Shown here one piece after another: positions 1 through 54,090 of a stretch of 54,090 nt of DNA. The position numbers and the translations under genes were made by a program. The notes beneath the pieces are model-generated. The model made no database searches. It was given only the letters and a program-made list of their open reading frames with translations, and was not told the origin of the DNA. The number at the start of each line of letters is the position of its first letter. Positions within the stretch are counted from its first letter, which is position 1. Origin of the DNA: Deltaproteobacteria bacterium (GTDB lineage: Bacteria; Desulfobacterota; Desulfomonilia; Desulfomonilales; Desulfomonilaceae); the NCBI GenBank assembly GCA_023474025.1, contig JAMCYH010000215.1, positions 1-54,090 of the forward strand. Direction: 5' to 3'.

Positions 1-1684
1 TTGGTGGGAACCCGCCCAATTTCACCACCTCGTCATGCGCCTTCTCCCATGCCTTCATTTTCTTCTCGTAGTCTCTCTCTGGAACTTTTTCAGACGTGAC
101 ATACTTCGGATCCGGAGGCTGAGCCCCACCCAAAATTATGTCTACCCCTCTACCTGCAATATTCGTTGCCACGGTAACGGACCCCTTCTTGCCGGCATCG
201 GCAATAATCTGCGCTTCTTTTTCGTGATTCTTGGCATTAAGTAAACTATGAGGAACACCCTTCCTTTTAAGATAATCACCCAAAATTTCGTTCTGTTCTA
301 TTGACCGGGTTCCCACCAATACCGGCTGTCCCTTTTTATATAGCTGGCTTATTTCATCCGCCACCGCTGCATACTTGGCCCGAGTTGTTTTGTAAACCAA
401 GTCCGGGTTATCAACCCTTATCATCGGCTTATGTGTAGGTACACTAACAACGTCAAGCTTGTAAATTTTGTGGAACTCCTCGGCCTCCGTCGCCGCCGTT
501 CCCGTCATCCCCGCCAACCGCTCGTACATTCTGAAGTAGTTCTGAATCGAAACAGTTGCCAACGTCCTTGACTCCTGCTGAATTTTGACTCCCTCCTTCG
601 CTTCCACCGCCTGATGAAGTCCTTCCGACCACCGTCTTCCAAACATTAACCGCCCCGTAAACTCATCAACAATAATAATCTGGTCCTCCTTCACCACATA
701 GTCCTTATCCCTCAGGAAGAGAGTTCTTGCCTTAAGGGCATTCTCTAAATGATGGATCGTTTCAAAATCCTTTTCGTAAAGGTTCTCAACCCCCAACATC
801 TTCTCAACTTTCTTAATACCATGATCTGTAAGACTCGCCGATTTGTGTTTCTCGTCAATTGTAAAATCGGTATCGGACGATAGTCTCTCGACTAATCTGG
901 CAAATTCGTAGTACTTCTTTGTTGGTTCGGTATCGGGAGCCGAAATGATAAGTGGCGTCCTCGCCTCATCAATCAATATCGAATCAACTTCATCGACAAT
1001 GGCAAAATAGTGACCCCGCTGAGTCATATCATCCAAACGCTGGACCATGTTATCTCTAAGGTAATCAAACCCGAACTCCGAATTCGTCCCATAGACGACA
1101 TCTGCTTTATACGCTTCCGGTCGGGAAACGGGTTTCAAATGGGCAAGTCTCTCATCACCATGAGACGAATCGTTATATTCGTGGTCAAAAACAAAGCCTC
1201 TAAGCTGATCGTCGTGGATCGTTACGCCCACTTTCATCCCCAAAAGTTGAAAGATTGGGCCATTCCAGCCCGCATCCCGACGCGCCAGGTAATCATTGAC
1301 GGTAACCAAATGGGAGCCTTTTCCTGTTAACGCGTGTAGGTAGAGAGCGGGTACCGCCGACAACGTCTTTCCTTCTCCCGTTTTTTGCTCTGCAATCTTT
1401 CCTTCCGAAAGCGCCACCGCCGCCATCATCTGCTCATCGAAATGCCTCTTGCCTAAAGCTCTCACCGTCGCTTCTCTTACCAACGCGAATGCTTCCGGTA
1501 AGACCTCCGTCAACAACTCTCCGCCGTTAATTCTTTCTTTAAACTCCGCCGTCTTTGCCGCAAAATCTTTTTCCTTATACTTTTTAACCTCCGGCTCAAA
1601 GACGTTAATCCTCTCGGCCACCAGCTTGAGTCGCTGGACTTCTTTTTGGTTAAGGTCAAAAAACCTTGACAGGATTCCTAACAT
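1..1684 (-). CDS. secA: Protein translocase subunit SecA (N-terminal part, runs off the window)
   Basis: SecA is the ATPase that drives secretory preproteins through SecYEG. About 561 residues are visible from the ATG at 1684; the C-terminal third lies beyond position 1. The start reads [10 protein letters not shown]. The nucleotide-binding domain 1 signature [10 protein letters not shown] (Walker A) follows, then [12 protein letters not shown], the [15 protein letters not shown] Walker B region, a preprotein cross-linking domain, and in NBD2 [12 protein letters not shown] and NIAGRGVDI. All are diagnostic of SecA. The gene diverges from the ATP-grasp gene starting at 1814, so both promoters must lie in the roughly 130 bases between. 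No frameshift is seen in the visible part. Confidence 0.97.
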
Positions 1685-1747
1685 GTATCTTAAATTTTAC
1701 CAAAATAGTTAAATGAAACATATCCCGCCAAAAATATTAAAAAGTTC

Positions 1748-1776
1748 TTGACATTTTCATTCATTTCTTTCACACT
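1748..1776 (+). promoter_or_regulatory. Candidate sigma-70 promoter for the ATP-grasp gene
   Basis: A perfect TTGACA (1748-1753) is followed after 17 bases by CACACT, a weak -10. It lies 38 bases ahead of the ATG at 1814. The TTG of the -35 box would extend the downstream reading frame by 22 residues, but that extension is better read as promoter sequence. Confidence 0.4.
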
Positions 1777-1813
1777 GCCGATTGAAACAATTTTTCAAAA
1801 ATCTCAGTCAAGA

Positions 1814-2884
1814 ATGACAAAACAAAGGAGAAGCCCCAAGAAAATTACTGTAATTTACAACAGCGTCGACGAAGCATCTCCGATAATTCCACCGGATCAA
1901 AAAGTTGCCGACCTGGATACCATCGAAATGGCCAAAGGCGTCGCCGATAACTTAGCAAGTACTTTCCAAACCGAACTAAGGGAAATCCCGTTCGACCACC
2001 CGGAAGCCGCCTCTGCAATCAATACCGACATCGTCTTCAACCTCTGCGAAGGGGTCGGTTATGATTACGGCTGCAAAGTAATTGACTCCTTGGAAAGCGC
2101 CCGCATACCTTACGTCGGCGCAAACTCTCTTAATTACCATATCGGTTCCGATAAGGCACTTCTTAAAGAAGTCCTCAACCGATATCATTTACCAACTCCC
2201 CTGGGACAGTTTTTCAATTCAACCCAAGAGAAACTAAATCCAAATCTTCAGTTCCCGCTTCTTATCAAACCGGAATTAGAACACGGAAGCGTTGGTATCA
2301 CTCAAGAATCAGTCGTTAACAACGAGGAACAACTTCGGGAACAAATATCTAAAATCCGTCGGGAATATGGGCAGGGCGCTCTTGTCGAGGAGTACGTCGA
2401 TGGTCTCGAACTTCAACTTACATTCGTCGGCAACGGTAGCGCACTGAAAATGTTACCAATCAAAGAGATATTATTTGTCAACGGTATGTCCGAAAGGTGG
2501 CACATAGTTACCTTTGCCGCCAAGTGGGAAGAGTCGTCCGAGGAATACAAGGGTACCCCGACAATTTGCCCGACGGATAGTATCAACAACATAGAGAAAA
2601 GAGCGCTGGAAAAACTCGGAAGAGAGATCTTTTTAAGGACAAGCTGCCAGGACTATACCCGCATCGACATCCGTTACGACAAAATCAACCAAAAACCATA
2701 TATCCTGGACGTCAACCCGAACCCGGACCTTTCTTCCGACGCCGCTGTTGCAAAAGCCGCTGAGGCCGCCGGATGGAATTACCCGACACTCCTTGTAAAC
2801 CTTGTCATGTCCGCCTGGAAAAGGATTACTCAACCGTCAAAGACGACTACCGCCGAACGCTACCTTCCTATTTCCGCCCCTTAA
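1814..2884 (+). CDS. D-alanine-D-alanine ligase-like ATP-grasp protein
   Basis: This is an ATP-grasp carboxylate-amine ligase of the D-Ala-D-Ala ligase superfamily, 356 aa from the ATG at 1814. That start is chosen because the longer TTG start at 1748 overlaps a -35 box. Visible landmarks are DIVFNLCEG (about residues 72-80), VGANSLNYHIGSDKAL (residues 101-116, the family's substrate/ATP lid entry), FPLLIKPE..HGSVGI (ATP-binding lysine and glycine-rich loop), LVEEYVDGLEL, and a C-terminal YILDVNPNPDLSSDAA that replaces the usual EINT-PG metal-binding segment. Known Ddl enzymes make the peptidoglycan dipeptide. The altered C-terminal motif means the true substrate could be another amino acid pair. 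The gene converges with the methyltransferase gene, overlapping it by 17 bases. Confidence 0.85.
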   Translation: MTKQRRSPKKITVIYNSVDEASPIIPPDQKVADLDTIEMAKGVADNLASTFQTELREIPFDHPEAASAINTDIVFNLCEGVGYDYGCKVIDSLESARIPYVGANSLNYHIGSDKALLKEVLNRYHLPTPLGQFFNSTQEKLNPNLQFPLLIKPELEHGSVGITQESVVNNEEQLREQISKIRREYGQGALVEEYVDGLELQLTFVGNGSALKMLPIKEILFVNGMSERWHIVTFAAKWEESSEEYKGTPTICPTDSINNIEKRALEKLGREIFLRTSCQDYTRIDIRYDKINQKPYILDVNPNPDLSSDAAVAKAAEAAGWNYPTLLVNLVMSAWKRITQPSKTTTAERYLPISAP

Positions 2885-3512
2885 CCACAACCAGCAGGTT
2901 GGTCAACTCCCGCAATAACTTAACCTTATATCCCGCCAGCCCGTCGATAAAAGTATTTGCCCGTTGTCGAAATTCATCGGTATGAAATAGGAGATTAAAT
3001 ACCGCCACTCCTCCCGGATTAAGAGCCCCGAAAACGCTGTCCGTCCGCAAAGACCAATCAATCGGCGCTTCACCACGGTAGGCATCAACCAAAATTAAAT
3101 CATATCTCTCCTTTGTCCGACCAATGAACTTAACTGCGTCGTCAATTATTATTCGTAAGCCGGAGATACTGCTTAAACCGAGATATTTCTTGCCGAGCTT
3201 CGTCATTACCGGATCAATCTCTACTCCCACAATCGCAATCCCGGGCCACGTCTTACTCACCAACTGCGCCACCGTCCCGCCGCCCAACCCCAAAATTAGA
3301 CAAGATCTTGGTTTAAATTTGTTATTCTTCAAATAACTGATACCTTTACCCCAGATCTGGTCGATAAACCTTCCGCTCTGGGTAATACCCCCTACCAGAA
3401 ATCGCACCTCGCCTTCGCTCTTGTCCACCACGACCTCGCCATTAAACGCGGACTCCACCCGTTCCAGCTCGTCATGGCCTAAAAGCTTTTTCAAAAATCC
3501 TGTCTTCATCAA
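2868..3512 (-). CDS. Spermidine synthase-like class I methyltransferase-fold protein
   Basis: The 214-aa Rossmann-fold protein resembles the catalytic domain of spermidine synthase and its SpeE-like relatives. It shows LILGLGGGT (residues 72-80, nucleotide-binding glycine loop), GVEIDP (97-101, acidic residue that binds the ribose), DDAVKFI (124-130) and LILVDAYRG (139-147, with the aspartate in the position of the catalytic Asp of polyamine synthases). The N-terminal beta domain is short. It could be an aminopropyltransferase or a SAM-dependent methyltransferase; the sequence alone does not decide. It is transcribed in the same direction as the ABC exporter gene upstream, separated from it by an imperfect inverted repeat. 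Confidence 0.8.
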   Translation of the reverse strand: MMKTGFLKKLLGHDELERVESAFNGEVVVDKSEGEVRFLVGGITQSGRFIDQIWGKGISYLKNNKFKPRSCLILGLGGGTVAQLVSKTWPGIAIVGVEIDPVMTKLGKKYLGLSSISGLRIIIDDAVKFIGRTKERYDLILVDAYRGEAPIDWSLRTDSVFGALNPGGVAVFNLLFHTDEFRQRANTFIDGLAGYKVKLLRELTNLLVVVKGRK

Positions 3513-3524
3513 AATAAATCAAGA

Positions 3525-3672
3525 TACCAATAACCAACTCCAATACCACCAATCATCCACTCTCCAAATCACAAAATTCAAATTGGGAATTATTAATCGG
3601 CCTTTGGAATTTGGATACCTGCGGCAGCCAGGTTGAAATTGGGATTTGGATTATTGGGTGATTGGTTTCTTA
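3525..3672. repeat. Long imperfect inverted repeat rich in CCAAT/ATTGG
   Basis: The left flank (ACCAATAACCAACTCC...CCAATCATCC) is an imperfect reverse complement of the right flank (TTGGATTATTGGGTGATTGG), and the centre carries AATTGGGAATT / GGAATTTGGA. The roughly 150-base palindromic stretch fills the whole gap between the ABC exporter and the spermidine-synthase-like gene. It resembles a degenerate non-autonomous repeat and could also fold into a transcript 3' end. Confidence 0.5.
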
Positions 3673-5502
3673 CTGGTACCCCTTTGCCTGCAGTTTAAAC
3701 AATTCTGCATAAAGCCCCTTCTTCGCCAACAGGTCGTCGTGGCTTCCGTCCTCAACGATTCTCCCGCCGTCTATAACAAAGATTCTATCTGCACGTCTAA
3801 CAGTCGAGAAGCGATGAGAAATCAATATCAGTATTTTCTTCCGCGTTAAATCAATTACTTTATCAAAGATTTCCTCCTCCGCTTTCGGGTCAACGTTTGA
3901 TGTCGGCTCGTCCAGAATGACAATCTCCCCATTCTTAAACAACGTCCTCGCCAAGGCGATTCGTTGCCACTGACCCTTAGACGGCTCTATTCCGCCTTCA
4001 AATTCCTTCGACAGGGGATTCTCGTACTTAAGCGGCAAGCCGGTGATAAACTCGTGAATCCCCGACTGAACTGCTGCCCCCACCACTTCCTTCGTCTTTG
4101 AGATCCTGTCCACATCCCCATAACCGATACTCTCCCTGGCCGTGAAGGGATACTCCTCAAAATTTTGGAAAAGCACGGAGAGTATCTTCCAATATGCCTG
4201 CCGCTTATATTTCGAAATATCCACCCCATTAACCAATATCCGACCCTTCTGGGGCTGATAAAACCCACAGAGCAGTTTAATAAGCGTCGTCTTGCCTGCT
4301 CCGTTCTCTCCGACAATGGCGATATTTTCGCGGGGGCGGATCTCCACACTCACATCCTTAAGAATCCAACTCTTAGCCTTAGGGTATCGGAACCAAACGC
4401 CCTGCAATTCGACCCCTTTGGTAAAAGGTCTCTTTGGCACCGTCTTTCCGTCCGCCTTTCTCAAAGAGAGATGTAAAACCCAGGACAAGTCCACCATATA
4501 CAAATAGTTCTCGTAGATCTGCAGCAAGTCTCCGATAAGGTTCTCAAAAGCGCTCTGAAAACTGGTAGAGGCGTTATAGAGCATCTGTGCCGTCCCCAAT
4601 GTTATCCGGCCAAAAAGTGCAATGGCAAAAAGCCAAATATTAAAAAGAAGCAGAAAAATCGTGTTAGGAATATCAACTAGCGATCGAAGCCTTGTCCTTT
4701 TGTTTCTTATCAGCTCTCTAGCTGACATTATCTCGTCCTGGAGTCTAACTAAACGGTTTATTAAATACTTCGCATTCCCCAAAATCCTCGGTTCAAAATA
4801 ATTTCTCGTCCGGCCCAAGTAATAAGATGTCCACCCCCAAAGACGATACCGAGACGACCTGCTTGTCTCAAATTCATATTCAGCCTTTATCGACCGCGCA
4901 TTGACCATAATCTCCGGCAGCGAAAGAGCAATAACCACCAGCACGATAAGTGGGTTAAAGGTGAAAATTAAAACAAGCGACGAGAGGATACTAAAGAAGG
5001 CGCCGGGAAGATCGGAGACCGGCATAATCAAATTCCACACCCTTTGCGAACTTTCTCTTTCGACTTTGTTGTACCTATCCTTAAACGCTGAGTCCTCGAG
5101 CGTCGGGATATCTAAACCGGAAACCTTCTCGCCCAAAAGCACTTCAACTTTTGCCGAACACCTCCTGGAAAGATTTGACTGGTACATCCTTAAAACCCGC
5201 GAGATAACCTGCCTGACAAAGCTCACCGCAGCCGTCAAAGTGAGAATTATCGCCACCATCCTCACGGCCCCAATCTTGTCAGTACTGACAATTCCATGAA
5301 TTACTATATCGATAACCAGTTTCCCGAAGTACAAAAGCGGAAGATTAGTCAGCCCCCAAACCGTGTTCAGAATAATAACGGCCGAGACCAGTCTCGGATT
5401 GACCGACCAGGCAATAACAAAAATCTCCTTCAGGACAAAAAGAATCTGCCCGATAGCAGAAAAGGAGACCTTCGGTAAACGGAGCGTGGGCTTTTTGGGC
5501 AT
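3670..5502 (-). CDS. ABC transporter, fused permease and ATPase (exporter type)
   Basis: The 610-aa half-transporter has an N-terminal membrane domain of about six segments (residues about 15-330) and a C-terminal nucleotide-binding domain. Walker A is GENGAGKTT, Walker B is IVILDEPTS, followed by the switch histidine in LILISHRFSTV. The signature motif is PSKGQWQRIALAR rather than canonical LSGGQ, so the second position glycine is replaced by lysine; this variant occurs in some peptide and lipid exporters. It would act as a dimer in the cytoplasmic membrane. The substrate cannot be told. It lies 12 bases downstream of serS on the same strand and may be co-transcribed with it. Confidence 0.92.
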   Translation of the reverse strand: MPKKPTLRLPKVSFSAIGQILFVLKEIFVIAWSVNPRLVSAVIILNTVWGLTNLPLLYFGKLVIDIVIHGIVSTDKIGAVRMVAIILTLTAAVSFVRQVISRVLRMYQSNLSRRCSAKVEVLLGEKVSGLDIPTLEDSAFKDRYNKVERESSQRVWNLIMPVSDLPGAFFSILSSLVLIFTFNPLIVLVVIALSLPEIMVNARSIKAEYEFETSRSSRYRLWGWTSYYLGRTRNYFEPRILGNAKYLINRLVRLQDEIMSARELIRNKRTRLRSLVDIPNTIFLLLFNIWLFAIALFGRITLGTAQMLYNASTSFQSAFENLIGDLLQIYENYLYMVDLSWVLHLSLRKADGKTVPKRPFTKGVELQGVWFRYPKAKSWILKDVSVEIRPRENIAIVGENGAGKTTLIKLLCGFYQPQKGRILVNGVDISKYKRQAYWKILSVLFQNFEEYPFTARESIGYGDVDRISKTKEVVGAAVQSGIHEFITGLPLKYENPLSKEFEGGIEPSKGQWQRIALARTLFKNGEIVILDEPTSNVDPKAEEEIFDKVIDLTRKKILILISHRFSTVRRADRIFVIDGGRIVEDGSHDDLLAKKGLYAELFKLQAKGYQ

Positions 5503-5514
5503 CCTAGGCCTATT

Positions 5515-6753
5515 TTACACTTTCGACGATATCTTTTCTTTTCCTAAATATGGGCGAAGTACTTTCGGCACTGTCACCGATCCGTCGCTATTTTGGTAAT
5601 TTTCCAAAATCGCCAGGGGAGTCCGGGAAGTGGCAATTGCCGTTCCGTTAAGCATGTGAAGGTGCTCAACCTCGCCGTTTTCCTTCTTATACCGAATGTT
5701 CAAGTTCCTCGCTTGATAGTCGGTGCAGTTTGAGGTCGAGGTTACTTCACCGTAATCCCCCCGGCCAGGCATCCAGGCCTCAATATCAAACTTTCTCGCG
5801 GCCATCGCTCCCAAATCGCCGGTGCACATTTCCACCACTCGATAGGGGATTCCTAACGCTTGGTAGATCTTCTCTTCTAAAGAAAGGATGTACTGATGCA
5901 TCTTATCCGACTCCTCCGGCCGGCAGTAGATAAACATCTCCGCCTTCGTAAACTCGTGTACCCGGTACATCCCCTTTGAATACTTTCCGTAAGCACCCGC
6001 TTCTTTTCTGAAACAGTGCGAATACCCTATGTATTTAAGCGGTAGCTTGTCCTCGGGAATCACCTCATCCGCATGCTTTCCTGCCAGCGTCACTTCCGCC
6101 GTCGCAATCAGCCCCAAGTCTTCTCCCTCCAGTGTGTACGTCTGGGCCTCATTTCCTTTCGGCAGATAACCTGTACCAAGGTAATACCGAGCCTTGGCCA
6201 AATCCGGTGTAATCACCGGCGTAAATCCTTCATCTGCCAGCATCCTAAGCGCAAACTGCACCAAGGCCAGCTCCAAAAACGCCCCCTCGTTGTATAAAAA
6301 ATAAAACTGAGATCCGCTGACCTTTGCGCCCGTCTCAAAATCCAAAATATTTAACATCTTGCCCAACTCCAGGTGGTCTCTTACCTTAAAACCAAACTTC
6401 CTCGGCTCTCCCCACTTCCGTATCTCAACATTATCCTTTTCTCCCTCCCCCGTCGGAACATTCTCCAGTGGGGGATTGGGCACCCTATTTAGATTCTCGT
6501 CTAAGTTATTCTTAACTTCGGCAGCTTCCGTTTCCAGCCCCCGCAGTTGACCCTTTATCTCTTTCCCCTCGCCGACCTGGTCCTTCGTCAACTTGTTTCT
6601 CTTTGCCCTCAAATCTTCGATCTTGCCCAAAAGTTCACGGTAGCCTTTGTCAAGCCTAATCACCTCATCCACAAGTCCCGCATCGTAGCCTTTCTTCTGC
6701 ACGGCCAGCCTGATCAACTCCGGATTTTGACGGATAAGTTTTATATCAATCAT
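5515..6753 (-). CDS. serS: Seryl-tRNA synthetase
   Basis: SerRS charges tRNA-Ser with serine. The 412-aa protein has the family's N-terminal tRNA-binding coiled coil (roughly residues 30-105). The class II catalytic core follows, with motif 2 (FRKEAGAYGKYSKGMYRVHEF region) and motif 3 (NGTAIATSRTPLAILEN). Length is normal for a bacterial SerRS. The start ATG at 6753 lies behind a leader of about 170 bases that folds as a T-box, so expression is expected to rise when uncharged tRNA-Ser accumulates. Confidence 0.97.
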   Translation of the reverse strand: MIDIKLIRQNPELIRLAVQKKGYDAGLVDEVIRLDKGYRELLGKIEDLRAKRNKLTKDQVGEGKEIKGQLRGLETEAAEVKNNLDENLNRVPNPPLENVPTGEGEKDNVEIRKWGEPRKFGFKVRDHLELGKMLNILDFETGAKVSGSQFYFLYNEGAFLELALVQFALRMLADEGFTPVITPDLAKARYYLGTGYLPKGNEAQTYTLEGEDLGLIATAEVTLAGKHADEVIPEDKLPLKYIGYSHCFRKEAGAYGKYSKGMYRVHEFTKAEMFIYCRPEESDKMHQYILSLEEKIYQALGIPYRVVEMCTGDLGAMAARKFDIEAWMPGRGDYGEVTSTSNCTDYQARNLNIRYKKENGEVEHLHMLNGTAIATSRTPLAILENYQNSDGSVTVPKVLRPYLGKEKISSKV

Positions 6754-6780
6754 AAGTTCAGTATAAACTTTGTTTTAACA

Positions 6781-6925
6781 AAACAAAAAAGACCCTCATC
6801 TCCTGGATCGCGTCAGACGCGAGGTGCCATCCAATTTGGGTCTTACTTCCTGCTATCACGGGCTTACCCGTTCCGATTTCTACCTCGGAAAGCATCGGTG
6901 ATTGGAATTCACCTTAAAGCTATTG
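6781..6925 (-). promoter_or_regulatory. T-box leader controlling serS
   Basis: Read on the minus strand, the leader contains AAATT, then GGATGGCACC, then a TCGCGT/ACGCGA stem, then TCC (6805-6832). This is the T-box antiterminator: a short helix flanking a seven-base bulge UGGCACC. The bulge UGGC can pair with GCCA, the 3' end of a tRNA with discriminator G, which is what tRNA-Ser carries. AAGACCC (6838-6844) and GGGTCTT plus a T-run (6795-6781) form the terminator-like element. Upstream hairpins include GGTGA-ATTCCAA-TCACC, whose loop has a UCC serine codon (6904-6906) that could be the specifier. The long canonical stem I is not obvious, so this would be a compact version. Confidence 0.72.
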
Positions 6926-6931
6926 AAAAGA

Positions 6932-6960
6932 ATAATACTACAATCCTATCTCTCCCGCAA
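6932..6960 (-). promoter_or_regulatory. Promoter of the serS T-box transcript
   Basis: On the minus strand TTGCGG (6955-6960) and TATTAT (6932-6937) are separated by exactly 17 bases. The expected transcript start, near 6925, leaves just enough leader for the T-box. The promoter overlaps the 3' end of the HD-domain gene. Confidence 0.6.
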
Positions 6961-7501
6961 TCCCCTGCATCGCTTTAAGACCAATTTCGATAAACTCCGG
7001 CAGCGGGATACCCAACTTCTCCTCGCACATCTGAATGTCTTCCCTCTTAGCTCCGGCCGCAAAAGCTTTCTGAGGAAACTTCTTCAAGACTGCCTCAACG
7101 GTAACCTCAGATAACTTTTTGGAAGGCATAACCAGGGCAACGGCAACAATCAACCCAGTCAGCTCATCGCAACAAAACAATGACCACTGCAGATTGCCTT
7201 GCGGCTCCTCACCCCGGTGCGAACCACCATGCGACCTAATCCCTTCAAGCAACTCCTGATCCGTCTCCCCCAATTCCTCCACCCACCCGGCCATCATCGC
7301 CGAATGAGCATTCATGTTCTCCTTCGTCTGTTCATAATCGCCGTCGTGCAAAAGTCCGATGATCCCCCATTTTTCTTCGTCGCCTCCGAATTTTTCCGCC
7401 AGTGCCCGCATTACCGTCTCCACCGAGAGGCAGTGCCGCCTTAAATTCTGGCTTTGCATTTTCGAACAAAGTAAATCCCAAGCCTGCTGACGGGTAATCA
7501 T
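6938..7501 (-). CDS. HD-domain protein (predicted metal-dependent phosphohydrolase)
   Basis: The 187-aa protein has the HD signature. H23 lies in an N-terminal helix, the H52-D53 pair sits in GLLHDGDYE, H66 follows in NAHSAMM, and a later aspartate lies in FCCDELTG. HD proteins of this small type hydrolyse nucleotides or phosphate esters; the substrate is not evident. Its start codon overlaps the last four bases of the S51 peptidase gene upstream (ATGA-type overlap), so the two are translationally coupled. Confidence 0.82.
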   Translation of the reverse strand: MITRQQAWDLLCSKMQSQNLRRHCLSVETVMRALAEKFGGDEEKWGIIGLLHDGDYEQTKENMNAHSAMMAGWVEELGETDQELLEGIRSHGGSHRGEEPQGNLQWSLFCCDELTGLIVAVALVMPSKKLSEVTVEAVLKKFPQKAFAAGAKREDIQMCEEKLGIPLPEFIEIGLKAMQGIAGEIGL

Positions 7502-8118
7502 TTGTTAACGAACCTCTCTTCTCCTAGGATAGACACCCGGCTATCAACCACCGTGACTGCCTCTCCGTTCTTAAGAAGGCAAAGCTTCCCCTTCTTCCAA
7601 AACTTCTTCACTGTTGGTAACCACCCGTCTTCATAGTGAGGTAATATCTCAAAGTCAATAAACCCCAACCCTGGAATCTTCGCTGCCCCTCTTTCTTCAT
7701 CTCCGGGAAAAGTCTCGGCAACATGGTTCGTTGGTCCGGCAATCATACTCCCCGCACTCGACCCCACGTAAATCATTCCATTCCCCAAAAACAAGGGCAG
7801 CTCTCTATCCAGGCCCACTCTCCGAATCCAATAAAGTAGATAACCCGCCATCCCGCCCGCAAACCAAATAATGTCGTTACCTTTTATGTTTGCGATTGGA
7901 TCAACAAACTTATAATTTTCCAGTTCGATAATCGTTACCTTCGCTCCTGCATTCTTGAGCATCTGCACAGTCTCACTCCCTCGCCATGAGCCGTAACCCA
8001 TCTCTCCATTTGACGCCGTGACAACGTACGCCACTCTACACCTTCCTAGCGGCGCACTAACAAACTTTTCAATTTGTCCGAAGCTATCCTTCGCCTCCGA
8101 CGCCAAAAAAAGTCTCAT
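7498..8118 (-). CDS. Peptidase S51-like protein (PepE/cyanophycinase family)
   Basis: The 206-aa protein shows the S51 layout: a Rossmann-like N-terminal half, WFAGGMAGYLL (residues 85-95), and the nucleophile elbow VGSSAGSM (118-125) with the serine at 121. In known members this serine cleaves Asp-X dipeptides or related peptides. A downstream DFEILPHYEDG supplies the conserved histidine region. It sits between lysS and the HD-domain gene on the same strand. A purine-rich GGAAAG lies a few bases before the ATG and acts as a plausible ribosome-binding site. Confidence 0.87.
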   Translation of the reverse strand: MRLFLASEAKDSFGQIEKFVSAPLGRCRVAYVVTASNGEMGYGSWRGSETVQMLKNAGAKVTIIELENYKFVDPIANIKGNDIIWFAGGMAGYLLYWIRRVGLDRELPLFLGNGMIYVGSSAGSMIAGPTNHVAETFPGDEERGAAKIPGLGFIDFEILPHYEDGWLPTVKKFWKKGKLCLLKNGEAVTVVDSRVSILGEERFVNK

Positions 8119-8136
8119 GTCTTTCCAGCAATAACT

Positions 8137-10446
8137 TTAGACGACAACTCCGATGAAATCTACTGTTCCACCACAATACTTTCTGATCATTCCCACCGCC
8201 TCTGTTAATGATTTGTTAACTTCCCTCGTGGTCACATCATAAACTCCATCAACATTTATCCAAAGATTCTTTGTTTCCTCCGTGACGCTCGTTCTTTGGG
8301 AGTCCCGATAGTTAAAGTCTAAGTTATAGCCTCCAACCTGATCGTAATATACCAACTCTCTCGAAGTACAAACTGTCGGTTCCTTACTGCCTAACAACAG
8401 TACCTTATCTCCTTCTTTAGCAAACCTAAGTAAGGCAGGAAAACTCACCCGGTCAGCATCAAAAGCACCAATCGAGACGCGACTCTTCATCACAATCAGG
8501 TTATAAGCATCAACACAAGTATTGATCGTGTATAAGCCCTTACTTAAAGCCACTCTCCTTAGCAACTCTTCCGGGCCGGGCCTGCGCGAATGCCAATCAA
8601 CCCCCATCTCCTTGTAAAGTTTCCGGTAACTCAATATCTCCGCGTATCTCCCAATTTTGTCGGTAGTCAGTCCCCCAAAATCCTGAAGAAGCTGCCGCTT
8701 CTCAATCTCCAGCCCCGAATCGCTCTCGGTAACTTTTACGCCTTTAATAAAAGCAATCCCGACAGAGACCGAAGGGAATTTCTTCTTCACCTCAGGATCT
8801 ATCGCAAAAAAATCTGGCTTATCAATAGTTCCAACCTCCTCTTTCACTACCGCTGGTTCCCGTACTCTAGAAGCAAAAAGCAGTCGTTCAATAACTCTGT
8901 CTTTTGGATATTGCCAGAGAAACCAAGCAGCCCGAGGCCCGTATTTTTTCCCAAGAAAAGAAACATAGATAGCCTCAAAAGCCTCCGTCGACTCAATTCC
9001 CAGTTTTTTGGCAAGTTCATACATCGCAAGTTGCAAACTCTCAGCCCCGCTCTCGCTTTCCACCAGCTTAGCGCAGCCTTCAAGAAATTTCTTTTGGGCA
9101 TCTGAAAGTTCGCCAACCCCCGACGGCACTTCATCAACCATCTGAACTTTGTACCCACTCGGCGCATAATCTCTAATCCAAATTCTGGCGTAATGCTCTC
9201 TTTCCCTAAGAATCTTCATCTCTTCAGGAGTAAGCGCCTCGCCTTTCATCTTTTCGAATCTCTGCTTTAGGTCCACATCGGGAAACTGGATATATTGTGC
9301 CACCTCCCTAAACCTCGGAATGAAAGTCTTTTCTTTACCCGGTATAACTCCCTCCCTAACCAGAGAAAGGACAAACGTCCTCACCAACGTTTCGTCCCCG
9401 CTCTCAATGTATGCCTGCCACGCTCGGTCGTATTCGTCAAAAAGGTCAGGAATCAACATCGTTTCAACCGGATCAAAATTAATCGCCTCTCGATAATCCA
9501 TTCGAACGAAAAGAAATCGTAAAAGGTACGGCGGAATAATCTCTGAAATTTCTTTGGCCGAAGTCCCTAAGCCCTTACTCGATGACATCTTTTTGCCACC
9601 AATTAAAAAGAATTCATAAGCAATGGGATACGGAACAGGGTAGCCTAACACTCGCTCGCAAACAAACTTGGCAATATCGTGTGATCCTCCAGCGCTCATA
9701 TGATCCTTCCCCGCTCCTTCAACGGTCACCCCGATGGCTTGCCACTTGACCGGCCACTCCACCTTCCACGGAAGTTTACCCACAAAATTGCCATTTCCGC
9801 TAAACGGAGACACCTTCCCCTTATAACCGCAGCCTCTCGTCCAAGGCACCGCATCAACCACACAGGCAAAACTCACCTTTTCTCCATCCCAGCCGCCGAC
9901 TTTCGTCGTCGATTCTTTACCGCACTTCGGACAAACCACATTAAATGGATACCAATCCGAGGGAAGCTCTTTATGGTAAGTATCTTCATAGATTTTGCGG
10001 ATCTTCCCGGCACCATCGAGACAGGCTCTTACGCCCTCATTCATCTTTCCTTCCCTATACAAACTACTTGTCCAGAGAATCTTCGGCTGACAACCAATTT
10101 TATTGAATACCTCAATGAATTCATTCGCAAAATACTCCGCATAGTTGTTCGTCCTCTTCTCCGGAGATGGCACGGTAAAGAGAGGCTGTCCAAGAAATTT
10201 AGCCCATTTTTCTCTATCAAGACCGGCCGAAACTTCATCCATTGGGTCCGAATCATCAAAAACATAGGTAAAGGTTGCCTTCTTGCCCAAGTCAACCAGC
10301 CCTTTGTAGACCAGATCGTGGATAACCATTCCACGTAACGACCCGACATGAATCCTTCCAGAAGGTGTTTTCATATCGTCTACCCAATATGGCTTGTATT
10401 TAGCCGATGCCACAATCTCGTTTGCTATCCGATCTACCCAGTGCAT
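8137..10446 (-). CDS. lysS: Class I lysyl-tRNA synthetase fused to a C-terminal B3/B4 domain
   Basis: Residues 1 to about 535 are an archaeal-type class I LysRS. The HIGH-equivalent is PSGRIHVGSLRG (28-39), a zinc module starts at VCPKCGKES (171-180) and includes C206, and the KMSSS loop is KKMSSSKG (285-292). Residues about 545-769 form a second domain. Its VDAYNLIVMK, GAFDAD, LLLGSKEP, ELVYYDQ and NYRDSQRTSVTEETKN motifs match the B3/B4 domain of PheRS beta and the free-standing COG3382 proteins. In PheRS that domain hydrolyses mischarged tRNA. The fusion makes the protein about 250 residues longer than usual class I LysRS and suggests an attached editing or tRNA-binding function. The start is supported by TAGAAT seven bases upstream (leaderless-like). 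Confidence 0.93.
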   Translation of the reverse strand: MHWVDRIANEIVASAKYKPYWVDDMKTPSGRIHVGSLRGMVIHDLVYKGLVDLGKKATFTYVFDDSDPMDEVSAGLDREKWAKFLGQPLFTVPSPEKRTNNYAEYFANEFIEVFNKIGCQPKILWTSSLYREGKMNEGVRACLDGAGKIRKIYEDTYHKELPSDWYPFNVVCPKCGKESTTKVGGWDGEKVSFACVVDAVPWTRGCGYKGKVSPFSGNGNFVGKLPWKVEWPVKWQAIGVTVEGAGKDHMSAGGSHDIAKFVCERVLGYPVPYPIAYEFFLIGGKKMSSSKGLGTSAKEISEIIPPYLLRFLFVRMDYREAINFDPVETMLIPDLFDEYDRAWQAYIESGDETLVRTFVLSLVREGVIPGKEKTFIPRFREVAQYIQFPDVDLKQRFEKMKGEALTPEEMKILREREHYARIWIRDYAPSGYKVQMVDEVPSGVGELSDAQKKFLEGCAKLVESESGAESLQLAMYELAKKLGIESTEAFEAIYVSFLGKKYGPRAAWFLWQYPKDRVIERLLFASRVREPAVVKEEVGTIDKPDFFAIDPEVKKKFPSVSVGIAFIKGVKVTESDSGLEIEKRQLLQDFGGLTTDKIGRYAEILSYRKLYKEMGVDWHSRRPGPEELLRRVALSKGLYTINTCVDAYNLIVMKSRVSIGAFDADRVSFPALLRFAKEGDKVLLLGSKEPTVCTSRELVYYDQVGGYNLDFNYRDSQRTSVTEETKNLWINVDGVYDVTTREVNKSLTEAVGMIRKYCGGTVDFIGVVV

Positions 10447-10453
10447 TGAGGCT

Positions 10454-10459
10454 ATTCTA
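10454..10459 (-). promoter_or_regulatory. -10 box immediately upstream of lysS
   Basis: TAGAAT on the minus strand, seven bases before the ATG at 10446. A transcript starting at the usual distance would begin at or next to the start codon, so lysS is probably leaderless. No convincing -35 is seen. Confidence 0.4.
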
Positions 10460-10479
10460 GCAGTATTCTTACGTAGAAG

Positions 10480-10947
10480 TTAGCTGACCCCAACAATCTT
10501 ATACTTCACCTTCCCTACCGGGGCATCAAACTCCACTACTTCCCCCACTATTTTCCCTATCAGTGCCTGGCCAAGCGGCGACTGATGGGAAATCTTCCGA
10601 TTAACAGGGTCCGCTTCCCACTCGCCCACAATACAAAACTGCTGCTTTCTTCCGTCCACGCTGACAGTCACCGTGCTGCCGATACAAACCGCCCCGTTCG
10701 TGCTAACACCATTAGTCACTACATCCGCCCGGGCAATAATCTCATTAAGCTCGTTGATCCGCCCGTCCATCATTCCCAACTCTTCCTTGGCCTGGATGTA
10801 GTCATTATTCTCCGCCAAATCTCCCATCGATCTCGCCTGTGCAAGCCGGTCCACCGCACGCGGACGTTTGACCTCTTCCAGGCCCTTAAGTTCCTCCTTT
10901 AATTTTTCCAGACCCTCTTGGGTCAACTTAATCGATACATTATGCAT
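10480..10947 (-). CDS. greA: Transcription elongation factor GreA
   Basis: GreA rescues backtracked RNA polymerase by stimulating transcript cleavage. The 155-aa protein has the family's N-terminal antiparallel coiled coil (roughly residues 1-75). Its tip carries the acidic pair region in GDLAENNDYIQAKEELG. The C-terminal FKBP-like domain follows, ending with SPLGQALIGKIVGEVVEFDAPVGKVKYKIVGVS. Length is standard. It lies 33 bases upstream of lysS on the same strand. Confidence 0.96.
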   Translation of the reverse strand: MHNVSIKLTQEGLEKLKEELKGLEEVKRPRAVDRLAQARSMGDLAENNDYIQAKEELGMMDGRINELNEIIARADVVTNGVSTNGAVCIGSTVTVSVDGRKQQFCIVGEWEADPVNRKISHQSPLGQALIGKIVGEVVEFDAPVGKVKYKIVGVS

Positions 10948-11043
10948 ATGCTGTGGATGTGCTTCAAATTAACCCTTATATCTTAGGAGCTAACGAAGTC
11001 TGCCTCCAAAAATTGATATTAAACAGTCTCCCTGCACCAGCAG

Positions 11044-11074
11044 GCCAAAATAAAACACTCACCGAAAGTGAGTG
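11044..11074 (-). terminator. Rho-independent terminator of the ABC-2 exporter operon
   Basis: On the minus strand CACTCAC-TTTCG-GTGAGTG (11056-11074) is followed by TTTTATTTT. It lies about 75 bases after the permease stop codon and separates that operon from greA. The 200-base gap around it holds no other supported feature. Confidence 0.8.
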
Positions 11075-11147
11075 CGTGGGCGAGCAGAAAACGAAGCCGA
11101 TCATAGCTCTTTCCAATTCCCCTGTCAAGCCCTCGCCCTCTTAAAAG

Positions 11148-11894
11148 TCAGATCTGGATCTTCGAGAAAAGATAGCTCCCAACGGCCAAAACGACCAGAC
11201 TAGCCAGCATTAGGACAACTAAATCAGTCCCCAGCCCGAAATATGAAATACCAGCCAAGGTAGCCCTTAATCCGTCCACCCCGTACGACAGCAAGTCAAC
11301 CCTCGCCACAATCCCCAGTGCCTTCGGTAACCCTTCCAAAGGAAATAGAGCCCCCGAAAGAAAGAAGAGCGGTTGAACCAAAAAGTTCATAATCACCTGA
11401 AAACCCTGAAAGTCCTCCAAAAGCGAGGCTATCGCCGTACCCATCGCCGTAAAGAGAACGGCAATAAGAACCATAAACACTAATGCCAGCGGTAAGTTCC
11501 CCCAGCTAGCCGGACGAAAACCAACTGCCATGGATAAAACAAACACCAAAAGCGCCTGCAAGAGAGAGACCGTTGCTCCCCCTGCTGTTCGGCCGAGCAT
11601 AATCCCCATACGGGAGACCGGCGCCACGAGTGTTTCCTTCAAAAACCCAAACTGCCGATCCCAAATAATCTCGATGCCGTTAAAAACCGAGCTGAAAAGT
11701 ATCGTCATTGAAATTATTCCGGGTGCCAAGAACTCCATAAAATTTCCCCTGCCCGCCCGTTGATAAATCGGACCGAAACCAAACCCCAAAGCAATCAAAA
11801 ACAAGAGCGGCTGGGCCACTGAGCCAAGCACCCTCGAGCGAGATCTGAAAAACCTTTTGAGCTGCCTTAACCAAAGAATATAAATTGTCGTCAT
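11148..11894 (-). CDS. ABC-2 type transporter permease (DrrB-like)
   Basis: The 248-aa integral membrane protein has about six hydrophobic segments. The ABC-2 family signature region near residues 70-110 (WDRQFGFLKETLVAPVSRMGIMLGRT) is clear, including the conserved FLKE segment. It forms the membrane part of a drug, lipid or polysaccharide exporter with the adjacent ATPase. Its start lies one base after the ATPase stop, so the two are co-translated. Confidence 0.92.
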   Translation of the reverse strand: MTTIYILWLRQLKRFFRSRSRVLGSVAQPLLFLIALGFGFGPIYQRAGRGNFMEFLAPGIISMTILFSSVFNGIEIIWDRQFGFLKETLVAPVSRMGIMLGRTAGGATVSLLQALLVFVLSMAVGFRPASWGNLPLALVFMVLIAVLFTAMGTAIASLLEDFQGFQVIMNFLVQPLFFLSGALFPLEGLPKALGIVARVDLLSYGVDGLRATLAGISYFGLGTDLVVLMLASLVVLAVGSYLFSKIQI

Positions 11895-11895
11895 C

Positions 11896-12696
11896 TTATC
11901 TCCTGGCCCACATTTGACGGTGCTGCCTCATGCGGTCTGCCCCCGTCGCTTCCTCATCACGAATTTCGTGCCCAGTCAGGTTCAGGAATGCCTCCTCCAG
12001 TGTGCTTGTTTTCGTCTTTGATTTAAGCCCTGCAGGTGAGTCACAAGCCACAATTCTCCCATGATCAATAATTGCCACTCGGGCTGCTATCTTCTCTGCT
12101 TCTTCCATATAATGTGTCGTAAAAAATACCGTCACACCATCCTTCTTGCTAAGATCATTCAGGTAAGACCAAATGTGATTGCGCGTCTGCGGATCCAGAC
12201 CCAACGTAGGCTCATCTAAGAAAAAGATCCGCGGATCGTGTAAGAGCCCCCTGGCAATTTCCAGTCTCCTCTTCATGCCTCCGGAAAATGTCTTAACCAG
12301 ACCATCTTTCCTGTCCCACAGCTCCACAAACTTCATCAGACCTTCTATTTTCTTAGCTCTCTGGGCGGGAGAGACTTTATAAAGGATCGCATGGAATTCC
12401 ATATTTTCGTAAGCCGTCAGCTCGTCATCCAGGCTCGGGTCCTGAAAAACAATGCCGAATGATCTGCGAACGGCATCCTGGTCGGAAACCGGGTCGTGGC
12501 CATCAATCAAGATCTTCCCCTTCGTTGGCAAAAGCAAGGTCGTCAACATCTTAATTGTGGTCGACTTTCCTGCTCCGTTTGGCCCCAAAAAGGCGAAAAT
12601 TTCTCCGGCTGTAACAGTAAACGCCACATCGTTCACTGCGACCAAATCACCGAACCTCTTTGTTAACCCTGAAACCTCAATTATGTTTTCGTTCAT
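11896..12696 (-). CDS. ABC-2 exporter ATP-binding protein (DrrA-like)
   Basis: The 266-aa ATPase has Walker A in FLGPNGAGKSTT, the Q-loop in GIVFQDPSLDDELTAYENM, the signature FSGGMKRRLEIARG and Walker B IFFLDEPTLGLDP. The H-loop lies in FFTTHYMEEAE. The C-terminal tail (ATGADRMRQHRQMWARR) is typical of the DrrA/daunorubicin-resistance branch. It energises the permease encoded next to it. The gene diverges from typA. Confidence 0.93.
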   Translation of the reverse strand: MNENIIEVSGLTKRFGDLVAVNDVAFTVTAGEIFAFLGPNGAGKSTTIKMLTTLLLPTKGKILIDGHDPVSDQDAVRRSFGIVFQDPSLDDELTAYENMEFHAILYKVSPAQRAKKIEGLMKFVELWDRKDGLVKTFSGGMKRRLEIARGLLHDPRIFFLDEPTLGLDPQTRNHIWSYLNDLSKKDGVTVFFTTHYMEEAEKIAARVAIIDHGRIVACDSPAGLKSKTKTSTLEEAFLNLTGHEIRDEEATGADRMRQHRQMWARR

Positions 12697-12800
12697 CTTA
12701 ACCTCGTAAGACCTTCTAAGCTAACCGCCGGCTCGGATAATTCTAATAAAAAGATCCCGCCGACGCCAGTCACTATCGGAAGGTGGTAAAATATAGCCGC

Positions 12801-12825
12801 CCGCTTGAAAGTGGCGGGATTTTTT
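12801..12825 (+). promoter_or_regulatory. Terminator-like hairpin abutting the typA start codon
   Basis: CCCGC-TTGAAAGT-GGCGGG is followed by ATTTTTT and then directly by ATG at 12826. It has the form of an intrinsic terminator but sits immediately ahead of the coding sequence. It could attenuate typA transcription or mask its start. No Shine-Dalgarno sequence other than the GGCGGG of the stem is present. Confidence 0.45.
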
Positions 12826-14649
12826 ATGGAAATTAGAAACATCGCCATTATTGCTCACGTCGACCACGGCAAAACCACCCTTGTCGACGGTATGCTTAAG
12901 CAAACACATACCTTTCGCGAAAACCAGGCGGAAATGTCCCAAACTACTATTTTGGACAGCAACGACCTGGAGCGGGAGAAGGGAATCACTATCTTGGCCA
13001 AGGTCGCCAGTGTCACCTACAAAGATACCAAGATTAATATAATTGATACTCCCGGCCATGCTGATTTTGGCGGTGAGGTTGAACGAGTCATGAACATGGC
13101 CGACGGCGCCATCCTCCTAATCGACGCCGCCGAGGGTCCCCTTCCCCAAACTACATTTGTCCTGGAAAAGGCTCTCGTGCAAAACCTCAAAATCATCGTT
13201 GTTTTAAACAAAATCGACCGCCAAGATGCCCGGCCTCTTGAGGTGCTTAAAGAAACCGAAGAGCTTTTCCTTAAGCTCGCCACTGACCCCAGCCACCTCC
13301 AATTTCCCGTCCTCTACTCCATCAGCCGCGAAGGTAAGGCTTTCACCCAACTTCCCAAAGACTTAAACGCACCGGGTGATCTTCGACCGCTTTTCGAAGA
13401 AATCCTTCGCGCCGTCCCTCCACCCGTCGCCCAACCAAAACTCCCCTTCAAAATGCTCGTCTCAAACCTGGATTCTGATCCGTACAAGGGAACCTACGCC
13501 ATCGGCAAAGTTACCCAAGGCACCGTCCAAGTAGGCCAGAGTGTCACTTTGATAGATGAAAGTGGTCCCATCGAAAGGGGAAAGATTACTGCCATCTTTA
13601 CCCACACCGGACTAACAAGAACGGAAATCTCACAAAGCACTCCCGGGGATATTATCGCCGTTACCGGCTTATCAAAAGCTACCGTGGGCCAAACCATCGC
13701 TGACCCGACCGACCTTACTCCTCTTCCGACCATTAAGCTTTCCGAGCCGACAATCAAAATCCTGGTCTCCCCCAATAGCTCTCCATTCGCCGGTCAAGAA
13801 GGCAAGTTCTATACTGCCAGGCAACTTGAAGAACGCTTGCTCCGAGAAAAGAAAGCCAACATCGGACTTCTGATCGAGCCCAATCCTTCGGGTGCCGGCT
13901 TCATTGTTTCCGGGCGCGGCGAACTCCACTTGGCAATTTTTATTGAAAATCTCCGCCGCGAGGGGTACGAACTGCAAGTCGGCAAACCGGAAGTTATATA
14001 CAAGGAGGAAAACGGCCAGACTCTTGAACCTTTTGAAGAAGTCACCCTCGAAGTCGACAAGGGCATATCGGGTGTTGTTATCGAAGAAATGGGTCGGCGG
14101 TCTGCCAAAATGACCGACATGCACACCGACACTCGGGATATAACCAGGCTCGTCTACGAAACCTCCAGTCGCAATCTACTTGGTCTGAGGAACATCCTCC
14201 TGACCAAAACACGGGGTCAGTGCCTTTTTGCCACCCGCTTTACCGGATATTTTCCCCAATCCCCCGCCATCGATCAAAAAGTCCGCGGGTCACTTATCGC
14301 CTTCGAGTCCGGCATGGCTACCGCTTACGCCATCGAATCAGCCGAGCAAAGAGGAGAAATTCTCCTCACCCCCGGAACCGAAGTTTACGAAGGTATGATC
14401 ATCGGGCTTAACAACAAAACAGAAAACATTGAGGTCAACATTTGCAAAACCAAGAACTTAAGTAACGTCCACAATGCCACAGCTGAAGTCGCCGTCCAGC
14501 TCAAAGCCCCCCTTGTCTTAACTCTCGAACAGTACCTCGACATTATCGGCAGCGACGAACTTCTCGAAGTTACCCCGAAATCGCTCCGCCTAAGGAAAAA
14601 ACTTCTCACCAAACTTCAAAGAGTCAGAGAGGCCCGATCTTCCGCCTAA
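12826..14649 (+). CDS. typA: Ribosome-associated GTPase TypA/BipA
   Basis: The 607-aa translational GTPase, counted from the ATG at 12826, is a ribosome-binding factor linked to stress adaptation and 50S assembly. It shows AHVDHGKTT (residues 10-18, G1), GITILAKVASVTY (G2), DTPGHADFGGEVERVM (G3) and NKIDR (G4), followed by EF-G-like domains and the BipA-specific C-terminal domain. A TTG seven codons upstream would lie inside a terminator-like hairpin, so the ATG is preferred. The gene borders the integrated island on its downstream side. Confidence 0.96.
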   Translation: MEIRNIAIIAHVDHGKTTLVDGMLKQTHTFRENQAEMSQTTILDSNDLEREKGITILAKVASVTYKDTKINIIDTPGHADFGGEVERVMNMADGAILLIDAAEGPLPQTTFVLEKALVQNLKIIVVLNKIDRQDARPLEVLKETEELFLKLATDPSHLQFPVLYSISREGKAFTQLPKDLNAPGDLRPLFEEILRAVPPPVAQPKLPFKMLVSNLDSDPYKGTYAIGKVTQGTVQVGQSVTLIDESGPIERGKITAIFTHTGLTRTEISQSTPGDIIAVTGLSKATVGQTIADPTDLTPLPTIKLSEPTIKILVSPNSSPFAGQEGKFYTARQLEERLLREKKANIGLLIEPNPSGAGFIVSGRGELHLAIFIENLRREGYELQVGKPEVIYKEENGQTLEPFEEVTLEVDKGISGVVIEEMGRRSAKMTDMHTDTRDITRLVYETSSRNLLGLRNILLTKTRGQCLFATRFTGYFPQSPAIDQKVRGSLIAFESGMATAYAIESAEQRGEILLTPGTEVYEGMIIGLNNKTENIEVNICKTKNLSNVHNATAEVAVQLKAPLVLTLEQYLDIIGSDELLEVTPKSLRLRKKLLTKLQRVREARSSA

Positions 14650-14713
14650 GAACCATCCCCACGAAACTCCCAAAACAACAGGCAATTAAAAATTCCTTCC
14701 TCGCGTCCTTGCG

Positions 14714-14746
14714 CTTAAAAAATTGCGTTCAACTTTTTAAGTGAAC
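14714..14746. repeat. Overlapping inverted repeats downstream of typA
   Basis: CTTAAAAA (14714-14721) and TTTTTAAG (14734-14741) form an 8-bp inverted repeat. An alternative overlapping one, GTTCAACTT/AAGTGAAC, spans 14727-14746 with a single bulged base. The element sits in the 160-base gap between typA and the convergent last gene of the restriction operon. It may serve as a bidirectional transcript end and marks the island's left edge. Confidence 0.45.
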
Positions 14747-14810
14747 AACGCTTACATTCTTCCGAACCAAATTATAGATGAGTTCATCGACATAATAAAG
14801 GGCTGGAAGG

Positions 14811-15431
14811 CTATTTTTTCGGACTTACAGGGCTGCCTGGCTCCTTCTTACGCTTTAGCACAATAGGTTTAGGATTTTGGTAAAGCGGGTTCTGTGTATA
14901 GTAATGGCCACCGCTATTTTGGTCTTTCACTTTTTCGGGTGTGTCCAAAGGTATAAGAGTGACTTCGTCACCTCCTGCTGTTTGCAGTTCAATATAATCA
15001 CCGAGAAAATGTTTGTTTAGAGCCTTATCGTATGCGTACTTGTCCATGCCGTCAGTTGCATAAGGGATTCTCCAGATAAGATTGTTCCTTCGTCTATACT
15101 GCCTGTATTTGATACCTGTTTCCTCATCAGTATAATCCTCGATTTGTACTACGTTTCCTGATTTCAGATGGTCACTGATAGCTATCATGGAAAATTCTTC
15201 TCTTGCCTTTGCATCAGCAGCAGAATAAGCGTCAGTTATCACCTTCATTTTCATCCAAACCCAGTCACCTTCACCTTCGTTTAGCTGTTTCCAGACCTTA
15301 GCTTGTTGTTCTTTTGTGCCATTGATCAGTAGGTGAGTTACCGCTTTGTAAATTTCTTCAAATGAGTATTTTTGTTCTGTCGGAGAGGGTTTATCTTTCG
15401 TTTGGCTTTGTGATACCTTCTTTTTAGCCAT
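14811..15431 (-). CDS. Hypothetical protein, last gene of the restriction operon
   Basis: The 206-aa protein is not recognised. It begins with a lysine/serine-rich, probably disordered tail (residues 1-22) and ends with a basic proline-rich tail. The middle is mixed and soluble, with many charged and aromatic residues and no membrane segment. No catalytic motif is evident. It starts three bases after the stop of the HNH-protein gene, so it is almost certainly the distal member of the hsd operon. An accessory role in the restriction system is only an inference from position. Confidence 0.7.
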   Translation of the reverse strand: MAKKKVSQSQTKDKPSPTEQKYSFEEIYKAVTHLLINGTKEQQAKVWKQLNEGEGDWVWMKMKVITDAYSAADAKAREEFSMIAISDHLKSGNVVQIEDYTDEETGIKYRQYRRRNNLIWRIPYATDGMDKYAYDKALNKHFLGDYIELQTAGGDEVTLIPLDTPEKVKDQNSGGHYYTQNPLYQNPKPIVLKRKKEPGSPVSPKK

Positions 15432-15434
15432 AAT

Positions 15435-16304
15435 TCAATTTGTGGATCTACTTGCGATTTGACCAGTCAAAATAAAACTATCAAAATTCAAAGGATTCAT
15501 CACCACACCATCTTGTCCAAGCATGACATTGGCTCCATTATGAAATTGTATTTTTCCGTTTTGAATTACAACTGGTCCACCAGTAATTATATTTCCCGTT
15601 TTAGCATCAATTTGCTTACCAATTTTTGTCTGAATAGTAATCTGTCCAGTTGCCTCATTTGAAATCAAAGCATTGTCACCATATCTAAGGTTGGCAATTT
15701 CTATGGCAACAATATGAGGGGGTCGAGCATTGATTTGTAATAGGATTGAACCCTGTTTATCTTTGATCGTAAGTGTATTTCCAACAGACTCAATGTCCCA
15801 AGCCTCTGGCTTGCCAAACCATTCATTATCTTTTATTTCGAATAGAATATTGCCATTATGATCGTGGAATATACCTGACAACAAGGGTGGTTCACCGTCC
15901 ACTTTTCTCATACTTAGAACCGTTTTTCCGTCAATTTGCAACAAATCTCCTGTTTCTGTTTTGTAAAAGTAAATTCTACCTACACTTATTCCAAAAGGTT
16001 CACCAATATCGAAAAAATCATTTGAATATCCTTGTTGTTTGCACTTTGGAGCTAACCGAGCTTTCTTGATTTTATCTTTTGACCAAATTCTCTTTGTAAC
16101 TTTTAGATGACAACCTCCGCACAGTAATGCCATTTTTGTAGGGTCGTGTTCGGCTGCATCAGCAAATTCAGGATCAATATGCTCATAAGTGTATATTGTC
16201 ATTCCACATACAACACAACCAAAACCACACTCTTGCCTAATCTGAAGTTTTATTGGGTTGGGTATATGTCTTGAAAAACCATGAGAATTTGTATTATTGT
16301 CCAT
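15435..16304 (-). CDS. HNH-domain protein with C-terminal beta-rich repeats
   Basis: The N-terminal 95 residues form a zinc-binding HNH-type nuclease fold. CGFGCVVCG supplies the first cysteines, YEHIDPEFADAAEHD the EH-D metal-binding centre, and LLCGGCHLKVT the second zinc knuckle and catalytic-region histidine. The remaining about 190 residues are beta-rich and contain recurring segments of the form NGNILFEIKDN / QGSILLQINA. These suggest a beta-solenoid or a binding domain. It lies 11 bases after the metallopeptidase gene in the hsd operon. It may cut DNA independently of HsdR or act as an accessory defence nuclease; this is inferred. Confidence 0.75.
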   Translation of the reverse strand: MDNNTNSHGFSRHIPNPIKLQIRQECGFGCVVCGMTIYTYEHIDPEFADAAEHDPTKMALLCGGCHLKVTKRIWSKDKIKKARLAPKCKQQGYSNDFFDIGEPFGISVGRIYFYKTETGDLLQIDGKTVLSMRKVDGEPPLLSGIFHDHNGNILFEIKDNEWFGKPEAWDIESVGNTLTIKDKQGSILLQINARPPHIVAIEIANLRYGDNALISNEATGQITIQTKIGKQIDAKTGNIITGGPVVIQNGKIQFHNGANVMLGQDGVVMNPLNFDSFILTGQIASRSTN

Positions 16305-16315
16305 AAAATTATGAT

Positions 16316-16885
16316 CTAACTGACCATAAGCCCCTTCGCCTTCAAATCCTTTGTCAATTCACTGTGATTTGGAAGTACAGAGGCAACTAAGTTCCAAAAT
16401 CGTCTGGAATGATTGAACTCTTTCAGATGGCAAAGCTCATGTACGACGATATAATTGGCTAAATCGTCTGGTAGTAGTACCACCCGCCAGTTGAAATTGA
16501 GGTTCTTTCGCTTTGAACAGCTTCCCCAGCATGTTTTCTGGTCTTTTATATTGATCGCATTGAATTTTAGTTTGAGCTTCCTATTGAATCGTTGGACTTT
16601 TTTGGTAACAAGTTCCAATGCCTTTTGTTGCATATCTTCGCTATTCATGTCTGAAAATACTTTTGGTTGTTTATTTCGAAGTTCGTCAAAAAAATCCATT
16701 TTCTCCAGAACCCAACGAGATTTTTGTATGAGATATCGATCAATATGGTCATTTTGCAGAGTATGAGGAACAGTAACTACAAAATCTCCTGTGCAATAAA
16801 CAGTTAGCCTCATCCGCTTAGCCCTTTGGCTTCGCTTGAGAGTATACGAAACCTGTCGATTGTGCAAAGTAATATGTTTTGTCAT
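16316..16885 (-). CDS. YgjP-like zinc metallopeptidase (DUF45/WLM group)
   Basis: The 189-aa protein has the zinc-binding motif VVHELCHLKEFNHSRRFW: HELCH plus a third ligand histidine seven residues on. This is the YgjP/DUF45 arrangement. The upstream KTCWGSCSKRKNLNFNWRVVLLP is also characteristic of that family. Its first base overlaps the last base of hsdR. YgjP-like genes are known companions of type I restriction operons, but their function there is unresolved. Confidence 0.88.
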   Translation of the reverse strand: MTKHITLHNRQVSYTLKRSQRAKRMRLTVYCTGDFVVTVPHTLQNDHIDRYLIQKSRWVLEKMDFFDELRNKQPKVFSDMNSEDMQQKALELVTKKVQRFNRKLKLKFNAINIKDQKTCWGSCSKRKNLNFNWRVVLLPDDLANYIVVHELCHLKEFNHSRRFWNLVASVLPNHSELTKDLKAKGLMVS

Positions 16886-19794
16886 TAGAATCGTTTGACA
16901 ACAATATCTATCAGCCTATTTAGATATTTCGAAAAGTCAGATACGTCAATTTTGCCCTTGTATTCTTTCAGAATGATTTCTTGCAGAGTCTTCTTTGCTC
17001 CTTTGATAAACTCCTCCCGCTTGGATGAGTTCTGCCAGCCTTCATCTAAAACATCTGACAGTCTGTTTGAGATTTCGTGTACAAGATCGAGTAAAACTTT
17101 TTGGTTAGCACCTTTGATAAACTCTTGGGAAATAGTGAAAAGTCCAAACTCTCGTAGGTCTAAGCCAAGCTCCTTAGCCTCATCGGCTTTACTTTTTATG
17201 TCATTGAGTAATTCATAATACCGTTTTATCCGTTCAGACAAGTCAATTTGCTGATTTTCAAATTCTTTCTTGATAGCGGACAGGCGCTCACTAAACCTTT
17301 GAAAGACAGGATTCGTATCGACATTGATCGATATTTCCTGTTTGATAACCTTTTCCAAATTACGAGCTTTTTCGTCGTCGTCCATTTTATTCAAGCGATC
17401 AAGGGTATAAACATCATTGACCTTCAATTCACGGAAATTGCGGGTAATACCTTCATAATCAATTCGTTCCTGAATTAGGCTCTTTACCTTTTCGCCGTAT
17501 TCAGCTAAAAGCTCGTGATCGATTCCCTGACTTCGATACTCTTTGACAAATGCCAAATAAAAACTGGTGATCCATTCAAATTTTCGTAAGTATTGTGACA
17601 AGAACGGATCAGGGGACAGGACTTCAAACAAAAGTTTTAGACGACTGTATTTGTCAGTGAAGAATTGTTGCTTTCTTTCATTGTCGGCAAATATCTTCAG
17701 TGCTCGACGTAAGTTGTCCATCGAGGGATCTTCAATATTGATCCCGACAAAAAGTTCCATCACTTCGCCCAAGACTTTAGTAAATTCTTCTTTTAGCTTA
17801 TCGATGTTTAGCATGGCTGAGTCGACGATACTTTCATCGAAATCCAGTGCGTCATACAGGTTCTTGGTAATTCCGTAGTAGTCAATAATCTTTCCACACC
17901 CTTTATTTGGATAGACTCGGTTAGTGCGGGCAATGGCTTGAAGCAGGTTATGATCTCGTAACGGCTTATCGAGGTACATGACCTGTTCAACAGGTGCATC
18001 AAATCCCGTAAGTAACATATCGCAGACCAATAAAAATTTGAGTGAGTTCTTGGAATCTTTGAAACGCTCGATAATCTTCTCCCGTTGTCTTTTATTAGTG
18101 TTATATTCTGTCAAATCATCCGTATCTGTATTCGGATCGCCAGGAGAGTACACGACTTCAGACCATTCAGGCGAAGTTAGCTCGTCAATCAATTTTTTGT
18201 ATTTGGCTGTGGCTTCTCGGTCATAACAGACAATCTGAGCTTTGAATCCGTTTGGCTCAACATACAAACGGTAATGTTCCACAATATCTCGTGCTACTGC
18301 CTCCATGCGTTTATCCAGTTTTACCAATGCTTCTTTTTTGCCGTATTTACGCATTAGAAGGTCTTTTTGCTCTTTGGTTAGGTCAGTTGTAAGTTCGTCA
18401 AACTGTTCATCGACTCGTTGTTCGTCAATCGAAAACTTTGACAATCTGGCTTCGTAAGTCACTGGTAAGGTTGCTCCATCATCGATAGCTTGTTGAATCG
18501 AATAATAATCAAGATACCGTTCACCATCTTGACCGAAGTTTCTATGGGTGTTGAGTGTTTTTTTATCAATAGGCGTGCCAGTAAAGCCAAAGAAGAAAGC
18601 CTTTTGCATTGATGTACGAAGGTTTATAGCTGATACTCCCTCGTTATCTCTGTGAGCCTCATCTGATAAAACGATTATGTTTTCGTTGGGATTTTCAATA
18701 TCATGTCCAAGTTCCGTAAATTTCTGGATAGTAGAAATAAAAATACCTCGCTCTTGGTTATAGATTTTCTGCTCCAGTTCACGACGTGAGGTTATACGAA
18801 TCACATTTTTACCACCACAATTTACGAAAGTGTCGTATATCTGATCATCAAGGTCGATACGATCAACTAAAACAAATACCTTCGGATTTTTTAGTTCCTT
18901 ATCAAATCGTAACTTCCATGCAGTGAAGAACATAGTCAAACTTTTTCCAGAGCCTTGTGTATGCCAAATCAGGCCTCGTTTCTTTTCACCGTCTTTGACC
19001 CGATCAACAATCTTGTTGGATGCCCGTAACTGTTGATATCGAGCCATCTTTTTGACCTTACCGTCCTTTTCCTTCTCGAAAACAATAAAATTGGCGATTA
19101 CATCTAATATCCTTTCCTTGCCTAACAACGATTCCAGAGTCATTTCAAGGGCTCCACCGAGATTTTGTTCGAGTTCCTCATCTTTCCACTGTAAAAAGTA
19201 TTGTGGGGGTGTGTAAGTGGTTGCATAGACCGTTTTTAGGCCGTCCGTGGCAATATTGAAGCAGTTTGGCCAATAAAGACGTAGAGCATTTCTTTCATAT
19301 CGTTTGAGTTGGCCGACGGCCTTCGAATAATCAACTGATTCACCAGCCGTAGGGCTCTTAGCTTCAATATCCACAAGTGGTAAGCCATTTACAAAAACCA
19401 TTATGTCTGGCCGTACGTTTTCCAAGTTACCTTCGAAATAGAATTGATTGGTGACAACAAATCGATTATTATCAGGGTTTTCCAGATCTATTATTCGGTA
19501 ATCCCGCATTTTACTTGTGGTAGGGTCTTTTAGGTTTATTCCGTTTCGATAAGCATCTAAAAATGCCTCATTAGTATCCAGCTTTTTGACTTCTCGAAGG
19601 ACATTTTGAGCAACTTCATCATCGACACCATTGATTCGCTTGATTGCATCCAAAATATGCGAAGAAATCAAAAATTCGGTTTCAAACTGACGCAGAGTTG
19701 AATATACCTCTGGTTTTATGTACTCGTAACCCAAAGTTTCAGAAAGAAACTTGATAATATGCTTTTCCACTGTATATTGTTCGTTGAATTTCAT
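16885..19794 (-). CDS. hsdR: Type I restriction enzyme, restriction subunit HsdR
   Basis: HsdR is the motor and nuclease of a type I restriction complex (with HsdM and HsdS), which translocates DNA and cuts it at a distance from unmethylated sites. The 969-aa protein has a PD-(D/E)XK nuclease domain (PDIMVFVNGLPLVDIEAK, residues 129-146). The SF2 translocase follows, with Walker A TQGSGKS (279-285), DEAH (378-381), FTGTP, and late motifs LVCDMLLTGFDAP and QAIARTNRVYP. A long helical C-terminal region presumably binds the methylase core. No truncation is seen. Its start overlaps the end of the preceding membrane-protein gene by four bases. Confidence 0.95.
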   Translation of the reverse strand: MKFNEQYTVEKHIIKFLSETLGYEYIKPEVYSTLRQFETEFLISSHILDAIKRINGVDDEVAQNVLREVKKLDTNEAFLDAYRNGINLKDPTTSKMRDYRIIDLENPDNNRFVVTNQFYFEGNLENVRPDIMVFVNGLPLVDIEAKSPTAGESVDYSKAVGQLKRYERNALRLYWPNCFNIATDGLKTVYATTYTPPQYFLQWKDEELEQNLGGALEMTLESLLGKERILDVIANFIVFEKEKDGKVKKMARYQQLRASNKIVDRVKDGEKKRGLIWHTQGSGKSLTMFFTAWKLRFDKELKNPKVFVLVDRIDLDDQIYDTFVNCGGKNVIRITSRRELEQKIYNQERGIFISTIQKFTELGHDIENPNENIIVLSDEAHRDNEGVSAINLRTSMQKAFFFGFTGTPIDKKTLNTHRNFGQDGERYLDYYSIQQAIDDGATLPVTYEARLSKFSIDEQRVDEQFDELTTDLTKEQKDLLMRKYGKKEALVKLDKRMEAVARDIVEHYRLYVEPNGFKAQIVCYDREATAKYKKLIDELTSPEWSEVVYSPGDPNTDTDDLTEYNTNKRQREKIIERFKDSKNSLKFLLVCDMLLTGFDAPVEQVMYLDKPLRDHNLLQAIARTNRVYPNKGCGKIIDYYGITKNLYDALDFDESIVDSAMLNIDKLKEEFTKVLGEVMELFVGINIEDPSMDNLRRALKIFADNERKQQFFTDKYSRLKLLFEVLSPDPFLSQYLRKFEWITSFYLAFVKEYRSQGIDHELLAEYGEKVKSLIQERIDYEGITRNFRELKVNDVYTLDRLNKMDDDEKARNLEKVIKQEISINVDTNPVFQRFSERLSAIKKEFENQQIDLSERIKRYYELLNDIKSKADEAKELGLDLREFGLFTISQEFIKGANQKVLLDLVHEISNRLSDVLDEGWQNSSKREEFIKGAKKTLQEIILKEYKGKIDVSDFSKYLNRLIDIVVKRF

Positions 19795-20483
19795 TTTGAT
19801 ATTTTGTGAATTTTTATATTTTCTAACATCCTATCCTCATCATCAGACCAATCTTTCTTGAATTCTATTTCCCAGTAAATCGTTTCGGGTTTTACGTTCT
19901 CACCACTCGTTATTGCTTCAAACAGATATTTGCCTTCTTCAATAATGTTTGGAATATGACCACCTGAAACTGGATTAGGTTGTACCATAGTATCGAACCT
20001 GAAACGGGTATTGCCATCAAATAACGGCCTAAACGCTCCAAGATCGCATAAGCGAAATGACTTTGGAGGAATTGAAACTGTTATCGGATGATCATGAGCC
20101 CACACTAAATTCATTGGTAAGAACCATTTCACAATCTCCTTTTTTCGTCCATCTATTTTCCAGAGATTAGAAGCGATTATTTCAATATTTTTGGCAATTT
20201 TATTGTCACTTTCATTCGTGACTCGTATTCGTATGTAAATGGATTTGCTAACAAATTTGCCGTTCTGGTCTGACAGATCGATTTGATGACAATCGGGAGG
20301 TGAAGGTCTGATCTCCACAGACAACTTTGCTTTATTGAACCAATCTTTGATTTTCTCTTGGAACAAGGCAACTATTACGGCAGCAGCAGTAATAGTAGCA
20401 AGCACAACCTGAATCCAAAAACCATTTGAGTCAGCCAATACGGGAACTATTTTAGGAGCTTGTTCGATAATCGTGTTTTGCAT
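19791..20483 (-). CDS. Membrane-anchored beta-sandwich protein between hsdS and hsdR
   Basis: The 230-aa protein is not recognised as a named family. Residues about 23-41 form one hydrophobic helix (GFWIQVVLATITAAAVIVAL). The long soluble part that follows looks beta-rich, with KSIYIRIRVTNES and YLFEAITSGENVKPETIYWEIEF resembling an immunoglobulin-like or receptor-type sandwich. It is embedded between hsdS and hsdR with overlaps or single-base gaps on both sides, so it is translated as part of the operon. A role in membrane tethering or sensing is possible but only inferred. Confidence 0.75.
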   Translation of the reverse strand: MQNTIIEQAPKIVPVLADSNGFWIQVVLATITAAAVIVALFQEKIKDWFNKAKLSVEIRPSPPDCHQIDLSDQNGKFVSKSIYIRIRVTNESDNKIAKNIEIIASNLWKIDGRKKEIVKWFLPMNLVWAHDHPITVSIPPKSFRLCDLGAFRPLFDGNTRFRFDTMVQPNPVSGGHIPNIIEEGKYLFEAITSGENVKPETIYWEIEFKKDWSDDEDRMLENIKIHKISK

Positions 20484-20484
20484 A

Positions 20485-21711
20485 TTAGTTGACCTCTACT
20501 TTCATACTAAAAATATCATCCATCAGTCCGTTTTTTAGGTTTCTACTTTTTTCTAAAGTCATATTTTCATTCCCGATTTTCCTGTCAATTTCAGATAAGA
20601 TAGCAACGATCCTTTTTTGTTCCTGATTATCGGGGACTGGAATCTGGAGTGAACGCATATCTTTTAGAAGAAGATTCTTTTGTGCTGATCCGTTCGAAGT
20701 AATTTGTAATGATGGTAGGATGCAAAGAAAGTAATAGTAAAGATATTCTGCGGATACTATCGATTTCTTTGGTTTTATTATGGCCACACTTTTTTGAAAT
20801 GTAGTCTTTCGAGTTTTTTCTGAGTCGTGAGCTATTGCCATACGGCCGATCGTTCCACTGTTGGTCATTACCAAATCGCCAAGTTCCAGTTGAGTACGTT
20901 TATCAGCTTCTTCAAAATCCAGTCTTGTAATCTGTCGTGAATCAGAATAATCGATGATTCCATTATGTATATCCTTAGAGCTAATAAAATAGTAACCTGA
21001 ATCCTGTTCGTTCTGACAATCTCCATGTTTACCATCAGTAATGAGTGTGCATACTTCTGCAAGCTTGGATATTTTCCATTTTGTATTCTTATCAGATTTT
21101 AGGTACTGACCAATAAGTTCGTTCAACAATCCCTTTTTCAATAATTCGGTTTTTGTAATAATTTGATCTGACTTATGAATTTGAGTTTCGATAGCGTTCA
21201 ACATTTCAGCAACCTTCTTTTGGACTGATAACTCTGGCATAGGAATTTTTAGTAAATCAACAAGTTTCACTTTCAAATGAAGTACAGTTGAGCCATTAGA
21301 TATACTTTGCATGTAGTTTCTGGCATTTGATGAAGTTAGAAAATGATAAAGATAGTCTTTATCTAAAACAGAACCATCCGTTATGAGTTTAGAAATATCC
21401 ATAGAAATCACATATCTTTCTCCGGAACGTATTTTTGGAACAACCAGTGGAGCTCCGATAACATCACCTGCACGAGTAAGATCAGTATTTGCGATAATGA
21501 GATCCCCAGGTTGGACTAATTGATCGTCTTCAGTTTTACCACGATAATACTTTATTCCATTGAAATTGAAGCCGCCCCCTTTTGCTATACATTTCAGTGT
21601 TAGAAAGATTTGACCGTCAGATTCAGATGCGTAATCTTCAGTTTTATAAGTTATTCCTTTCACTACCGTACAAGCATCTCCTAATTTTACTTGTTGCCAT
21701 TTTTGTGTCAT
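20485..21711 (-). CDS. hsdS: Type I restriction enzyme, specificity subunit HsdS
   Basis: HsdS recognises the split target sequence for the M and R subunits. The 408-aa protein shows two target-recognition domains, each followed by a conserved helical spacer. The first half begins WQQVKLGDACTVVKGITYKT and ends KIPMPELSVQKKVAEMLNAIETQI. The second begins WKISKLAEVCTLITDGKHGD and ends QIPVPDNQEQKRIVAILSEIDRKI. Two complete half-sites imply a bipartite target. No second or inverted hsdS fragment was found nearby, so specificity switching by inversion is not indicated. Confidence 0.95.
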   Translation of the reverse strand: MTQKWQQVKLGDACTVVKGITYKTEDYASESDGQIFLTLKCIAKGGGFNFNGIKYYRGKTEDDQLVQPGDLIIANTDLTRAGDVIGAPLVVPKIRSGERYVISMDISKLITDGSVLDKDYLYHFLTSSNARNYMQSISNGSTVLHLKVKLVDLLKIPMPELSVQKKVAEMLNAIETQIHKSDQIITKTELLKKGLLNELIGQYLKSDKNTKWKISKLAEVCTLITDGKHGDCQNEQDSGYYFISSKDIHNGIIDYSDSRQITRLDFEEADKRTQLELGDLVMTNSGTIGRMAIAHDSEKTRKTTFQKSVAIIKPKKSIVSAEYLYYYFLCILPSLQITSNGSAQKNLLLKDMRSLQIPVPDNQEQKRIVAILSEIDRKIGNENMTLEKSRNLKNGLMDDIFSMKVEVN

Positions 21712-21712
21712 A

Positions 21713-22054
21713 TTATTTTTTCACCAATCCAAAAATCGATACTCTATCTAATAGATATTGCCGCTCCATTTTGAGTTTCTCTAACTTTGCTTCGAGCGGT
21801 TTACGCTCCCTTTCCACAATTTTGTCCAAAACAGGTTGACTTACTGGGCCTCTCTTTTTATGCATCGTCATCTCAAGATTATCGATTTCATCTTTTACAG
21901 CAAAGATCTGATCTTCTTTATTTTTTACTTTTCCGAATACCTGCCAAACGTAATAGGCAAATCCAAGAAGCAAACAGGTAGATATGATTGCCAAAACTGC
22001 TCCTGGCAATTTTCCTAACCAATCGTAAATAGTAAGCTGTGTTTGGGTATTCAT
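21713..22054 (-). CDS. Small membrane protein with cytoplasmic coiled coil
   Basis: The 113-aa protein has one N-terminal hydrophobic helix (about residues 12-37). A charged, heptad-like segment then extends to the C-terminus (KNKEDQIFAVKDEIDNLE and later KLEKLKMERQYLL), typical of a coiled coil. No family is recognised. It overlaps the 158-aa gene by four bases and is followed one base later by hsdS. With the 107-aa protein it gives the operon two small membrane-anchored coiled-coil partners. Confidence 0.75.
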   Translation of the reverse strand: MNTQTQLTIYDWLGKLPGAVLAIISTCLLLGFAYYVWQVFGKVKNKEDQIFAVKDEIDNLEMTMHKKRGPVSQPVLDKIVERERKPLEAKLEKLKMERQYLLDRVSIFGLVKK

Positions 22055-22527
22055 ATTTTCATTCTTTGAACCTTTAGCTTTTTATCTTTTTCGTCCCAGT
22101 AGAAATTGACAATTTCCTGGTTATCCAAAGACTCAATGAACTGTACGTTCACTGATTCTTTTAGCTGATTCCAAGCTTCCTGCTCTTCGGGAGGGAATCC
22201 AACGTTTATCGGATTTACATCTCCATTTTTATCCTTGAAATGCAGCTCAATACTTGTATTGATTTTTGCTTGTGGTTTCTTGCTTTTTGCCCATTTGTAA
22301 GCTCTTATCACAGCCCATTGGATTAGCTCAAAAAGTAAACCATCACGAAGGAGCTGATACGCATCTAAATCACGAAAAAGAAGTCGGACTAATTCGGCCT
22401 CGCTAAAAGTCTTGGTAAAATAAGGAGCAACCTCAACTTTTTTCTCCTGCAACAGAGATTGTAATTCAGCAAGTTCTTCTTCTGTAAATTTTCCGTTTAC
22501 TAAGAGTTCCATATTTTTATCCGCCAT
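22051..22527 (-). CDS. Hypothetical soluble protein between hsdM and hsdS
   Basis: The 158-aa protein is not recognised. It is soluble, helical in the first two thirds (EEELAELQSLLQEKK; DAYQLLRDGLLFELIQWAVIRAYKWA) and more beta-like at the end (NTSIELHFKDKNGD). It overlaps its upstream neighbour by 11 bases and its downstream neighbour by 4. Such overlaps suggest the three small proteins are made in fixed ratio and may form one complex. Confidence 0.75.
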   Translation of the reverse strand: MADKNMELLVNGKFTEEELAELQSLLQEKKVEVAPYFTKTFSEAELVRLLFRDLDAYQLLRDGLLFELIQWAVIRAYKWAKSKKPQAKINTSIELHFKDKNGDVNPINVGFPPEEQEAWNQLKESVNVQFIESLDNQEIVNFYWDEKDKKLKVQRMKI

Positions 22528-22840
22528 GCGTAAATTTGTATATTTCGAAAGTCAAACCAGCTACGGCTATGACAATTCCTATTCCAGAAATAATTACACC
22601 GGCGAGAGTAATCTTATTGAGGGCTGCTGTAAGTCTATCTGATGATTTACTGGCTTCTTCAACATTTTTATTGAATCTTTCAGCATTCTGATTTAGCTGC
22701 TCCAGTTTCTGCTCGATACGGCCAATAGTGGAATAAAATCCAGTTGGAGTTGTCTTTTCGGAGAAATACCAAGCAAGTGCGTCTAAAAACTTGTCAACTT
22801 TTTCATCTCTGTTTTTACCTTTCTCAAAATTATTGATCAT
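22517..22840 (-). CDS. Small coiled-coil protein with C-terminal membrane segment
   Basis: The 107-aa protein has a charged helical N-terminus with a coiled coil (GRIEQKLEQLNQNAERF). A strongly hydrophobic segment near the C-terminus (ITLAGVIISGIGIVIAVAGL) probably forms a membrane hairpin or single span. No catalytic motif is visible. It overlaps the 3' end of hsdM by 11 bases. The architecture mirrors the 113-aa protein of the same operon but with the membrane segment at the opposite end. Confidence 0.75.
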   Translation of the reverse strand: MINNFEKGKNRDEKVDKFLDALAWYFSEKTTPTGFYSTIGRIEQKLEQLNQNAERFNKNVEEASKSSDRLTAALNKITLAGVIISGIGIVIAVAGLTFEIYKFTHGG

Positions 22841-24521
22841 AGCCCAGCTCCTTGATAAAACTTGTCACCTGCTTATTGATTTTTTCCCGTTCTGATTCCA
22901 ACTGTTTTAGTTCTTTCCAGACCTTTTTGACATCAATCTGTTCTTGTTCTTCGCTACCATCGATATAACGTCTGACGTTGAGGTTGAACTCGTTTTCCTC
23001 GATTTCCTTCATGTCCACGACTCTGGAGTACTTTTCGACATCCTCGTATTTGTCATACGTTTTGACTATTTTTTCGATGTCCTGTTTTCGGAGTGAGTTC
23101 TGGTTCTTGCCTTCTAAGAAATCCCGCTCTCCATCGATAATAAGTACCTTGCCTTTTTTGTTTTCTGGCTTGTTTTTGTTGAGAATCCAGATTGCAGCAG
23201 GAATACCCGTGCCATAAAAGAGTTTCGGCGGAAGGGCCACGATAGCATCTACAAGGTCATTTTTGAGGATTTGCTCTCTAATACGACCTTCGCTGCCACC
23301 TCTGAACAAAACACCGTGAGGGAGTACTATTCCAGCCCTACCATTTGTGTTCATTGATCGAATAATATGTAGGACGAAGGCAAAATCAGCATTTTTTTGC
23401 GGAGGAAGGTCATAGCCGTCAATTCTGCCGTATTTGTCATTACGATAGACTTCAAATTCCCAATCTTTTATCGAGTAGGGCGGATTTGCTACGGCTATGT
23501 CGAAGGTTTGCAGATTACCAGATTCGGTCAGAAATTGCGGATTTGCCAGCGTGTCCCCCCGACGAATGTCTGCACTATCGAGTCCATGCAAAAACATGTT
23601 TATTTTTGAGATGGCAAAAGTACCAATGTTTAGCTCCTGCCCGTATAGATAAAGGGTACGGGCAATATCTTCACCTGCTTTGTCTTTCAGATAGTTGTAT
23701 GCTTCCAGAAGAAAACCGCCTGATCCCACGGTAGGGTCGTAAATGTGATCTCGTTGGTGTGGTTTGAGAATACCAATAATTACTCGCTCAACCTCCCGTG
23801 GAGTATAGAACTCGCCGCCTTTTTTACCAGCGTCAGCCGCAAACTCCTTGATCAAATACTCATACGCATCTCCAAGCAGATCAGAACTAATGTAGGTACT
23901 TCCGAAATTGTATTGTGAGAAATGATTGATCAGACGCTGAAGGGTTTCATTGGGAAAGCGATCTTTGTTGGCAAAATCAAGATCATCAAAAATCTTGTCC
24001 AGCTTGGGACTATTGACGTTGGTGAGCTTATCGAATACTTCATTTAGTCGTTGACCAATATTTTCTGAAGTATTTTCGATTATTGACCATTTGCAATCTC
24101 TGGGAACTTGGAAGCGGTGATTGTAATCAGCTTCGGCCAAAGCAGGATTACCGTACTCATCCATGACCTTTTTATGTTCTTCATCCCAAACGTCACTGAT
24201 ACGTTTATAGAAAAGGAGGCCAAAAATGTATTTCTTATAGTCTGAACTATCTATTTTGCCTCGAAGAATATCGGCACTTCTCCATAAAAACTGTTCAAGC
24301 TGTGCCAACGTGAGTTTGCTACCGGCCTTTTCAATTAGTATTTGAATGTCTTGTTTGCGGTATTTTCGATCTTTACGTGCACCTACACGGAGAGGAACAA
24401 GTACGCCGCTTTTTTCCCAGTTACGAAGTGTATCGGGATGGATGTTGAATAATTTGGATACCTCACCAATAGTAAGGAGATCAGGAGATTCATTCAGGAC
24501 TTTACTGGCAATAGTTTTCAT
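22830..24521 (-). CDS. hsdM: Type I restriction enzyme, methylase subunit HsdM with N-terminal MerR-like HTH
   Basis: HsdM is the N6-adenine methyltransferase of the complex. The 563-aa protein carries the HsdM helical N-terminal domain (about residues 70-200). The catalytic domain has FYTP (238-241), motif I DPTVGSGGF (262-270) and motif IV NPPY (346-349). Residues about 14-64 are an extra domain reading LTIGEVSKLFNIHPDTLRNWEKSGVL..., a MerR/excisionase-type winged helix-turn-helix absent from ordinary HsdM. It could add DNA contact or autoregulate the operon. It is the first gene of the ten-gene operon and has a well-formed promoter. Confidence 0.95.
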   Translation of the reverse strand: MKTIASKVLNESPDLLTIGEVSKLFNIHPDTLRNWEKSGVLVPLRVGARKDRKYRKQDIQILIEKAGSKLTLAQLEQFLWRSADILRGKIDSSDYKKYIFGLLFYKRISDVWDEEHKKVMDEYGNPALAEADYNHRFQVPRDCKWSIIENTSENIGQRLNEVFDKLTNVNSPKLDKIFDDLDFANKDRFPNETLQRLINHFSQYNFGSTYISSDLLGDAYEYLIKEFAADAGKKGGEFYTPREVERVIIGILKPHQRDHIYDPTVGSGGFLLEAYNYLKDKAGEDIARTLYLYGQELNIGTFAISKINMFLHGLDSADIRRGDTLANPQFLTESGNLQTFDIAVANPPYSIKDWEFEVYRNDKYGRIDGYDLPPQKNADFAFVLHIIRSMNTNGRAGIVLPHGVLFRGGSEGRIREQILKNDLVDAIVALPPKLFYGTGIPAAIWILNKNKPENKKGKVLIIDGERDFLEGKNQNSLRKQDIEKIVKTYDKYEDVEKYSRVVDMKEIEENEFNLNVRRYIDGSEEQEQIDVKKVWKELKQLESEREKINKQVTSFIKELGYDQ

Positions 24522-24568
24522 ATCAATTTCAATATTTGTAATCCAGACTTGGATAACAGTTCAGTGAG

Positions 24569-24597
24569 AGTATAGTACATTTTTTAGAAAATTGCAA
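24569..24597 (-). promoter_or_regulatory. Promoter of the hsd operon
   Basis: On the minus strand TTGCAA (24592-24597) is followed after exactly 17 bases by TATACT (24569-24574). This leaves about 45 bases of leader before the hsdM ATG at 24521. The divergent promoter for the recombinase operon must lie just to the right. Confidence 0.7.
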
Positions 24598-24605
24598 TAG
24601 AAAAG

Positions 24606-24650
24606 TTTCATAGGTTTTCATAGGTTAGATCGTGCGTAATGAAGCTAAAC
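24606..24650. repeat. CATAGGTT direct doublet with a GAAGCTAAAC box
   Basis: CATAGGTT occurs at 24609-24616 and 24619-24626 (period 10). Fourteen bases later comes GAAGCTAAAC (24641-24650), one base away from the GAGGCTAAAC box of the array at 27169-27508. The group sits between the hsdM promoter and a TTGACA box (24653-24658) and may be the operator of the divergent region. Confidence 0.45.
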
Positions 24651-24717
24651 ATTTGACAACAGTTTGCTCTCTGCTACGCTTTACTTATATACAAATAAAA
24701 ATTGAAATAAGATTGAT

Positions 24718-24876
24718 ATGACGACCAAAACTAAGGAAATCAGGCATAGAAAAAAGACCACTTCTCGAACCCCTCTTACCCAAGCCGAAATCATCAGACG
24801 AATCAACCGATCTACCAGAAAATCCTATCGCTATTTTGAGATGTTGATTTGGAACGGAGGTGGCTATGGGAAATAA
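24718..24876 (+). CDS. Small basic protein encoded ahead of the tyrosine recombinase
   Basis: The 52-codon frame starts at the ATG of TTGATATG and encodes a very basic protein (MTTKTKEIRHRKKTTSRTPL at the start). It has a helical LTQAEIIRRINR stretch and ends WNGGGYGK. Its stop overlaps the recombinase ATG by 11 bases, and its last codons contain the GGAGGT that serves as the recombinase ribosome-binding site. It is therefore probably translated and coupled. The charge suggests DNA binding, perhaps as an accessory factor. Confidence 0.55.
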   Translation: MTTKTKEIRHRKKTTSRTPLTQAEIIRRINRSTRKSYRYFEMLIWNGGGYGK

Positions 24877-25789
24877 CTTAGCACTTCCTGATTGGCCATC
24901 TAAAATATTTGCCAACCTGGACGTGACAGAAGCAACCAGACAGGAGTACTACCACAGGATCAGGCTGTTTATTGATTTTGTCCAGTCACACGGATTCACT
25001 CGAAACAGCTATTTGGAATATAAGCGGTATTTGGCTAAGCGGACTAACCTCAGCGTCAGTACCAAGAACAAATATCTGATTGTGGCCAGAGTGTACTGTA
25101 AAGAGTTGAACAGACAAGGATTTGTTCCGATAGATATAACTCTCAATATCAAATCGTTCAAGCAGTCACGCAAACACAAGAAAGATGGCTTCACAGAATC
25201 AGAAGTTCAACAGTTACTTACTGCTGTTCAGGGTTCGGACACCTGTCGCATCAAGGCCTTGCTCAGTCTGTTGGTTCTGCAAGGACTCAGACAGGTTGAG
25301 ATAGTTCGACTGGATGTGACTGAAATTGATCTGGTTTCACAGACGGCTTTTATTAGGGGCAAAGGACAGGATGACACAGAGATCATTGACCTCCATCCAA
25401 CCACAGTTACAGCTCTGAAAGAATACATGAGGTTGTACAAGATCGCTGATGGCCCATTATTCTCGAGCACAAGCAACAATTCAAGTCACGGTCAAAGATT
25501 GACCACCCGCTCACTCAGAAACTTGATCAACCCAATTCTCAAAGAACTGGGTATCGACAGAACCGTACACGGTTTCCGCCACTTCTTTACCACAAAGCTG
25601 ATTCAGTCCTACAAGGGAGATTTGCTCACTGTTGCTCAGTACACCCGCCATAAGAGTCTGGAAATGTTGCAAGTTTATAACGACAACCTGAAACACAAGG
25701 CTGACTTGCCCAAGTATTACGAAACTTTTATTGATATCAATTTCATCCAAAATGAAGCTCCAACTTCCCATAACCCTAATTACAAGTAA
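24866..25789 (+). CDS. Tyrosine recombinase/integrase (XerC/D-like)
   Basis: The 307-aa recombinase, counted from the ATG behind GGAGGT, has a SAM-like N-terminal DNA-binding domain (about 10-95). The catalytic domain follows, with Arg I at R142 (LQGLRQVEI), the beta-hairpin lysine near K166, HGFRH (H235, R238), H262 in RHKSL and the nucleophile Y271 in LQVYND. All catalytic residues are present, so it should be active. It diverges from hsdM. In some genomes such recombinases shuffle hsdS genes, but only one hsdS is visible here, so element integration is the simpler reading. Confidence 0.93.
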   Translation: MGNNLALPDWPSKIFANLDVTEATRQEYYHRIRLFIDFVQSHGFTRNSYLEYKRYLAKRTNLSVSTKNKYLIVARVYCKELNRQGFVPIDITLNIKSFKQSRKHKKDGFTESEVQQLLTAVQGSDTCRIKALLSLLVLQGLRQVEIVRLDVTEIDLVSQTAFIRGKGQDDTEIIDLHPTTVTALKEYMRLYKIADGPLFSSTSNNSSHGQRLTTRSLRNLINPILKELGIDRTVHGFRHFFTTKLIQSYKGDLLTVAQYTRHKSLEMLQVYNDNLKHKADLPKYYETFIDINFIQNEAPTSHNPNYK

Positions 25790-25797
25790 TAAAAAAT

Positions 25798-26496
25798 ATG
25801 ACACAAAAAACCACTAAAACAGACCAACAAAAACTACCAATAATCCCACTCGAAAATGAGGATTCCAAACTTCAGAAGTATCATGGCTTTGAACTTAGGA
25901 CTAAAAGCAACCTGCCACTCGATCAGGTCGTGTCAGGTTTGCAGAAGGCTATCCGAAGAGGATTAGAGGATCGAGCGCTGTACTTTATGCATGAAATGAT
26001 CGAAAGTGGATTCATCAAGTACTTCTGGCGTCGAATCTCTGTCATATGTATCGAAGACGTGGGGTTAGCTAATCCAAATGCACCTATTCTGGTCAATTCG
26101 TTAGCTCAGATGAATGAACGACTGAATCACAGAAAAGAAATCAGAGATACCTATTGTCCAGGTATGGCGGTGCTATACCTTTGTAGAGCACCCAAGTCAC
26201 GAGAAGTGGATTATGCCCTCGATTGGGTAGATTTGAAACGAAAAGAAGGGGTGGTAATTGAACCAGAAGATTTTGATTTGGATTGTCATACAGACTTAGG
26301 AAGGCAACGACTGAAAGAAAAAGCAAAAATAGCTGGTAAAACATATGACGAGTTAGTGGATGAGAAGTTTTATTTTGAAGGGATATTGGCAAATACTCCC
26401 GTATCGGTAAATGACGATGTGTGGAAAAAGAAAGTCTGGGAATTGCGAAAACTCGATAAGTCCCGTATCAGCCTGAAATATACAGAATCAGAATAA
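25798..26496 (+). CDS. Stand-alone RarA/MgsA C-terminal domain protein
   Basis: The 232-aa protein matches the C-terminal half of the replication-recombination ATPase RarA/MgsA. The hallmark helix region is KAIRRGLEDRALYFMHEMIESG followed by RRISVICIEDVGLANPNA. In full-length RarA this part forms the tetramerisation region next to an AAA+ motor, but no Walker motifs are present here and there is no AAA+ gene beside it. It could modulate the host RarA or act in element replication. It starts eight bases after the recombinase stop, so it is in the same operon. Its 3' end overlaps the convergent Xre gene by nine bases. Confidence 0.8.
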   Translation: MTQKTTKTDQQKLPIIPLENEDSKLQKYHGFELRTKSNLPLDQVVSGLQKAIRRGLEDRALYFMHEMIESGFIKYFWRRISVICIEDVGLANPNAPILVNSLAQMNERLNHRKEIRDTYCPGMAVLYLCRAPKSREVDYALDWVDLKRKEGVVIEPEDFDLDCHTDLGRQRLKEKAKIAGKTYDELVDEKFYFEGILANTPVSVNDDVWKKKVWELRKLDKSRISLKYTESE

Positions 26497-26736
26497 CTCA
26501 GACATTCTGATCTTTAGTTGTCTGGCAATTTTTTCCAAGACTTCGACGGATGGCATGTTACGCCCCTGTTCAATAAAGCCCATATAAGCGCGACTCACCC
26601 CAATTTTGTCTGCCAGATCTTCCTGGGTTAGCCCCACTTCTTTTCTCCGCTTCTGTATTCTCTTGCCGAGTTTTTTCGGCAACACAGCATTTGCTCGCAT
26701 ACAGATATTGTCTGGAAGAATAAACTCATTATCCAC
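26488..26736 (-). CDS. Xre-family helix-turn-helix regulator
   Basis: The 82-aa protein is almost entirely a lambda-Cro/Xre-type HTH: LGKRIQKRRKEVGLTQEDLADKIGVSRAYMGFIEQGRNMPS, followed by LEKIARQLKIRMSELF. Such regulators usually repress the element's own genes. It is transcribed towards the RarA-C gene and diverges from the 101-aa gene at 26810, with a 9-bp inverted repeat in that gene's control region as a possible operator. Confidence 0.92.
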   Translation of the reverse strand: MDNEFILPDNICMRANAVLPKKLGKRIQKRRKEVGLTQEDLADKIGVSRAYMGFIEQGRNMPSVEVLEKIARQLKIRMSELF

Positions 26737-26761
26737 TAAGCCACACTTAGCAACTAGCCTG

Positions 26762-26820
26762 AATATACCCCTATTTTCTTTGCTAACTTTCAGTTATACT
26801 TACATCAATATGGGTATATT
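26762..26820. promoter_or_regulatory. Perfect 9-bp inverted repeat bracketing a promoter
   Basis: AATATACCC (26762-26770) and GGGTATATT (26812-26820) are exact reverse complements whose centres are 50 bases apart. Between them lies TATACT (26795-26800), a plausible -10, and the right arm overlaps the ATG at 26810. The geometry fits a two-site operator for the divergently encoded Xre repressor. Confidence 0.5.
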
Positions 26821-27115
26821 TGGAAAATCCAAATCAAACGAGGAAAAGCAAAAAGAATTATTTGAAAAGTACGGCTTAGACATAGATAGCTACGACGACC
26901 AAAAGATAAAAGAGAAAAATGCTAAAAACCTTCATCAAATAGCCGAAGACTTATTTCTCTCAGGTCTAAACAAGTTTGGAATGGGTTTGACCATGAGCAT
27001 ACCAGACCACGCTAAAGTTCAGTATCTAAGTGCCATTTTTGAATCCAATTTGATCATAATTCGCCAAAATGAGCTAATCCTTCGAGCACTGATGAAAATA
27101 GCTGATAAAAAATAA
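26810..27115 (+). CDS. Hypothetical 101-aa island protein
   Basis: The frame is longer upstream, but that part is antisense to the Xre gene. The ATG at 26810, directly behind a plausible promoter, is preferred. The product (MGIFGKSKSNEEKQKELFEK...) is charged and helical at its start, then has a segment rich in hydrophobic residues (DLFLSGLNKFGMGLTMS) and ends NELILRALMKIADKK. No family or catalytic motif is recognised. Its divergence from the Xre regulator suggests it is repressed by it. Confidence 0.6.
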   Translation: MGIFGKSKSNEEKQKELFEKYGLDIDSYDDQKIKEKNAKNLHQIAEDLFLSGLNKFGMGLTMSIPDHAKVQYLSAIFESNLIIIRQNELILRALMKIADKK

Positions 27116-27168
27116 CCTCGATAGAATGCCTTACCTACTGATTCCAATGTAAGGTATCTATCTGACTT

Positions 27169-27508
27169 TTTGAGGCTAAAACCCCTATCACCATGTTAGG
27201 CTGGTTTCCAAAATGTTAGGATAGCCAAATCTGTTCCTTATCTTGAACACAATGGAAAAAATAGGATGCTGTTGTAACCTTTAGCCTCGAAATGCCAGTC
27301 ACCTGTATAGGATGAACTCCATTTGTACAGGATGATATGTAAGCATAATTCCTTCAGTTTAGCCTTGAAATGGATTCACTCAAGTAAGGAGTGAATCAAA
27401 ATGTAAGGATGGTAAGTTATTGTATTTAGTGACACGAGGAGAATAACACGATATTTGAGGCTAAACAGCCTACACTACACGAGGAGAGAATAAAAAAACG
27501 AGGATGAC
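27169..27508. repeat. Array of four anchor boxes each followed by a private direct doublet
   Basis: The 450-base gap between the genes ending at 27115 and starting at 27568 holds this array and no gene. Anchors are TTTGAGGCTAAA (27169, 27454, plus orientation) and its reverse form TTTAGCCTCGAAA / TTTAGCCTTGAAA (27280, 27358). About 11-13 bases after each anchor comes a motif repeated twice with a 19-20-base period. The motifs are ATGTTAGG (27193, 27213), TGTAYAGGATGA (27304, 27324), GTAAGGA (27384, 27403) and ACGAGGA (27479, 27498). The doublet differs from unit to unit but is duplicated inside each unit and always contains AGG. An extra ACACGAGGAGA lies at 27432. Confidence 0.7.
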
Positions 27509-27567
27509 TCTTTCGTAAAAATACCGCTCCTTATAGGCCAAATCTGATAAAATAACGCCATATTGAT

Positions 27568-28329
27568 ATGGATATAAAACCAATTCAGATTGACATTGCC
27601 GATAATCGAGCTTTTACTCAGTTAGCTTTCTTTGTTGACGCTCCTGGCTTTTTAGATGAAATCGTAAAAATAAGAGCGAAATATAAAATAAACCCCCAGT
27701 TCGACCTTTCGAAGTCATCAGAAGATGAATTGCAGCTTATCAGAAATACTGAGTTTGAACGGGACATCTCTGAAGTGCGTAGAAAATATAATTTTCCGGA
27801 AATGTTTGATTCTGTTGTAAGAGATGCTGTTCTTTATAATCGAATCACCAAATTCAAAACTGCATACGCCAAAACCTTTGTATATCCTGTCAATTCCGTT
27901 CACAATAATCATGTAGATTTTCATCAAGACGAGTACATGGCAATTATTGTCACACCCCAGTCAACCGAAAAAGATATAAAGGAAGCTTTCGCTGATTGTC
28001 GGTCTGACCTGTTCCTTTCGCAAACATGGAAATCGCCCGTTTATCAGGCTATCGATACGGATACCGTTTCAAATATAAAGAGGGATAGGGACTGGTATTG
28101 GCGTTATAAAAATGGAGAACACCAGCATGAGATTGCTGTTGCAGACAATAAAGGTGCGAGTTATTACACTAAAGTAAAAATGGCAATGAAATATGCTGGA
28201 AACTTATCAGAGGCACAAAGAATGAATAATGAACGATATCTAAATTATGTCCAAGACTATACAGAAACTGTGCGTAAAGCCATCAAGAGATATAAAGCTA
28301 ATCTCCACCGCCATTTACCAACCCAGTAA
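27568..28329 (+). CDS. Hypothetical island protein
   Basis: The 253-aa soluble protein is not recognised. It is rich in charged and aromatic residues, with helical stretches at both ends (FLDEIVKIRAKYKI; VRKAIKRYKANLHRHL) and a central part containing VHNNHVDFHQDEYMAIIVTP. The paired histidines there could bind metal, but no known motif fits. It is the first gene after the repeat array, so the array may control it. Genes of this kind recur in mobile regions, which is why it is treated as real. Confidence 0.65.
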   Translation: MDIKPIQIDIADNRAFTQLAFFVDAPGFLDEIVKIRAKYKINPQFDLSKSSEDELQLIRNTEFERDISEVRRKYNFPEMFDSVVRDAVLYNRITKFKTAYAKTFVYPVNSVHNNHVDFHQDEYMAIIVTPQSTEKDIKEAFADCRSDLFLSQTWKSPVYQAIDTDTVSNIKRDRDWYWRYKNGEHQHEIAVADNKGASYYTKVKMAMKYAGNLSEAQRMNNERYLNYVQDYTETVRKAIKRYKANLHRHLPTQ

Positions 28330-28393
28330 CTGTCGTAATCCATATTTTCTAATTCATTGATAGTCTGTACTCATAGCAAATTGAGTGCAGATT

Positions 28394-28636
28394 ATGAAAA
28401 TAGAAAATAGATATTACCAAACCCGCTCCCTGATTCTTGCTGCCTATCTTCAAACGACCAAAAAGGTCGCCTTCGCTGGAATCAATAAAACAAATCCCAA
28501 AGAAGCAATATTTCTATTCGATGATCCCGAAATGTGTGAGTCGCTCGTACAAAATTACTGGTTAGATCGTGCTGTCGTCAATCCAAAAGAACTGAATAAC
28601 AAATTATCAGAGCTAAAAGATCTAATTTTTAGTTGA
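28394..28636 (+). CDS. DUF5659-like small protein
   Basis: The 80-aa protein from the ATG at 28394 reads MKIENRYYQTRSLILAAYLQ, then FLFDDPEMCESLVQNYW and VVNPKELNNKLSELKDLI. This pattern (YYxT-L-AA-L, an F-F-D segment, Y/W, then VxPxxL..L.ELK) matches my recollection of DUF5659, a family of small proteins common in mobile elements. Function is unknown. A GTG three codons earlier is a possible alternative start. The next small gene begins two bases after its stop. Confidence 0.65.
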   Translation: MKIENRYYQTRSLILAAYLQTTKKVAFAGINKTNPKEAIFLFDDPEMCESLVQNYWLDRAVVNPKELNNKLSELKDLIFS

Positions 28637-28638
28637 TT

Positions 28639-28791
28639 ATGATACTGACGATTGCTGAAACCAGAAAGATATTAGGCGACAAGAGTAGTAAATACTCTGA
28701 TGATGAATTGACCGACATTATCAATCTTTTGACCTACATTGCCGACTTGGTAATTGACCATTATGTTCTGAAACAAAAGAATAAACATTGA
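28639..28791 (+). CDS. Small 50-aa island protein
   Basis: The frame starts two bases after the DUF5659-like gene and encodes MILTIAETRKILGDKSSKYS followed by a helical DDELTDIINLLTYIADLVI and a basic end. The sequence looks like a folded helical mini-protein and is tightly packed between two genes, so it is likely translated. I recall similar short proteins next to serine recombinases in Patescibacteria, but cannot name a family. Confidence 0.6.
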   Translation: MILTIAETRKILGDKSSKYSDDELTDIINLLTYIADLVIDHYVLKQKNKH

Positions 28792-28800
28792 TATAAAAAT

Positions 28801-29541
28801 ATGGCTACCAGAAGGATGATACATAATAAAATTTCTCGATCTGAGCAAGTCAATAATCTGTCGTACGAAGCAGCTCTACTTTTTACCTGGATGATAACTC
28901 ATGCTGACGACGAGGGTCGATTGAAAGGCGGACCGACAAGCATAAGGGGCACAGTATTCCCGCTTCGAGAATTGAAAGATTCAGACGTGGAAAAAATGCT
29001 GGAAGAAATACAAACGCAGGGACTAATTCATAGATGGTCGGACGAGCGAGGTACTTACATTGAATTTCCTACTTGGTACGATCACCAAACACTCCAAAAC
29101 GACAGAACCAAACCTTCCAAGATTCCACCATATCCAGGTGATGATTCCAAAATGGATACAGCTAAATTACAAAATGATTCCAGTTTGGAAACACAAGATA
29201 ATGTAACTGAAGATAATCAAACAGATACTAAAGTAATCAAGAATAGGGGGAAGGAAAGGGAGCAAGAGGGAAAACCCACTCTCGACCCGAATAAGTACAC
29301 ACCTATTGGAATTGCAGAGCATCAAGCAAAAAGAGCGTGGTCAATATTCAAAGACTCCCCAGAAGTGTTTGAATCCAGATACCTATCTTTTGCAAGAGCG
29401 GGAGTCAGATGGAGCATCATATCAGCAATAACTAATGAAATAAACCAGGATAGTTCAATCCAAAATAAGGGTGAGGAATTTGAAAGAAGAATGTCCGAGT
29501 ATGTCCATAAAAAAATATCTATCAATCAGAAGGAAAAATAA
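28801..29541 (+). CDS. Replication-initiation-like protein with N-terminal winged helix
   Basis: The 246-aa protein begins MATRRMIHNKISRSEQVNNL, then LSYEAALLFTWMITHADDEGRLKG. This is the hallmark opening of phage and plasmid replisome-organiser proteins with a DnaD/RepA-N-like winged helix (to about residue 100). It has a low-complexity, glutamine/aspartate-rich linker and a C-terminal helical part. Such proteins recruit the helicase to an element's origin. The presence of this gene makes the repeat array upstream a candidate origin, which is an inference. Confidence 0.6.
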   Translation: MATRRMIHNKISRSEQVNNLSYEAALLFTWMITHADDEGRLKGGPTSIRGTVFPLRELKDSDVEKMLEEIQTQGLIHRWSDERGTYIEFPTWYDHQTLQNDRTKPSKIPPYPGDDSKMDTAKLQNDSSLETQDNVTEDNQTDTKVIKNRGKEREQEGKPTLDPNKYTPIGIAEHQAKRAWSIFKDSPEVFESRYLSFARAGVRWSIISAITNEINQDSSIQNKGEEFERRMSEYVHKKISINQKEK

Positions 29542-29557
29542 TTATACTAAATTATGT

Positions 29558-29572
29558 CTAACTAATAGTTAG
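29558..29572. promoter_or_regulatory. Perfect 15-base palindrome ahead of the serine recombinase
   Basis: CTAACTA-A-TAGTTAG is an exact palindrome ending three bases before the recombinase ATG. Its position fits an autoregulatory operator or a recombinase binding site. Confidence 0.45.
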
Positions 29573-29575
29573 CAA

Positions 29576-31120
29576 ATGACCATGAATAATGTTAGAAAAA
29601 AAGCCAGCTTATACCTTCGTTACAGTGACAATAAACAAACTGGAAATACCAGCCTGGAAACACAGGAAAGCGTCTGTCGTAATGCTTGTTTAGCTGAAGG
29701 TTTTGACGTAGTGGACATAGTAAAGAACGAGGCTGTATCGGCAAGTAAAACTAACACTGAACGAATAATCGATTTGCTGGATTATTGTAAAAAGCATAAG
29801 GGTGAATTCGATGCATTGGTTGTATTCAAGCTCGATAGATTTGCTCGCTCTCAGGAGCATCACCATTGGCTAAGGGGACAACTTCTAAAACTTGGTATTA
29901 TTCTCCGCTCGGCTACTGAACATATTGACGAATCACCCTCTGGACGACTTGTAGAAGGTGTTTTAGCAGCCGTAAATGAATATGACAACGAAGTAAAGCG
30001 TGAACGAGTAAAACTGGCTTTATGGGCAAGAGTCGAACAAGGCCTATGGCCGTGGGGTGCTCCAATCGGCTATCAAGAGGTTCACGAACAAGGTGTCAAA
30101 CTATCGCCCCGCATACCTGATGATACTTGCAAGGATGTCATTATCGGAATCTTCGAAAAGTATTCGACAGGAACTATTACAAAGAATGATTTAGCTAAAG
30201 AGTTGAGTAAAAAAGTTATCAGAAATTTTGAAGGCAAAAGATTCAAATTTTCCAAGCAAACAATCGACAACATTCTCAAAAATGTGTTCTATGCAGGGTA
30301 TCTTAGGAACAAAGACGGTAAATTGATAAAAGGCCAACACCAAAAACTTATAGACATGACTCTATTTGAGAAATGCCAACAGGTCAAAGCGATGCTTTCT
30401 AACCACGCCACCAGAAAAAGACAATTCATACATCCAGACTTTCCCTTGCGACGGTTTGTGCTTTGCGGATACTGCAATAAGCCTCTCACTGCGTGTTGGG
30501 CTAAATCAGGCCGATACCCGTATTACTATTGCCATAATAAGGCTTGTAAAAAATTTTCTGTAAGTATCAAGAAAGCTGACATCGAAAAACAGTTCATGGC
30601 GTATATTAGTAAAGTAAAACCAACAGATGATTTTATTCCTGTATTTCATGAGGTCTTTATTAGGCGTTACGAACAACGAGAAAAAGAAATAAAAGGCGAT
30701 TATCTCGATCAACTTGCCGTAATTCAGAAACTACAAAAAGACGAGGATTATTTCGTACAGAGTGGAAAAGATCAGATACTACCGCCTCATGTAGTCAAGA
30801 AGAATGTCGATGAGATCGAGGAGAAAATAACCATCGAAAAAATTCGGCTAACCGAGATACATACTGACGAGTTAGATGTGAACGCACTTCTCAATTTTGC
30901 TTATGATTTCATTCGAACCGCAGAAAATGTATGGTATTACGCTCCAATCGATTATAAGATCAAGTTACAAAGGGTAATTTTCCCTGAAGGTCTATGTTAC
31001 ACGGAAACGGGCTTTTCGAACTCCAAAATATCCCGTGCATTCAATCTAATCACCGATATTGCGACTTCTCAGTCAAATGTTGTGACCCCACCGGGATTCG
31101 AACCCGAATTACCAGGATGA
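29576..31120 (+). CDS. Large serine recombinase (site-specific integrase)
   Basis: The 514-aa protein has an N-terminal resolvase domain with the catalytic serine in YLRYSDNKQ (S17) and FKLDRFARS. The Recombinase domain follows (about 170-290). A zinc ribbon, CGYCNKPLTACW...YYYCHNKACKKF, and a C-terminal coiled-coil region complete it. The last residues, VVTPPGFEPELPG, are encoded by the antisense of the 3' half of tRNA-Glu, so the stop codon lies inside the tRNA gene. This is what one expects when an element carrying the gene at its end has integrated into the tRNA. The enzyme appears intact. Confidence 0.93.
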   Translation: MTMNNVRKKASLYLRYSDNKQTGNTSLETQESVCRNACLAEGFDVVDIVKNEAVSASKTNTERIIDLLDYCKKHKGEFDALVVFKLDRFARSQEHHHWLRGQLLKLGIILRSATEHIDESPSGRLVEGVLAAVNEYDNEVKRERVKLALWARVEQGLWPWGAPIGYQEVHEQGVKLSPRIPDDTCKDVIIGIFEKYSTGTITKNDLAKELSKKVIRNFEGKRFKFSKQTIDNILKNVFYAGYLRNKDGKLIKGQHQKLIDMTLFEKCQQVKAMLSNHATRKRQFIHPDFPLRRFVLCGYCNKPLTACWAKSGRYPYYYCHNKACKKFSVSIKKADIEKQFMAYISKVKPTDDFIPVFHEVFIRRYEQREKEIKGDYLDQLAVIQKLQKDEDYFVQSGKDQILPPHVVKKNVDEIEEKITIEKIRLTEIHTDELDVNALLNFAYDFIRTAENVWYYAPIDYKIKLQRVIFPEGLCYTETGFSNSKISRAFNLITDIATSQSNVVTPPGFEPELPG

Positions 31121-31155
31121 GAACCTGGCGTCCTAAGCCATTAGACGATGGGGCC
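31083..31155 (-). tRNA. tRNA-Glu (CUC)
   Basis: On the minus strand the 73-base gene has acceptor arms GGCCCCA/TGGGGTC and discriminator A. The anticodon arm is CCAGG-TTCTCAT-CCTGG with anticodon CTC, and the T arm is CGGG-TTCGAAT-CCCG. CCA is not encoded. Its 3' third is overlapped by the serine recombinase reading frame on the opposite strand and is the probable attachment site of the island. A TAAAAT box (31178-31183) upstream may be its promoter. Confidence 0.95.
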
Positions 31156-31205
31156 AAAGATACCTGTCTTCAGGAGTATTTTATCAAATCACGACCCACT
31201 AAGAC

Positions 31206-33695
31206 TTAATTTGCCGCCAGGACCGGAGAAGAGACTATTAACCCTCCGTCTCTTTCTCGTCTCGCCCTCTTTATCCCAACTTTCCTAATCTCCCCAGCCA
31301 GTGCTACCCGGAGAACCTCATCCAAATGTGAAACAAAAACAAATTTAATATCCCTCTTAATATTCGCCGGGATGTCTTCGGCCAAATCCTTTTTATTTTC
31401 TTTCGGAACAATAACCGTCTTTATTCCGGCACGGTGAGCTGCAATCACTTTCTCCTTCAACCCACCTATCTCCAGCACCCGCCCTCTCAAAGTAATCTCC
31501 CCCGTCATCGCCACCTCTCTCCTTACCGGAACCCTTGTAAAGGCTGACACCAGGGCAGTAGCTATCGTAATACCGGCGGACGGCCCGTCTTTGGGAACCG
31601 CCCCCTCGGGTACGTGGATATGGACATCAATATCCTTCGCGAAATTCTCCCTCAACCCCAGGCTCTTCCAATGACTTCGGATATAAGAAAGCGCCGCTTG
31701 GGCCGACTCCTTCATTACATCTCCCAGCTTCCCTGTCAGTTGCAACTGGCCTTTCCCCGGCATCAACGCCACTTCCACAAAAGTAATGTCACCGCCCACC
31801 TGCGTCCAAACCATCCCAGTCGCCATCCCCACCTCGTCCTCTTTCTCCGCTATTGACGACTGGAACTGCTGAGGACCCAAGAACTTGTGACAATCTTCGA
31901 TGCTCACAACAGACGGGATCTCCTTCTTACCCTCCGCAATCATTCTTGCCAGTCTTCGGCAGATCTTGGCAAAATTACGTTCCAAATCTCGCACCCCCGC
32001 CTCACGGGTATAGCGCCTGATCACTTCACTTATCGCCTCATCGGAAATCTTCAACTTTTTGCTTACTAAACCGTTAGCCGAAAGCTGCTTATCCCACAAG
32101 TACTCCTTGGCAATATGAAATTTTTCCTCCTCGGTATACCCCGGAAACTCTATTACCTCGAGTCTATCCCTTAAAGCATCGGGGATTGTATCCAGAACAT
32201 TCGCGGTTGTTACAAACATTACCTGAGACAAATCAAAAGGAACTTCCAAGTAATGGTCAGAGAAGGCAAAATTTTGTTCAGGGTCAAGTGCTTCAAGCAA
32301 GGCCGAGGAAGGATCTCCTCGAAAATCAGCTCCTATTTTATCGATCTCGTCAAGCATAAACACCGGATTCTTCGTCCCCGCCTGTTTTATCCCCTGAATT
32401 ATCCGCCCCGGCATTGCCCCAACATAGGTCCGTCTGTGGCCGCGGATTTCCGCCTCATCCCTTATTCCCCCCAAAGAAACCCTCACAAACTTCCTTCCCA
32501 ACGCTCGGGCAATAGACCTACCAAGTGAAGTTTTTCCCACTCCGGGAGGCCCGACAAAGCAAAGAATTGTCGGCAGAGAATCCTTCTGGGGTCCCCCCTT
32601 TTTTTTCTTCTCCGCTTCAACACCGAAAGTTCCCTTCTTCAGCTTCATTACTGCCAAAAATTCTAAGATTCTCTCCTTTGCTTTCTTTAAGCCATAGTGA
32701 TCGTGATCCAAAATACTCTCCGCATGAGAGATGGAAGCGTTATTAGGAGAAACCATCGACCACGGCATGCTGACCAGCCAGTCAAGAAACGTCTTTATGT
32801 AACTTGACTCCGGATTCTGAATCGACATCTGCGATAAGCGATCCAACTCTTTTTCCGCTTTCTTTCTTACCTCAGAAGGCATCTTTGCCGCTTTTATTTG
32901 AGCTTTCATCTGCCTCAACTCCCCTCCGTCTTCTTCATCATCGGAAATCTCCTGCAACTCCTTATCAATTACCTTCTTTCTCTCTCTTAGGATCTGCTCT
33001 CTCATCTGCTTTTCGAAGTGCGCCTGGGTCTTAGCCGAGATCGACTTTTCCAACTCCATAATATTTACTTCATTACCCATATACTCAATTACTTTTTCCA
33101 ATCTTCTGTCCACTACTAGCATCTCCAATAGCTCCTGTTTCTTGGCCGTAGGCAGCTCCAAATAATAGGCGATTTGGTCCGCAATCTCTCCCGGTTCAGC
33201 CCGACCGTTTATCAACTTCATAAAAGCCCCGAAATCGACCGATTTTCCACTTCCCACTGCCCTTTTTAAAAGCTCTATCGCCGACGAAGCCAGTGCCCTG
33301 ACTTTGTTCTCGTCGCCTTCCATGGTTTCCTTCACCTCGACCACTGAACCGGTCATAAAAGGGTCCTTTCCCTCTATCTCCTCCAACTTCACCCTCCCAA
33401 GCCCCTGAATAGCCGCATGGATTTCCCCATTTATCTGAACTACCTGAGCTACCAAACCCAATGTCCCCACTTCATAAAGGTCGGTCTTTGCCGGATTCAT
33501 CACCCGCGAATCCCTTTGAGAAACAAACACCGCCTGTCTATCTCCCTGAAAGGCGGAGATGATGCCCTGCTTCGTACTCGGCCGCCCGAACGTCAAGATT
33601 GCCTCTGCGTGGGGAAAAACAACGCCCTCTCTGATCGCGATTACCGGAAGCCCCTTTTTGATCAAACCTCCTGGACGAGGTAGAAGAATTGCCAT
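31206..33695 (-). CDS. lon: ATP-dependent protease La (Lon)
   Basis: Lon degrades misfolded and regulatory proteins in the cytoplasm. The 829-aa protein has the N-terminal LonN substrate domain (about 15-210) and a coiled coil. The AAA+ module has Walker [10 protein letters not shown] (382-390), the [12 protein letters not shown] pore region and the VFMLDEIDK Walker B. The C-terminal protease has the catalytic serine in DGPSAG (S706) and lysine in GGLKEK (K749). Length and motifs are complete. A CIRCE-like palindrome ends two bases before the ATG, suggesting heat-shock control by an HrcA-type repressor. Confidence 0.97.
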
Positions 33696-33697
33696 CT

Positions 33698-33724
33698 CTA
33701 GCAGTCTAGTTCACCGACTGCTAA
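33698..33724 (-). promoter_or_regulatory. CIRCE-like operator upstream of lon
   Basis: On the minus strand the sequence is TTAGCAGTC, nine bases, GACTGCTAG. The HrcA operator CIRCE is TTAGCACTC-N9-GAGTGCTAA. The arm length, spacer length and all but one arm position agree, and the changed position is compensated in the other arm so symmetry is kept. Only the last base breaks the palindrome. The element ends two bases before the lon ATG and overlaps the stop of the PAP2 gene. Confidence 0.7.
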
Positions 33725-34398
33725 CTGTCAAGGGGGAACTTTAAAAATTTGAGGTAGCTCCCGAAAACGGAGAAGGCTTGAAAACTCACCAACCCGACAC
33801 CGATACCCAGCAATGACCCGCCGACGACATCAGTTAGCCAGTGCTCACCCAAGTAAACCCGGCTTATTGCCATCAGTAATCCCACCCCCACCAAACCAAA
33901 GTAATACCTTTTTCTCCTCCCCATCTTTATCCTTGTTCCTACTAGATACCAAAAGACAACCAATAAAAAAGTTGTACGGCCCATGTGGCCCGACGGATAG
34001 GCATACTTAGATTCCACCCGGCTTGTCGGGAAGAAAATCGGTAAACTGTATCGATAATAAATCGCCGGCGGCCTTATCTTCCCCAGAAAGTGTTTCGAAA
34101 ACGTTTCCACCCCGACCAAAACTCCGAAGCCTAAAATCAAAAACACCCAATAAGGCCTCAATTCCCTCACCCGCCAAATTAAAATCAACAAAATCGCGCT
34201 TGTTACCTCAAATGCACCAAAGAGCGAAAAGAAGGAAAGGGGAACGTCTAAGATTCTTGGGATTACTGCCTGAATCGACTTAGTCGCACCCACATCAAAA
34301 CCGTTTAATTTCCAAATCTCAACAAACAAAGAGAAGAGAAGAAAGAGCGCTAAAAAGCCCGCCCCTGCCAAGTCAAAATGTTTCCTCTCAGGCCTCAC
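33721..34398 (-). CDS. PAP2-family phosphatase, membrane-bound
   Basis: The 225-aa integral membrane protein has about six hydrophobic segments and the three acid phosphatase motifs: KHFLGKIRPP (motif 1, K-x6-RP), YPSGHMGRT (motif 2) and SRVYLGEHWLTDVVGG (motif 3, SR-x5-H-x3-D). Such enzymes dephosphorylate lipid phosphates such as undecaprenyl pyrophosphate or phosphatidic acid at the membrane. It lies 11 bases after the SurA-N-like gene and just upstream of lon on the same strand. The exact lipid substrate cannot be told. Confidence 0.9.
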   Translation of the reverse strand: MRPERKHFDLAGAGFLALFLLFSLFVEIWKLNGFDVGATKSIQAVIPRILDVPLSFFSLFGAFEVTSAILLILIWRVRELRPYWVFLILGFGVLVGVETFSKHFLGKIRPPAIYYRYSLPIFFPTSRVESKYAYPSGHMGRTTFLLVVFWYLVGTRIKMGRRKRYYFGLVGVGLLMAISRVYLGEHWLTDVVGGSLLGIGVGLVSFQAFSVFGSYLKFLKFPLDS

Positions 34399-34409
34399 AC
34401 CTATTTCCC

Positions 34410-35096
34410 TTATATGAACTTATAGACTTGCGCCTTCTGTTTAAGAGAAGCGAACCACGCGGAAAATGCTTCTGACCCCTTTTGCTGTTCAATCGCCTTC
34501 CTCGCAGTCACTCGAGCTTCTGCCGACGAAACATTCTTGAACTGGGCTGCATTTGAGGCCATGTAGTCATCGATCTCTTTGTCGGTAACCACTGTCTTTG
34601 AAGCCAGGATTTTATCAATCGCCAGCTGTAACCTTACCTGATTCCTAAACTCTGCTTTATCCAAGCCTTGGATCTGTAACGCCTGGTCCAGTGTCATCCC
34701 CTTGGGCATTGTCGAAGAGATTTCGTTAATCCGATCATCTACTTCCTTACCGGTCACCGAAATCCCTTGCCTGGCGACTTCCTGCTCCGCTATGTCCTGG
34801 TTAATCATTCCGTCAAGTGTTTGAGCTCCATACTGTTTAACCAAAGCCTTGTCCAGTTGCCAGCGCATAATCGGACGCCCGTTAACTACCGCCGCCACGA
34901 ACCAATCTTTCTTCCACAAACCAAAAGCAACCAAGAGAGCCAATACGATTAAGGCAACCAGCTTCGCCTTTAAAGACAGACCAAGCAACAGTGTTCGGCC
35001 CCGGCCGGTTGGTACCGGAACGCTCACCAAAAGATCTCTCGGCTGTCCACCCACCTTCTTCACTACCCGCGTACTCTTGCTTTTCTTTTTCGGCAT
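34410..35096 (-). CDS. Membrane-anchored SurA N-terminal-like protein
   Basis: The 228-aa protein has a basic cytoplasmic tail, one membrane helix (KLVALIVLALLVAFGLW, about residues 45-61) and an external helical domain. That domain begins VAAVVNGRPIMRWQLDKALVK and continues QDIAEQEVARQGISVTGKEVDDRI. This is the SurA/PrsA N-terminal chaperone domain. The parvulin isomerase domain of PrsA or SurA is absent, since the protein ends soon after the last helices. It may therefore be a holdase for secreted proteins rather than an isomerase. Confidence 0.8.
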   Translation of the reverse strand: MPKKKSKSTRVVKKVGGQPRDLLVSVPVPTGRGRTLLLGLSLKAKLVALIVLALLVAFGLWKKDWFVAAVVNGRPIMRWQLDKALVKQYGAQTLDGMINQDIAEQEVARQGISVTGKEVDDRINEISSTMPKGMTLDQALQIQGLDKAEFRNQVRLQLAIDKILASKTVVTDKEIDDYMASNAAQFKNVSSAEARVTARKAIEQQKGSEAFSAWFASLKQKAQVYKFI

Positions 35097-35137
35097 CTTT
35101 GTAAAAACAAAATCAGGCAGTTAGCCTTCCACAATCC

Positions 35138-35165
35138 ATTATAAATACTTATCTTACTTTGTAAA
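35138..35165 (-). promoter_or_regulatory. Promoter of the SurA-N-like gene
   Basis: On the minus strand TTTACA (35160-35165) is separated by 16 bases from a perfect TATAAT (35138-35143), which leaves a leader of about 35 bases before the ATG at 35096. It probably also serves the PAP2 gene downstream. Confidence 0.6.
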
Positions 35166-35621
35166 TAAGGCAATTTCCGCCGTCGCCGCTCTCGCCAGGT
35201 CTGCCGGTTTCAGCACAATCTCAAAACCCCAGACCCCGGAACTGACAGCAATTTTTTCTCTATCTAAAACCGACTGGTCCAAAAACATAGGCAGCTCACG
35301 CTTCAAGCCAAAAGCCGTCACCAGTCCTACCGGATAACCCGTTACCTCCAGCGTCCTTTCCGGGGAACACAAAAACACGCTCTTATCCCCAACGATCTTC
35401 CCTAATTTTCCAAAATGGATCCGCCTATCACCGGCAACCAAAACTAAAACCGGCCCCCGGCGATGGCCCTCAACTAATAACGATTTTACAATTTGCCCTA
35501 GTTCCAAACCAATCTCTTTTGCCGCATCCTCCGCCGTATGCGCCGAATTTTCGTGAGGAACTAATTTATAAGGAATACCTTTCCGGTCAAGCTCTTGGGT
35601 CGATCTCGGTTTCTCATCCAT
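35154..35621 (-). CDS. YbaK/ProX-type aminoacyl-tRNA deacylase
   Basis: YbaK-family proteins hydrolyse mischarged aminoacyl-tRNAs such as Cys-tRNA(Pro). The 155-aa frame from the ATG at 35621 shows the family pattern. PYKLVPHENSAHTAEDAAKEIG supplies the front strands and helix, QIVKSLLVEG the conserved K-S/T-L segment, then VAGDRRIHFGKLGKIVG and the glycine-rich YPVGLVTAFGLK. Twenty-seven residues upstream in frame are encoded by a 15-base tandem repeat (MVQDD units) and are unlikely to be part of the protein. The exact tRNA substrate is not predictable. Confidence 0.87.
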   Translation of the reverse strand: MDEKPRSTQELDRKGIPYKLVPHENSAHTAEDAAKEIGLELGQIVKSLLVEGHRRGPVLVLVAGDRRIHFGKLGKIVGDKSVFLCSPERTLEVTGYPVGLVTAFGLKRELPMFLDQSVLDREKIAVSSGVWGFEIVLKPADLARAATAEIALFTK

Positions 35622-35655
35622 GCCAACAATATTAACAGCTATCTCGCCCGGAGCA

Positions 35656-35730
35656 ATGTCATCCTGAACCATGTCATCCTGAACCATGTCATCCTGAACC
35701 ATGTCATCCTGAACTTGTTTCAGGATCTAA
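35656..35730. repeat. Fourfold 15-base tandem repeat fused to a REP-like palindrome
   Basis: ATGTCATCCTGAACC is repeated with exact 15-base period four times (35656-35714; the last copy lacks the final base). The last copy leads into ATCCTGAACTTGTTTCAGGAT, a hairpin-forming sequence. A second diverged palindrome (CATTCCCTGCTTCGGGATCTG) follows. GTCATCCTGAACTTGTTTCAGGATCT-like sequences are known as dispersed repeats in many bacterial genomes. Here half of it has been tandemly amplified. Confidence 0.75.
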
Positions 35731-35843
35731 TAAAAATAGCTCATTCCCTGCTTCGGGATCTGAAGAGTTAGGCGACTTGAAGTCGGAATATCCGAAAATC
35801 ATCCAAATCAAAGGTCGGGTGCTGGGCCACCCAACCTCTTTCG

Positions 35844-36176
35844 CTATTGCTCGTGCACGTACACGTCGTACGCCGAGTAGCTGTTTCCAAAAAACCCGTA
35901 ATGCACTTCTATGTACTCAGGCTTATTGGGACCTACTCTGAACAGCCGCACAGCCTGGCTGGCGGCTACAAAGGTGTGATCATCCACCGTGGCACACAAT
36001 TTTACCAGGTGGTCATCACCACACGCTCGCAGAACCACAACCGTTCCCGGCGGGGCATAGTAACTTCGCTCGTTGGGGAAAAACCATCCAACGACAAGCC
36101 ACACCAGCACCAAACCGAGGCAGACGGCCTGAAACACAATCAAGAAAGTGCGCAGCCTATCGTGTTCTTCTTCCAT
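35844..36176 (-). CDS. Hypothetical membrane-anchored protein
   Basis: The 110-aa protein has one hydrophobic helix (about residues 11-31, LIVFQAVCLGLVLVWLVVGW) after an acidic N-terminus and then a soluble, beta-rich part of about 75 residues (TVVVLRACGDDHLVKLC; EYIEVHYGFFGNS). No family is recognised. Its start overlaps the last base of the methyltransferase stop, so the two are co-translated. A GGGTG-N6-CACCC hairpin (35817-35832) downstream of its stop may be the transcript end. Confidence 0.65.
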   Translation of the reverse strand: MEEEHDRLRTFLIVFQAVCLGLVLVWLVVGWFFPNERSYYAPPGTVVVLRACGDDHLVKLCATVDDHTFVAASQAVRLFRVGPNKPEYIEVHYGFFGNSYSAYDVYVHEQ

Positions 36177-36934
36177 CAGGCTCCTTTCTCAGCTACCAGC
36201 ACTAGCCGGTGACTGTCGAAGGTAAGCTCCCCACCTCTAAGATCTCCGAAGAACCGGGGATTCACGAACCCCGCTTTCACCACAAGCGCGGCGAGCTCGT
36301 GAGGAGAGTAGACTTTGATGTCAAACCGCCTCTCCCGCTCAGGCTTTCCTGGCTCGAGGAATACCATCCGGCTGTAGTTCCGGCCTGTAAGAAAATCAAA
36401 CTGCCGCTCTTCAAGCAGCCGCCGACTACCCTCTAGCTCCTGCCAGCCCATTGACTGGAAATTCTTCACGATCCAGTAAAGCGACATCGTGTCGATTAGA
36501 ATTCTGGTGCCTGACTTGAGAGCGGCATGGAGCGACCGCAGCGCCTTCTCGTCGTCCTCCGACTGCATAAAGCCGATGCCGGAGGTAAACAAGTTCAGCG
36601 CGAGATCCGCTTGGATCGTCGGCGGAGTATCGCGGAAGTCCGCCTGAACAAAATCAAGCGAAACGCCCATTGCTTCTGCCACCTTCCTCGCCATCTCAAT
36701 ATGGAGCGGGGTGTAGTCCAACAAGGTCACCTTGTAGCCGCGTTTGGCCAAAGGTATCGCATGTCGACCCCATCCTCCGCACCAATCGAGAATGTGTGCC
36801 CCCGGCCGAGGGTCAAGAAAGGAAAGAAGGTCGTCCACTTCCTCCTCAGCGTGAGCAATTCGTGGGAGCAGCTGATACACGTCCGCGTAAAAGCCGCTTC
36901 CGAAAAACTCGTCGATCCACTTTGTGTCTGACAT
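36176..36934 (-). CDS. Class I SAM-dependent methyltransferase
   Basis: The 252-aa enzyme starts at the ATG at 36934, which has a GGAG eight bases upstream; a longer in-frame extension has no such site. It shows ILDWCGGWGRHAIPLA (motif I, with the DxGGxGRH variant), VTLLDYTPLHIEMARK (acidic ribose contact) and VQADFRDTP (motif II). The rest resembles SAM methyltransferases with an Ubie-like or Methyltransf_25 core. The substrate is unknown. The gene is in an operon with the small membrane protein downstream and is isolated from upstream genes by a terminator. Confidence 0.85.
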   Translation of the reverse strand: MSDTKWIDEFFGSGFYADVYQLLPRIAHAEEEVDDLLSFLDPRPGAHILDWCGGWGRHAIPLAKRGYKVTLLDYTPLHIEMARKVAEAMGVSLDFVQADFRDTPPTIQADLALNLFTSGIGFMQSEDDEKALRSLHAALKSGTRILIDTMSLYWIVKNFQSMGWQELEGSRRLLEERQFDFLTGRNYSRMVFLEPGKPERERRFDIKVYSPHELAALVVKAGFVNPRFFGDLRGGELTFDSHRLVLVAEKGA

Positions 36935-37052
36935 TTCTGTCTCCTTTTTTGTAAATGTTCCGACCCAATCCAAGATTCCCAGCCTGGTATCGAGCCGGGA
37001 AAACCTCCAAAACAGAAAACAGATTAAGTTCAAGTACAAGACAATAACGAAG

Positions 37053-37080
37053 AAATTAAAAAGCCTCCGTCTTGGAGGCT
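37053..37080 (-). terminator. Rho-independent terminator downstream of the RecB-like nuclease
   Basis: On the minus strand AGCCTCC-AAGAC-GGAGGCT is followed by TTTTTAAT. It ends transcription coming from the nuclease gene before the methyltransferase gene. The 170-base gap up to the nuclease holds only this and a possible antisense small frame. Confidence 0.8.
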
Positions 37081-37247
37081 TGCCTGAAGCGACTTTGAAG
37101 CTAGATTCTAAAAAGTAAGGCTAAACCTCCGCAACCACGTTAAAATAGCCGACTTTATTGACCGGCTCGGAGGTAAGAATCATGTGCCAACATCTGAAAT
37201 TCATACTATCGGCTATTCTAGCCGTCAAAATCGTGGCTGTCAATCGG

Positions 37248-38093
37248 TCAAAACGGCAAGTCGCTGCTGAACAACTGCTCCTCCGACTTCCCGCCACCAT
37301 TCCCCCCGACCTTCTTCCCTGTCTTCGGATCAAACCCCAGTTCTAAAAGATATTCGCAGTGACGACAATTGTCCCCTGCCGGACAGACATAATCCTCTCT
37401 CCGGGTACTCGTCGGGATCTTTGCGATAATCTCTTTTACCCTTCTAAGTGTCGCCATGTTCCCTTCGATGGTCACGCTCTCCGTATAACGTTTCCCATGC
37501 TCCAACATCAGATAGCTCATCTTGCTCACGGCTCGGTTATGAGCACGGCTCACAACGATCGCGTAAATAGGTAGCTGCAACTCATCCGGGTCGTCACCCT
37601 TGCCTGTTTTGTAATCGACAACATGCAGTGATCCATCCGGCTCCTCATCAATCCGGTCAACCGCTCCGCCCAGGGTCAACAACGGTTCGATTTTAGCCGA
37701 ATGATAACCGGGAATCTTATCCTCCTTGCGGGGGAGATAGTATGGTTTGGCCTGCCAATCCTCCCATTCAAAGAAACTTCTTAACATCTTAACGGCTCGT
37801 TCCTTGTTCATCTGCTCTTCCTCCTCGGTCACAAATCCCGCCTCCTTCCCTCTATGTGTCATCCAACTCTTTTCCAGTAACTCCAACAAAGCCTCCGGTG
37901 AGCGATTGCCGGGGTCGATCTCGAAAAAATCCCTTAATGCGCTATGCACATGGTGCCCTAACGTAAAATACGACCGCTCCGGTTGCTTATATTTAGTCTC
38001 TTCGTTGATATAGTAGAAGAAATATTTTCTTGGGCAGTCAAGAAATGTTTTCAACTTTGTCGGAGTTGCGCTAAAACCTGAGAAATAAGCCAT
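37248..38093 (-). CDS. PD-(D/E)XK nuclease of the RecB/Cas4 type
   Basis: The 281-aa protein has the RecB-like nuclease core: YFTLGHHVHSALRDF (motif I helix with histidine), GGAVDRIDEEPDG and HVVDYKTGKG (D and DYK catalytic residues), then QLPIYAIVV. It carries one cysteine near the start (FLDCPRKYFF) and three near the end (VCPAGDNCRHCEYL), an arrangement that binds a 4Fe-4S cluster in AddB, Cas4 and related enzymes. It is a stand-alone nuclease with no helicase gene beside it. A role in DNA repair is likely; no CRISPR genes are nearby. Confidence 0.88.
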   Translation of the reverse strand: MAYFSGFSATPTKLKTFLDCPRKYFFYYINEETKYKQPERSYFTLGHHVHSALRDFFEIDPGNRSPEALLELLEKSWMTHRGKEAGFVTEEEEQMNKERAVKMLRSFFEWEDWQAKPYYLPRKEDKIPGYHSAKIEPLLTLGGAVDRIDEEPDGSLHVVDYKTGKGDDPDELQLPIYAIVVSRAHNRAVSKMSYLMLEHGKRYTESVTIEGNMATLRRVKEIIAKIPTSTRREDYVCPAGDNCRHCEYLLELGFDPKTGKKVGGNGGGKSEEQLFSSDLPF

Positions 38094-38113
38094 AAATAAT
38101 CCAGAGGCCCACT

Positions 38114-38734
38114 CTACTTAAGAGAATTTGCCACCAAAGTCTCCAAATCTCCGAGGCTCGTAAGATCCACTTTCTTTCCGTTAAGGAAAAAAGTCGGTGT
38201 TGCATTCACCCCCACCGCGTTACCGTCGGCTTGATCCGCCAGCACCTTCTTATTTACCTCCTCACTGTTCATATCCTTCTTAAATTGATCCAAATTCAGT
38301 CCCATATCACCAGCCAATTTTGGAAATAAGTCATCCGAGAGAGCATCTTGGTTCTGAAAGAGTAATGACCGCATCTCCCAAAACTTACCCTGCTTGCCCG
38401 CCGCTTCGGCCGCCTCAGCCGCCTTCATCGCAAACAGATGCTGGGGAAGCGGATAGTGTCGATAGACAAACCGTAACCCTTGGGACGAGTATTTCGCAAT
38501 TAGGTCATCCACTACGGGCTCGGCCGCCTTACATGACGGACATTCGAAATCGGAAAATTCAACTAGGGTCGACCTCGGCGTCGCTGAACCCGTTGCCCAA
38601 GCAGTACTCGGTGCTAAGGTCTCAAGCCCATAAGTCTTTGCCGGCTGTGAGAACATTAAAGCACCGCCCACGATAACCAAAACCGTTACCACGGCAATCC
38701 CGAGGAAAACTTTGGTTTCACTTGATACTTGCAC
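38114..38734 (-). CDS. Membrane-anchored DsbA-like thiol oxidoreductase
   Basis: The 206-aa protein has an N-terminal membrane anchor (about residues 9-28) and a thioredoxin fold with active site CPSC (residues 65-68 in FECPSCKAAEP). The family's cis-proline loop follows in GVNATPTFFLNGK. It introduces disulfides into exported proteins. It overlaps the VKOR gene by 17 bases, and VKOR proteins are the usual partners that reoxidise DsbA-like proteins in bacteria without DsbB. Confidence 0.93.
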   Translation of the reverse strand: MQVSSETKVFLGIAVVTVLVIVGGALMFSQPAKTYGLETLAPSTAWATGSATPRSTLVEFSDFECPSCKAAEPVVDDLIAKYSSQGLRFVYRHYPLPQHLFAMKAAEAAEAAGKQGKFWEMRSLLFQNQDALSDDLFPKLAGDMGLNLDQFKKDMNSEEVNKKVLADQADGNAVGVNATPTFFLNGKKVDLTSLGDLETLVANSLK

Positions 38735-39164
38735 TACGATTCCTCCTTATTAAACTCCATATTGTAAGTCCGAAAATCGTATACATAGTTACACTTGAGA
38801 CTACACACCAAAAACAGAAGCGCTTGATTAAAAACGCCTCAACTATGGAAAACCCCGTCACAAAAAGAGTACCGAAAATCGCCATCCCCAAGATACCATC
38901 CAGTAGCACCTTGTCATTTTTCGGCTTAACCGTTCGCAAGAAAGACAACACAAGGATAATCGTGTAGCCCAAAAACCCAAACGCAGGAACGGGTACCCCC
39001 AATGGCCAAGCATAGGGACTATTTCTAACAACATCGCAACCCCCTCCGGCCGGACAATAAACCGAAGTCTTGGCCAAATAGCCTTTAAGGACATATCCCG
39101 CCACCAAAAAACCCACAATTGCCAACATAAAAATTATGCGATTGTATAAAGTTAATTTTTCCAT
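38718..39164 (-). CDS. Vitamin K epoxide reductase (VKOR) family protein
   Basis: The 148-aa membrane protein, counted from the ATG at 39164, has four hydrophobic segments. It carries the two cysteine pairs of VKOR: CPAGGGCDVV in the first external loop and CFWC near the last helix, together with the conserved serine/glycine region. It would pass electrons from the DsbA-like partner to a quinone. An in-frame extension of 28 residues upstream is rich in basic residues and not VKOR-like, so the shorter start is used. Confidence 0.9.
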   Translation of the reverse strand: MEKLTLYNRIIFMLAIVGFLVAGYVLKGYLAKTSVYCPAGGGCDVVRNSPYAWPLGVPVPAFGFLGYTIILVLSFLRTVKPKNDKVLLDGILGMAIFGTLFVTGFSIVEAFLIKRFCFWCVVSSVTMYTIFGLTIWSLIRRNRSASIK

Positions 39165-39204
39165 CGTCACTATGTTGCCCCAAGCATCTAAGGTTGTCAA
39201 CTTC

Positions 39205-40068
39205 CTATTTCGGCGCGTTTTTCCACCCGTTATTGTAAGCCGCAACAAGGTCGTACTGCTCTTGCGTAAAAGGGAGACCTGATAGCATCCGATTGTAAAC
39301 TTCTGACAAGCGAGTCCCTTGCTCCGTCAAAACTTTCTTCCATTCCCCGTAGTACTGACTATTAGGATCGCCGGCCAAAAACCCCTCTGTCCGTCTAAGC
39401 TGTCCGTCGACCCCGTCAATTAAGCCTTTGACCGTCGCCTTGTCGGCCTCGGAATAACCAAAATACTCCTCCCTTGACGTTGGGATGGCAAATATCTGAA
39501 CAACAATTACCACATAATTACCCTTAAACTGCCCCTTCCGAACACCGACACCGGTCTCCACCAATTTCGGATTAAGTAAGTTCTCCCTATGCGGCGGACT
39601 GCTCATAAAACCGCGCACAATCCCTTTTGCTTCATCCTGAGCCAATCCGATATTCTCCGACGCGTAGGCGAAGTAATAATTTACCCGAGGAAGAACTGTA
39701 TCCAGTTGCACATGGTCAATCGGATCAAGATGGGAAAGCTCTCTGTTTTTAAATATCGTCTCGACCCTCATCTCAGCCGCCTTATCAAGTTCGGCATTTT
39801 CCCGAAGGATTGGTGAATCAGCTTTCGCTCGCTCGTCGTTCACCAAACGGATTATATCCGTCGGCTTTATTTCTTCCGTATCCCACCCTAAAATTACCGG
39901 CGAAGGCCTCAGGGTAAATGGTTCCGTAAAATAAATCTGCGGAGGGTGGCTATTTCTTAAAATCAGCCGTCCGGAGCTTACAGCAGACGAATTATTCAGT
40001 CCACCTCCAAGGATTATTAATCCGAAGACCAAAAGAAAACCAAACGACAAACCTATCCACCTCTGCAT
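39205..40068 (-). CDS. Secreted CAP/SCP-domain protein (YkwD-like)
   Basis: The 287-aa protein has an N-terminal signal or anchor (about residues 5-23). The CAP domain follows: IIRLVNDERAKADSPIL, AAEMRVETIFKNRELSHLDP, YFAYASENIGLA, SPPHRENLLNPKLVETGVGV and YVVIVVQIF. The conserved His-Glu cavity residues (SHLDP, SENIG, PPHRENLL) are present. Function of bacterial YkwD-type proteins is poorly known. A TAGAAT box about 12 bases before the ATG suggests a very short leader. It lies just upstream of the VKOR/DsbA genes, which could oxidise exported proteins such as this. Confidence 0.88.
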   Translation of the reverse strand: MQRWIGLSFGFLLVFGLIILGGGLNNSSAVSSGRLILRNSHPPQIYFTEPFTLRPSPVILGWDTEEIKPTDIIRLVNDERAKADSPILRENAELDKAAEMRVETIFKNRELSHLDPIDHVQLDTVLPRVNYYFAYASENIGLAQDEAKGIVRGFMSSPPHRENLLNPKLVETGVGVRKGQFKGNYVVIVVQIFAIPTSREEYFGYSEADKATVKGLIDGVDGQLRRTEGFLAGDPNSQYYGEWKKVLTEQGTRLSEVYNRMLSGLPFTQEQYDLVAAYNNGWKNAPK

Positions 40069-40194
40069 AATCCCAAAGTCATTCTAGCATCGTCGTTGCA
40101 AATCTTCTTAGAAAGGTCAATGATGGAGATGATAATGGTCCGCCCTCGTTCGCAAGAGAGCGAACTTCGGCGAGACGGGAAGGAGGTGAGAGAA

Positions 40195-40380
40195 ATGAAG
40201 AAGCTCATGAAATACTTTTCCAAACATGTCTTCTACAATGGGCTCGTCCACGTCTGTATCGGCGTCGGACTAGGCATCCTGGTCACTTACCCTCTGATTG
40301 GTGACCACCCCGTCCGTTGGGGAATCGCCTTTCTGGCCGTCGGCGTACTTGGCCACGTCTGGGCGTACACCCAGAAGTAA
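40195..40380 (+). CDS. Small two-helix membrane protein
   Basis: The 61-aa protein starts at the ATG at 40195, eight bases behind a strong GGAGGTGAG site. The longer upstream frame lacks one and crosses a GTTCGC/GCGAAC hairpin. It has two hydrophobic helices (YNGLVHVCIGVGLGILVTY and WGIAFLAVGVLGHVWAY) separated by GDHPVR. No family is recognised. It is a monocistronic gene followed by a clear terminator. Confidence 0.75.
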   Translation: MKKLMKYFSKHVFYNGLVHVCIGVGLGILVTYPLIGDHPVRWGIAFLAVGVLGHVWAYTQK

Positions 40381-40403
40381 TCTCGCTTCAAATCCAGATC
40401 CTC

Positions 40404-40436
40404 CCTCCCTGCCTATCCTCAGGGAGGTTACTTATT
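40404..40436 (+). terminator. Terminator of the small membrane protein gene
   Basis: CCTCCCTG-CCTATCCT-CAGGGAGG followed by TTACTTATT lies 24 bases after the stop codon. The tail is interrupted, but the stem is eight base pairs long and GC-rich. Confidence 0.75.
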
Positions 40437-40499
40437 ATCTTCAATGGTAAAATCATGTTGTAATATTGCCCGGTCGGCTAACTTGCCCCGCCAATTTTT

Positions 40500-40952
40500 A
40501 TGGTCTGGCTGTACATCCTCGAAAATTACCAAGGCAAACATTACGTCGGAATTACAGCAAAGGATTTAGCTGAAAGGTTATCAAGACATAATCGAGGCGA
40601 AGTCTCTTCCACCAAACACCACCGACCATGGGAGCTCGTCTATTCAGAGACGTACAAAGATTATAATAGTGCAAGAATAAGAGAAATACAGATCAAAGGC
40701 TGGCACGGTGGAAATGCCTTTAAAAAACTCGTTAGCAAGGCTGCGGGATCGTCTAACGGTAGGACCGCAGACTCTGAATCTGTGTATCTAGGTTCGAATC
40801 CTAGTCCCGCAGCCTTGCTGGCAAGAACGGTATCGGGGTCCGCAGCGCCCATCCGAAGCTTTATGCGAAGGAGGGAATCCCTGTCCCACACGGTAGACAA
40901 AGCCATCGAAGGCTGTAAGCTCTCATCAGAGCTACCTTCGATGGTCATGTAG
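40500..40952 (+). CDS. GIY-YIG endonuclease-domain protein, reading frame runs through tRNA-Gln
   Basis: Residues 1-80 are a GIY-YIG nuclease of the UvrC N-terminal/YhbQ type: WLYILENYQGKHYVGIT, the RLSRHNRGE arginine/histidine region, and the catalytic glutamate in SARIREIQIKGW. From about residue 81 the frame passes in sense through the whole tRNA-Gln gene (AAGSSNGRTADSESVYLGSN...) and on for about 45 more codons. No stop separates the two genes. The C-terminal 70 residues are therefore of doubtful function. The nuclease probably belongs to a small mobile or DNA-repair group. Its target is unknown. Confidence 0.85.
   Translation: MVWLYILENYQGKHYVGITAKDLAERLSRHNRGEVSSTKHHRPWELVYSETYKDYNSARIREIQIKGWHGGNAFKKLVSKAAGSSNGRTADSESVYLGSNPSPAALLARTVSGSAAPIRSFMRRRESLSHTVDKAIEGCKLSSELPSMVM
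40742..40812 (+). tRNA. tRNA-Gln (CUG)
   Basis: Acceptor arms TGCGGGA/TCCCGCA with discriminator G, anticodon arm GCAGA-CTCTGAA-TCTGT with anticodon CTG, and T arm CTAGG-TTCGAAT-CCTAG give a standard 71-base tRNA. CCA is not fully encoded. The whole gene lies inside the reading frame of the GIY-YIG gene. Confidence 0.95.
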
Positions 40953-41010
40953 GGAAACCCGTATGGGTGACGTAAGTAGTCATCGCTGGCGGGAGCTTTT
41001 TGTTTCCTGC
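40820..41010 (+). ncRNA. Candidate structured RNA downstream of tRNA-Gln
   Basis: Consecutive hairpins fill the interval. CCATCGAAGG...CCTTCGATGG with an inner AGCTCT-CATC-AGAGCT spans 40903-40944 (16 base pairs in all). ACCC-GTAT-GGGT and TGAC-GTAAGTA-GTCA follow, then GGCGGGA...TCCTGCC with a run of five T in its loop. No known RNA family is recognised. It could be a 3' processing region of the tRNA transcript or an independent RNA. Confidence 0.4.
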
Positions 41011-41031
41011 CGATAGCAAGTTATCACAAGC

Positions 41032-41802
41032 ATGGACACTGACACATTTACAATCAACTATCCCTGCCAATACTGTAAGCAGATGACGAGACAGCTTATT
41101 AACAAGCGTGGGGTAGGCGGCCAGACTTGGTCGCAGGGAAGACGTCTTTCAGTCTGTTCAGAATGTGGTTACCTAAGCAGTATTAGTGATGATGAAGTTG
41201 AAAAATGTGGCAGTACGAAACAACAAGTAAACATTTTTGAAGTGAGTGCGGTATATAAAAAGTGGGATAAGTTAAAAGAAAGTAATGAATACAAACTTTG
41301 GCGAGAAAAGGTATCTGAAGAGGCTAAGGAAGTCGCAAGAAATTTTATTTCAGCTGGTGAAAGTCCTAAGCAGGCCACTCCTTTTGTACAGATCCCAAGA
41401 GGGAACGAAAGACGTGGTTTTCTGTCAGAGTTTGCCGCGTACATGGGATATAACCTTCTGTGGTACGTTCCTGTTTGTCTGTGGATCCTTATCGACTTTA
41501 TTATCCCCAATATTACCAGTGGTTTTACAAATACTGTCATCGTATTGCGACATTTTACATGGGGATTACTACTCTCTTCTTCCGCTGGTCTGTTCTTCGT
41601 CGCAATAGGATCTTCAATTACAATGCCAATATTTCTCTTAGGCTTCTTGCCTGCCTTTTTTAAAAAAGGCGGGCCGTTCGATTATAAGAAACGGTATTTG
41701 TATACCATCCTGCTTCTCTTCGTGATCATAGTCGGCAGCATTCTACTTCAATTAGTGATCATGGGTTCGTATCCTATCGTGGTTGATAAAAATGACTTTT
41801 AG
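41032..41802 (+). CDS. Zinc-ribbon membrane protein
   Basis: The 256-aa protein begins with a zinc ribbon (YPCQYCKQM ... SVCSECGYLSS, four cysteines, residues about 12-48). A charged helical segment follows, then a C-terminal half with about four hydrophobic helices from residue 145 on. No family is recognised. It opens the accessory block downstream of tRNA-Gln and has more A/T-ending codons than the core genes. Confidence 0.7.
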   Translation: MDTDTFTINYPCQYCKQMTRQLINKRGVGGQTWSQGRRLSVCSECGYLSSISDDEVEKCGSTKQQVNIFEVSAVYKKWDKLKESNEYKLWREKVSEEAKEVARNFISAGESPKQATPFVQIPRGNERRGFLSEFAAYMGYNLLWYVPVCLWILIDFIIPNITSGFTNTVIVLRHFTWGLLLSSSAGLFFVAIGSSITMPIFLLGFLPAFFKKGGPFDYKKRYLYTILLLFVIIVGSILLQLVIMGSYPIVVDKNDF

Positions 41803-41839
41803 CGTATAAGAATGCTACCGTTTATTCCTTTGTCCTGGT

Positions 41840-42244
41840 TTGGGGGCTGGCAAGAAAGAAGAACCCGCAAAACCAAAACCCAAGATAAGTGAGGAGATGC
41901 GGCAGAAGTATTCTTCGAATAACTTAGTACAACTGGCTAGGCTTATGGGTGAGATGGATGGCATTGAGAACATGAGAAAGCGAAGGCTGAAAAATGAGCC
42001 AGAAGGTTTTTATCTAGAAGCTAGTGAAGGTCCATACAATTGTGGCATTTGTGGAGAGCATTACTACGGAAATGAGATTCGGTGGAGTTTGGATGGTCTG
42101 CGATGCGTCGACTGTCGCAGGAATATGGTAGAAGGTATTATTCCACCACTTAAACGGAGCAAACATGATGATAAGGCCGAATGGTTTGATAAGTTGAGAT
42201 TACCTCCAACAGAGGTGTTCATCCCTCCTCAGTCCGTAAACTGA
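41840..42244 (+). CDS. Zinc-finger hypothetical protein, probably affected by frameshifts
   Basis: The 134-aa frame opens at a TTG. An ATG at 41812 in another frame reads MLPFIPLSWFG and would join it if one G of the run at 41842-41846 were absent. The body contains a four-cysteine zinc finger (NCGICGEHYYGNEI...GLRCVDCRRNM, about residues 68-94) after a basic proline-lysine tail. At the 3' end the coding-like signal continues in a different frame, up to 42414. The gene may be one frameshifted coding sequence or two overlapping ones. Confidence 0.55.
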   Translation: MGAGKKEEPAKPKPKISEEMRQKYSSNNLVQLARLMGEMDGIENMRKRRLKNEPEGFYLEASEGPYNCGICGEHYYGNEIRWSLDGLRCVDCRRNMVEGIIPPLKRSKHDDKAEWFDKLRLPPTEVFIPPQSVN

Positions 42245-42255
42245 GACGAGAAGGA

Positions 42256-42414
42256 GTGCTCAAAGGCATAGATTTAAAACGAAAAGATGGAAGTGAGTAT
42301 TTTACTGTTTACTTGGTAAGCGAAAATGAGGAGTTTTTTGATAAATATCCAAAGAAAGAATCAAAGATTAAAATGACCATAGCTGATTCAGACGGAAAAG
42401 AAATTATCCTATGA
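42256..42414 (+). CDS. Small hypothetical protein coupled to the DUF4238 gene
   Basis: Starting from GTG at 42256 this encodes 52 residues (KGIDLKRKDGSEYFTVYLVS, then ENEEFFDKYPKKES and IKMTIADSDGKEIIL). The amino-acid pattern is protein-like, and its stop overlaps the DUF4238 ATG as ATGA, typical of translational coupling. The frame is open upstream to 42193, so it may be the frameshifted C-terminus of the zinc-finger gene before it. Confidence 0.5.
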   Translation: MLKGIDLKRKDGSEYFTVYLVSENEEFFDKYPKKESKIKMTIADSDGKEIIL

Positions 42415-43337
42415 AAAATGAACCGACAAAACAACACTATGTTCCACAATGTTATTTAAGAGCATTTGCGACTCCTGACACAATTAACAATAAGGAATCT
42501 CTTATTTGGATATTCCCCAAAAATGAACGTAAAGGAAGATTAGACAAAATTAAAAACGTATTGTTTGCGAAGGACTTATATACTCTCGATATTGGTGGCA
42601 ATAAGGACTATTCAATTGAAAAAAGTCTGGAAAATATTGAAGCGGAATATACAACAGTATATAGAGAAAAAATTTCCAAAAGACTTCCCTTAAGTAAAAA
42701 GGATCACGCCGTCCTATGCATATTTATAGGAGCTCTTATGCAACGGACATTAAGACATAAAGACTCTGTCGAAAAATTTCTGACTGAAGTGATCGAAAAA
42801 ATGGAGAAAATGGATGAGGCTCATAACACAAAAAGCAAGATTGTTGAGGATTATAAAAAGTTCAAGCAGAATAGTCACAAATTAGGAATCTTCAATATTC
42901 TTCCTGATATAGCTGACGTTCTCACAAAAATGAATTTAGCGTTTATGTGTACTGACAATAAGTCTCCAGGATATATAACTTGTGATGATCCATGCATAAT
43001 GTTCAATCCTGATCTACAATGGCAAAAATTTTATGGATATGGTCTTGCTAAAAAATCTATTGAAATGAGCATCACTATTTCTCCAACCACAATGGCAGTA
43101 TTTAGTTGGCAGAACCTTCGAGGATACATAAAAACAACAGATTCTAGAGTTCAAGATCACAACAGAATGGTTCGACATCATGCCTATAAATACTTTCTCT
43201 TAAATACGCCAAAGACAAAATTTATCTGGTTTAGTAAATATCCGTTAAGTCTAACGTTTATGTTTAGAGTACTAAAGCATAAATTAGGCGAACTGATTTT
43301 TAGGATCAAATACCTATGGAAGATGAGAAATTACTAA
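42411..43337 (+). CDS. DUF4238 family protein
   Basis: The 308-aa protein begins KQHYVPQCYLRAFA, the HYVPQ-YLR-F signature of DUF4238, and continues with the helical body typical of that family, including HAVLCIFIGALMQRTLRH. No catalytic assignment exists for DUF4238 that I can state with confidence. It is coupled by overlaps to the genes on both sides (4 bases upstream, 22 bases downstream), so the set is one operon. Confidence 0.82.
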   Translation: MKNEPTKQHYVPQCYLRAFATPDTINNKESLIWIFPKNERKGRLDKIKNVLFAKDLYTLDIGGNKDYSIEKSLENIEAEYTTVYREKISKRLPLSKKDHAVLCIFIGALMQRTLRHKDSVEKFLTEVIEKMEKMDEAHNTKSKIVEDYKKFKQNSHKLGIFNILPDIADVLTKMNLAFMCTDNKSPGYITCDDPCIMFNPDLQWQKFYGYGLAKKSIEMSITISPTTMAVFSWQNLRGYIKTTDSRVQDHNRMVRHHAYKYFLLNTPKTKFIWFSKYPLSLTFMFRVLKHKLGELIFRIKYLWKMRNY

Positions 43338-44221
43338 AATACGGTGTTCATTTGATGAATGTTGGAAACAAAGACGAAGCTGCTAAGGTATTTACTGTTT
43401 TGGCTAATTCAAAGGATGACGGGATGAAACTTCAAGCTTATGACGCTTTACTGTCTATCCTAGATCAAATAAAGGACTATAAAGTAATCATGATTTTGTG
43501 TGATAACGGAATAAAGATTTCGCAAGCTCAGAAAAGAACGGATAACCTAGCTTATTTCCAAATGAAAAAAGCTAGCGCGATGTCCATAAAAATAGGTGGT
43601 TGGAAATATGTTCGCAAGATGTTTAAGCTCTCTCCAGATTGGTTTGGTTTTTCAACAGAAGAGGAACAAAAAAGATATAAAGAATTGGATGGAAAAATAG
43701 AAGATAATGAGAAACAAGTTGATGTACTCTGCTCAGAGTCTCTAAAAAATGCTGAACTGGCTAATAATAAAAGGCTTCTTGGTATGATCTACCTTTACCG
43801 TTCTCCAATTTGGAAGAATAGATATTCTGATCTAAGAGTTGAGCAAATGACCAGAACTATTAGTTTTCTACCTCACGGCAAATTCCGAGACATGATGGAA
43901 TACAACAAAGAAGACTTAAGAAAAATTGATCATTATGATCGTGAGGCAATTTCTGACCTAAAAACTGCAATAAGCATCTTCAAACAAGTAGAAGATAACG
44001 ATTCTGTTTCTTACTGCTTGAATAATCTGGCAAATCATTACCTACATTCCTACCGATATATAGAAGCTTTTATCACGCTTAAAAAATTAGAAAAAAGTAT
44101 AAAAGGTACCAAAGATCAGGAACTACTTAGAAACTTTAAATTATTAAAAAGCAGACTGTTTACTTTAAATAAAAATATCCCGAACTATGTTGAAGAGTAC
44201 AAAGACTATATGGCAGAATAG
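43316..44221 (+). CDS. Helical-repeat (TPR-like) hypothetical protein
   Basis: The 301-aa protein is all helical with alternating small and aromatic residues in paired helices (LLKYGVHLMNVGNKDEAAKVF; LNNLANHYLHSYRYIEAFITL). This resembles degenerate tetratricopeptide repeats. No enzymatic motif is seen. It overlaps the DUF4238 gene by 22 bases. A partner or sensor role for the DUF4238 protein is plausible but inferred. It converges with the HEPN gene. Confidence 0.65.
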   Translation: MEDEKLLKYGVHLMNVGNKDEAAKVFTVLANSKDDGMKLQAYDALLSILDQIKDYKVIMILCDNGIKISQAQKRTDNLAYFQMKKASAMSIKIGGWKYVRKMFKLSPDWFGFSTEEEQKRYKELDGKIEDNEKQVDVLCSESLKNAELANNKRLLGMIYLYRSPIWKNRYSDLRVEQMTRTISFLPHGKFRDMMEYNKEDLRKIDHYDREAISDLKTAISIFKQVEDNDSVSYCLNNLANHYLHSYRYIEAFITLKKLEKSIKGTKDQELLRNFKLLKSRLFTLNKNIPNYVEEYKDYMAE

Positions 44222-44241
44222 AGTTGATTAGTGACAGAAAG

Positions 44242-45267
44242 TTAGATCCACTTAAATAGCGAAAACACCCCAGCAAATTCAGGATTGCTAAATTCATTTT
44301 CCATACACCCAGCCTCTTGTAATAAATAGACAACATGAGCATAAAACATCATATCTGCTACTATGGTATGCGTAATCCAGTCTGAATAAATTAAATCACT
44401 CATGGGTATGTTATCTCCATGAACTACGGAATTTCTTAATTTGTAGAAATCCCAACCCCACCAAGCTGCGACACTCCTTGTCTTACTTTTTTCATTACTC
44501 TTTCCATACCGCCTAGTAGCTTGGATGAAACCAGTTCGGGCTATCGTTTCACCAATTTTGTCAGAAAGAAATCCAGCCTTGTCTCGGACATTAGGAATAT
44601 CGAAAATGATTTCAAAGGCCGTTGCCATCATGACAACCCTAAAGAGTGGAGAGATTGACCCGTTTTCCAGATGCGCCAAACGGAACCATTCACTAGATCG
44701 CAATAATCTATTTTTAAAGTCTTCAGACCCTGAAAGAGTAAGGAGCTTGTTTATTGCCTTAAGAACATGGACATTTATATTCTTGAAGAATCCTCCGGTT
44801 GACCAGGGCTCCTGAAAACGAATTTTATCCAACGTCCATACGCCACTCGTCATACTCCCAGACTTAACTGCGATATCTTCCGTTCCCGGTATGAAGTTCT
44901 GAGAGACCATGTCGAAAATATCACTACTCGGAGGGCCAATACTGCTGTTTTTATTCGCAAGAGCAATCCTTGATTGCTCACCGATACATAAGAAGCACAG
45001 GATATTACGAGCAAAACTTAATTCTTCGTACTCTTCGGCGGTTAATGGCTCAAAGTAGTTCTTATCTTTATATGAAGCAATACTGACCGTTTTAACCGGT
45101 TGCTGGTGCTTATCGACGTAACACTTTACGTACTTATCCAAATACGCTTTGGTATCAGGGTCGCTTATGACAGAAGTATCGTACTTCCAAAAAATAGCAT
45201 TGCCAATCTGAATATCTGTTAGTTCTAGCCAAGGAAGCAAAGAAATTTGTTTATAGAGTATAGACAT
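44242..45267 (-). CDS. Apea-like HEPN-domain protein
   Basis: The 341-aa protein has a C-terminal helical domain with FYKLRNSVVHGDNI (R278 to H283). This is the R-x4-H motif of HEPN ribonucleases of the Apea-like type, preceded by SPLFRVVMMATAFEIIFD. The N-terminal 170 residues are mixed and unrecognised. HEPN proteins often act as toxins or RNases in conflict systems, here facing a DUF4238/TPR-like operon. An inactive or housekeeping role cannot be excluded. Confidence 0.72.
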   Translation of the reverse strand: MSILYKQISLLPWLELTDIQIGNAIFWKYDTSVISDPDTKAYLDKYVKCYVDKHQQPVKTVSIASYKDKNYFEPLTAEEYEELSFARNILCFLCIGEQSRIALANKNSSIGPPSSDIFDMVSQNFIPGTEDIAVKSGSMTSGVWTLDKIRFQEPWSTGGFFKNINVHVLKAINKLLTLSGSEDFKNRLLRSSEWFRLAHLENGSISPLFRVVMMATAFEIIFDIPNVRDKAGFLSDKIGETIARTGFIQATRRYGKSNEKSKTRSVAAWWGWDFYKLRNSVVHGDNIPMSDLIYSDWITHTIVADMMFYAHVVYLLQEAGCMENEFSNPEFAGVFSLFKWI

Positions 45268-45341
45268 GCTTAAGTTGTATTGTATCGCACACGGTAAACT
45301 AAATCCTCGAATTATCTATATCAAAACATATCAGTCGGTTT

Positions 45342-45396
45342 TGAGACATCTTTTTTATACTGTCTCATTTGTCTCGTTTAGCCTTGATGTGAGACA
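45342..45396. repeat. GAGACA/TGTCTC repeats with a TTTAGCCTTGA box
   Basis: In the 200-base gap between the divergent HEPN and acetyltransferase genes, TGAGACA occurs at 45342 and 45390. TGTCTC occurs at 45361 and 45370. TTTAGCCTTGA at 45377-45387 is identical to the core of the anchor box at 27358 in the island. The rest of the gap shows no feature. Confidence 0.5.
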
Positions 45397-45467
45397 ATCA
45401 GTTATAGGGATAAGAAGGTCCTAGACCGGCCCGCTCAGCTTATTAAGAAACAGCATTTGGATACCAA

Positions 45468-45908
45468 ATGGACATAAAGATAAGACCGTATCAGGACACT
45501 GATTATAAACAGCTTCGAAGGCTCCTTGTCGAGTCAGATTTGTATTACGAAAAGATTGATTCGAAAGAACGAATTTCAAACAAAGTCGGAAACGACAAAA
45601 ATTCTGTTCTCGTTGCTTTCGATGGAAAAAAGTTAATCGGATCTGTCTTTATACTCGATGATCGCGGATGGCTCTCTTTCGTCTTTCACCTCGCCGTTGC
45701 TCAAGCCTACAGAGGAATGGGTATCGGATCCCGACTGTTGTCCGAGGCAGAGAAACTAATCAAGAGCCGTGGCGGACACGAAGTCTATCTTCTGATCGAC
45801 ACAGAAAATATTGAAGTGGCCGAATTTTATAAAAAGAATGGCTACAAGGAAAGCGGTTTATACCGGTGGATGGGTAAAGATATCAATCCTGAAACCGGAA
45901 ACCCTTAA
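45468..45908 (+). CDS. GNAT-family N-acetyltransferase
   Basis: The 146-aa protein has the GNAT fold: KIRPYQDTDYKQLRRLL at the start, then LSFVFHLAVAQAYRGMGIGSRLLSEAE (the acetyl-CoA pyrophosphate loop R-G-x-G-I-G) and HEVYLLIDTENIEVAEFYKKNGYKE (motif B). It is RimI-like in length and pattern. The substrate (ribosomal protein or small molecule) is not evident. It marks the return from the accessory block to core-like sequence. Confidence 0.92.
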   Translation: MDIKIRPYQDTDYKQLRRLLVESDLYYEKIDSKERISNKVGNDKNSVLVAFDGKKLIGSVFILDDRGWLSFVFHLAVAQAYRGMGIGSRLLSEAEKLIKSRGGHEVYLLIDTENIEVAEFYKKNGYKESGLYRWMGKDINPETGNP

Positions 45909-46022
45909 TTCCTTTTTCGCTTAAAGTGCCCAGGACCTCACAGAATCAAAAAACAGCATGCCCGAGTTAGTTCGGCAAAAAGTCATAATATAGTTGCAAT
46001 GGTCGGCTAAACCGAAATTATT

Positions 46023-46292
46023 ATGAGAAACAAAAGAAAAATCGTGCCAGGCGGAAGATACAAGTATTACATTCCTCCCACAGAATACGTCGTAAATGAA
46101 ATTATTATGGATGCCACCCGCGAGGAATCTACAGGCAAACTTCCGCAAACTGTCATCTACACCCAAGTGATAGCCGGGGTATACCCTATTGGAACACGTT
46201 ATGCCAGACGGCTGGATGATTTTTTGGGCAAAGTTAAAAAAGACGGGAAACTGGTTAAGAAATTCGACGAAGTCAAGAAACCTTCGCAATAG
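46023..46292 (+). CDS. Small hypothetical protein
   Basis: The 89-aa basic protein (MRNKRKIVPGGRYKYYIPPT, then VVNEIIMDATREESTGKLPQ and a lysine-rich end) is not recognised. It appears soluble and single-domain. The opposite strand is also open over most of this interval, but that frame is low in protein-like composition, so the plus strand is preferred. The ATG has no good ribosome-binding site. The motif GGTCGGCTAA lies about 20 bases upstream. Confidence 0.6.
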   Translation: MRNKRKIVPGGRYKYYIPPTEYVVNEIIMDATREESTGKLPQTVIYTQVIAGVYPIGTRYARRLDDFLGKVKKDGKLVKKFDEVKKPSQ

Positions 46293-46376
46293 GATTAATC
46301 GCCATTCTGAGCATTTCTGCTCGGCGTCTCGGCCAAGGTAAGCTTAAGGGTTAGGACATCGCTCTCGTCATTCTTA

Positions 46377-46382
46377 TATAAT
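46377..46382 (+). promoter_or_regulatory. -10 box of a probably leaderless MFS transcript
   Basis: A perfect TATAAT ends six bases before the GTG at 46389, so transcription would start at or beside the start codon. AGGACA (46353-46358) at 18-base spacing is a partial -35. Confidence 0.6.
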
Positions 46383-46388
46383 TAGTTT

Positions 46389-47612
46389 GTGGAAAATCCG
46401 CTTCAAGGGAATGTCAACAAATACTACACCTTTGAACTCCTCATCCACTTTGTCTTCTACACACCGGTCTTTGTTATCTTTCTCCTCTCAAAGAACCTCT
46501 CACTAACCCAAATTACCCTTATCTTCTCCATCCACTCTCTGGGTGCTCTAATTTTCGATTTACCCGGCGGGGTATTTGCAGATTATTTTACTAAAAAGCT
46601 AAGCTTGATTGTCGGTTCTGTCCTTTGGGGGTTAAGTCTTCTCTCCTATGCCTTCATCGGTTACTTCTGGCAGTTCTGTCTTGCTGCCTTTATCGGCGGT
46701 ATCGGGCAAGGATTCTTATCCGGCGCCGACCGCGCCCTAATTCACGAGACCCTCCGTTTATTGGGAAGGGAAACCGAGTATAAGAAAGTAGAAGGTCGTG
46801 TCCGCGGCATAAACGAAATCGTTGCCGGGGCCGGCGTGCTTTTAGGAGGATTTATCGGAGCCATCTCGCTGCCTCTGACACTTATAGCATCAGCCGCCTC
46901 CGTCGGACTCTCCGCAGCCTGCTCGCTTTTCTTTAAGAACCCCCCTAAGGACAAAGAATCAACATCTTCTCCTGCCCGGGAAATTCTTTCGACGTCCGTC
47001 GGAATCCTAAAGAATAATCGTCAGGTACTCTGGCTAACTCTATACCTTGCCGTCTTTGTCGCATTTGTCTGGGCGACCAACATCCTCTCCCAGCCGTATC
47101 TTAAGTCCATCAACGTCCCGACGGCCTACTTCGGCCTGATTTTCTCTGGCTTCAGTATTTTTTATGCCCTTTCCTCCATCTACGCCCATAAACTCGACCG
47201 ATATATCACTAAGAAATTCTTTCTCCTTTTTGCCTCCATTGTACCCCTGACTTTAATTCTCATCGGAACAATTCCCGGGATTATTGCATTCCTTAGTTGG
47301 GTGTTCTTGGGGATCTTCGAAACCGCCAATTGGACACTTGTGTCTTCCGAAATCCTGCGCATCGTCCCCAAACACCAGTCAACCACAATTCTGTCATTCC
47401 AAAGCCTTACCTTAAGGCTCATCAATATCACTATCAGCCCCCTCGTCGGTATTTCTGCCGATAGATTCGGTATCTACCGCACTCTTCAATTAAACGGTGT
47501 CGCTCTCTTGGCCGCACTTGCAGCTCTTGCTTTCGCCTCGGTCAAAATGGCAGACTTCAAAAACGTCGACAAAAAATCCGCCGGAGATCCAGAACCTATA
47601 CCCACCCGGTAA
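46389..47612 (+). CDS. Major facilitator superfamily transporter
   Basis: The 407-aa protein has about twelve hydrophobic segments. The MFS loop 2-3 motif reads LIFDLPGGVFADYFTKKLSL, and the second half has a related but weaker motif (GISADRFGIYRTLQL). It lies in the cytoplasmic membrane. The pattern resembles small drug or sugar efflux carriers, but the substrate cannot be named. Initiation is at GTG with no ribosome-binding site, consistent with a leaderless start. It converges with the acyltransferase gene, two bases apart. Confidence 0.9.
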   Translation: MENPLQGNVNKYYTFELLIHFVFYTPVFVIFLLSKNLSLTQITLIFSIHSLGALIFDLPGGVFADYFTKKLSLIVGSVLWGLSLLSYAFIGYFWQFCLAAFIGGIGQGFLSGADRALIHETLRLLGRETEYKKVEGRVRGINEIVAGAGVLLGGFIGAISLPLTLIASAASVGLSAACSLFFKNPPKDKESTSSPAREILSTSVGILKNNRQVLWLTLYLAVFVAFVWATNILSQPYLKSINVPTAYFGLIFSGFSIFYALSSIYAHKLDRYITKKFFLLFASIVPLTLILIGTIPGIIAFLSWVFLGIFETANWTLVSSEILRIVPKHQSTTILSFQSLTLRLINITISPLVGISADRFGIYRTLQLNGVALLAALAALAFASVKMADFKNVDKKSAGDPEPIPTR

Positions 47613-47614
47613 CC

Positions 47615-48658
47615 TTACCCTGTCAACTTCTCTACTCCTGGTACCTTGTGAGCAAGATATGCAATCCCGAAAGAGATCGAGGACGTCAGCACAAAAAACG
47701 CCGGATCAAACCAAAGTTGTCTTATCACCCCTCCGCCACTTTGTGATACAAGATAAACACCCAGCCTTTGCCAGAGAAACTCCAGGACCATCACGTGGAC
47801 GAAAAACACAAAATACGCCAGCCTACCAAGTAACCTGCCCGCTCTCTCAACAAGCCCGTTTCTTCTGGTAAACGCCAGAAACATACCGCCAATGACCAGG
47901 GTATAAAACATCACGCTCGGCCTAAATTGTGAATAGATTGCTACATAGTTATAGGTACGCAGGTAATTCGTTCGTCCTTCCAGGAAAATGTCTGCTGCCA
48001 GGCCGGTCAACATCGCTATAAGTACAAACTTCCACCTTTTAAAGAAACCGATTACCTCCTTCTCGTAATGGGAAGCCACCATCCCCAATAGAAACACGTA
48101 ATAATTAAGAATCGCGATTGTTAAAGGAAAGAAAATACCCAATGGTTGGCCAAAGTACTCGCGATACAAAAGTACTACTTCCGCAAGTCCCAGCAGGACC
48201 AAAACGAATCTATTGGTGAGCGCCCCGTACAGCCGGTGGATTACAGGAAAAGCCAGATAAAGAATCAATATCGAGGGAATAAAATACAACTGGTAAGAAG
48301 AACTGCCATCCAGGAGCGTCATTAAAAAACCCGCCGCATGTTTCGTATATACAAACCAATAATAAACCGCGCTCCAGAAAAGATACGGAATAAATAACCG
48401 GCCAAAACGTTTCTTAAAAAAAGCCGCGAGATCCAGCTTGTCCCGATGATTCAGCTCCAAAACAAATCCTGAAATCAAAAAGAAAAGCGGTACGGCAAAA
48501 CGGGCAACCTGATTCAAAAAAAGCGTCCAGGGGACGACGTTAACGTTAAAATGGGCCGTTTCAAGCGTCCTGCTTGAAGTGTGAATCAACACAACAGCCA
48601 GAATCGAAACAACGCGTATTACATCAACCGCCGGACGATAAGTGGCATTTTTGTTCAC
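47615..48658 (-). CDS. Acyltransferase 3 family membrane protein (OafA/YrhL-like)
   Basis: The 347-aa integral membrane protein has about ten hydrophobic helices. It shows the Acyl_transf_3 hallmarks: DVIRVVSILAVVLIHTSSR at the start (with the catalytic-region histidine) and FAVPLFFLISGFVLELN. Such enzymes acylate cell-surface glycans or lipids. The target here is unknown. It is on the same strand as the phosphoesterase gene, about 54 bases away. Confidence 0.9.
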   Translation of the reverse strand: MNKNATYRPAVDVIRVVSILAVVLIHTSSRTLETAHFNVNVVPWTLFLNQVARFAVPLFFLISGFVLELNHRDKLDLAAFFKKRFGRLFIPYLFWSAVYYWFVYTKHAAGFLMTLLDGSSSYQLYFIPSILILYLAFPVIHRLYGALTNRFVLVLLGLAEVVLLYREYFGQPLGIFFPLTIAILNYYVFLLGMVASHYEKEVIGFFKRWKFVLIAMLTGLAADIFLEGRTNYLRTYNYVAIYSQFRPSVMFYTLVIGGMFLAFTRRNGLVERAGRLLGRLAYFVFFVHVMVLEFLWQRLGVYLVSQSGGGVIRQLWFDPAFFVLTSSISFGIAYLAHKVPGVEKLTG

Positions 48659-48712
48659 ATTTAAATATTAGCAGCTAATGGCCTAAAAAGCTCAACATTC
48701 CCGCCTAGCCAT

Positions 48713-49636
48713 CTACTTGAAGAATTCCTGCATTGTCGAGGCATTCCTGTCATTCTTTGTCAGCGGCGAAAGCCCCCATGCAATCTCGATCGTCCTTAGT
48801 AGCGAGTAGTGATCATACCTGACATCCGAGGCATACCCTGCTTTCACCGCCCGGCCGAACAGAAATATCGGCACTCGGTTACTGTTTTTATTGTCAGCCT
48901 CATCCCAAAGAATTACCAACAACGAGTTCTGCGCTGCGAAAGCCTTCGATTTAAGGATATTAGGTACCTCGACCGAGAGCCAGTTATCTCCCACCTCCAC
49001 CGAACAATCATGCATATCATGGCAGCTATTCGGGGATATCCACACAAAGTCTGGTGTCGTTCCTCGCAGGGCCAAATCAGTCCCCAGCTGAGAATAAGGC
49101 ACTATCCTATTACATCGCTTCTCGTCGTTCCTTATACTGTCAAAGTAAATAAACGGGTCATGTTTTTGAACGTATCTCCCGCTACTGCCGACAAAACACG
49201 GTTCTGGCATAGACTCCATATAAGCCTTCCAACTCCTGCCGGACTCCTCGATTTTGTCAATTAAACTATCAGCTGCCTGAAAGCAACCTGTACAGTCATT
49301 GTTAACTCCGAACGTTGACCCTCCGATCAGTGCCAAGTAATTCGGCAAACTCGGGTGGGCAACCGCGTAATAATCGCGGGCAACTCCTGATTGTCCGATT
49401 AATCTATTGATGTATCCGGCGTCCTTATTGCCGACAATATCGCCGTCTGACTTATTCTCCATCATCACTATCACAATATGATCAAACCGGGGCACAAGAC
49501 TGCCTGATATCATACGAATTCCCCCTTGAAAGAAAGGCGAGGACTTATCTAGTGACCTACCCAACAGAAACACGCCCACGACAACCACAAAAATCTCAAA
49601 TACTATAACTAGTCTTAGCCGTGATGTTTTCCTCAA
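48713..49636 (-). CDS. Secreted phosphoesterase (acid phosphatase / phospholipase C family)
   Basis: The 307-aa protein has an N-terminal signal anchor (about residues 8-24). The family's opening motif FDHIVIVMMENKSDGDI (metal-binding E-N) follows, then YYAVAHPSLPNYLALIGG, DFVWISPNSCHDMHDCS and LLVILWDEAD. The histidine and aspartate metal ligands of the PF04185 family are visible. It acts outside the cytoplasm on phosphate esters. Its start codon is close to the divergent short-chain dehydrogenase, so the two share a small control region. Confidence 0.9.
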   Translation of the reverse strand: MRKTSRLRLVIVFEIFVVVVGVFLLGRSLDKSSPFFQGGIRMISGSLVPRFDHIVIVMMENKSDGDIVGNKDAGYINRLIGQSGVARDYYAVAHPSLPNYLALIGGSTFGVNNDCTGCFQAADSLIDKIEESGRSWKAYMESMPEPCFVGSSGRYVQKHDPFIYFDSIRNDEKRCNRIVPYSQLGTDLALRGTTPDFVWISPNSCHDMHDCSVEVGDNWLSVEVPNILKSKAFAAQNSLLVILWDEADNKNSNRVPIFLFGRAVKAGYASDVRYDHYSLLRTIEIAWGLSPLTKNDRNASTMQEFFK

Positions 49637-49647
49637 ACAACCGTGAT

Positions 49648-49653
49648 TATAAT
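49648..49653 (+). promoter_or_regulatory. -10 box of a probably leaderless dehydrogenase transcript
   Basis: A perfect TATAAT ends six bases before the GTG at 49660, the same spacing as at the MFS gene. No good -35 is visible. Confidence 0.55.
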
Positions 49654-49659
49654 TATCTT

Positions 49660-50391
49660 GTGAAATTCCACAACGAAGTTGCTATCATCACCGGCGCCTC
49701 ATCGGGCATTGGTCTTGCCACCGCCAGGTTGCTTACCAGGCTCGGGACCAAAGTGGTCCTCGCCGCCCGTTCACAAGAGAAACTACGCCAAGTCTCCAGG
49801 GGACTTTCTGGTTCACTGGTCGTTCCCACCGACGTCACCAAAGAGAGAGACGTTAAAGATCTCGTCCGCAGGTCTAAAGAGCACTTCGGCAGAATCGACA
49901 TCCTCATCAATAACGCCGGACAAGGGTACGACTCGTCGGTCGAAAAAATCGATTTAAAGACTTACCGTAGGCTTTTCGAACTGGACGTTCTCGGCCCGCT
50001 TATCGCCATGAAAGAAGTGATTCCCATTATGAGATCCCAAAAGAAGGGGTCGATTATCAACATAAGCTCTGGTGCCGCCATAATGTTCCTTACCGGTGCC
50101 TCACCATATACCTCACTCAAATGGGCCCTCATCACTCTCAGCCGGGCCGCCAGGGAAGAACTAGCCAATGACCACATCAACGTCAGCCTCGTCTATCCAT
50201 ATGTAACTCTCACTAATTTCGAGCGAAATACCATCAAAGCCGGGGTATCTCGTGGCGAGCCCGCCGGTTGGATAAGCCAACTTCCCCATCCACCGGATAC
50301 CGCCGAATACGCCGCCAAAAAAATCCTTGAGGCTATCCGAAGAGGAAAGGCAGAGGTCTTTGCCCATGACTGGATGCAACCGATTCGCTAA
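49660..50391 (+). CDS. Short-chain dehydrogenase/reductase
   Basis: The 243-aa oxidoreductase from the GTG at 49660 begins VAIITGASSGIGLATARLL (cofactor-binding TGxxxGIG). NNAG follows in ILINNAGQGYD, then the catalytic serine in NISSGAAIM and YTSLKWAL (Y-x3-K). A longer frame exists upstream, but it would overlap the phosphoesterase promoter, and a perfect -10 lies just before this GTG. The arginine in VLAARS after the second strand suggests NADPH. The substrate is unknown. Confidence 0.92.
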   Translation: MKFHNEVAIITGASSGIGLATARLLTRLGTKVVLAARSQEKLRQVSRGLSGSLVVPTDVTKERDVKDLVRRSKEHFGRIDILINNAGQGYDSSVEKIDLKTYRRLFELDVLGPLIAMKEVIPIMRSQKKGSIINISSGAAIMFLTGASPYTSLKWALITLSRAAREELANDHINVSLVYPYVTLTNFERNTIKAGVSRGEPAGWISQLPHPPDTAEYAAKKILEAIRRGKAEVFAHDWMQPIR

Positions 50392-50504
50392 TAACAATCA
50401 TTTACCCCGAGAGCCAATCTTATCCAAAAGCAAGCCACTTGGACAAAGAAGACAAACGCAGTTACCGTCAGCGGCCCGAAACAGCCACACTCTCTCTAGT
50501 TGTC

Positions 50505-50550
50505 CCGCCAAAGAAGGAAAGGTCTGCCTTCCGAAGGATCAGGCAGACCT
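50505..50550 (-). terminator. Terminator of the MacB-type operon
   Basis: On the minus strand AGGTCTGCCT-N11-AGGCAGACCT (10 base pairs, 50520-50550) is followed by TTCCTTCTTT. It lies 21 bases after the stop of the DUF5666-like gene. Confidence 0.85.
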
Positions 50551-50570
50551 ATCCCCACTAAATATCAACA

Positions 50571-51014
50571 TTACTGACCTGAATTTTGCCCTTGTCCTGT
50601 AACTTGGTTTTCCACTCCCCCACGGAAGGTCGGATTGATCTGTACATTTTGAGCCGTCACACTCCCATCACTATTTTCCTGACCGAAAGCAGCTACCTTC
50701 TCTCCAACTTTAAGATCATTCCAGCTCCCCTCGGCGGACTTACTATATGTCGTCGTCTGTGACAACAAAACAATCTTACTGCTTCCATCCTGAAGCTTAA
50801 CCGTCATCGACTTATCATCAAGACTTAAGATATCGCCAGAAACAGGCCGAAAAGAGGCGCGATTACCGTTAAGTTGCCTCTTAAACCGAGCAACGGAACC
50901 AGCTCCCGCAGCCTGTCGACTCTCCTGATATTTAATCCCGGCGAAAAACCCACCACCGGCAAGAACAACGGCAACAACTGCCGCCACTATAATGTTATTC
51001 TTCACCTTGCTCAC
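50571..51014 (-). CDS. Exported DUF5666-like protein
   Basis: The 147-aa protein has an N-terminal membrane helix (IIVAAVVAVVLAGGGFFAG) followed by a beta-barrel-like domain. Its pattern, SGDILSLDDKSMTVKLQDGS...LKVGEKVAAFGQENSDGSVTAQNVQ, resembles the OB-like DUF5666 repeat found in extracytoplasmic proteins. It ends in a glycine-glutamine tail. Function is unknown. It is the last gene of the operon with the hydrolase and the ABC transporter. Confidence 0.7.
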   Translation of the reverse strand: MSKVKNNIIVAAVVAVVLAGGGFFAGIKYQESRQAAGAGSVARFKRQLNGNRASFRPVSGDILSLDDKSMTVKLQDGSSKIVLLSQTTTYSKSAEGSWNDLKVGEKVAAFGQENSDGSVTAQNVQINPTFRGGVENQVTGQGQNSGQ

Positions 51015-51023
51015 CTCCTTTCA

Positions 51024-52085
51024 TCATGACTTCAAATATTTATCAAAAAAACCCACTGTCCTTTTCATTGCCACCTCAAAATTTGGTGTGGAAATATTGT
51101 GATCACCGCCCGGATAGTTATAATACTCAACCGTTTTCCCCAAAGCTTTTAGCTTTTGATAGAGCTTCGTCGAGAAATCAACCGGCACCTCTTCGTCATT
51201 TCCTCCAGTATGCAGCTGAATCGGGGCAGTAATATCGCCAAGATAATTTGTCGGATCGACGCTATTCCAAAAACTCGGATTAGTCGCCGGCATCCCGTAA
51301 GTATCGGTCAACTGCTTCCGATAATTATTCCTCTGAGCCAGCTCTCGGGCCGACGGCTGGTACCTCACCCGCCGCTGCCAGTTATTCATAAGATCATCAT
51401 ATGACCCTACCACTCCACCCCAGATGACCGCCGCTTTAATATCTTTCGTATCAACAACTAAGTCCCTCAAGGTAATATTCCCGCCCATCGAATGCCCCCA
51501 CATCCCGATTTTATTCGGATTTATGTCTTTATACCTCTTTACACTAGCCAAAGCGTTCAAGTCATCAACCGCATAAGCCGGAGAATAATAAGCCCCCTCC
51601 GGTTGTCCCTGAGAATCTCCGTTACCACGATAATCCGGCTTGAAAACAACGTATCCCGACCGTGCCAGACTATCAACATAAGCTACATAGCGCTCGGTTG
51701 TTCTATATAGCTCAGGAGGGATATAGCCGTGATTAAAAATAATCGCCGGCCAGCCACCAACCGGCTTAGTCCCCTCCGGTACCGTCAGCAAGCCGTAAAT
51801 CTCCAGTCCCTCAGACAGATAAGAAGCAAGGTACCTATGGTAATTAACGCCTGGTGTTAGAACTTGCTCAATAACCAAATCGCTTCCCGGATAAACTGCC
51901 TTACGCATCGCTGAGATCATTAACGGATTTCCGTCTACAATTGGACTAACTGCTCCGGACGGAAGAGGACGGTTGCTTCCGGAGACCGGCAGACTCACCA
52001 AACGGTATTTAACCGAATAAACTAAAATTACCCCTGCCGCCGCAACTAACGCCAACGCCCCCAATATTTTCGCGAGGCTACTCAT
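51024..52085 (-). CDS. Exported alpha/beta hydrolase (prolyl oligopeptidase-like)
   Basis: The 353-aa protein starts at the ATG overlapping the stop of the permease gene (ATGAGTAG). It has a signal anchor (about residues 8-25) and a hydrolase fold: IIFNHGYIPPELYR (oxyanion region), the nucleophile elbow MWGHSMGGNITL, the acid in HTGGNDEEVP and the histidine in YPGGDHNIS. All three catalytic residues are therefore visible. It is probably an extracytoplasmic esterase or peptidase. Confidence 0.88.
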   Translation of the reverse strand: MSSLAKILGALALVAAAGVILVYSVKYRLVSLPVSGSNRPLPSGAVSPIVDGNPLMISAMRKAVYPGSDLVIEQVLTPGVNYHRYLASYLSEGLEIYGLLTVPEGTKPVGGWPAIIFNHGYIPPELYRTTERYVAYVDSLARSGYVVFKPDYRGNGDSQGQPEGAYYSPAYAVDDLNALASVKRYKDINPNKIGMWGHSMGGNITLRDLVVDTKDIKAAVIWGGVVGSYDDLMNNWQRRVRYQPSARELAQRNNYRKQLTDTYGMPATNPSFWNSVDPTNYLGDITAPIQLHTGGNDEEVPVDFSTKLYQKLKALGKTVEYYNYPGGDHNISTPNFEVAMKRTVGFFDKYLKS

Positions 52086-53307
52086 AGCGCAGCGCTTCAA
52101 TCGGCGGCAAACCGGCCGCTCTTTGGGCCGGGTACCAACCGAACAAGATCCCGATCCCTGCCGAAACGACGAACGCCAAAAGGACTGAGGTTAAAGAAAT
52201 TCCTGCCGGGAGCCCCACCTTACTCGCGATCAGATATGATGCCACTACCCCCAACCCTACCCCAATCGCCCCACCCGTAAAAGTCAAAATAACCGACTCT
52301 GTTAAAAACTGCGTCGTAATAATCCTCTTCGTCGCCCCGAGGGCTTTCCGCAACCCGATCTCCCTCGTTCTCTCGGTTACCGTCACCAACATTATGTTCA
52401 TAATCCCAATTCCGCCCACCAAAAGAGAGATCGCCGCAATACCCGAAAGGAGAGCCGTAAACGTCCCGGTTGCCGCCGTCGCCGTATTGAGCACGTCCTG
52501 TTGGGAAAAAATCGAAAAATCTGCCTGTGAGGGGTCGCCTATTCGGTGGCGGCTCAAAAGAAAATAGCCAACCTGGTTCTCCGCCTCAGTCATCACGTCA
52601 GGGCTTTTTGCTTCCAAAGCGATCGAGCTTAGATAATTATCTCCGAAAAGCTGCTTTTGGGCAGTAGATAGCGGTACGAATACAATGTCGTCCTGGTTTA
52701 AAAACCCCGTCCCCCCTTTAGACTCGGTTACCCCGATAATCGTCAGTGTTGTCTTCCCGGCCACCCGAATTGTCTGACCGGTCGGATCGGCTCCGGCACC
52801 AAACAAATCGCTTACCACCTGTGGCCCGACCACTGCCACTTTCGCTATACCGTCAACATCCCGCTGACTAATAAAGCTCCCCATCGCCATTGTAATTCTG
52901 TGGACAGCGGCATATGCGGGTGTCACACCAATCACCTGGGTATTAGTATTACTCGCTCCGGTTGTAATCTGAACTCTTCTGGACAGCTCCGGCGAAACGT
53001 TTTGGACCGTATTTATCTCCGCCGCCGTCCCAATCGCTTTCGCATCGTCGTTGGTCAAAGTTGACCCTCCTCCGGCCGCACCCCTCACTGCTCCCGTTCT
53101 CACCGCAGAGGGGATAACTGTCAATAAATTTGCTCCCAATCCCTGTATCTGCGACTGAATCGCCGACTGTGTCCCCTGGCCGAGAGAAATCAGGGAAATG
53201 ACACTCCCGATACCAATAACAATCCCCAAAATCGCTAGTCCTGTCCGCATCTTGTTAACTGTCAAAGTCGTCAGACTCTCTAAGACCAGCTCGCTAAAAT
53301 CCATCAT
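52078..53307 (-). CDS. MacB/FtsX-type ABC transporter permease
   Basis: The 409-aa permease has one N-terminal helix (MRTGLAILGIVIGIGSVISL), a large extracytoplasmic domain (about residues 45-275) and three C-terminal helices. The conserved ERTREIGLRKALGATKRII segment precedes the last two of these. This is the MacB/FtsX layout. Such systems use ATP to drive a periplasmic mechanical task such as lipoprotein or antibiotic export. It overlaps the ATPase gene by four bases. Confidence 0.93.
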   Translation of the reverse strand: MMDFSELVLESLTTLTVNKMRTGLAILGIVIGIGSVISLISLGQGTQSAIQSQIQGLGANLLTVIPSAVRTGAVRGAAGGGSTLTNDDAKAIGTAAEINTVQNVSPELSRRVQITTGASNTNTQVIGVTPAYAAVHRITMAMGSFISQRDVDGIAKVAVVGPQVVSDLFGAGADPTGQTIRVAGKTTLTIIGVTESKGGTGFLNQDDIVFVPLSTAQKQLFGDNYLSSIALEAKSPDVMTEAENQVGYFLLSRHRIGDPSQADFSIFSQQDVLNTATAATGTFTALLSGIAAISLLVGGIGIMNIMLVTVTERTREIGLRKALGATKRIITTQFLTESVILTFTGGAIGVGLGVVASYLIASKVGLPAGISLTSVLLAFVVSAGIGILFGWYPAQRAAGLPPIEALRYE

Positions 53308-54023
53308 TTTTTACCGTTAACCTTTCTTTGCCTGTGGCCATTACCGTCTGCGACAATCCTCCCGTCACGAATATGAATAATCCTTTTAGCATGCTCAGCG
53401 ATATCCGGTTCATGGGTAATCATAATAATGGTATGACCCTCGTCATTAAGGTTCTGAAAAATTGCCATAATCTCCGCTGCCTGATTTGAAGCAATATTCC
53501 CCGTCGGCTCGTCCGCTAAAAGAATTGCCGGATTCATCACGAGCGCCCTAGCAATCGCCACGCGCTGCTGCTGCCCCCCGGAGAGCTGATTCGAGGTGTG
53601 CTCAAGTCGATCCGCCAATCCCACCATCGTCAGATATTTTTTCGCTCGTTCTTCCCTTTCGTCCTTCGACACCCCAGCATAGGCCATCGGCAAGACGACA
53701 TTTTTCATCGCCGTTGTCCTTGGCAACAAATTGTACGCCTGGAAGACAAAACCAATCTTCCGATTCCTAATACCAGCCAGCTGATCGTCAGTCAGTTTCT
53801 CAACATTCTGTCCATCGAGAATGTATGTACCCGCTGTCGGCAAATCCAGCGCTCCCAAAATATGCATCAAGGTTGATTTTCCCGACCCGGAGGGCCCCAT
53901 TATCGCTACAAATTCACCCTTATCCACGACAAAGGAAATATCGGCCAGCGCCACTGTCTCCACCGAATCCATTTTGTAAACCTTGGATAGGTGGCTAGTC
54001 TCAATAATCGGGCTAGCTTTCAT
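53304..54023 (-). CDS. MacB/LolD-type ABC transporter ATP-binding protein
   Basis: The 239-aa ATPase has Walker A in [20 protein letters not shown], the Q-loop in [12 protein letters not shown], the signature [15 protein letters not shown], Walker [12 protein letters not shown] and the H-loop in IIMITHEPD. The [15 protein letters not shown] pattern is specific to the LolD/MacB subgroup. It is the first gene of the operon with the permease, the hydrolase and the DUF5666-like protein. The 67 bases upstream to the window end hold no further gene. Confidence 0.94.
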
Positions 54024-54090
54024 AGGCCCTTCCTAGTCACCCCTAAGTCTAACTGCCCCGCCCCCGCCTTTTAGGCCGGAGGTAACTTCC

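Follow-up and report, generated by a model that had tools for sequence, protein, structure and literature searches.

Transcriptional control of type I restriction-modification systems is little understood. Among the described systems closest to the locus analysed here is the horizontally acquired RptR-RMS-DarTG-M48 (RRDM) island of EPEC, in which a defence module lies between hsdS and hsdR, followed by a gene for an M48-type metallopeptidase, and direct repeats in the promoter give dedicated transcriptional control (PMC12255303). TgvAB is embedded in the type I operon of VPI-2 in V. cholerae, and "embedded" defences were treated by Payne et al. 2024, as cited in the same paper (PMC11411939). 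With respect to regulation, type II methyltransferases are known that carry an HTH at the N terminus and repress their own gene (for a review see PMC3874152), and BldC is a free 68-residue MerR-like winged HTH without dimerisation coil, with a 9-bp direct-repeat target (PMC5859096). In this study we analysed a window of 54,090 nt [the whole stretch of contig JAMCYH010000215.1, deposited under Deltaproteobacteria and probably a mis-binned Patescibacteria contig]. Its ten-gene cluster is best explained, with a probability of roughly 0.7, as a mobile Patescibacteria hsdM-hsdS-hsdR-ygjP chassis with two slots for exchangeable cargo, the expression of the operon being probably set by HsdM.

The earlier note had placed ten ORFs on the minus strand at 14811-24521, and all were recovered there (Table 1). 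A type I subunit set (HsdM, HsdS with two target-recognition domains, and HsdR) is encoded together, as identified by Pfam, NCBIfam and PADLOC, and the Pfam matches bear out the assignment of hsdM, hsdS and hsdR as well as that of the YgjP-like metallopeptidase. The translations carry the HsdM catalytic motif NPPY (read as ANPPYS), the DEAH box of HsdR (SDEAHR) and its PD-ExK-like residues (PDIMVF...VDIEAKS). For the HNH protein the Pfam match stayed below threshold (E 0.03), and the assignment is carried by a strong match to a PHROGs family. The junctions from hsdM to hsdR measure -11, -11, -4, +1, +1 and -4 nt, and those past hsdR (hsdR-ygjP, ygjP-HNH and HNH-206 aa), calculated from the coordinates, -1, +11 and +3 nt. 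The start codon of the gene following hsdM falls within the 3' end of hsdM; this overlap involves a cargo gene in the window and in two other copies (L038 and L056), and hsdS in L034 and L037.

Table 1. Features of the type I operon and its surroundings (positions within the window)
Feature	Position	Strand	Evidence and remarks
206-aa gene, post-ygjP	14811..15431	-	homolog in L034, 63%
HNH protein, 289 aa, post-ygjP cargo	15435..16304	-	PHROGs phrog_6544 9e-58
ygjP, M48/YgjP-like metallopeptidase	16316..16885	-	Pfam YgjP-like 1.7e-43
hsdR, 969 aa, restriction/translocase subunit	16885..19794	-	Pfam HSDR_N, SWI2_SNF2, T1RH-like_C
230-aa gene, slot 2 cargo, N-terminal TM + beta-sandwich	19791..20483	-	TM at residue 23
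hsdS, 408 aa, two target-recognition domains	20485..21711	-	Pfam Methylase_S, 2 stretches, 2.8e-34
113-aa gene, slot 1 cargo, N-terminal TM then charged helix	21713..22054	-	TM at residue 18
158-aa gene, slot 1 cargo, soluble, orphan	22051..22527	-	
107-aa gene, slot 1 cargo, tail-anchored small protein	22517..22840	-	TM at residue 77
hsdM, 563 aa	22830..24521	-	Pfam N6_Mtase 1.5e-108, HsdM_N
Predicted sigma70 promoter	24569..24597	-	-35 TTGCAA (24597-24592), 17-bp spacer, -10 TATACT (24574-24569); consensus match
Putative operator, direct repeat AACCTATGAA AACCTATGAA	24607..24626	-	10-bp period; 9 bp upstream of -35
Tyrosine recombinase, divergent from hsdM	24860..25789	+	Pfam Phage_integrase 7.9e-23
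Large serine recombinase	29576..31120	+	Pfam Resolvase, Recombinase, Zn_ribbon_recom; end overlaps tRNA-Glu gene
tRNA-Glu gene	31082-31155		overlapped by serine recombinase end

For comparison we used a set of 27 complete operons, the window and 26 others, nearly all from Patescibacteria, the other copies being 71-82% identical to the window in HsdM and 66-74% in HsdR. All but one of the 27 (window included) carry cargo between hsdM and hsdR, placed in two slots, hsdM-hsdS and hsdS-hsdR, and amounting to 63 genes of 45 families. Of 115 junctions, 109 are 30 nt or shorter with a median of 1 nt, so that the claim of one co-expressed operon, drawn from the tight overlaps in the window, is well supported. 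Cargo turnover is high: pairs of HsdM at 80-90% identity rarely have cargo in common (7/71 pairs), and the 107-, 158- and 113-aa genes are absent from all 26 other copies, even from L034 of Roizmanbacteria, which is 82% identical, while the 230-aa gene was found in two. Defence families in the slots include SMODS with SLATT_4 (L034), Shedu (L038), AbiTii (L050), AbiEii (L047), TIR with a 2-3TM protein (L040, L044 and L058) and an OLD-like AAA_15 (L041, with homologs in L043 and L062), together with NYN and RhuM; PADLOC candidate families also match slot cargo of other copies. The ygjP gene follows hsdR in every copy whose contig extends far enough. Gene content, slot turnover and these defence families are read directly from the sequences. 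Since the same slots hold other cargo and the 107-, 158- and 113-aa genes are absent elsewhere, the small genes are most likely interchangeable anti-phage cargo embedded in a type I chassis that is itself mobile.

The membrane segments proposed for the 107-, 113- and 230-aa proteins were confirmed by a hydropathy scan, which detected one hydrophobic stretch in each (Table 1). None of the four slot proteins of the window (107, 158, 113 and 230 aa) gave a family match in Pfam, NCBIfam, PADLOC or PHROGs searches. The beta-sandwich suggested for the 230-aa protein is consistent with its structure model of medium to low confidence (pLDDT 61; helix at residues 18-39, then strands), for which Foldseek returned only generic beta-sandwich/Ig-like matches, none below E 0.001; ApaG, RhoGDI and the AGS-C domain of a Pycsar cyclase were among these generic matches, which were discounted as clues to its function. 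Homologs of this protein occupy slots of L042 and L059 (43% and 42%), directly upstream of hsdR, and further homologs adjoin a different type I operon (L095) or stand alone (L094). A homolog of the 107-aa protein (57-61% identical) lies between hsdM and AbiTii of an unrelated type I operon (L119), and this position ahead of AbiTii supports the cargo reading; weak matches of the 107-aa protein to coiled-coil proteins (E ~0.001-0.01) were disregarded. The 113-aa homologs (~32% identical) stand alone in two genomes, and the 158-aa protein has no credible homolog among 380 Patescibacteria genomes, its single-sequence structure model (pLDDT 48) being too poor for use. That the 158- and 113-aa families have almost no relatives counts against the cargo reading. 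No match to the 158- or 230-aa protein was obtained from viral contigs or plasmids, nor any to the 113- or 206-aa protein from plasmids. The HNH protein has stand-alone relatives, carried by plasmids and by a P2-like prophage, and the 206-aa gene is common to the window and L034 (63%).

The surroundings of the operon were also examined. A serine recombinase gene adjoins hsdM in 19 loci, and tRNA genes are located at the edges of loci. At the far end of the island, no duplication of the tRNA-Glu 3' end longer than 7 bp was detected; serine recombinases need no such duplication. The earlier note had missed this recombinase and tRNA context, together with the N-terminal HTH of HsdM and the operator.

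Residues ~15-63 of HsdM form a MerR/BldC-like HTH (Pfam MerR_1, 8.7e-10) fused to the type I N6-adenine methyltransferase. The HTH matches HspR (7.5e-8), HTH_BldC (3e-6) and "excise" (E 0.02) in NCBIfam, and BldC (6amk, 5e-7; 6ama, 2e-6) in PDB profile searches, with BrlR equally good; the equal scores of BrlR/MerR-type structures, like the 10-bp period of the repeat against 9 bp in BldC, count against the proposed explanation. The domain is without the MerR dimerisation coil, HsdM_N starting at residue 75. Beside the hsdM promoter lies a direct repeat of the consensus AACCTATGAW-AACCTATGAA, the sole match in the window at 3 or fewer mismatches (chance expectation 0.01). This putative operator is conserved at the hsdM promoter of CPR loci with the same operator-promoter layout, being present at 3 or fewer mismatches in 31 of 35 promoters of HTH-bearing HsdM, with no second site in any locus. 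Of the 14 chassis genomes, 12 have a single site each (one of the remaining two is without HTH), and 40 other Patescibacteria genomes yielded one match at 1 mismatch. In nearly all copies the sites of 3 or fewer mismatches are located 3-4 or 8-11 bp from the -35 box; as a further contrary point, the operator is degenerate in L054, L055, L064 and L067, in three of which it lies at the start codon. Copies without the HTH, namely L056 from Patescibacteria and all distant relatives of this type, are without the operator as well. Because L056 has also lost surrounding chassis genes, the joint loss of HTH and operator there counts as one event at most. The HTH and the conservation of the repeat are direct observations, and they suggest that HsdM probably autoregulates the whole defence operon through binding of its HTH to the repeat.

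Other explanations of the small genes were weighed against the cargo reading. According to the earlier note, the membrane proteins belong to the type I complex as dedicated subunits and tether it to the membrane, for instance at sites of DNA entry; the tight overlaps, the membrane segments, the 107-aa relative within another type I operon and the 230-aa relatives placed immediately before hsdR in two further copies agree with such a role. However, nearly all otherwise identical operons are without the small membrane genes, the slots are filled by unrelated and often soluble defence genes, and membrane proteins of at least 150 aa are no commoner in the slots than in the flanks (14 of 52 cargo genes versus 63 of 198 flanking ORFs), making anchoring highly improbable. 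The two findings that the earlier note had named as contrary to its proposal, absence of the small genes from close relatives and their occurrence mainly away from hsd genes, were both obtained at least in part: relatives of the 230- and 113-aa proteins do lie apart from hsd genes, as do those of the HNH protein. The slot genes could also be selfish hitch-hikers or toxin-antitoxin-like addiction genes that stabilise the island, the membrane proteins being small toxins. AbiEii-type and PemK-like toxin families and Bro-N/RhuM genes are indeed found in the slots, and the recombinases and tRNA edges indicate mobility, but several cargo genes represent known anti-phage systems (Shedu; SMODS cyclase with SLATT as in CBASS), which to our knowledge are not regarded as addiction modules. 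We consider this explanation unlikely; addiction and anti-phage roles are not mutually exclusive.

As for the repeat, a host regulator might bind it or it might be a recombinase attachment site, with the HTH of HsdM serving another role such as DNA scanning or excision. Binding of the operator by the HTH, and with it the sign of the regulation, is what we infer from the sequence, and excisionase-type HTHs look alike, in line with the "excise" match. Against this stand the single site per chassis genome, with almost no sites in chassis-free genomes, the presence of the repeat with or without the serine recombinase at the locus, and its position 3-4 or 8-11 bp from a -35 box in nearly all copies that have the site at 3 or fewer mismatches. 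Taken together, these observations render a host regulator or attachment site quite unlikely.

The chassis with exchangeable cargo would then operate as follows. HsdM2S most likely methylates the sites of the host, and complexes with bound HsdR cut incoming DNA that is not methylated. Both slots take accessory genes that can be exchanged and are coupled in translation, most of them further anti-phage systems. In the window, slot 1 is filled by a module of three genes (for the tail-anchored 107-aa, the soluble 158-aa and the membrane 113-aa protein) and slot 2 by that for the membrane-anchored beta-sandwich protein, with the HNH protein appended behind ygjP; the cargo would most likely act separately, as a back-up defence at the membrane. 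If the BldC/MerR-like HTH binds the AACCTATGAW direct repeat at its own promoter, transcription of both restriction and cargo genes would respond to the amount of methyltransferase, and HsdM would set its own level, gating restriction plus whichever defence module fills the slots. The chances are about even that a type I HsdM doubles in this way as a one-site transcription factor and that the 107-, 158- and 113-aa proteins constitute a new membrane-acting anti-phage module. The slot-cargo reading supersedes the attractive but unsupported idea of membrane anchoring, and it offers a search rule for unknown defence genes of Patescibacteria, namely to inspect the genes that separate hsdM from hsdR in this chassis, among which dozens of unnamed families are listed next to known ones. 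It also suggests a route of regulation after arrival in a new host, the type I methyltransferase bringing its own putative operator-binding domain.

A chassis with exchangeable cargo is a known kind of arrangement, the RRDM island being one example, and the window shares with that island a module embedded between hsdS and hsdR, an M48/YgjP gene after hsdR, direct repeats at the promoter and horizontal acquisition. The regulator of RRDM is, however, a separate 79-aa RptR, whereas the HTH of the window is fused to HsdM; neither a separate rptR nor any other gene is present between the operator and hsdM, and beyond the operator lies the divergent integrase. The chassis also uses two slots and far more varied cargo. 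As with TgvAB, unrelated defence genes are placed between hsd genes, but TgvAB is one fixed insertion whereas the chassis lineage exhibits high cargo turnover, and the cargo of the window, unlike TgvAB and other embedded defences, is without match to any named family. The type II methyltransferases likewise combine an added N-terminal HTH with an operator at their own promoter, binding being predicted in the window; the present case differs in that the enzyme is a type I HsdM, its added domain is MerR/BldC-like and the putative operator is a direct repeat. With BldC it shares a MerR-type HTH without coil and a direct repeat as putative target, but the HTH is fused to a methyltransferase and the repeat is of another sequence, with a period of 10 bp instead of 9. 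What is new here is the N-terminal BldC/MerR-like domain on HsdM in combination with a putative operator at the hsdM promoter.

All ten genes of the layout given in the earlier note were confirmed with an exact match, and domain and family profile matches identified the cluster as a complete type I system plus additional genes. The GC content is about 0.38 over approximately 14.8-31 kb of the window versus 0.48 in the surroundings. This low-GC stretch is a genomic island: a large serine recombinase and tRNA-Glu bound it at one end, and a gene with an MgsA_C domain and a further recombinase, of the tyrosine type, lie inside. The assembly containing the window, 4.2 Mb, exceeds what fits Patescibacteria. 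TypA of the window gave matches of 43-46% in the wider family and class of the assembly versus 53-55% in Roizman-, Gottesman- and Levybacteria, with no full-length counterpart found in the assembly's own genus, and an 829-aa protein (31.2-33.7 kb) showed the same pattern (58-59% on the Microgenomates side versus 50%). The window therefore probably stems from Patescibacteria (Microgenomates) and was put into the wrong genome bin.

A single search with HsdM against 84,980 species genomes yielded 46 loci (L numbers), with 70-82% identity in about 36 and 43-49% in the remainder. The former group, nearly all from Patescibacteria lineages or bacteria of unstated lineage plus one Bacteroidales MAG (L059), is accompanied by HsdR (66-74%) and YgjP (43-55%). 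We refer to hsdM-hsdS-hsdR-ygjP as the chassis, to the hsdM-hsdS and hsdS-hsdR intervals as slots 1 and 2, and to the genes therein as cargo. A large serine recombinase adjoins hsdM in 19 loci; several loci have a tRNA gene immediately next to the recombinase or to the ygjP end. Of the Patescibacteria genomes sampled, about 1% (4/380, seed counted) contain the chassis, as expected for a travelling island. tRNA-Ser lies near the serine recombinase in L042, L044, L045, L059, L065, L066 and L068, and a tRNA-Ser preference in integration is possible. The Roizmanbacteria copy, L034, shares the 206-aa gene and adjoins another tRNA-Glu and an MgsA_C gene. HsdM of L047 and L059 consists of 770-775 aa with an end resembling HsdS tails, and no separate hsdS was found there, which suggests HsdM-HsdS fusions.

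Besides the window, 26 complete copies were readable from hsdM to hsdR. The small genes, taken in the earlier note as part of one functional unit, are most likely exchangeable: those for 107, 158 and 113 aa were found in 0 of these 26 copies and that for 230 aa in two (L042, L059). Cargo is present in 26 of the 27 copies including the window, its 63 genes falling by BLAST into 45 families, 32 of them seen once, and slots 1 and 2 are occupied in 20 and 21, respectively, of 25 copies with separate hsdS. Only 7 of 71 HsdM pairs at 80-90% identity have a cargo family in common. Gene junctions have a median of 1 nt. In Microgenomates copies hsdM overlaps the following gene by 11 nt, and the hsdM end contains the start codon of that gene. 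This codon opens hsdS in two copies (L034, L037) and cargo in three (the window, L038, L056); the cargo is thus seamlessly fitted, probably with translational coupling. PADLOC gave many matches of slot genes to phage-defence candidates, and slot 1 of L040, L044 and L058 carries a recurrent module of TIR protein(s) and a protein of 135-140 aa that has 2-3 membrane segments. No enrichment of membrane proteins was found in cargo (14/52 proteins of at least 150 aa, versus 63/198 flanking ORFs).

Features of the window and of related loci
Feature	Locus	Position	Detail
Low-GC island	window	14811-31155	one edge is a large serine recombinase overlapping tRNA-Glu
Putative operator	window	24607-24626	-35 TTGCAA, -10 TATACT
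Long HsdM	L047	73-2385	
Long HsdM	L059	1666-3993	
PD-(D/E)XK nuclease gene	L036	17780-18535	3' of ygjP
PD-(D/E)XK nuclease gene	L063	18996-19754	3' of ygjP
Relative (66%) of the L063 gene	L095	7746-8510	near a different type I operon
Operon with 107-aa relative	L119	3053-11664	
SMODS cyclase + SLATT membrane effector	L034		Pfam
Shedu	L038		Pfam
AbiTii	L050		Pfam
AbiEii	L047		Pfam
ThsB-type TIR proteins with 2-3TM partner	L040, L044, L058		Pfam
OLD-like ATPases	L041, homologs in L043 and L062		Pfam
UvrD helicase, NYN nuclease, RhuM/Bro-N, DUF3800, DUF4145, DUF3644, ClpP-like protease, others	slots		Pfam

With respect to the window's own cargo, another Patescibacteria genome encodes a 57-61% relative of the 107-aa protein within an unrelated type I operon, in the order hsdM-101 aa-[107 relative]-AbiTii-hsdS-KAP NTPase-hsdR; this is a second embedding, adjoining a family already known from abortive infection. 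Outside the slots, the 230-aa family adjoins a further type I operon in L095 and is free-standing in L094 and three distant members, as are relatives of the 113-aa protein. The 158-aa protein is an orphan, without credible homolog found among 380 Patescibacteria genomes, and the HNH protein belongs to a phage/plasmid family, free-standing in 3/3 plasmid regions inspected. On the best reading, the contents of slot 1 are a small module acting at the membrane and those of slot 2 a module independent of it; from their position in the slots we infer an anti-phage role.

The HsdM N-terminus in the window's lineage is a MerR/BldC-like HTH (residues 15-63, with 22 columns invariant across 26 aligned sequences), the profile of which matches structures of BldC and BrlR; it was not found in the 43-49% relatives, their matches starting at residue 63 or beyond. 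Upstream of hsdM lies a repeat, AACCTATGAW-AACCTATGAA, which in the window is the putative operator at 24607-24626. Of 35 promoters, 31 carry it with no more than 3 mismatches, and in nearly all copies with a clear site it lies 3-4 or 8-11 bp upstream of a -35 box; no locus carries a second site at this threshold. In L037, where an extra gene precedes hsdM, the repeat is placed before that gene. In the subgroup L054, L055, L060 and L067, the repeat and the hsdM start codon overlap, and the second half of the repeat is degenerate. The repeat occurs exactly once per genome in 12 of 14 whole chassis genomes, the two exceptions being the genome of L056, whose HsdM lacks the HTH, and that of L064, where the site is degenerate; 40 other Patescibacteria genomes, drawn from those without strong HsdM match, gave one match in total, with 1 mismatch. 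A one-site regulator should be encoded alongside its target, and no regulator-type DNA-binding domain other than the HsdM HTH was found to be common to chassis operons. We propose, on the basis of these sequence patterns, that this HTH is a built-in regulator of the operon, acting through the putative operator.

Type II systems provide known examples of methyltransferases that regulate themselves and carry an N-terminal HTH. For a type I HsdM, searchable papers yielded no report of an HTH of this kind, which is not proof of absence. The embedding of defence genes between hsd genes also has precedents: the EPEC RRDM island carries DarTG2 in this position, followed by an M48 peptidase as also in the chassis, and V. 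cholerae carries TgvAB between hsd genes.
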